Shown here: positions 1 to 25,039 of the stretch, in pieces
Numbering within the stretch: the first letter of the stretch is position 1
Layout of the letters: every line of letters starts with the position of its first letter
Source of the DNA: a virus
Reading direction: 5' to 3' (one strand)
Virus record (IMG/VR): IMGVR_UViG_3300025096_000120
Span: 1-25,039 of that record
DNA: 25,039 nucleotides
Translations under genes and position numbers: made by a program
The notes under the pieces: generated by a model
Database searches by the model: none
Seen by the model: only the letters and a program-made list of their open reading frames with translations
Told to the model about the DNA's origin: nothing

Positions 1-758
1 TCTTGCATGTCCTTGGTCCGTGCATCTTCGACCACTTTTGCCCCCACTTGGGTACCAATCTGTGTGCCTGTTCCAGCGCCGGCTCCCAACAAACCTTCAC
101 CAAGGGCCGCTTTGGGATCAAACTGTAGTCCTTGGGCCGTGAGCGCTGAACCGCCAATTTGTTCCAATGAACCTTGTGCGCCCTCAGTCAGTCCTTCAGC
201 AACACCGGCTTTAACTGTTTGTTTTCCCGCTTGTTTAAGAGCGCCTTTACCAATGCTGTTTAGAACCCCAACGTTTTTAATACCAACCGCGTTTAACACA
301 CCACTGGCTGCCGCTGTGCCCAGCGCGCCTGTCCAATCCTCCCAGTTTGGTTCTGTTCTGCCTTCGTTTTTTGCTCTTTCCAATGCAACAGGTCCAGCAA
401 TCTGTACCGCTTCAAACAAAGCTGGGCCCAATAAAGCCCCCGCGACAGCCCCTCCAGGACCAGCTGTAGCACCAATTGCCGTTCCACCGGCTCTGGTCGC
501 TATGCTTCCAGCGATTTGTCCGGCTTGTTCAAATATAGCTCTTGGAAAATACTCCCAATTAAACCCTTCGCCCTGGGCATTGATAAACTCTCCGGCCGCA
601 GCTTCATAGTTTTCAGGTTCTTCAACAATGTCACGCATGAACTTTTCCCAACCCTCCATACCAAGGGCTTGAAAAGTGGTTGCCATGTTCTCCAGGGGTT
701 GATCTATTGCGTATCGAAAAGCCGAAGAAAGGCTTGTATCTTTGGGGGTCGTCGCCAT
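1..758 (-). CDS. Gly/Ala-rich internal-virion-type protein, N-terminal part (runs off left edge)
   Basis: This reading frame opens with ATG at 758 and stays open to base 1, giving 252 residues with no stop. It begins MATTPKDTSLSSAFRY. Residues about 65-125 are very rich in Gly and Ala (AGGTAIGATAGPGGAVAGALLG, then LFEAVQIAG). A stretch WEDWTGALGTAAASGVLNAVG and a motif GVAEGLTEGAQGSLEQIGG follow. I know this style from very long internal or DNA-ejection proteins of marine phages; membrane-interacting ejection is an inference. Its order of motifs parallels the N-terminus of the 1796-residue protein at 10208-15598. The gene follows the 88-residue gene by 15 nt, and a weak GGGG lies just before the ATG. 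The open plus-strand frame at 7-609 is its antisense shadow. The C-terminal part and total length are unknown. Confidence 0.8.
   Translation of the reverse strand, partial: MATTPKDTSLSSAFRYAIDQPLENMATTFQALGMEGWEKFMRDIVEEPENYEAAAGEFINAQGEGFNWEYFPRAIFEQAGQIAGSIATRAGGTAIGATAGPGGAVAGALLGPALFEAVQIAGPVALERAKNEGRTEPNWEDWTGALGTAAASGVLNAVGIKNVGVLNSIGKGALKQAGKQTVKAGVAEGLTEGAQGSLEQIGGSALTAQGLQFDPKAALGEGLLGAGAGTGTQIGTQVGAKVVEDARTKDMQ
9..21 (-). repeat. Dispersed 11-mer, copy 1
   Basis: The minus strand reads GGACCAAGGAC preceded by AC. The same 13 bases recur at 794-806, and the 11-base core recurs at 16668-16678 and 22684-22694. Here it lies inside the Gly/Ala-rich virion gene and is read as the codons for R-T-K-D. 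Its function is unknown. Confidence 0.6.
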
Positions 759-773
759 ACCCCTATCATACAC

Positions 774-1040
774 TTAATGTCGGTTTGAAAAAAGTCCTTG
801 GTCCGTCGTTGTTTGCATAATAAACGTGGCTAGTTCGACCATCATCTCTCGATCAAGGTCTGTGGTATTGGTAACAGAAGATAACAGCACAACCAAAGCA
901 GTGGCTATTTCCCAAGGGCTTACCTCTTCTTCGTCAAAATGATTTCTTATGATTGGAATCATATCCGCAACGATTTTATCTACGGTTGTCTGTGTCATGG
1001 GGTGCTCTAGGTATTCTTTTACTGTGTCTGTACTCATCAT
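774..1040 (-). CDS. Small acidic protein of unknown function (88 aa)
   Basis: I do not recognise this protein. It is 88 residues, predicted soluble and mostly helical, with an acidic segment NHFDEEEVSPWE followed by a hydrophobic helix IATALVVLLSSV and no membrane or signal segment. Two adjacent ATG codons (1040 and 1037) could start it. It lies 9 nt downstream of the SNF2-like helicase gene and 15 nt upstream of the virion-type gene, so all three are probably co-transcribed from the divergent region near 2550. The tight spacing and matching strand make it a real gene; the sequence gives no clue to function. The last residues carry a copy of the dispersed 11-mer. Confidence 0.65.
   Translation of the reverse strand: MMSTDTVKEYLEHPMTQTTVDKIVADMIPIIRNHFDEEEVSPWEIATALVVLLSSVTNTTDLDREMMVELATFIMQTTTDQGLFSNRH
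794..806 (-). repeat. Dispersed 11-mer, copy 2
   Basis: Identical over 13 bases to positions 9-21 but read in a different codon frame (T-D-Q-G-L), so shared protein sequence does not explain the match. Confidence 0.6.
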
Positions 1041-1049
1041 TATAGCCTT

Positions 1050-2507
1050 TTATTTAAACCAATTTCTTATTTCTCCAAGAACCTCGTTGCTGATTTTAAC
1101 CTTACTCAAAAGGTTCTGAAGGATTTTTTCATCAACCGTGTTTTCTGATACGAGGTCGATGTATGTGCAACTTTTGTCTTGTCCTATTCTGTGAATCCGA
1201 TCCTCGGCTTGCACCCTCAATTCTAAATCATAGGAGTTAGAATAAAATATCATGGTACCGGCTTCAGTTAAAGTAATACCTCGACCGCCTGTTTGTGGGT
1301 TGGAAATGAAGTAGCGCAACTCAGACTCTGGATCTTGAAACCTGTCAATAATTCTTTGTCTTTCATCTTGCGGTGTCTTGCCGTAATAAGAGGCCACAGA
1401 ACCTTCACCAAACTTCTCCGCTATGGCTTTTTCCAACTGTTGAATGTCGGTTTGAAACACAGCAAAAATCACAGTCTTATCAGACGTTTCTTCTAGTAAA
1501 TCTAAGACGGTGCGCACTCGATTGTTCTTAAGAACAATTGTTTCTCCGTCTTCGTTACGCAAACTGCCGGCAACCACTTGCTGCAGTCGCATGATTTGTG
1601 TCAGCACGTTCATGGTGCTGAATACTTCGTTGTCTAAAACCATCAACGCTTTTTGTTTCATGGTTCCATACGCTTTTTTCTGTTCATCGGTCAGTTCAAC
1701 ATACCGCTTTGTGTAAACTTTCGGAGGAAGGTCTAGGCATTGGTCCTTCGTCTTACGAATCGAAAAGTCTTTGATGGATTCTTGCAGCTCCTCAAGCCTT
1801 TGAAACCCTACGATCTGTTGAAAGCTGTGCGATCCCATGCGACGTGCCTGAGTAATGGCGTAACGTGCGCTGAACGCATAGTAACTGCTAAAGCCGAGTA
1901 AGTTAGGCGACAGAAAATAACATTGGCTGTACAAATCCAGGGGGGCTTTTGTGATGGGAAATCCGGTAAGGATTCTTCGGTAGTCAGCAAGAGGTGCCAA
2001 CTTGATTAAATGTTTCGTTCTCTTAGCTTTCGGATTCTTTATCGTAGTGGATTCATCAATGGCCATCATTACATCGTGGACAACCATAAACTCTTCCACA
2101 AATTCACACGCTTTGACAGTAGCAAACGCTTCGACGTTGACTAAAAAGATGTTTAGTATTCCGTCGCTGTCGCCTTCAACCATTTCTTTATAGTCTCTAA
2201 GCCATTGTTTTGTGTGGTTGGGCCGCCAAACCAAAACGTTTCTTTGTATGTGGTCCGGTAAATGTTTGTTGACCTCATGCACGTCCCAGTTTCTTAAATT
2301 GCCTTTTGGTGATACAATAAGAAGTCCAGTAATTTTTCCTTGCTCGAACAAAATACCGGCGTTGTCTAACAGAATTTTTGACTTACCAAGTCCCATTTCA
2401 AGGAAAAGTGCGTAAAGACTTTTGTGAGCACTCTTGGCTAAAGTTTCTCGTTGATGGTCGTAGGGTTCGGTTTTGTAATTATACGCTTCTATATCCATTA
2501 TTTTCAT
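1050..2507 (-). CDS. SNF2-type superfamily 2 DNA helicase/translocase
   Basis: A 485-residue SF2 ATPase of the SNF2 type, expected to translocate on or remodel DNA during phage replication or repair. Motifs in order: a Q-like region YDHQ (16-19); Walker A EMGLGKS (37-43); motif Ia IVSPKGNLRNW (64-74); motif II DEST (151-154) in AIDESTTIKNPK; motif III ILTGFPITKAP (179-189); motif V NPQTGGRGITL (403-413); motif VI QAEDRIHRIGQ (433-443). The spacing and the IHRIGQ signature are typical of SNF2 rather than DnaB or UvrD helicases. Length suits a minimal phage SNF2 protein without accessory domains. It starts at ATG 2507, only 2 nt after a GAAGG ribosome site; ATG 2498 (Met4) is better spaced and is a plausible alternative. 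It is on the opposite strand from the other replication genes and divergent from them. Confidence 0.92.
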   Translation of the reverse strand: MKIMDIEAYNYKTEPYDHQRETLAKSAHKSLYALFLEMGLGKSKILLDNAGILFEQGKITGLLIVSPKGNLRNWDVHEVNKHLPDHIQRNVLVWRPNHTKQWLRDYKEMVEGDSDGILNIFLVNVEAFATVKACEFVEEFMVVHDVMMAIDESTTIKNPKAKRTKHLIKLAPLADYRRILTGFPITKAPLDLYSQCYFLSPNLLGFSSYYAFSARYAITQARRMGSHSFQQIVGFQRLEELQESIKDFSIRKTKDQCLDLPPKVYTKRYVELTDEQKKAYGTMKQKALMVLDNEVFSTMNVLTQIMRLQQVVAGSLRNEDGETIVLKNNRVRTVLDLLEETSDKTVIFAVFQTDIQQLEKAIAEKFGEGSVASYYGKTPQDERQRIIDRFQDPESELRYFISNPQTGGRGITLTEAGTMIFYSNSYDLELRVQAEDRIHRIGQDKSCTYIDLVSENTVDEKILQNLLSKVKISNEVLGEIRNWFK

Positions 2508-2534
2508 ATCCTTCGTTATTCGTTAAAATATTTC

Positions 2535-2562
2535 TTGCAATCTATTCTACTCATAGTATAAG
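2535..2562 (+). promoter_or_regulatory. Candidate promoter for the replication arm
   Basis: TTGCAA (2535-2540) and TATAAG (2557-2562) are separated by 16 bp. The -10 matches the sigma70 consensus at 5 of 6 positions and the -35 at 4 of 6. Transcription would start about 2568-2570, leaving only about 5 nt before ATG 2574. No Shine-Dalgarno is visible there, so the first gene may be translated from an almost leaderless message. It physically overlaps the minus-strand promoter. Confidence 0.45.
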
Positions 2563-2571
2563 ATTAGTCAA
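2544..2571 (-). promoter_or_regulatory. Candidate promoter for the SNF2 helicase operon
   Basis: On the minus strand TTGACT (2571-2566), a 16-bp spacer and TAGAAT (2549-2544) each match sigma70 hexamers at 5 of 6 positions. The predicted start near 2537 gives a leader of about 30 nt with GAAGG before the helicase start. It is interleaved with the plus-strand promoter on the same 37 bp. Confidence 0.5.
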
Positions 2572-2573
2572 CC

Positions 2574-2870
2574 ATGACGAGAGGACGAAAGAAAAAAACT
2601 ATTTTAGAAATCTCCAGCAACAGACAAAAGGAATGGTTTATAAACTTCACCCCTCATCAGAGTTTCGGCGAATCTTTGGGACCGTTTAACTCGTTGGACG
2701 AATGTCTAAGATATGTTTACACTATCCTAGACTCGCCACAGTACAGTGTCGAAGTCGCAGAGGTCAACAATGAAGGCGTGATATTTTTCATTCCTGACTT
2801 TGAGATCGACTACAAGCCGAAGAAAGATAAACAAAATAACGTAACACCAATAGAACGAGGAAAGAAATGA
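2574..2870 (+). CDS. Small protein of unknown function, first gene of the replication arm (98 aa)
   Basis: I do not recognise this 98-residue protein. It has a very basic N-terminus (MTRGRKKK), a middle region ending in YTILDSPQYSVEVAEV that looks alpha/beta, and a charged basic tail (YKPKKDKQNN...ERGKK). The basic ends could contact nucleic acid, but no fold is evident. Its stop overlaps the next start as ATGA (2867-2870), which suggests translational coupling to the coiled-coil protein. ATG 2574 is the only Met in the frame near the start and has no visible ribosome site; the candidate promoter just upstream would make its transcript almost leaderless. Being first in the operon it may act early, which is inference only. 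Confidence 0.65.
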   Translation: MTRGRKKKTILEISSNRQKEWFINFTPHQSFGESLGPFNSLDECLRYVYTILDSPQYSVEVAEVNNEGVIFFIPDFEIDYKPKKDKQNNVTPIERGKK

Positions 2871-3430
2871 AAGAACTATTTGAAGAGAGCATAAGAAAAC
2901 AAGTAGAAAGCATCGAAGAAACAGACATCGAAAGTCTGAGTAAACTTTGCAAAGACCTACTTACACTTGAGGCAAAAATCGGCAACACCGAAGAACAACT
3001 GAGACGGCTCAAAGAGCAGTCCAGGGAACTCAGTGAACAAACCATTCCAAATAAACTTGCAGAGTACGGCGTTTCTGAATTGAAACTGTCAGACGGCTCT
3101 AGCATATCAGCAGAACCATTTTACAGCGCTCGCATCACGGCTCGCAACGTCGAGAACGCTCACAACTGGCTAAGAGAAAACGGACACGGTGACTTAATAA
3201 AGAACACTTTGACGCTTACTTTTGGACAAGGTGAGGATGAGATCGCTTCCGAATTGGCGGAGCTGCTTACGAAACAAGGCCACATGCCAGCAACGAAAGA
3301 AGCAGTTCATCCAAGCACCCTCCGTGCTTTCGTAAAAGAAAGAATAGAATCGGGGGACCCATCGTTTGATGTAGACACACAGAAAAACTTCTCTGTGTAT
3401 GCAGGCAAACGCACAAAAATAAACCGTTGA
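2867..3430 (+). CDS. Coiled-coil phage protein of the replication operon (187 aa)
   Basis: Residues about 5-60 form a charged heptad-like coiled coil (LSKLCKDLLTLEAKIGNTEEQLRRL). A compact domain follows with SELKLSDGSSISAEPFYSARI (70-90), NWLRENGHGDLIKN (100-113), TFGQGEDE (118-125) and VHPSTLRAFVKERIESG (148-163). I recognise the pattern GHGDLIKN...VHPSTLxAFV as a widespread phage family without an established function, usually found beside single-strand-binding or recombination genes. It is coupled to the preceding gene by ATGA and is 22 nt before the next one. A role in handling ssDNA or in assembling the replication complex is inferred from context only. The length looks complete. Confidence 0.75.
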   Translation: MKELFEESIRKQVESIEETDIESLSKLCKDLLTLEAKIGNTEEQLRRLKEQSRELSEQTIPNKLAEYGVSELKLSDGSSISAEPFYSARITARNVENAHNWLRENGHGDLIKNTLTLTFGQGEDEIASELAELLTKQGHMPATKEAVHPSTLRAFVKERIESGDPSFDVDTQKNFSVYAGKRTKINR

Positions 3431-3452
3431 ATAAATAAAGAGGAAATAAGAT

Positions 3453-4247
3453 ATGGCAACGAAGAAAGGAAACGGGACATCCATAACGTCCCTATTTGAA
3501 AACATCGAAGAAAAAGGTTTCGGTGATCTCAGTACGGAAGACCTTCGTACTCCAAGAATCAGCATAATCCAGGCTTTGTCTCCACAGAGACAAAAGAATT
3601 CCAGTGATTATCTTGCTGACGCGGAAGAAGGTGATTTGTACTACAGTGGAAGCAGTGTCGCTATTAGTGGCGACGACGGCTTGTTATTTTTACCTTCTTA
3701 CTATAGCAAAACACTCGTCGAGTGGGGCTTGCGTGAGAAAGGCGGAGGTTTCAAAGGCGTGCACCCAGCAGATTCCGACCTTTTAAACCGATGCACACGC
3801 GACAGCCAAGGGCGTATGGTTACACCAAACGGGGAAACCCAATTGACCGTAACCTCAAACCACTACGGCTTCGCGCTCGTTGATGACGTGGCACAAAAAT
3901 GCGTCATTAACATGACAGGATCGCAACTGAAGCATTCGCGTGCGTGGAACACTATGATCCAAGGTACAAAAATGAAAGGAGCAAAAGGCATGTTCACGCC
4001 TCCGGCTTACTCTCATTGGTACCGATTATCCACACAAGTCGAGTCCAATGATAGAGGTAGCTGGTATAGTTATCATATCGTACAGGAGCGGGTGTTAGAA
4101 GAGAAAGAAACAGACCTTTTTGCAGAAGCAGAAGAGTTTGCTAAATTCGGATCTTCTGGTGCTTTGGATCAGCTAGGTGGCCCTAGCAAGTCTGTTAGCA
4201 GTCCTGCGTTGGAACAATCCGGTAACAAAAAGGATTGGGAAGACTAA
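3453..4247 (+). CDS. Conserved phage protein, possible ssDNA-binding-like protein (264 aa)
   Basis: A 264-residue protein starting at ATG 3453 behind a good ribosome site (AGAGGA at 3439-3444). Residues 30-45 read LRTPRISIIQALSPQR. A beta-rich core follows (VAISGDDGLLFLPSYYSKTLVEW, 69-91), then the signature REKGGGFKGVHP (94-105), VTSNHYGFALV (133-143), KHSRAWNTM (160-168) and ESNDRGSWYSYHIV (197-210). After residue 215 there is a low-complexity acidic/Ser-rich tail ending DWED. I know this core as a common phage family of uncertain function. The beta-rich body plus a short acidic tail with an aromatic residue recalls phage SSBs such as T7 gp2.5, and the neighbours (primase, polymerase, nuclease) fit. 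SSB function is an inference, not a motif match. Confidence 0.7.
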   Translation: MATKKGNGTSITSLFENIEEKGFGDLSTEDLRTPRISIIQALSPQRQKNSSDYLADAEEGDLYYSGSSVAISGDDGLLFLPSYYSKTLVEWGLREKGGGFKGVHPADSDLLNRCTRDSQGRMVTPNGETQLTVTSNHYGFALVDDVAQKCVINMTGSQLKHSRAWNTMIQGTKMKGAKGMFTPPAYSHWYRLSTQVESNDRGSWYSYHIVQERVLEEKETDLFAEAEEFAKFGSSGALDQLGGPSKSVSSPALEQSGNKKDWED

Positions 4248-4256
4248 AGAAAAAAG

Positions 4257-4326
4257 GAAGCCCCTCTATATTGTGTATAGACAACTAAACTATAATATTT
4301 AGTCCACGTTATTATGGAGGGGTTTT
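4257..4326 (+). terminator. Long stem-loop between the SSB-like and primase genes
   Basis: Bases 4257-4270 can pair with 4313-4326 as a 14-bp imperfect stem (CCCCTC against GAGGGG at its core, with three G-U pairs), followed by TTTTCC. A second, inner 6-bp stem (4284-4289 with 4298-4303) sits inside the loop. The GC-rich core before a T run resembles a rho-independent terminator, but the 42-nt interior and short T run are unlike a classic one. It could terminate, attenuate or process the message at this boundary, the only large gap inside the replication arm. Confidence 0.5.
4284..4303 (+). promoter_or_regulatory. Inverted repeat centred on a perfect TATAAT
   Basis: ACTAAA (4284-4289) and TTTAGT (4298-4303) form a perfect 6-bp inverted repeat with an 8-base spacer containing TATAAT at 4291-4296. 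No convincing -35 box or extended -10 lies at the right distance upstream, so this is either an activator-dependent promoter for the primase gene, an operator-like site, or the inner hairpin of the RNA structure described for 4257-4326. Confidence 0.35.
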
Positions 4327-4335
4327 CCTAGAATC

Positions 4336-4350
4336 AAGGAAGCTATGTGA
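4336..4350 (+). promoter_or_regulatory. Primase ribosome site with an ATG-TGA start-stop
   Basis: AAGGAAG (4336-4342) is followed by ATG at 4345-4347, which is at once followed by TGA (4348-4350). The primase frame starts at the overlapping GTG 4347. A ribosome choosing the ATG would stop immediately, so the GTG must be used for full-length primase. This decides the start, and it may reduce or tune primase synthesis. Confidence 0.5.
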
Positions 4351-5939
4351 AAGAAACAGCAAAAATTTTGATGAGCGTTTTCTCTGGTTTAACAAGAGCA
4401 CACGGAATATATGAAATAAGCGGAAAACAAAAAAACACCGCAAAAGGAATTAAAAAAGAAGGTAGAGGGAAAACTCTGCACCAACCAGTTACAACAGAGC
4501 TTTGGCAAAGACACATTGCCGGAGAGGTATCAATAGGTATTATTCCTTTAAGAGACGACGAGAAATGTTCTTGGGGGTGTATTGATGTGGACGAATATCC
4601 AATCAACACCAAACACATCTTGAAAACAATCAGCGAAATGCAACTGCCCCTTGTGCCCTGTATGACAAAATCAGGCGGGGTACACCTATTCATGTTTACC
4701 AAAGAGCCAATATCCGCCTATAAGTTTCAAAGCAAACTAGAAGAAATAGCCGCAGCAATGGGTCGTACAGGAGACGAAATATTTCCTAAACAATACGAAT
4801 GGTCAAAGCAACTGCCACAAGAAAAACAAACAGGAAACTGGTTGAACATGCCGTATTTTTCCGGTGAAGACACTACTAGGTATGCGTTAAACGCGAAGGG
4901 AGAGGCCGCAGGAATAGAAGAGTTTGTACGAATTGTAAAAAGAAGATCAGTCACCGAAGAAGACCTAGACAAATTTGTTGCAGTAAAGAAGAGTCGCAAG
5001 AAGCAGCTTGACAAGAAGAGCAGTCTTTGGGATGAAGCTCCTCCTTGTTTGGTCCACATGAAACTCAACGGAGTACCGGAAGGAACGCGAAACAACGCAA
5101 TGCTAAACTACGGAGTGTTCCTAAGAAAGGTTTACCCTGAAGGCGAAGAATGGAAAGACAAACTACAAGAGGTGAATAAAACAGCTTGCACAAGCGCGTT
5201 GTCTCACAGCGAACTCAACACGATCATACAAAGCATAGAGAAAACAGACTACAAATATCAGTGTGGCAAAGACCCATTAAAAGGATTTTGCCAAAGTGGA
5301 ATATGCATTACTAAAAGATATGGCATAGACGCTTCACAAAGAGAGCCTGTTTATGGAGGGCTTAGAAAATACATGACGGACCCACCTCTTTGGCACCTAG
5401 ACATTGATGGACAGACCATTGTTTTAGAAACAAAACAACTACACAATTTTTCTATGTATCAACAGAAGTGTATGGAAGTTTTAAACATGTGTCCGCCGGA
5501 CAAGAAAAAATCAGACTGGGTGGCTCAATTAAACGCTTGGTTGCAAGAAGTACAGGTTGTTGATGTTCCTTCTGACATGACAAAACGAGGAGTTTTAAAA
5601 GACGCAATATATGAGTTTTGCAGAATATCAGAGTCTTCTTCTCGCATGGCCATAGTCTCTAGCGGTGTCTATAGGTACGAAGAGGACGGTATTAAAGAGT
5701 GGTGGTTTACAGGTAGGGATGCTGTGATATTCATACAAGAGTTTAAGAAAATGAGAAACATTAAAGAAGCCGAAGTGTTTACTCAGCTAAAAGAAATGGG
5801 AGGTATTAATACCTCCAAGTGGATTGACAAAGCTGTTGGCAATAAAAAAGTTTGGATCATGGATGTTAAAGAGATCAACGACGATGCCGTGTCTTTAGAT
5901 GACTTTAGGACAGAGGTGGAGAGCAAAGAATGGGAGTAA
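4347..5939 (+). CDS. Archaeo-eukaryotic-type (AEP/PrimPol-like) DNA primase
   Basis: This 530-residue protein probably makes primers for the phage polymerase. Residues 1-60 match the leader of TOTE-type AEP primases (RAHGIYEI, then QPVTTELWQRHIAGEVSIGI). AEP motif I is CIDVDEY, with the metal ligands D80 and D82. Motif II is SGGVHLFMF (109-117), with the nucleotide-binding H113. Motif III is probably within NWLNMPYF (164-171). The segment GVPEGTRNNAMLNYGVFLRKVYPE (242-265) resembles a PriCT-type C-terminal primase domain. A cysteine cluster C306-x8-C315-x4-C320 may bind a metal. The region after about 335 is unassigned; it is not an obvious replicative helicase. It uses a GTG start. The last 10 nt overlap the SF1 helicase gene. 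Primase assignment is strong; whether it also polymerises is unknown. Confidence 0.85.
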   Translation: MKETAKILMSVFSGLTRAHGIYEISGKQKNTAKGIKKEGRGKTLHQPVTTELWQRHIAGEVSIGIIPLRDDEKCSWGCIDVDEYPINTKHILKTISEMQLPLVPCMTKSGGVHLFMFTKEPISAYKFQSKLEEIAAAMGRTGDEIFPKQYEWSKQLPQEKQTGNWLNMPYFSGEDTTRYALNAKGEAAGIEEFVRIVKRRSVTEEDLDKFVAVKKSRKKQLDKKSSLWDEAPPCLVHMKLNGVPEGTRNNAMLNYGVFLRKVYPEGEEWKDKLQEVNKTACTSALSHSELNTIIQSIEKTDYKYQCGKDPLKGFCQSGICITKRYGIDASQREPVYGGLRKYMTDPPLWHLDIDGQTIVLETKQLHNFSMYQQKCMEVLNMCPPDKKKSDWVAQLNAWLQEVQVVDVPSDMTKRGVLKDAIYEFCRISESSSRMAIVSSGVYRYEEDGIKEWWFTGRDAVIFIQEFKKMRNIKEAEVFTQLKEMGGINTSKWIDKAVGNKKVWIMDVKEINDDAVSLDDFRTEVESKEWE

Positions 5940-7471
5940 CAAAGTATTATGGTCCTCCAGGAACAGGAAAGACAACAACCTTGCTAAACATCATAGAAAA
6001 AAGCATTGATGGTGGAATGGCGCCGGAGCGTATAGCTTTTGTTTCTTTCTCTAAGAAAGCGGCCGAAGAAGGGAAGACCAGAGCACACGTTAAGTTTGGT
6101 TTAACCTTTGAAGAAATGCCTTACTTTTGTACGAGCCACGCTTTTTGCAAGAGAGCCATGGGAATATCTCATGTGGTGGGGGGCAGAGACATCTTTGATT
6201 TTCTAAGAGAATACGAGTTTAAGTTAACCAAAGAATATCCAAACAATGCAAGAGCGATCAGGTCCGTGGTCCAAGATCCGTATTTCGACATCATAGAACG
6301 AGCAAAAACAAACTGCCGATCTTTAAAAGAAGAGCGACTGTCTTTAGACGCGTCACAAAGAAAAGGCGTTGTACCACACATGCTGGAACCGATTTCAGAA
6401 GCGTGGGAAGAGTTTAGACTTTCTCGAACACCTGTGTTGTTTTCTTTTGCCGATATGATTGTAAGTTTTTTAGAAGACGGCACACCACCACCACTGGATC
6501 TTTTAATTGTGGACGAAGCACAAGATTTGGCAGAGTTGAATTGGCGCTTGGTTGACAAACTAGCGAGTACAACGGAGAGAACTTTTATTGCCGGAGACGA
6601 TGACCAAGCCATTTATGAATGGAACGGCGCTAGGCCCGAAAGGTTTGTAAACTATGAGGGAAATAAAATCGTACTGAATCAGTCCTATAGGATACCAAGC
6701 ACTGTGCATCCGATTGCAAAAAGAATATCAGAGAGAATAGTTTCTAGGGAACCAAAAGAATATAAGCCAAGAGAAGAACCAGGAAGCGTCAACAACGTTT
6801 CTTCAATAGACACGTTGCCCTTGGAAAAAGGAGAGTGGTTGGTTATGGCTTCTTGTGATTACATGCTGACCGACACATCAAAAGGATACAACATTAGAAA
6901 GTATCTAATAGACAACGGCTACCCTTTTGCGCACAACCACTACAGGTATATTCCTTTAAGAATGATTTCAGCCATTGAAACTTGGGAGAAAATAAAAACC
7001 GAGCCGGTCACTTTATCAGAGCTGGATGATTTGTATTACTACTTAGGAAAGCAAGGTGTAAAAAGAGGGTTTATAAGCAAGGTGGGACAAGACAAAGAAC
7101 TAGGACACAAAGTAACTTTAGAAGAAGCCATGGATAACTATGGTTTAAAAGAAGAAATATTAGACAAAACATGGAAAGAACTATTTGACAAAAGCATAGA
7201 CGTAGAACGAAAAGGATTTATTGAAAAAGCAATGAACAACAAAGAAGACCTACATGGAGAACCGCGTATTGTTATATCTACGATACACCAAGCAAAAGGC
7301 GGTGAAGCGGAGAATGTGGCTGTGTATCTTGATTTATCAAAAGCACAAAAACAATCTTCAACACTACAACCCGATGGGCTTCATAGACAGTTCTATGTCG
7401 CAGTTACGCGTACAATTGAGAACTTGTATTTCATAAAAGCCCAAGATGATTATTATAGGTACGTTATATGA
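5930..7471 (+). CDS. UvrD/Rep-like superfamily 1 DNA helicase
   Basis: A 513-residue SF1A helicase that would unwind DNA by 3'-5' translocation, a direction known for the family. Motifs: Walker A GPPGTGKTTT (8-17); motif Ia region FVSFSKKAAEE (36-46) and CTSHAFCKRAM (66-76); motif II VDEAQD (193-198); motif III GDDDQAIYEWNGA (221-233); motif IV NQSYRIP (249-255); motif V VISTIHQAKGGEAENV (447-462); motif VI RQFYVAVTRT (485-494). All ATPase residues are present. At 513 residues it is shorter than cellular UvrD, with reduced 1B and 2B subdomains, as in many phage versions. It overlaps the primase gene by 10 nt and the polymerase gene by ATGA (7468-7471). With no DnaB-type helicase in view, it may serve as the fork helicase (inference). 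Confidence 0.93.
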   Translation: MGVTKYYGPPGTGKTTTLLNIIEKSIDGGMAPERIAFVSFSKKAAEEGKTRAHVKFGLTFEEMPYFCTSHAFCKRAMGISHVVGGRDIFDFLREYEFKLTKEYPNNARAIRSVVQDPYFDIIERAKTNCRSLKEERLSLDASQRKGVVPHMLEPISEAWEEFRLSRTPVLFSFADMIVSFLEDGTPPPLDLLIVDEAQDLAELNWRLVDKLASTTERTFIAGDDDQAIYEWNGARPERFVNYEGNKIVLNQSYRIPSTVHPIAKRISERIVSREPKEYKPREEPGSVNNVSSIDTLPLEKGEWLVMASCDYMLTDTSKGYNIRKYLIDNGYPFAHNHYRYIPLRMISAIETWEKIKTEPVTLSELDDLYYYLGKQGVKRGFISKVGQDKELGHKVTLEEAMDNYGLKEEILDKTWKELFDKSIDVERKGFIEKAMNNKEDLHGEPRIVISTIHQAKGGEAENVAVYLDLSKAQKQSSTLQPDGLHRQFYVAVTRTIENLYFIKAQDDYYRYVI

Positions 7472-9345
7472 GTTTTGTTTACAAACCCCCAACAGAATGG
7501 ACACCACCGGATGTCTTTCCCACACAACTTTTAAAAGATGCAGAAGAAATTGCAATTGACTTGGAGACCAGAGATCCAAAATTAAAAGAACTAGGCCCTG
7601 GATACATTAGAGGCGACGGAGAAGCAGTGGGCGTTTCTATTGCTTGTGATGGCTTTGCCGATTACTTTCCCTTTGCACACGAGTCAGGGTTTAATTTTCC
7701 AAAGAAGCGAGTGCTGGATTTTGTTCGTGACGTTGTGTCAGAGAAACAAGATAAAGTGTTTCACAATGCGACGTATGATGTGGGTTGGTTAAAGAACGAA
7801 GGCATAGACGTCAAAGGAAAGATTATTGACACAATGATTGTTGCACCTTTAATTAACGAGAACATGTATTGGTACACGTTAAATGCTTTGGGACAAGAAT
7901 ATTTAAAGGAAGGAAAATCAGAAGCAGAGTTACGACAGGCCGCAGAAGAGTGGGGCATTGATCCGAAAGCAGAAATGTGGCGACTGCCTTCTGCTTATGT
8001 GGGGACTTATGCAACACAAGATGCTGCACTGACTTTAAAACTTTGGAATCATTTTAAACTACTGCTTGAAGAACAAAATCTTTGGAACATCTTTGAACTA
8101 GAGATGAGAGTCCTTCCCGTGGTTCTTGATATGAAACAAAGAGGAGTACGAGTGGATGTCGAGAGAGCCTCCGTGCTCAAAAGAAAACTGGTTACGAGAG
8201 AAAAGAAAATTGTTAAAGAAATACTGGACGAGTCTGGTGTTAAAGAAGTTCAACTTTGGGCAGCAAACTCTTTGGCGAAAGTTTTTGATGCGATGGACCT
8301 ATCTTATTCTAGGACACCCACAGGACTGCCTAGCTTTACCAAAGCGTTCTTAGAAAACCACAGACACCCCATAGCTCAAAAGATAAGAGAAGCTAGGGAA
8401 GTCAATAAAACACACAGCACGTTTATAGACTCTATTTTAAAGCACGAACACAACGGACGTATACACGCTGAGATTAGGCAACTAAAAGGAGAGTCTGGTG
8501 GCACAGTCACTGGTCGGTTGTCCATGAGTAATCCAAACCTACAGCAAGTGCCTGCGAGAAACAAAGAGATCGGTCCTTTGATCCGGTCTTTGTTTTTACC
8601 GGAAAAAGGAGAGCAGTGGTGCTCTGCTGACTTCTCTCAACAAGAGCCAAGAATACTGACACATTATGCCAGTCGTTCTCACTATGACGGAGCAGAGTCC
8701 GTTGCCGATGCCTATCAACAAGGAGACGCAGACTTTCACCAAGAGGTTGCGAATCTTGCAGGCATAGACAGAAAGACCGCTAAGACCATAGGACTTGGCA
8801 TTATGTATGGCATGGGCAAAGGCAAGCTGGCAGATCAGTTGGGTGTAACAGTAGAAGAAGCCTCAGAGATACTTGCCAAGTTTAATACCTACACTCCTTT
8901 TGTTAGACAACTTGCAGATTCTGTAATGAGAAGCGCAAGTCAGAAAGGATATATTAAAACCATATTGGGTAGGCGTTGTCACTTTGATATGTGGGAACCG
9001 CTTAGATATGGAACAGGTAGGCCTATGAAATATAAAGAAGCTGTACACGAGTACAACGGAGAAATTAAACGAGCGTTTGTTTACAAAGCGCTTAATAAAC
9101 TAATTCAAGGTTCGGCTGCTGATATGACGAAACAGTCCATGGTCCAATGTTTTGAGGCGGGGTACCCCCCTCTGCTTCAAGTACACGACGAACTGGTGTT
9201 TTCTGTTAAGAATAAAGAAGACGTCAGCGCCATCTGTAAGCTCATGGAAGGAGCCGTTCCCCTGGACGTTCCAAACAAGGTTGATGCCGAAGTTGGAAAG
9301 AATTGGGGCGATTCTATGATCGCAAAAAACCAAGATATATCTTAA
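7468..9345 (+). CDS. polA: Family A DNA polymerase with 3'-5' exonuclease
   Basis: The replicative DNA polymerase of the phage, 625 residues. The proofreading domain is intact: ExoI D31/E33 (AIDLET), ExoII D104 (FHNATYDVGW), ExoIII Y181/D185 (YATQDAAL). There is no 5'-3' nuclease domain, as is usual for phage Pol A. Polymerase motifs: TGRLSMSNPNLQQVP (348-362); motif A ADFSQQEPRILTHY (387-400) with D388; motif B RKTAKTIGLGIMYG (435-448) with R435, K439 and Y447; motif C QVHDELVF (571-578) with D574. The residue equivalent to E. coli Phe762 is Leu443. Motif A carries QQEPR where Pol I has QIELR. The gene overlaps the SF1 helicase gene by ATGA and is followed 25 nt later by a small RHH-like gene. 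Start and length look complete. Confidence 0.96.
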   Translation: MSFVYKPPTEWTPPDVFPTQLLKDAEEIAIDLETRDPKLKELGPGYIRGDGEAVGVSIACDGFADYFPFAHESGFNFPKKRVLDFVRDVVSEKQDKVFHNATYDVGWLKNEGIDVKGKIIDTMIVAPLINENMYWYTLNALGQEYLKEGKSEAELRQAAEEWGIDPKAEMWRLPSAYVGTYATQDAALTLKLWNHFKLLLEEQNLWNIFELEMRVLPVVLDMKQRGVRVDVERASVLKRKLVTREKKIVKEILDESGVKEVQLWAANSLAKVFDAMDLSYSRTPTGLPSFTKAFLENHRHPIAQKIREAREVNKTHSTFIDSILKHEHNGRIHAEIRQLKGESGGTVTGRLSMSNPNLQQVPARNKEIGPLIRSLFLPEKGEQWCSADFSQQEPRILTHYASRSHYDGAESVADAYQQGDADFHQEVANLAGIDRKTAKTIGLGIMYGMGKGKLADQLGVTVEEASEILAKFNTYTPFVRQLADSVMRSASQKGYIKTILGRRCHFDMWEPLRYGTGRPMKYKEAVHEYNGEIKRAFVYKALNKLIQGSAADMTKQSMVQCFEAGYPPLLQVHDELVFSVKNKEDVSAICKLMEGAVPLDVPNKVDAEVGKNWGDSMIAKNQDIS

Positions 9346-9370
9346 AATATACTGTAAAATAGGAGTCGAA

Positions 9371-9541
9371 ATGGACACAAAAAAATGGAAAAGTGTAGCA
9401 ATACGCAGAGAAATCGTTGATATAGCCGCTGAAATCGGTGAAAAAACGGAAAGACCTACCAGCAATGTTTTTGCTTTCGCGGTAAAACGTTTGAAAGAAG
9501 ACATGGAAAAAGGCAACCTCTCTGAAGTACCCAAGCAGTGA
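9371..9541 (+). CDS. Small ribbon-helix-helix-like protein (56 aa)
   Basis: A 56-residue gene beginning at ATG 9371 with a strong ribosome site AGGAG (9361-9365, 5-nt spacing). The sequence reads as a short strand KWKSVAI, a helix RREIVDIAAEIGE, a turn TERPTS, then a second helix NVFAFAVKRLKEDMEKG. This is the strand-helix-helix plan of small CopG/Arc-type DNA-binding proteins; S31 followed by a helix ending KRLKED fits helix B. The fold is inferred from pattern only. If right, it may regulate phage promoters, for example the inverted repeat at 4284-4303 or the divergent promoters near 2550, but no binding evidence exists. Its stop overlaps the nuclease GTG start as GTGA (9538-9541), so the two are probably translationally coupled. 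Confidence 0.7.
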   Translation: MDTKKWKSVAIRREIVDIAAEIGEKTERPTSNVFAFAVKRLKEDMEKGNLSEVPKQ

Positions 9542-10251
9542 AGCACAAGATACTCTATGAATCACCGTATGAGTACGGTGTGTTCTCTAGTGAAGATCGA
9601 AAGAGCGGAAGGTTTTATGACTGCAATGGAGACAAGCTTCCTTCAGTAACCACTGTATTATCTGGAACAAAAGAAGGCGACTTCTTAAAAAAATGGATAG
9701 ATAAAGTAGGAAAAGAAGAAGCAGAGCGTATTCGCCTTGAGGCTGCGGCCAGAGGCACATACATGCACAACATTCTTGAGAAGCAGATCATCAACGGCGA
9801 TATTTGGGAATACAAGCCTGAGAACGCAGAGCAGAAAAGAGCGTTGAAGATGGCTTGCACAATCATGGACGAAGGGTTTCCTAACATATCTCAAGTGTAT
9901 GGCTGTGAAGTTTCTTTGTATTATCCCGACAGGTACGCAGGCCAAGCAGATGTGATTGGCGTACATGACAACGATCTTTCTATCATAGACTTTAAGCAGA
10001 CAAACAAACCAAAGCGCAGACAATGGGTTTGGGATTACTTTCAACAACTTGCTGCATACTCTTTAGCCCACAACGAACTGTACGGCACAGACATACACAA
10101 AGGCGTGATTATGATGTGCTCAGTAGACTGCTTGTATCAAGAGTTTGTTTTAGAAGGCAGTGAGTTTGACCGAGCTGCTGAAGCTTGGATGGATCGAGTA
10201 GAAAAGTTTAGTCTTCTGTCCAAGGAGTTGGAAGCCTCGGAGAACCCATAA
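9538..10251 (+). CDS. PD-(D/E)XK nuclease, Cas4/lambda-exonuclease-like
   Basis: A 237-residue nuclease probably processing DNA ends for recombination or degrading host DNA. Landmarks: KLPSVTTVL (33-41), common at the N-terminus of this phage nuclease group; RGTYMHNILEKQI (72-84) with H77; E124 in GCEVSL; GQADVIGVHDNDLSIIDFKQT (135-155), giving D138 and the D151-x-K153 catalytic core; motif IV-like YFQQLAAYSLAHNELYG (167-183). The Cys residues are not arranged as a Cas4 4Fe-4S site, so it is better called a Cas4-like/RecB-like exonuclease without cluster. Start is GTG at 9538, overlapping the RHH gene stop (GTGA). The last 44 bp overlap, on the opposite strand, the end of the 1796-residue virion gene, with no terminator between them. 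Confidence 0.88.
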   Translation: MKHKILYESPYEYGVFSSEDRKSGRFYDCNGDKLPSVTTVLSGTKEGDFLKKWIDKVGKEEAERIRLEAAARGTYMHNILEKQIINGDIWEYKPENAEQKRALKMACTIMDEGFPNISQVYGCEVSLYYPDRYAGQADVIGVHDNDLSIIDFKQTNKPKRRQWVWDYFQQLAAYSLAHNELYGTDIHKGVIMMCSVDCLYQEFVLEGSEFDRAAEAWMDRVEKFSLLSKELEASENP

Positions 10252-13200
10252 GAGGAACACCTTCTCTTCCTTTTGGAAGAAGGTAACGGTATCTTTCTCT
10301 AAGCTCTTGTCTTGGCCACTCTCTTTGTAAACCAAGTTCGTTTTTAATTTTTAAATAGTTTTTTCTATAAGAATCAGGCATCTCCCAAGGTGTAAAAACA
10401 CCTCTAGTAATATTTTTAGCAAACAAAGTCTTGTCTACTCCGGCAGGAGCACGTTGTTGAAGTTGTTTTCTAGCTTCTCTTGCAAAAGCTTCTCCACCTA
10501 ATGTTTCAAACGCTCTATAAGCAATATAAAAGTCTTGTTGCAACTGATACCACGCTTTCTGTGCGTCGTCCCATTGTTTTAAAACTTCTTCCGCAGTTTT
10601 GGCGTCTTGTTGGTATCTAAACTCAGCCATGTTTGATATCACACCTTCTTCAAAATCGTTTTTTAAGGTGTTTATTTTAAACCCAATATCTTTTACAGGC
10701 TCTACATCAGCAATCGTGACACCCGCAAGACCGGCAAACGCTCCTGTTTTAGACTGGACATTTCCATACCTGTCAAACCGATCATCTCCTGTAGCAAACG
10801 CGTTAACGATTTTTTGCATTTGACGATAACCACCAGGGCCAGAGGTTTGTAAAACATGGTTTGCTGCAACCTTCATTTTGTCTCCCCAGCTATCGGTTTC
10901 AATGTAAATGGGGTTTCCTGTGTCGAGATCCCTGTTTTGTATCAACTCTATCATTGTTCTTGGCGCGATTGAAATACCGTAATAAGATTCCATGTAATTT
11001 TTAAACCCTTCCCATATTCCTTTGGCCACTGCTTCAGGCAATTCTGCTCCCACTTCTAATTGCGACTCAGCTTCTTTTTTAATTGTTTCTGCTGAAGTCA
11101 CCAAATCGGCAAAAGGAAAAGTGTATGTGGTGTTCATGTAATCCATTTCACCATTTGGTCCAATCTCGCTCATGGGAATTTTTAATCCTCGTTTGTCGTA
11201 TTCACGGGCCGCTTCATCTAAAGCCTCTAGCTCTTCATCATTTACGCCGTAGTAAAGCTGAGCGTAAACTTGCAGTCCTTTTGGAACCATGTAAGAAGCT
11301 AAAGCAGCTCCCACATATCTTTGAAGGCCCATTCCTTTAAACGGACGTTTTACCGCAACGCCTTCCGAAGTGGTTCCATCTGCGTTTTTTTCTAAAACAA
11401 CCTCTCTCACAGGAACACCCATGTCTTGAGCAATTTCTCCTGGTATTTTGTAAGTAGAGAGCTTATAAGCAAGTTGTGCGTTGTTTGCGGAAGTTCTTAG
11501 TATCTCAGTAGGAAAGGCAATAAAGTTTCCTGTGGGAAGTTGTCTAACAAATTGAGCAAACCGACCTACAAAATCATAGTTCGCCATTGTGTTTCTTGTC
11601 ATCCAAGAAGCAAGATAGTATGTGTAGTCTTCTAGGTTATCAATGTTTTTGTAAAGTTCGCCAGCGTCTGTTTTGTATGTGCCTGCGTTTGTTGTCAATG
11701 TACTTGAAAAATCTTTAAGCATTTGCAGTTTCGCAGAATCTGGAACCGGTGCAACAGCTTGGTTGTCCAACTGAGATAAAACAGTTTTTATGTTTACAAT
11801 ATTGGCTCCGTAATCAATCATTTTAAAAAAATCATCCACAAGGTTATAGGTTGTCCCCATTCCTTTAAGCACGTTTCCAATTGTGCCTTGATAAAACTTA
11901 CCCAAAGGCGTGTGTTTCATTGAATACAACGCATGGATAACTTGATCCCCAGAGGCAAACCCAGAAGAACCCACTTCTTTAAATATACCCAAAGCATCTC
12001 TTGTCACAGAGTTGGTAAACATAATGCCTTGCTCTCGACCAATTCTGTTTATTTTTTCAGCGGTTGCTCCGCCACCAACTAGACTTCCATCCGGTGCATA
12101 ATCTAAATCGGGAAACAAAACAGACTGGGCCATTCGAGTGGCTTCAGAAATGTTTCCTGTGTTGCTTAGTGTAAACAGGTTTCCAGTAAACATGTGCATC
12201 ATAAAAGCACCTTCAAAGTTTCTGACCTGTGTCCCAGGACTGATTACAACCATTCCATATTGCGTTAAACCTTTTGGAACAAGGAATAAATTTCTGTAAA
12301 ACTTGTAGATAGTAGATTGAGCACTGCCGTCGTCCAAATTATTTACGTTTAAAGCTTGAGCATATGTTTGTGTGGTGTACATACCGGACAAAGGATTAAG
12401 CGGATCGTCAGCAATCTTATAAGTGTAGCCTGCCGCTTGGTTTCTGACAGGGGACAAAAACATTTCTCCAGGCCTGTTGTTTATTTCTAAAAGCTCGTTG
12501 AATAGTTTGTTTCTTTCGACAAGTTGGGCTACACGAGCAAAAGACGAAGCCACTAAAACATCAGGCTCTTTTTCTGTGACCTCACCCAAAAGTTTTCTTA
12601 TAGGGTAAGGCATGTATTTCTTAGGTTTAAGTTTCAACCCCTGTTGCATTTGAACGTTTGCTTGTCCTGTTGACCTCAACGTTTCTTTCAACTGCAATAT
12701 TTCTGTCTTCGCTTCTTCGCCACCGTACATCAAATAATCGTCTACAACCTGTTCGGCTTCCGCTTGAGGATTTCTTTGAAACCTTGGGTTGTTTTGATTT
12801 GCAACTTTAACAGACGTAACCGCTCTGTCGTAAAGTTGTTTTGCCAACCTTCTTTTTTTGAAGGTAAGATCACCGGCAATAAAATTAAGAGTAGTGCCTA
12901 ATGCGCTTTTATCAAACTTTGGATTAAACCCAAGCGAAGTTTCATAAAACCCAAGAATGGAAGTGGTGTATTCACCTATTGCATTTTCAATAGACTCTTT
13001 TTCTTCTTCTTGAAGTTCTTTACCAATCTTTTCGTTTAAAACTCTTTTTGACAACGCGTCTATTTTTTTACGAGACTCTAAAGCAATTCCTTGCAATTCT
13101 TTGGGTAAATCTTTTACAGCAAGTTTGGTAGAAACAGGTCCGTCTAAGTCCGCCTGCAACCCCGCTTTTCTAGTTTCTAACTTTTCAACATCTTCACGAA

Positions 13201-15598
13201 CTATAACGTCTTCCAACTTTTTATCAATTTCAGCTATCTCGTCTTTTCTTCCTTGTTTTTGTTCCGCCGTTAAATCAATATAATTGTTTGTTCGCTTAAT
13301 GAAACTTCCCAACAAGATACGAGCCTCTAAGTCTGTCAAATCGTTATTACGAGTTGCACCCAAAATTGCTTGATTAACTTTATACCCCAATCTTTCAGCT
13401 TCGTACTGAAGACTTCTTATCCTTCCCTCGCTTCTTTTAATTGCTTCAAAAGCAGGAAGCCCGGTCATTCCAGCAGGACGCATGTTCTTGAACCATGGAC
13501 CAATGATTGCTTTATTATAAAAATCACCTTGGTTTTGAGGCAAAAGGTTGTTGGGAAAAGTAACGTGCGTAAGACTAAAGTTTGGGCTTTCAGCCTCATA
13601 TTGTTCCAATGAAACACCATCAACTGTGTCAACCAATCTACCTAAATCAGAAGCCTCTTTTTCAGTGTGAAAGAGTCCTTCTGATAATTTTAAACTCTCT
13701 AGGAAATCCGCGCCTTCCATAAAATCGCGTTGAAAATAAATTTTTTCAACGGTTCCGTCTTCGTTTGTTATTTGTCCTTCGGCACCGATTGCATTTCCAG
13801 TTGGCTCAAGTTCTTTTCTTAGTTTAGGATTATCAGGCGCTTCATCAACCATTTGTGTAAACGTTCTTGATGTTCCTTCAGGATAAATAAATTTTGGAAA
13901 CGCTTTTGATAAAATTCTTTTAAAAGGTTTTTGACTTTCTACATACGTCTTACTTTCTTTTCGTTGTTGCAACTCCAATATGGAAGCAAACTCAGCAAGA
14001 CCAAAAGCCAGTTCTTTATTGCTCATTTGGTTTATGTTCGATTGGTTTTCTACAGGGATATAACGTTTATAAAGTAGTTTTAATTGGTTGTTTGGAATTT
14101 GTGTTGTTATGTAATCAACATAATTATTAAACTCCTCCACTCCCAAAGCAGGAACCGGACCTTCCCGACGACGCATTGATCTGTCTGTTGCCGCTTCTGC
14201 AAGACCAAAAATATCTGCTTCTATGTTTGTGTCTGGATCAACAAATTCATTAAAGTTTGAAGGCGGAGCATACCCTCTTTGAGAAGCCCAAAAATTGTAA
14301 GCACCCCAAGTTTCATTTTCATCAAGGTTTCCTTCCGCGTCTGTGATTGCAAACTCTTGCATTAATTGATTGAACAAGTCTTCTCTTGGTATTTGTTCAA
14401 ACTCTTTTATCTTTGTTTTAAGAACGGTTGGTCTTTGAGACTCGCTCAACACGCTTTCTTCGGCGTTTAACTCAGCCATTTCTTCTTGCAGTTTGGCCTT
14501 CCTAAGATCTTTCATTCTTTTCAAAACAATTTCTTGCGTGTCGTTTGGATAGAACTCTATGTTTGCAAACTCCGTGTTTCGCACAGGCATTGACTTTAAA
14601 TCATCAAGAGACATGTCGCCGAAAGCAGTTTGTATTTCTTCGTTTGCTTGCGTCTCTAAACCTTCGTCAACGCTCTTAAAAAATTCGTCTTGTATGGTTT
14701 GTAAATCTGTTTTTTCTCCCATGAACTGTCTACGAACAATTCTCGCGGTTGCCGGCCCTTCAAACGCAAGCTCTCCGACCGCTGACTTTACAAGTCCTTC
14801 CGTAAGGTCTTGGTCAGGATCGATGTTTTGTTTTACAATAACGTTTCCAACGTATGTGTCGGCTGTACCGATAGCGGGCTGAATAACAGCTTGCATCAAA
14901 TAATTTTCTATCATGGATTTAGATACACCAAGTCTTCCAAAAACAACAGACATGGCGTTTATAACAGCAGAATAACCCGCTTTTTCTTTTGCGTAGGACA
15001 TGGCGCCTTCTTTATCGCCAGGGTGTGTTTCTAAATAAGTTACATAGGCGTCGCCAAACTCTTGTGCAAACACCGCGCCACCGCCCGCAGTCATAGAAGC
15101 CGCAATGGCCGCAAAAGGATTTTTTATAGGTGATTTTTTAACGGCTGCGTAACCAGCAGACGCTCCGGATAAAAAAGGAACAGATCCAGGAATTATTTCT
15201 CCAAGAGTTTGTGCCCACCATTGAGAGTCGGTCAAGTTTTTAAAAGACTCAACACCCGTTTCTCCGTACTTTGATTGATAGCGTCCAAGATTTTGAATGA
15301 TGTCTTCACGTTCTACCATTCTTTCTCGTAAAGCTCTCGCTCTTTCCATCAACTCTTCGGCTTCTTCTTCATCCCCTCTTTCTCTAGCTCTGTCTGCTCT
15401 TCTTGCAAGCATTACTTCACCAGTGGTTCCTAGGCCTACAACCGTGCTTTGATACCCTGATTTAAACCCTCTACCTGCTCTTGTAAAAAAAGGCACAGGC
15501 TCTTGTTCTTCAACAGGCTCTTCTACGTCTTCTATAACAGGGGGAACAGAAGCTAGGTTTAACTTCTGTTTTTCTTCTTCAGTTAGTTCTCTAGGCAT
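10208..15598 (-). CDS. Giant internal-virion / DNA-ejection-type protein (1796 aa)
   Basis: The largest gene in the window and last of the late operon. The N-terminus is acidic (EEEKQKLN, EDVEEPVEEQEPVP). A highly charged helical stretch spans residues about 62-115 (RRADRARERGDEEEAEELMERARALRERM). A Gly/Ala-rich hydrophobic region follows (130-190, ending AGGGAVFAQEFGDAY), then AVINAMSVVFGRLGV (211-225) and AVGELAFEGPATA (273-285). The rest is long, mostly helical, with a coiled-coil stretch near residues 770-820 and no enzyme motif I can identify. Size, helical content and late-operon position match internal core/ejection proteins of podoviruses (T7 gp15/gp16-type role), but the family is not recognised by sequence. 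Start ATG 15598 has a poor ribosome site, 14 nt after the preceding stop. The 3' end overlaps the nuclease gene tail-to-tail. Confidence 0.85.
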   Translation of the reverse strand: MPRELTEEEKQKLNLASVPPVIEDVEEPVEEQEPVPFFTRAGRGFKSGYQSTVVGLGTTGEVMLARRADRARERGDEEEAEELMERARALRERMVEREDIIQNLGRYQSKYGETGVESFKNLTDSQWWAQTLGEIIPGSVPFLSGASAGYAAVKKSPIKNPFAAIAASMTAGGGAVFAQEFGDAYVTYLETHPGDKEGAMSYAKEKAGYSAVINAMSVVFGRLGVSKSMIENYLMQAVIQPAIGTADTYVGNVIVKQNIDPDQDLTEGLVKSAVGELAFEGPATARIVRRQFMGEKTDLQTIQDEFFKSVDEGLETQANEEIQTAFGDMSLDDLKSMPVRNTEFANIEFYPNDTQEIVLKRMKDLRKAKLQEEMAELNAEESVLSESQRPTVLKTKIKEFEQIPREDLFNQLMQEFAITDAEGNLDENETWGAYNFWASQRGYAPPSNFNEFVDPDTNIEADIFGLAEAATDRSMRRREGPVPALGVEEFNNYVDYITTQIPNNQLKLLYKRYIPVENQSNINQMSNKELAFGLAEFASILELQQRKESKTYVESQKPFKRILSKAFPKFIYPEGTSRTFTQMVDEAPDNPKLRKELEPTGNAIGAEGQITNEDGTVEKIYFQRDFMEGADFLESLKLSEGLFHTEKEASDLGRLVDTVDGVSLEQYEAESPNFSLTHVTFPNNLLPQNQGDFYNKAIIGPWFKNMRPAGMTGLPAFEAIKRSEGRIRSLQYEAERLGYKVNQAILGATRNNDLTDLEARILLGSFIKRTNNYIDLTAEQKQGRKDEIAEIDKKLEDVIVREDVEKLETRKAGLQADLDGPVSTKLAVKDLPKELQGIALESRKKIDALSKRVLNEKIGKELQEEEKESIENAIGEYTTSILGFYETSLGFNPKFDKSALGTTLNFIAGDLTFKKRRLAKQLYDRAVTSVKVANQNNPRFQRNPQAEAEQVVDDYLMYGGEEAKTEILQLKETLRSTGQANVQMQQGLKLKPKKYMPYPIRKLLGEVTEKEPDVLVASSFARVAQLVERNKLFNELLEINNRPGEMFLSPVRNQAAGYTYKIADDPLNPLSGMYTTQTYAQALNVNNLDDGSAQSTIYKFYRNLFLVPKGLTQYGMVVISPGTQVRNFEGAFMMHMFTGNLFTLSNTGNISEATRMAQSVLFPDLDYAPDGSLVGGGATAEKINRIGREQGIMFTNSVTRDALGIFKEVGSSGFASGDQVIHALYSMKHTPLGKFYQGTIGNVLKGMGTTYNLVDDFFKMIDYGANIVNIKTVLSQLDNQAVAPVPDSAKLQMLKDFSSTLTTNAGTYKTDAGELYKNIDNLEDYTYYLASWMTRNTMANYDFVGRFAQFVRQLPTGNFIAFPTEILRTSANNAQLAYKLSTYKIPGEIAQDMGVPVREVVLEKNADGTTSEGVAVKRPFKGMGLQRYVGAALASYMVPKGLQVYAQLYYGVNDEELEALDEAAREYDKRGLKIPMSEIGPNGEMDYMNTTYTFPFADLVTSAETIKKEAESQLEVGAELPEAVAKGIWEGFKNYMESYYGISIAPRTMIELIQNRDLDTGNPIYIETDSWGDKMKVAANHVLQTSGPGGYRQMQKIVNAFATGDDRFDRYGNVQSKTGAFAGLAGVTIADVEPVKDIGFKINTLKNDFEEGVISNMAEFRYQQDAKTAEEVLKQWDDAQKAWYQLQQDFYIAYRAFETLGGEAFAREARKQLQQRAPAGVDKTLFAKNITRGVFTPWEMPDSYRKNYLKIKNELGLQREWPRQELRERYRYLLPKGREGVPLMGSPRLPTPWTED

Positions 15599-15612
15599 GT
15601 TTCAGCACCGCC

Positions 15613-17034
15613 TTAAAGTTTATCTAGTGCGATCCACTCTCTTAACGCTTTAGCTGTGTTTTCGTATTTTGAATATGGAAGAGACATATCTGTTTCAAAC
15701 TCTTCATGCTTTTTGGCAATAAAGTCATCAATGTTGTACGCTAATCCACCATACACCCTTTCCCCTGAATACTGAGGAAGTTCTCTCGTAAAGGCCATTG
15801 GAGAATCGTCTTTCACTATCGCGTGTTGAACAAAAACAGTGGGCTCAAGTTGTAAAGCTTCAGCTGTGGTTTTTGCCGTTTTCATAATATCATTAAACTT
15901 TCTCGTTTCTTGCACCTCTGGTTTCGTCATCGCTGTAATTAAATCCATAGGCATAGCCGTGTCTTTACCAAGGCCCGCTCTTGAACCCGTTGAAAGAGAT
16001 TTTAAAAGATTTATTTCGTCTCCAAGCGCTTGGCTTTCTGCTTCAGCTTGATTGGCTCTATACGCGTTCATCTGCGACGCAAACCCAAGTATGCCTCCTT
16101 GTTTTGTTTGTGGCATCACTGCTGATTGTCTTGCTAGCTTTTTACGCTCTTCAATAATTTGGTTAAGCCTTTGTCTGACTGTAGTTGGACCTGCTCCATC
16201 AATCCCTTCTTTATAAACAGCATCTAGTGGGGATTGCCCAGCAGAAACAGGGGCTTTTGTTCCTTTTTCTATCAACGCTCTTGTAACCAACATTTGTCTT
16301 GTAGTTTTTGGAAGCATATTAAACTCTTCCAAAGTGTACTTTCCTGGAAAAGCAGAAAAAACTGCGTCTAGTTGTTCTTGCGTGGTAGGCAGCGCTAAGC
16401 CTCCGTCTTGCATTTCTTGTATTCCACCTGAATCAAAAGCCACCTTAACTTCTTCCATAAACTCTGGTGTAAACAACTCTTGTTCAGGACTATACTCTTT
16501 TACGCCGTGTCTCTTCATCATGTCTGTTAGATCGTTTTGATAAGACAACTGCATTGTTTTTAAAAACGGACCAAGCTTTTCTACAGCACCTGGTTTTTCT
16601 ACAAAACTAAATATTTCGTTTTTATAGTCTTGTTTAAGGCCCATCAAATCTTTTTCAAAGTTCATGGGTCCTTGGTCCTTGGACATTTTGCCCATGCCCA
16701 TGCCCATGCCCATAGGCTTAGTTTCCATTTTATTGATGTCCTCAACTGAAGGATTGGTCATACTTGCCATGGTATTAAGAGCCATGTTGATGTCTTGATC
16801 GCCTTGTTCAAAGAGTTGTGAGGGCATCACTTTACCCCCCATTTGATAACGCCTACCGTCCATAACGTTTTCTTTTTGTCCTTTGGTCATCTTGTCCCAA
16901 ATAGAAAACATTTTTTTACGTTCCACAGGCGTTGCGCCAACAGCTCCCCCACCTCTGTAGCTAGGGTAAGGTACAGTGCCTCCGCTTTGCATATCAATGG
17001 CGGAAGAGAACATTTTACGTCCTTTCCAAGCCAT
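15613..17034 (-). CDS. Virion-associated protein with GG-tag motifs (473 aa)
   Basis: I do not recognise a named family. The N-terminus has DMQSGGTVPYPSYRGGGAVG (14-33) and RYQMGGKVMPS; a third related element, MQDGGLALP, lies near residue 210. Between them is a Met-rich run (KPMGMGMGMGK) coded by a hexanucleotide repeat at 16691-16714. The middle and C-terminus are soluble and helical with no membrane segment. The operon position between the NPY-motif protein and the giant internal protein points to a structural role in the head or ejection apparatus. The start codon overlaps the preceding stop by one base (TAATG at 17034). The same short GG tags occur in two other late proteins here, which supports a common assembly function (inference). 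Confidence 0.75.
   Translation of the reverse strand: MAWKGRKMFSSAIDMQSGGTVPYPSYRGGGAVGATPVERKKMFSIWDKMTKGQKENVMDGRRYQMGGKVMPSQLFEQGDQDINMALNTMASMTNPSVEDINKMETKPMGMGMGMGKMSKDQGPMNFEKDLMGLKQDYKNEIFSFVEKPGAVEKLGPFLKTMQLSYQNDLTDMMKRHGVKEYSPEQELFTPEFMEEVKVAFDSGGIQEMQDGGLALPTTQEQLDAVFSAFPGKYTLEEFNMLPKTTRQMLVTRALIEKGTKAPVSAGQSPLDAVYKEGIDGAGPTTVRQRLNQIIEERKKLARQSAVMPQTKQGGILGFASQMNAYRANQAEAESQALGDEINLLKSLSTGSRAGLGKDTAMPMDLITAMTKPEVQETRKFNDIMKTAKTTAEALQLEPTVFVQHAIVKDDSPMAFTRELPQYSGERVYGGLAYNIDDFIAKKHEEFETDMSLPYSKYENTAKALREWIALDKL
16668..16678 (-). repeat. Dispersed 11-mer, copy 3
   Basis: An exact GGACCAAGGAC on the minus strand within the 473-residue virion gene, read as the codons for D-Q-G. It is followed on the plus strand by a further CTTGG, making a short local reiteration. 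Confidence 0.6.
16691..16714. repeat. Hexanucleotide repeat (CCCATG), 4 units
   Basis: Three perfect CCCATG units and one with a final A (CCCATA) lie in frame in the 473-residue gene and encode alternating Met-Gly. Gain or loss of a unit would change the protein by two residues without a frameshift. Confidence 0.7.
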
Positions 17035-17879
17035 TAAACGTACCCAAGCATTTTAAACAAGTCGGCTAAACCACCGCCAGCTTGAGAACCGTAAGTGGTT
17101 GAAGCTCCTGTTGGAAGCATTCCAAGCATACTTTGATACGCTTGCATACGTTTCCAAGGCTCCATAGCCATTTCTTGTGCACCTTTGTATTGAGAATCAT
17201 ACATTTGTTGTTGTATGCCTTGTCCTTCTTTTCCAAACTGACTGTATTGGTTTATCTGATTCATCAGGCCTTGTTGTCCTTGCATACCTAAATCAGCAAA
17301 ACCTCGTCCCATTTGTCCCATACCTTGTCCAAGTTGCCCTAAACCTTGTCCCGCTCTTTGTGCCAAGTTTTGTGCTTGAGTATAGCCTTGTTGCCTTAGT
17401 TGTCCGGCCGTATCTGCCATGCCTTGACCGAGTTGATTAAACCGTTCTTGTGCCATGAGTCGTCCACGACCGCCGCCATAAGCTCCGGAACCTACTGCAC
17501 CAGATCTCGCTTGCATGTCTTGTTGTGAGAAATTCTTGTACACATCATCAAGAGAGTTTTGCACCACTTGAGACTCATACGGGTTGTAAAACTGTTGTGC
17601 CGCGCCTGGACTATACATCCCTTGTGCTTGTTGCAAAGCTCCAAAACCTTGCTGTGCCATGCCCGCACCTTGTTGTAAATACGGTGTAAACCCTCCAAGA
17701 CCGCCTGCTAATGAACGCGCTTGCATTTGGTAAGGATCGAATCCAGCAACTTGCCTGATTGGAACAGGAATAGGTTGATTAGCTAAGCCCGCTGCTGATT
17801 CTAAAAACCCACGACGCATTGCACCAGCATAAGGCTGGTCGTAATAAGCCGTAGTTTCTGCATCTGTGTAACTTCCCAT
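17034..17879 (-). CDS. Gln/Gly-rich virion protein with NPY motif (281 aa)
   Basis: A 281-residue protein of very biased composition (Gln, Gly, Ala, Met). It contains FYNPYESQVVQNSLDDVYKNF (97-117) followed by DMQARSGAVGSGAYGGGRGRL (121-141) and MAQERFNQLGQGM. I know the combination NPYxxxVVxxxLxD...Q...A...GAYGGGRxRLxxAE from many uncultured marine phage virion proteins, with no experimentally fixed role known to me; an internal or ejection-associated component is a reasonable guess. The C-terminal third is repetitive (AQRAGQGLGQLGQGMGQMGRG) and probably helical rather than membrane-spanning. It follows the 306-residue gene with no gap (its ATG is immediately before the preceding stop region) and overlaps the next start by one base. 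Confidence 0.82.
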   Translation of the reverse strand: MGSYTDAETTAYYDQPYAGAMRRGFLESAAGLANQPIPVPIRQVAGFDPYQMQARSLAGGLGGFTPYLQQGAGMAQQGFGALQQAQGMYSPGAAQQFYNPYESQVVQNSLDDVYKNFSQQDMQARSGAVGSGAYGGGRGRLMAQERFNQLGQGMADTAGQLRQQGYTQAQNLAQRAGQGLGQLGQGMGQMGRGFADLGMQGQQGLMNQINQYSQFGKEGQGIQQQMYDSQYKGAQEMAMEPWKRMQAYQSMLGMLPTGASTTYGSQAGGGLADLFKMLGYV

Positions 17880-18800
17880 TTAACGCCCCATTGAATTGAT
17901 TTGTTCTAGTGTCGGTATGCCCACAGCATCTACCGCTTCTCTACGGACGACAAACTCACCCGGCTCTAGTTTTGCAAAAGTAATGTCCCCCGGTCTTTTC
18001 TTTATAGAGCCTCCGCTTTTGTAGCCCATTTTTTGTGCTACACCGGGCCGGACTTTAGAAAAAGCTGCTAATCCACCTTTCATCATTCCTGGCGCGTTTC
18101 CATAACCTACTCCTGGAAGCAATGCAGGCTGTAGTTTTGTAGGTTGATAGTCTTGATAATTAAACGCTGGTCCTCCGTAAGCTTCTCCTCCAATGGGAAC
18201 GCTTCCTCCACTATCTTGATCTTTTAACAAAGACTTCATCATTAAATACTGCAACAACGGACTTCCACCAAAGCCTCCGCCTTCGCCTCCGCCAATACCC
18301 AACATACTAAGCAAACCGCTACCTTGTCCACCGCCTTGTCCACCAAGACCTAACAAAGCACCAAGTAGGCCACCGCCTCCTAAAACGTTTCCGCCCAAAG
18401 GACCTTGGCCTCTTCCTGCAAAGAAGTCTCTTAAAATTGGTCCAGCACGACCTCCAAATATTCCCGTGTCATAGTCACGCGCATCGAAACCCATGTCGTC
18501 TCCTTCATAAATTCCATAACCTTCTTTCATGTCAGGAGTTGTAGAAAAATCGATGTAAAAAGGATCATCTTTAGACAACCCAGTAGCAAGATCAACATAG
18601 TCTTCTATATCAAAGTCCATGTCGTCTCCTTCGTAGGCGCCAAAATCTCCTTTCATAGGCGTATCAACAATAATTTCATTTATAAAATCATCCAAAGAAA
18701 AGTCCATGTCGTCTCCTTCGTAGACTCCATAACCTTCTTTCATATCAGGAATATCAAAATCAATGTCTAAAAAACTGTAATCGTCGTCAAACAGTCCCAT
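17880..18800 (-). CDS. Virion protein with triple acidic repeat and C-terminal GEFVV motif (306 aa)
   Basis: First gene of the late operon, with ribosome site GGAGA 7 nt before ATG 18800. Residues 1-110 are strongly acidic and hold three copies of a 15-16 residue unit: DMKEGYGVYEGDDMDF (19-34), a diverged PMKGDFGAYEGDDMDF (48-63), and DMKEGYGIYEGDDMGF (90-105). Residues 115-180 are Gly-rich with short Leu runs (LLGALLGLGG, GLLSMLGIGG). The C-terminus reads GYKSGGSIKKRP then ITFAKLEPGEFVVRREAV (273-290). The PGEFVVxxxAV element is common near the C-termini of phage tail and other virion proteins, often beside GG-x-V tags. The acidic N-terminus may act as a Ca2+/cation-binding or DNA-mimicking scaffold; this is speculation. 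I do not assign a named family. Confidence 0.78.
   Translation of the reverse strand: MGLFDDDYSFLDIDFDIPDMKEGYGVYEGDDMDFSLDDFINEIIVDTPMKGDFGAYEGDDMDFDIEDYVDLATGLSKDDPFYIDFSTTPDMKEGYGIYEGDDMGFDARDYDTGIFGGRAGPILRDFFAGRGQGPLGGNVLGGGGLLGALLGLGGQGGGQGSGLLSMLGIGGGEGGGFGGSPLLQYLMMKSLLKDQDSGGSVPIGGEAYGGPAFNYQDYQPTKLQPALLPGVGYGNAPGMMKGGLAAFSKVRPGVAQKMGYKSGGSIKKRPGDITFAKLEPGEFVVRREAVDAVGIPTLEQINSMGR
18486..18746 (-). repeat. Three acidic repeat units inside the 306-aa virion gene
   Basis: Units lie at 18699-18746, 18612-18659 and 18486-18533. They share the nucleotide core CATGTCGTCTCCTTC on the plus strand, so they look like duplications of DNA rather than only similar peptides. The middle unit has diverged most. 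Units one and three encode nearly the same 16 residues (V/I and D/G differences). Confidence 0.85.
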
Positions 18801-18832
18801 TTATGTCTCCGTTATTGTGTGTACCTATTTTC

Positions 18833-18860
18833 ATTTTATTCTACCATGATTTTTTGTTAA
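18833..18860 (-). promoter_or_regulatory. Sigma70-type promoter of the late virion operon
   Basis: The minus strand has TTAACA (18860-18855), a 16-bp spacer and TAAAAT (18838-18833); each hexamer matches consensus at 5 of 6 positions. The start would be near 18826, about 25 nt before ATG 18800, with GGAGA between. It lies in the 63-bp gap after the basic virion gene and would drive the genes from 18800 down to 10208. Confidence 0.6.
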
Positions 18861-18863
18861 TGT

Positions 18864-19880
18864 TTATTTTCTTGAAGCCCCACCAGTGCTTATTTTGCGC
18901 TCTGGTTGGTACCAATCTCTTTTAGGGGTTTTTCCTTTTGCCAACATCTTAGCAATTCTCCTTTTAAAATTAGCTGCCCTTAGTCCTTGGTTCGTGGACT
19001 GTGCAGCACCGGGCACTAAACCATACATATAAGCACTGGGATCACCGCCTGTTTCTGCTAACCTTTCCCCAATTCCTCCACCGTACATATTTTGTTGTTT
19101 AATCATATCAGCAATTTCAGAAATTCTGGGTTTTCTAGGCTCTCTTGCTCTTTTCTGAGCAGTCACTTCTATAGGTTGTATGTCTGGATACATGTCTACA
19201 TCCTCTTCAGCCGAACCCATGCCGTATTTTTCTTCATAAGACTTTATTGGTGATATTCGAGCAAACAAGTTTCTTAGTTGTGGTCCTAGTCCTTGGCCCA
19301 ATATTCCTTTTTGTCCTTCTATTCTCGGTTGAATTTTATTCATCAACCACCCAAGACCCGCTATTTGTGGAAAAGCTTGAGCAAACTTTAGTCTGCCAGA
19401 TACTCTAGGGTCTAAGAGTCCTTGCATAATTTTTGAGCTCATCGGTGCTTTTGATCCCATGATTCCTAAACCCAAAGGACCTCCTCTGTTTTGCAACAAC
19501 ATTCCCCACGGACCCACTTTTTTAAACAACGCTTCTATGCCTGCTCGTTGTCCTAAAGCTTTACCAAGTCCCATAGGTCCTTGATCCCTAAACGCTTTAT
19601 ATAACCCGTATTTCTGCCTAATGTTAGGATCAGACATAATACCTGACATAAGCATATATTTTGCGAACTGTCTTTTAAATTTTTTATCTTCGTCGCGGAT
19701 CGCTTGAACAGCAGCTGAAGGCTCTTCATCCTCTGTTACCATAACAGAGCCGCCTGTTTGATAGCCTTTGTACCCAGAAGCATACGCAGCTCTTACTTGT
19801 TTTGCGGCTTGAGCTTTTGTTGGATAAACCTTTCCAGATTCACCCCACTTGTATCCTCCTTTTACTTTTTCAATAGGCAT
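18864..19880 (-). CDS. Basic virion-associated protein with KWGxSGKVYPTKAQA motif (338 aa)
   Basis: I place the start at ATG 19880, where TAATG overlaps the preceding stop, rather than at the upstream in-frame ATG 19982. That choice removes 34 Arg/Asn-rich residues which are read from within the neighbouring gene. The protein then starts MPIEKVKGGYKWGESGKVYPT...AAYASGYKG, a short module seen in phage virion and capsid-maturation proteins. A GG tag follows at once (GYQTGGSVMV). The rest is basic and helix-rich with Gly/Pro-Met patches (RDQGPMGLGKALG, RGGPLGLGIMG), and ends in a lysine/arginine tail. No enzymatic motif is visible. It is the last gene before the late-operon promoter, and its stop lies 4 bp from the -35 box. 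A structural role is inferred from its neighbours. Confidence 0.78.
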   Translation of the reverse strand: MPIEKVKGGYKWGESGKVYPTKAQAAKQVRAAYASGYKGYQTGGSVMVTEDEEPSAAVQAIRDEDKKFKRQFAKYMLMSGIMSDPNIRQKYGLYKAFRDQGPMGLGKALGQRAGIEALFKKVGPWGMLLQNRGGPLGLGIMGSKAPMSSKIMQGLLDPRVSGRLKFAQAFPQIAGLGWLMNKIQPRIEGQKGILGQGLGPQLRNLFARISPIKSYEEKYGMGSAEEDVDMYPDIQPIEVTAQKRAREPRKPRISEIADMIKQQNMYGGGIGERLAETGGDPSAYMYGLVPGAAQSTNQGLRAANFKRRIAKMLAKGKTPKRDWYQPERKISTGGASRK

Positions 19881-20212
19881 TATAATTCGATTGTTGTTGA
19901 GCCGTTTACCGATACGGTTATGTCGCCCAATTGTCCGGTGGCCTTCACGCCTTTTCCGTCCGGTGCGTATAGTGTTTGCCACCTGTTTCCATCAAAAACC
20001 TGAAGACTGTCTTCTGTCAGGTTCCAGATGATGTCTCCGCGATTGAAAGAAAGCTGGTCGCGGACTGTGTTAGTATACTGATAAGTCGCTGTAGGATCAA
20101 AACTTTGTAGGTTTAATTCTAAGAGCCTTACCAATCTGTTGAATAACTCAGGGTGAACGTGTCCATGTGACATATCAGCCGTCGGTAGTCTAGTGACGAG
20201 TAATCGCGACAC
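19880..20212 (-). CDS. Small tail-associated protein (110 aa)
   Basis: A 110-residue protein begun by GTG 20212, overlapping the preceding TAG by one base (TAGTG), which suggests coupled translation. The middle has a helix ELFNRLVRLLELNLQSF, then FNRGDIIWNLTEDSLQVFDGNRWQTLY. The pattern GDIIxNxTxxxLQVFDGxxW resembles short beta elements found near phage tail fibre or tail-tip proteins. The C-terminus GDITVSVNGSTTIEL is beta-like. I infer a small accessory tail protein from the position right after the gp10-like gene; no specific family is assigned. A later start at Met14 is possible but would lose the overlap. Confidence 0.65.
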   Translation of the reverse strand: MSRLLVTRLPTADMSHGHVHPELFNRLVRLLELNLQSFDPTATYQYTNTVRDQLSFNRGDIIWNLTEDSLQVFDGNRWQTLYAPDGKGVKATGQLGDITVSVNGSTTIEL

Positions 20213-22098
20213 TATCTTCGCCCATCGGTTCTAGTGTTTAGTCTCATGTCTCCCAATCGCCAGCCCACACCAAGCCTTTCCCCTGTCGTTGCATCATCGT
20301 CCGATTCTAGTCGCACCACTGCTTGTCGTGCCCTTCCTCTTAAGTCTACTTTCTGTGTGCTTTGTGTAACCTGGCTGGTGCTTTTGGTTGTTAGGCTTTC
20401 ATTGGGGTAGTTTCTAGTTTTTAGCACAAAATTAACCACTTGATCTGAGCCGCCGTCACCGAGAAAACGAACATCAGGGATTGCGTTTTGTACTTGTGTG
20501 TACGCATTTCCTATGTTGTCCAACGAAAAATCTGCCGACTCAATGTACACGTTGTCCATGGGCGTCCCGTCCGCATCGTTTCCGGTTTCATGCTTGTATA
20601 CATAGTTACTGGTATCGGTGCCCGTGGCCCTCGGGTAAGGTTGCACACCTTCATCCAACCAAGCAAAACGGGTCAACTGGCCATAGTACCAAACCTGTTC
20701 CTGATAGTTATACGTCACATAACGATCTATTTCTGTGGAACTTCCCGAAGGATAGAACCAGCCCACCTCATTAAACTGTCGGTTTAAATAACCAAACACT
20801 TTAAACGATTGTCCCTGGTTAAAATCATCAAACACATAGCTGTGCACGGAACAAGGCACTCTTGAAACAGAGCCGTTGTAATTATAGAAACCAGAGCGAT
20901 CCATCCAATACACCCCCGCTGGTGTATTGACACAAGCTTTGGGAGCGACCATACCGACACCGGAGTTGATTAAATTAACCCCAAACGTGTACGGAGGACC
21001 AATAAACTGCATACTGTACAGCGCGTCATCGGTCCAAATCAGTGTTTCTTGTCGGGAGCGAAGGCCGCCCACAATTTGTGTTCCCGCCGAGAGTCTTAGA
21101 GATCCGGCGGTGTTGTTGTAAGTGGGTTCCCATTCATTAATATTTTCTTGGTCACACCAACAAATAAACATAGGATCAACAGCACCGGTTCTAGCTACTC
21201 CTGCATCATCTAAAGGGTCTGCCCCTAAACAAATAACATGCCGGTCAACATCGCTGACCAATGTTTGCAGGGCCAGTGTAGGAGGCAGGTTGGCCCCTAG
21301 TTCGGTTAAGCTTTTGGCTCTAACACTTGTGCCGTTGTTCTCGGTCCAATAAAAAATACCGCCGGCTCTTGGATTAATAATGAGGTCTTCACCAAAGTTG
21401 TCTTGCGTCCAAAGCCTTAACTGGTTGTTAAAGGCAAGTGCAGAAGCATCACCGTATGTGCCGTCTCCCCACATTCCTGCACCGTATCCTGAACCAGAAA
21501 CATAGTCATCGAGGCCCACATTAATTTGATAAGCGCCAACAACACTTGACCCACCGTTCCCAGAGTCACTTGCGTTTGCTGTAACGGTATCGCCATCGGT
21601 GTCTTTGGCTTCAATGGTGTAGCTGTTGGCGTCTACAATTGTTGCAATCTCATATTCTTGATTAAGAACGGTCGCGGTAATTAACCCGCCCAAAGTAGCG
21701 GCACCACTAAAGGTGACAAAATCGTTCTTACTTGCACCGTGAGACGTGTCTGCCACGGTGATGGTCGCATCGCCGTTCGCTGCTGAGAAAGTCACGTCCC
21801 CAGCAGAGGTTGTCGCTCGTATTGGGGTAACATCGTAAAAATTGTCCCCTTCTTTGACGTAGTATTTAAGGGTTGTGCCCAAACTCAAATATTTTGTAGT
21901 TGCTAGAGACACCCATGCGTGCAGAGCTCGCGCCGTCCCCAGATACGTTGCTGTTTGTTCTTTCTCCCAGCCCCCTATTTTTTCAGGGAAGCTTTTACGG
22001 AAACGAACCAAATTGGAATCAAACCACCCGCCTTGAGCAGAAAACGCGGTTCCTTCTCTATTGACTCCTGGTTTAAGTTTAAATGTAGCGTAGGGCAT
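20212..22098 (-). CDS. P22 gp10-like tail accessory / stabilisation protein (628 aa)
   Basis: A 628-residue, beta-rich tail protein. It starts KLKPGVNREGTAFSAQGGWFDSNLVRFR (7-34) and EKIGGWEK (39-46), a frequent opening in marine phage tail genes. The body has many strand-turn repeats consistent with a beta-propeller-like fold, and it ends in RGRARQAVVRLESD then GVGWRLGDMRLNTRTDGRR, similar to the C-terminus of P22 gp10-type stabilisation proteins that close the head-tail channel. The match is by overall pattern, so moderate. Residues about 95-195 look like an inserted Ig- or beta-sandwich-type domain (GDVTFSAANGDATITVADTSHG to SYTIEAKDTDGDTV). It lies 16 nt downstream of the holin-like gene; AAGG lies before ATG 22098. 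Confidence 0.72.
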   Translation of the reverse strand: MPYATFKLKPGVNREGTAFSAQGGWFDSNLVRFRKSFPEKIGGWEKEQTATYLGTARALHAWVSLATTKYLSLGTTLKYYVKEGDNFYDVTPIRATTSAGDVTFSAANGDATITVADTSHGASKNDFVTFSGAATLGGLITATVLNQEYEIATIVDANSYTIEAKDTDGDTVTANASDSGNGGSSVVGAYQINVGLDDYVSGSGYGAGMWGDGTYGDASALAFNNQLRLWTQDNFGEDLIINPRAGGIFYWTENNGTSVRAKSLTELGANLPPTLALQTLVSDVDRHVICLGADPLDDAGVARTGAVDPMFICWCDQENINEWEPTYNNTAGSLRLSAGTQIVGGLRSRQETLIWTDDALYSMQFIGPPYTFGVNLINSGVGMVAPKACVNTPAGVYWMDRSGFYNYNGSVSRVPCSVHSYVFDDFNQGQSFKVFGYLNRQFNEVGWFYPSGSSTEIDRYVTYNYQEQVWYYGQLTRFAWLDEGVQPYPRATGTDTSNYVYKHETGNDADGTPMDNVYIESADFSLDNIGNAYTQVQNAIPDVRFLGDGGSDQVVNFVLKTRNYPNESLTTKSTSQVTQSTQKVDLRGRARQAVVRLESDDDATTGERLGVGWRLGDMRLNTRTDGRR

Positions 22099-22114
22099 TT
22101 TTATATAATAACCT

Positions 22115-22549
22115 TTATTTTTTAACTAGACTACCACCAAAATACATGCCAATGATGGCCGATACTAGGTTTGTGTCCAACTGTGTTATAACCAATCCTT
22201 GAAATGTAACCCATTCAAAGACCTCTCTTCCTTCTTTGAAAAACCAAAAGCCGGGCATCCAGTTTGTGTAGCCAACGGTTACGGATACATCGGGGTAGTA
22301 GACCGCCACAAGCTTTGGTAGCAGTATAATAGCAAAGATCGAAGTCAGTGCGATTACTCTTCTTGTAAACGTAAAGCCGTTGTCTTTAACATTTCGAGCC
22401 GCCTCTATGGCCTGTAGTTGAAACTCGCCTCTTGTTATAAGTAATTGTTGTTCTTCGGCTTTTGCCTTTCTGCTCTGTGACCAAATACTTAACAAACTAC
22501 TCAACAAGGTCGAGCCCAACATCGTAATTATTTCAAATGGGAAGCCCAT
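22115..22549 (-). CDS. Holin-like membrane protein, 3-TM GTA-type family
   Basis: A 144-residue inner-membrane protein that probably times lysis. An amphipathic or membrane segment at 6-22 (EIITMLGSTLLSSLLSI) is followed by a charged helix (SQSRKAKAEEQQLLITRGEFQLQAIEAARN). A second membrane segment spans 64-85 (RVIALTSIFAIILLPKLVAVYY) and a third is near 116-140 (FQGLVITQLDTNLVSAIIGMYFGGS). Landmarks FTRRVIALTSxFAIxLxPKLxAVYxP, WFFKE and LDTxLxSAIxGxYFGGS fit the 3-TM holin family known from alphaproteobacterial phages and gene transfer agents. No endolysin gene is in the window. It is 14 nt downstream of the cyclase gene, with no clear ribosome site, and shares its strand with the tail genes. 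Confidence 0.78.
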   Translation of the reverse strand: MGFPFEIITMLGSTLLSSLLSIWSQSRKAKAEEQQLLITRGEFQLQAIEAARNVKDNGFTFTRRVIALTSIFAIILLPKLVAVYYPDVSVTVGYTNWMPGFWFFKEGREVFEWVTFQGLVITQLDTNLVSAIIGMYFGGSLVKK

Positions 22550-22563
22550 AATAGAAGTATAAA

Positions 22564-24342
22564 TTAAAAAGAGAAAACGCTCAAAGGTTTCTCTTTTCCT
22601 TTGACTTTTATAGTGTCTACAAAATTGAGGTCAAAAGCACAGAAACGAGCCGTGTCTTCTCCTACCAATAAACTAACTCCCAGGTCCTTGGTCCCCGATT
22701 CAAGTCTCGCTGCCACATTGACCGCATCGCCTATGGCAGTGTAATCAAACCGTGTTTCCGATCCCATGTTTCCTATCACAGCGGTGCCGGAATTAATTCC
22801 TATACCAATTTCAACAGTGGGCAAACCCTCTTTTTCAAACTCTGTGTTTAATTCTTTCATGTTATCCATAATAAGCTTTGCGCAAATAAGGGCTTTTGTT
22901 TCGTGTGCAGGTTGGTCTAAAGGCGCGTTCCAAAACGCCATCATCGCATCACCAATGTACTTATCCACAGTGCCTTCAGCCCTTTGCACCGCTTTTTGTT
23001 GGGCGGTCAAAGCTTTGTTCATAATGTAGGTCACTTGCTCTGGAGGCAGTGTTTCTGACATAGCTGTGAACCCTCTTACGTCCGTGAACAAGAATGTTGC
23101 GTATCTTGTTTCTCCTCCAAGGACCAAAAGCTCTGGGTTCTCTTGCAGTCTTTTTACTTGTCTTGGGTCAAGATAGTGTTCAAACTGTTTTTTAATCTCT
23201 TGCCGAAGCTTGTATTGTTCTCTAAAGTTCAGGTAGAAGCCAGCGGCCCCCATAATAAACGCAGCGACCAGAGACCAAGTGACATCAATCAACAAGTTAT
23301 TTTTTATTAAGTAATACCCACTACTGAGAACAAAGCCGTTTAACGCAAGAAAAAGAACCAAGCCCGAACTGATTCCAAACACAGCCACAAAAACCCATGC
23401 CAAAGAAGCCACAACCAAATAGATACCCAGTTCAGCCAAAAGCGCGTAATCGGGGATCATTGGGCTGTCTTGTATCAATATAGACTCCGACAAGGCCGCC
23501 TGTATTTTATGAGGCTCTACTAGACCGACAGGGGTTGCGACTTGTGGCATAACACCTTTTGCAGTGACCCCGACGAAGATGAACCGGTCTTTGATTAGGT
23601 CTGTGCCTTTGATGTCAGCAAGAGAAAACTCTGGCGTATTGACCCAACTGATCCACTTCCTACCCAATGTGTCGGTCTTAACTGGGGGCAAACCTTTGAC
23701 TCTAATCTCTTGTATACCTGCATCTGAAGTTTTTATTAGGTAAGTGTCTGACCCCGTTAAGACCTTCAAAACCTCTGTGCCGTAGGCAGAAACCCAACCG
23801 TCAGGGGTTCTTAGTAATAATGGCATACGCCTTACCAGTTGGTCAACCTCAGTGGGCGCAACCGCTATGCCTTGGTATGCTGCTTCTCGCAGCAACGGAA
23901 TGTTTTGTACCACCCCTTTGGCTTTAAAGCCACCATGATCTTGGCCCAGGATCACTGTCCCCGTGGTCAGTGGATACTCTCCATTGTCGTTTTCAAAAGA
24001 AGCTAAGATACTGGGAGCAGAGGCAAGACTTTCCGCAAATGCCAAATCACCACCAAAACGATCTGGTTGAGGAAAGGCGATAACCCAACCAACACCCAAT
24101 GCACCTTTATCAATAAGCTCATTTTGTATTTCTGCCAATCTTTTTCTAGGAAACGGGTAGCCTCTTTCTTTCGCTACGTCGTCCTCTGTAATGTTTAAAA
24201 TAGAAAAAACGTTTGAAGGTTGTTTTTTAACAACAAACGCATCGAAGGTCTTCAGTTTCATTGTTTCATAAAAGGTTGGGTTGTACACCAACGGCAGCCC
24301 TAAGACAAGCAACAAAACCATAAATACTTTGGTTTTAATCAC
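22564..24342 (-). CDS. CHASE2-transmembrane class III adenylate cyclase
   Basis: A 592-residue membrane sensor enzyme, predicted to make cAMP from ATP. One N-terminal membrane helix (about 3-20) leads to a CHASE2 sensory domain (about 25-295, outside the cytoplasmic membrane; signature DRFIFVGVTAKG at 252-263). Three helices follow (about 300-322, 325-346, 352-371). The cytoplasmic cyclase domain covers 405-592. Catalytic residues are all present: metal ligands D421 (FTDVRGF) and D465 (KYIGDAM), base-recognising K461 and T535 (the class IIIb pattern), and transition-state N542 and R546 (NVAARLE). A cytoplasmic coiled segment FREQYKLRQEIKKQFEHYLD (373-392) links them. GTG 24342 overlaps the curlin gene by 8 nt; ATG 24321 is an alternative. 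The domain plan is common in bacteria, but the position among phage lysis and tail genes is unusual. cAMP rather than cGMP is inferred from K461/T535. Confidence 0.92.
   Translation of the reverse strand: MIKTKVFMVLLLVLGLPLVYNPTFYETMKLKTFDAFVVKKQPSNVFSILNITEDDVAKERGYPFPRKRLAEIQNELIDKGALGVGWVIAFPQPDRFGGDLAFAESLASAPSILASFENDNGEYPLTTGTVILGQDHGGFKAKGVVQNIPLLREAAYQGIAVAPTEVDQLVRRMPLLLRTPDGWVSAYGTEVLKVLTGSDTYLIKTSDAGIQEIRVKGLPPVKTDTLGRKWISWVNTPEFSLADIKGTDLIKDRFIFVGVTAKGVMPQVATPVGLVEPHKIQAALSESILIQDSPMIPDYALLAELGIYLVVASLAWVFVAVFGISSGLVLFLALNGFVLSSGYYLIKNNLLIDVTWSLVAAFIMGAAGFYLNFREQYKLRQEIKKQFEHYLDPRQVKRLQENPELLVLGGETRYATFLFTDVRGFTAMSETLPPEQVTYIMNKALTAQQKAVQRAEGTVDKYIGDAMMAFWNAPLDQPAHETKALICAKLIMDNMKELNTEFEKEGLPTVEIGIGINSGTAVIGNMGSETRFDYTAIGDAVNVAARLESGTKDLGVSLLVGEDTARFCAFDLNFVDTIKVKGKEKPLSVFSF
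22684..22694 (-). repeat. Dispersed 11-mer, copy 4
   Basis: An exact GGACCAAGGAC on the minus strand in the cyclase gene, read as the codons for T-K-D. This frame agrees with copy 1 but not with copies 2 and 3. Confidence 0.6.
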
Positions 24343-25039
24343 TTTGATTAATCGTCAATGTTTTATTGCAATTGGTGGTGCAGTTGTAGTTGACCGTGAT
24401 TGATTTGTTGGTTGCCCCTGATTGTGTTGCAGTCACATCGTAATCATCCGTATAGAAATTGAGTTTCATGTAATGGTCGCCACTACCTGTCTGAGTTATG
24501 CTTGCATCATTGTTGTCGGCTGATGTGCTTGCGTATATCTTGGCATAGTGTTCGCCTGTCCCCGATTGCGTAATAGAAAAATTGGAGCTGTCGCCAAAAG
24601 CTCTGATCTCTCCCTCCTTGTCATCACCCGTTTGTGTAATTTCATATACGTTATTGTCGCCCTGCATATAGATTTCAGCATCGTTGTTGTTGCCGTTCTG
24701 CACAATGTCCATGTCGCTGCCATCATCGTCTGCATCGATATAACCAAAGTTATCGTTTCCATCTTGTTCAATCTTGTATTCATTTCCCGTATGGTTTGCA
24801 ACTTGACTATAGGCTCTTGCTGTGTTTGAGGTTCCGTTCTGATCTATATCTATTTCTGCATTGTTACAACTGTGTGTTGTGTAAGTGCCTTCAGATAAAC
24901 CACACCAAACTCTAGTAGTATTGCTTGTTCCTACTTGGTCAATGTGTATCAAAGAACCACTGCCTTTGGTTCTTATTTCAACGCTGTTGTCTCCCGCATA
25001 AACAAAAGAGGACAGACTAATCAGACTGATTAATAATAA
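24335..25039 (-). CDS. Secreted curlin-repeat (amyloid-like) protein, 5' end outside the window
   Basis: The frame is open from base 25039 to TAA at 24335 (234 residues in the window). It starts with LLLISLISLSSFVYA, the hydrophobic core and A-x-A-like end of a signal peptide; cleavage is expected after the Ala coded at 24997-24995, giving a mature start GDNSVEIR. A start at TTG 24952 would cut off the signal, so it is not the true start. The mature part has about nine curlin-like repeats built on I-x-Q-x-G-x-x-N: IDQVGTSN, IDQNGTSN, IEQDGNDN, IVQNGNNN, ITQTGDDK, ITQSGTGE, ITQTGSGD, ATQSGATN and a final INQSD. CsgA/CsgB-type repeats form stacked beta strands and amyloid fibres in the known family. 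Four Cys in two pairs (HSC and VWC; NC and NC) are unusual for curlins. No CsgG or CsgE/F export gene is in the window. It overlaps the cyclase gene by 8 nt. Confidence 0.88.
   Translation of the reverse strand, partial: LLLISLISLSSFVYAGDNSVEIRTKGSGSLIHIDQVGTSNTTRVWCGLSEGTYTTHSCNNAEIDIDQNGTSNTARAYSQVANHTGNEYKIEQDGNDNFGYIDADDDGSDMDIVQNGNNNDAEIYMQGDNNVYEITQTGDDKEGEIRAFGDSSNFSITQSGTGEHYAKIYASTSADNNDASITQTGSGDHYMKLNFYTDDYDVTATQSGATNKSITVNYNCTTNCNKTLTINQSD

Follow-up and report, generated by a model that had tools for sequence, protein, structure and literature searches.

A conserved Gly-Gly tag in three neighbouring phage proteins and its putative role in the docking of ejection proteins

Three neighbouring genes of an uncultured phage's genome fragment (the window, the whole stretch of 25,039 nucleotides analyzed here) code for proteins of 473, 338 and 306 amino acids that carry copies of the same seven-residue element. 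What could such a tag be doing in proteins that otherwise do not resemble each other? The original prediction considered it a docking or cleavage signal for virion assembly. The elements and the proteins that host them are the following.

15613-17034, minus strand: 473-aa protein (structure model)
16972-16992, minus strand: tag 1, MQSGGTV, residues 15-21 of the 473-aa protein (sequence and homologue alignment)
16939-16959, minus strand: weaker tag copy, YRGGGAV, residues 26-32 of the 473-aa protein (sequence and relatives)
16828-16848, minus strand: tag 2, YQMGGKV, residues 63-69 of the 473-aa protein, preceding a conserved LFE[EQ]GDxDI (sequence and alignment)
16393-16413, minus strand: tag 3, MQDGGLA, residues 208-214 of the 473-aa protein (sequence and alignment)
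17880-18800, minus strand: 306-aa protein, with the full module of tag plus block (sequence, structure model)
18003-18023, minus strand: tag YKSGGSI, starting at residue 260 of the 306-aa protein (sequence)
18864-19880, minus strand: 338-aa protein, read from an ATG where the 110-aa ORF ends
19743-19763, minus strand: tag YQTGGSV, residues 40-46 of the 338-aa protein (sequence and family enrichment)
19764-19880, minus strand: KVKGGYKWGESGKVYPTKAQAAKQVRAAYASGYKG domain directly before YQTGGSV (phrog_31267, E=8.9e-8)

The open frame of the 338-aa protein runs on to a GTG at 19982 (372-aa ORF), and YQTGGSV begins at residue 74 if that start is used.

Occurrence and conservation of the tag

The five elements named in the original prediction were all found at their places in the 473-, 338- and 306-aa proteins. 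The strict pattern [FYWM][QK]xGGx[VIAL] was present in these three proteins and absent from the other 17 of the 20 window proteins tested. Together the three contain five tags, far more than expected by chance (mean 0.088, maximum 2, in 5,000 residue shuffles), and the residue-shuffle P was <0.0002 for the 473-aa protein and 0.035 for each of the 338-aa and 306-aa proteins. These values refer to a pattern defined post hoc, from the same data in which it was tested, and therefore the main weight is borne by conservation in relatives. The hosts were predicted to be otherwise unrelated, and the tests made upheld this view: the best BLASTP match among them had E=0.69, and comparison of the 473-aa and 306-aa family profiles gave E=0.29. 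The tag is thus real and conserved, in three proteins between which no further similarity was detected. Its proposed Q/K-x-GG form has to be amended, since Q or K at position 2 is favoured but dispensable (MVQGGYV, MMHGGDV) and the loose form [QK]xGG is unspecific, being found also in the window helicase, primase and other proteins.

All 28 aligned homologues of the 473-aa protein retain at least one [FYWM]xxGGx[VIAL]. At tag 1 the GG is found in 23 of them and the other five have a gap. At tag 2, 20 of the 28 rows have GG, five have GD, GS or GA (four of these with both hydrophobic flanks retained) and three have no clear equivalent. Several relatives have YESGGVV or YRGGGAV at the site of the weaker copy. 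The tag positions and their flanks are kept down to about 20-30% overall identity, and the spacing between tags in relatives can be as short as 11 residues. The structure model of the 473-aa protein has confident helices around residues 124-201, and its C-terminal region is also confident from ~380; tags 1 and 2, and most of tag 3, fall in linkers modelled with low confidence. This model and that of the 306-aa protein are of low or middling confidence, and low values at the tags are also produced by shallow alignments. Pfam, NCBIfam and PHROG searches did not place the 473-aa protein convincingly in any family, and Foldseek comparison of its model with PDB and BFVD returned no match at E<=0.001.

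The distribution of the tag was determined in 1,203 non-redundant viral ORFs labelled by best hit; single-linkage clustering, which fused the 473-aa and 281-aa families, was dropped in favour of these labels. Strict tags numbered 49 in the 473-aa family (0.36 in shuffles), 23 in the 372/338-aa family (0.93) and 15 in the 306-aa family (0.61). Unlabelled ORFs were also enriched, both in the strict form (23 versus 5.1) and in the loose one (91 versus 13.9). No strict tags were found in the giant (0 in 48 sequences), stabilisation, polymerase and UvrD-like families. The original prediction had named replication proteins as a comparison, and the distinction held for most replication families but not for the primase homologues, which gave three strict matches. 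These presumably stem from SGGVHL, a motif conserved in primases of this kind (KSGGVHL in the window primase). A GG dipeptide is flanked by [FYWM] at -3 and [VIAL] at +2 in 44% of cases in the 473-aa family, 12% in the 372-aa family and 10% in the 306-aa family, which is GG-rich overall, versus 2% in the giant and stabilisation families and 4% in the replication families. The +2 position of the tag is constrained as well as -3.

A tape-measure-type block at the end of the 306-aa protein

The last part of the 306-aa protein contains three further features.

18066-18086, minus strand: MMKGGLA, second tag-like element, residues 239-245 (sequence and homologues)
18003-18065, minus strand: cassette AFSKVRPGVAQKMGYKSGGSI, residues 246-266, ending in YKSGGSI (shared cassette)
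17883-17996, minus strand: tape-measure-type block RPGDITFAKLEPGEFVVRREAVDAVGIPTLEQINSMGR, residues 269-306 (phrog_37649, tblastn, hhalign)

The cassette is common to the 306-aa and 473-aa families: its type recurs in ORFs of other phages labelled 306-aa, 473-aa and, in the case of long ORFs, 281-aa. The C-terminal end consists of the block PGDITxAxLEPGEFVxxxxAV, which is, as judged by sequence comparison, newly linked to tape measure proteins, lambda gpH included. The window protein matched phrog_37649 (tape measure) with E=1.7e-5, the match being confined to residues 261-306; tblastn matched the block to tape measure genes, and hhalign aligned lambda gpH 752-777 with the 306-aa family over 26 columns (E=2.6e-6, probability 88.7%). 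Tape measure PHROGs were matched at E<=0.01 by several of the 26 homologues (phrog_37649 by 11, phrog_3547 by 8 and phrog_24 by 5), and 13 of the 26 matched phrog_35029, of unknown function. An [FYWM]xxGG lies no more than 40 residues before PGEFV in 25 of the 26 aligned homologues.

The association between tag and block extends beyond this family. When ORFs were picked solely for EPGEFVxxxxAV, a tag was found within 60 residues upstream in 42 of 62, compared to 3.6 to 3.7 in shuffles, and after removal of the seven relatives of the 306-aa protein it was found in 36 of 55, compared to 3.2. Among 39 such ORFs that are not relatives of the 306-aa protein and whose stop codon was seen, the block is at most 110 residues from the end in 20 and more than 300 away in seven. 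In their C-terminal part, tape measure proteins of the lambda type (TIGR01541; gpH) likewise have a tag upstream of the GEFV block, and lambda has one downstream as well: FATGGFT (733) and YATGGYV (778) flank RGEFVF in gpH, where the GEFV-type block is ~100 residues from the C-terminus.

The 306-aa protein resembles tape measure proteins in this C-terminal block but is not a long, mainly helical ruler like lambda gpH; it has 306 residues and few short helices (model mean pLDDT 50). It matched no family at E<=0.1 in the comparison with TIGR01541, for which the lambda gpH control scored 448.7 bits (cut-off 104.75), and a search of solved structures with it gave nothing useful. Designed SAKe proteins that matched the lambda gpH tail in the solved-structure search, together with gpH entries, were taken for chance. 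No tail-tube or tail-tip genes were recognised among the searched neighbours of the 306-aa gene, where stabilisation and ejection-type genes are present; it differs from gpH also in belonging to a podovirus-type ejection block. Unlike phages with lambda-type tape measure proteins, this phage has lone tags in separate proteins.

The surrounding gene block

Judging from gene content and order, the block that includes the tagged proteins looks like an ejection block of the P22 type. One more of its genes lies between those of the 473-aa and 306-aa proteins.

17034-17879, minus strand: 281-aa DNA-ejection-like protein without a strict tag (phrog_4287, E=2.1e-8)

A stabilisation-type protein (phrog_3287) is encoded nearby. 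The gene order is similar to that of phage DSL-LC04, whose block ends in a DNA transfer protein and whose homologue of the stabilisation-type protein is annotated as stabilization protein; the order stabilisation, other proteins, ejection-type, larger and giant protein is shared with P22-like ejection sets. For phiM5, which has a related stabilisation protein, the record notes that internal virion proteins were found in particles. No head genes were recognised on the 25-kb fragment. The giant protein of the window had no convincing match in the searches made, and the suggestion that it could recognise the tag was not borne out: no tie between the two was found, and strict tags are missing from its family.

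Nine phages were compared in this block, a small sample uncorrected for kinship: the four with a GEFV-type block have 3 to 8 tags (8 in the window, counting a weak one in the giant protein), and the five without it have 0 or 1. The latter are the related podoviruses HTVC023P, CRP-902, phiM5, DB virus 2 and OspP_OH, which have a related stabilisation protein. Therefore, the tag is unnecessary for ejection in general. Tags also occur outside the block in DSL-LC04 (2), HTVC027P (3) and Pag-Yong1 (3). In phage CRP-603 they are located in small proteins before the terminase genes, and one small protein has a KVKGGYKWGESGKVYPTKAQAAKQVRAAYASGYKG-type domain followed by YAKGGDT.

Docking and the alternatives

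Taken with its place in an ejection-like block, the conserved tag has docking within the DNA conduit as its likeliest, putative role. Specifically, we hypothesize, with a probability of about 0.46, that it is a docking element of ejection proteins, half of a module of the tape-measure type that a P22-like phage has reused. The tag would be the turn of small residues (Met/Tyr/Phe-x-x-Gly-Gly-x-Val/Ile) in a modular peptide. Tag and block PGDxTxAxLEPGEFVxxxxAVxxxG together make up its full form, which long-tailed phages have in their tape measure proteins. In this phage the full form stands at the end of the 306-aa protein, and the 473- and 338-aa proteins next to it have lone tag copies. The tagged proteins may ride in or beside the packaged DNA, and tags in flexible linkers could serve as short motifs by which ejection proteins dock with one another or with the portal or plug, enabling storage, ordered exit and the building of a conduit. 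A parallel would be the tape measure C-terminus, presumably docked at the tail tip and then expelled ahead of the DNA. Residues 818-842 of lambda gpH make a coiled coil that sits on the gpI plug (PMC10721106), this resolved docking helix being outside the tag region; gpH exits before the DNA in a proposed model (PMC11101478); and only heads were seen when the TP901-1 tape measure protein lacked its last 30 residues (PMC5099701).

The other role offered originally, cleavage by a virion-assembly protease, here taken to cut after GG, has less in its favour and is improbable. Certain viral proteases, of the adenovirus and African swine fever virus types, cleave at GG-x motifs, and in the model the tags separate regions of the 473-aa protein that are predicted to fold. 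However, cleavage after GG is disfavoured because GG is not invariant, being replaced in the five tag 2 rows mentioned above, and because Val/Ile at +2 is constrained; tags only 11 residues apart also argue against it. According to PMC10038345, lambda and T5 tape measure proteins are cleaved during assembly, although the T5 cut follows an Arg (R1127). The position of lambda gpH cleavage was not found in the literature searched. Ten proteins encoded in 10208-25039, each compared with one or more of the libraries, included none that was recognised as a protease. A low-complexity Gly-rich linker that converged without a specific partner is a still poorer candidate. It would fit the GG-rich 306-aa family, where most GG lie outside the tag context, the low-confidence modelled regions at the tags of the 306-aa and 473-aa proteins and the enrichment in unlabelled ORFs; yet composition-matched shuffles yield far fewer tags, the positions and flanks are conserved at low identity, and the frequency of tags upstream of EPGEFV is far above that of shuffles.

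The tag could instead act after ejection, as a small hydrophobic turn that inserts in or attaches to the inner membrane, or binds a host factor of the periplasm, which we consider unlikely. The hydrophobic -3 and +2 positions agree with such a function, but a seven-residue element is not long enough to cross a membrane. An inner-membrane protein fusion labels gpH during injection (PMC13190303), but the gpH region tied there to a host factor is ~300-400 and not the C-terminal module. Podophage internal virion proteins are described as forming a conduit through the envelope (PMC8954989).

A broader version of the docking reading is doubtful: Met/Tyr/Phe-x-x-Gly-Gly-x-Val would be a general conduit tag of tailed phages that marks virion-lumen proteins ejected with the DNA, is common to long-tailed tape measure and short-tailed ejection proteins, and is recognised by the GEFV block or jointly with it. 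In the literature searched, which included few subscription papers, we found neither the tag nor a GEFV module shared between proteins described. The short module links tape measure proteins with podovirus ejection proteins, both poorly understood openers of the DNA path, and suggests that a common docking piece may serve proteins that move ahead of the viral DNA. If it is a docking motif, mutations of a few residues would probe the loading and ordered release of ejection proteins, and likely lumen proteins could be picked out by it from the many marine-phage proteins that lack annotation.

Tags in the window proteins and their homologues

The five elements of the original prediction, MQSGGTV, YQMGGKV and MQDGGLA in the 473-aa protein, YQTGGSV in the 338-aa protein and YKSGGSI in the 306-aa protein, were all found at the predicted positions. 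Among the 20 proteins tested from the window, whose 25,039 bases are the full extent of the sequence for that genome in the IMG/VR virus record, the strict form of the tag, [FYWM][QK]xGGx[VIAL], is confined to these three. When they were jointly shuffled 5,000 times, the mean was 0.088 strict tags and the maximum 2. Since the strict pattern was defined after the fact, the weight rests on the relatives.

Homologues of the 473-aa protein, known initially from 7 loci and then from later scans, retain tags at matching positions. At least one [FYWM]xxGGx[VIAL] is present in all 28 aligned homologues, and two to four in 27 of them. The column of tag 1 holds GG in 23/28 rows and a gap in 5/28; that of tag 2 holds GG in 20/28, GD, GS or GA in 5/28, and no clear equivalent in 3/28. 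In 25 of the 26 aligned 306-aa homologues, [FYWM]xxGG lies no more than 40 residues before PGEFV, and the remaining one has AMHGG. Both alignments were hand-picked, mainly from longer ORFs; the best-hit label table holds 29 and 39 homologues, respectively.

Distribution across viral ORFs

Best hits to window proteins served to label 1,203 non-redundant ORFs of 90 residues or more from 253 viral loci and the window; duplicates, ORFs with unknown residues and those with more than 85% identity to a kept one had been dropped.

Strict tags by ORF label (observed; shuffled; carriers). The counts within a family come from related sequences and are not independent events.
473-aa: 49; 0.36; 29/29
372/338-aa (372-aa, GTG-start longer form): 23; 0.93; 23/34
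306-aa: 15; 0.61; 12/39
281-aa (DNA-ejection-like): 3; 2.12; 3/48
Primase: 3; 0.17; 3/24
Giant protein: 0; 1.30; none of 48 sequences
Stabilisation protein: 0; 0.41; none of 19 sequences
Polymerase, UvrD-like, helicase, PD-(D/E)XK, 264-aa, 187-aa, cyclase, 110-aa, 144-aa: 0
Unlabelled: 23; 5.1; 21/819

The three tagged families stand far above shuffles, and unlabelled ORFs exceed shuffles too. With the looser [FYM]xxGGx[VI], counts were 91 vs 13.9 shuffled in unlabelled ORFs and 12 vs 3.47 under the 281-aa label. Only part of the unlabelled tagged ORFs belong to this gene block, as distant counterparts of its members; the tag is thus enriched in the ejection-type block, not confined to it. The share of all GG dipeptides that have both hydrophobic neighbours is 44% for the 473-aa family, 12% for the 372-aa family and 10% for the 306-aa family; it drops to 4% for the 281-aa and replication families and to 2% for the giant and stabilisation proteins.

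The YKSGGSI of the window closes a longer unit, which in relatives takes the form [YF]PNxGLxALxKxxPxVVxxMGYxxGG. Its PxVVxxMGYxxGG part occurs in 13 copies, sometimes tandem, in 11 ORFs (306-aa label, 4 copies; 473-aa, 3; long ORFs labelled 281-aa, 3; unlabelled, 3). Tag-bearing cassettes are thus common to neighbours without other detected similarity, and they have presumably spread between neighbours via recombination.

The gene block in related phages

The window block opens with a stabilisation-type protein (phrog_3287). Small proteins follow, then the 338-aa and 306-aa proteins, next a DNA-ejection-like protein (phrog_4287), the 473-aa protein and, last, the giant one. Features of the window are:
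10208-15598 (-), giant 1796-aa protein, for which Pfam, NCBIfam and PHROGs gave no convincing match
19764-19880 (-), KVKGGYKWGESGKVYPTKAQAAKQ domain
22564-24342 (-), protein combining CHASE2 with an adenylate/guanylate cyclase, here encoded by a phage fragment; phrog_35576 (function unassigned) matches nearly its whole length (E=5.7e-131)
24335-25039 (-), curlin-repeat protein (Curlin_rpt, E=5.4e-15) adjoining the cyclase gene; its cluster comprises 7 non-redundant ORFs from the window and viral loci

Relatives of the 372-aa ORF are encoded by 414 viral stretches; in most of the 80 retained, the match lies chiefly at the KVKGGYKWGESGKVYPTKAQAAKQ domain. Small proteins before the terminase genes of CRP-603 (L261:2107-2400, 2648-2917) carry this domain or tag-like GG repeats.

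In phage DSL-LC04 the block order is similar and ends in an annotated DNA transfer protein, to which the giant protein corresponds by position. Its block has FAMGGIA, FANGGIA and DGEFVF in a 759-aa protein named tape measure, and MANGGIV in a 645-aa protein. HTVC027P encodes gp82, with YADGGRI, FNEGGRV and NNEFVF, and gp84, with FRKGGNV; in the part of the Pag-Yong1 genome examined there are three tags, along with DGEYVI. Downstream of the stabilisation-type gene, CRP-902, HTVC023P, phiM5, DB virus 2 and OspP_OH showed no GEFV-type block, and the tag count there is 0 or 1. Outside the block, [FYWM]xxGGx[VIAL] occurs 2 times in DSL-LC04, 3 in HTVC027P and 3 in Pag-Yong1, and a few times in some of the other phages compared. 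Across these nine phages, window included, the co-occurrence of tag and GEFV-type block in the sequences is suggestive only.

Relation to tape measure proteins and a possible role

The C-terminus of the 306-aa protein, where the GEFV block lies, matches PHROG tape measure families. In tblastn, counting duplicate records, 6/7 records (4/5 phages) at E<=0.01 and 20/34 at a loose limit of 10 are named tape measure. Residues 752-777 of gpH, the lambda tape measure protein, align with the 306-aa family profile (E=2.6e-6, probability 88.7%, 26 columns), and its RGEFVF is flanked by FATGGFT (733) and YATGGYV (778). The curated TIGR01541 domain model covers gpH 472-813 and so includes the lambda part of the module; as a component of tape measure proteins the block is therefore not new. 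In the literature searched, with most subscription papers outside that search, the tag was not found described as a stand-alone element, nor was a use in ejection proteins of podoviruses.

[FYWM]xxGGx[VIT] precedes the block in 5/7 tape measure proteins examined (lambda, KB12-38, Seuss, MacGully and MaryV); CN1A (ANTGGLI) and Jojan60 (VATGGYI) have weaker forms. All seven except lambda came from a search with the tag inside the query. In P-TIM68, MQGGGEV and EPGEFV occur in a protein whose gene is the second one past that of a putative baseplate hub subunit. In a tag-independent test, viral contigs were scanned for DNA of EPGEFVxxxxAV, giving at least 120 stretches, of which 80 loci were listed and used; the ORFs are unannotated. 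Among these 80 loci, [FYWM]xxGGx[VIALT] lies within 60 residues upstream in 42/62 non-redundant ORFs vs 3.63 shuffled, and in 11/1,060 windows taken from other parts of these ORFs; without seven 306-aa relatives the figures are 36/55 vs 3.18. Also among the loci listed, and minus the 306-aa relatives, the block is at most 110 residues from the end in 20/39 ORFs with a stop seen and at most 300 in 32/39. Six very long unannotated viral ORFs (L276, L293, L308, L305, L285 and L327; 2,178 to 4,847 residues, some open-ended) have more than one FAxGGxV-type tag each, and their EPGEFV block lies a long way from the end.

In the 473-aa model, tags 1, 2 and most of tag 3 fall in low-confidence stretches, outside the more confident parts, and the 306-aa tag is placed likewise. 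Such placement would be expected of short linear motifs and equally of shallow alignments. A GG cleavage site, the other role originally envisaged, is disfavoured, since the tolerated GD, GS and GA are more in keeping with a bound peptide that forms a turn. According to published accounts, the C-terminal end of tape measure proteins sits at the tail tip until infection, in the course of which the protein is found outside the particle (PMC10721106, PMC5099701, PMC13190303, PMC11101478); in T5, a cleaved C-terminal piece stays in the tip (PMC10038345). By analogy, the tag-GEFV module may be a docking piece of ejection proteins, which would dock in the conduit through the same module as tape measure proteins and, once docked, would leave in order.
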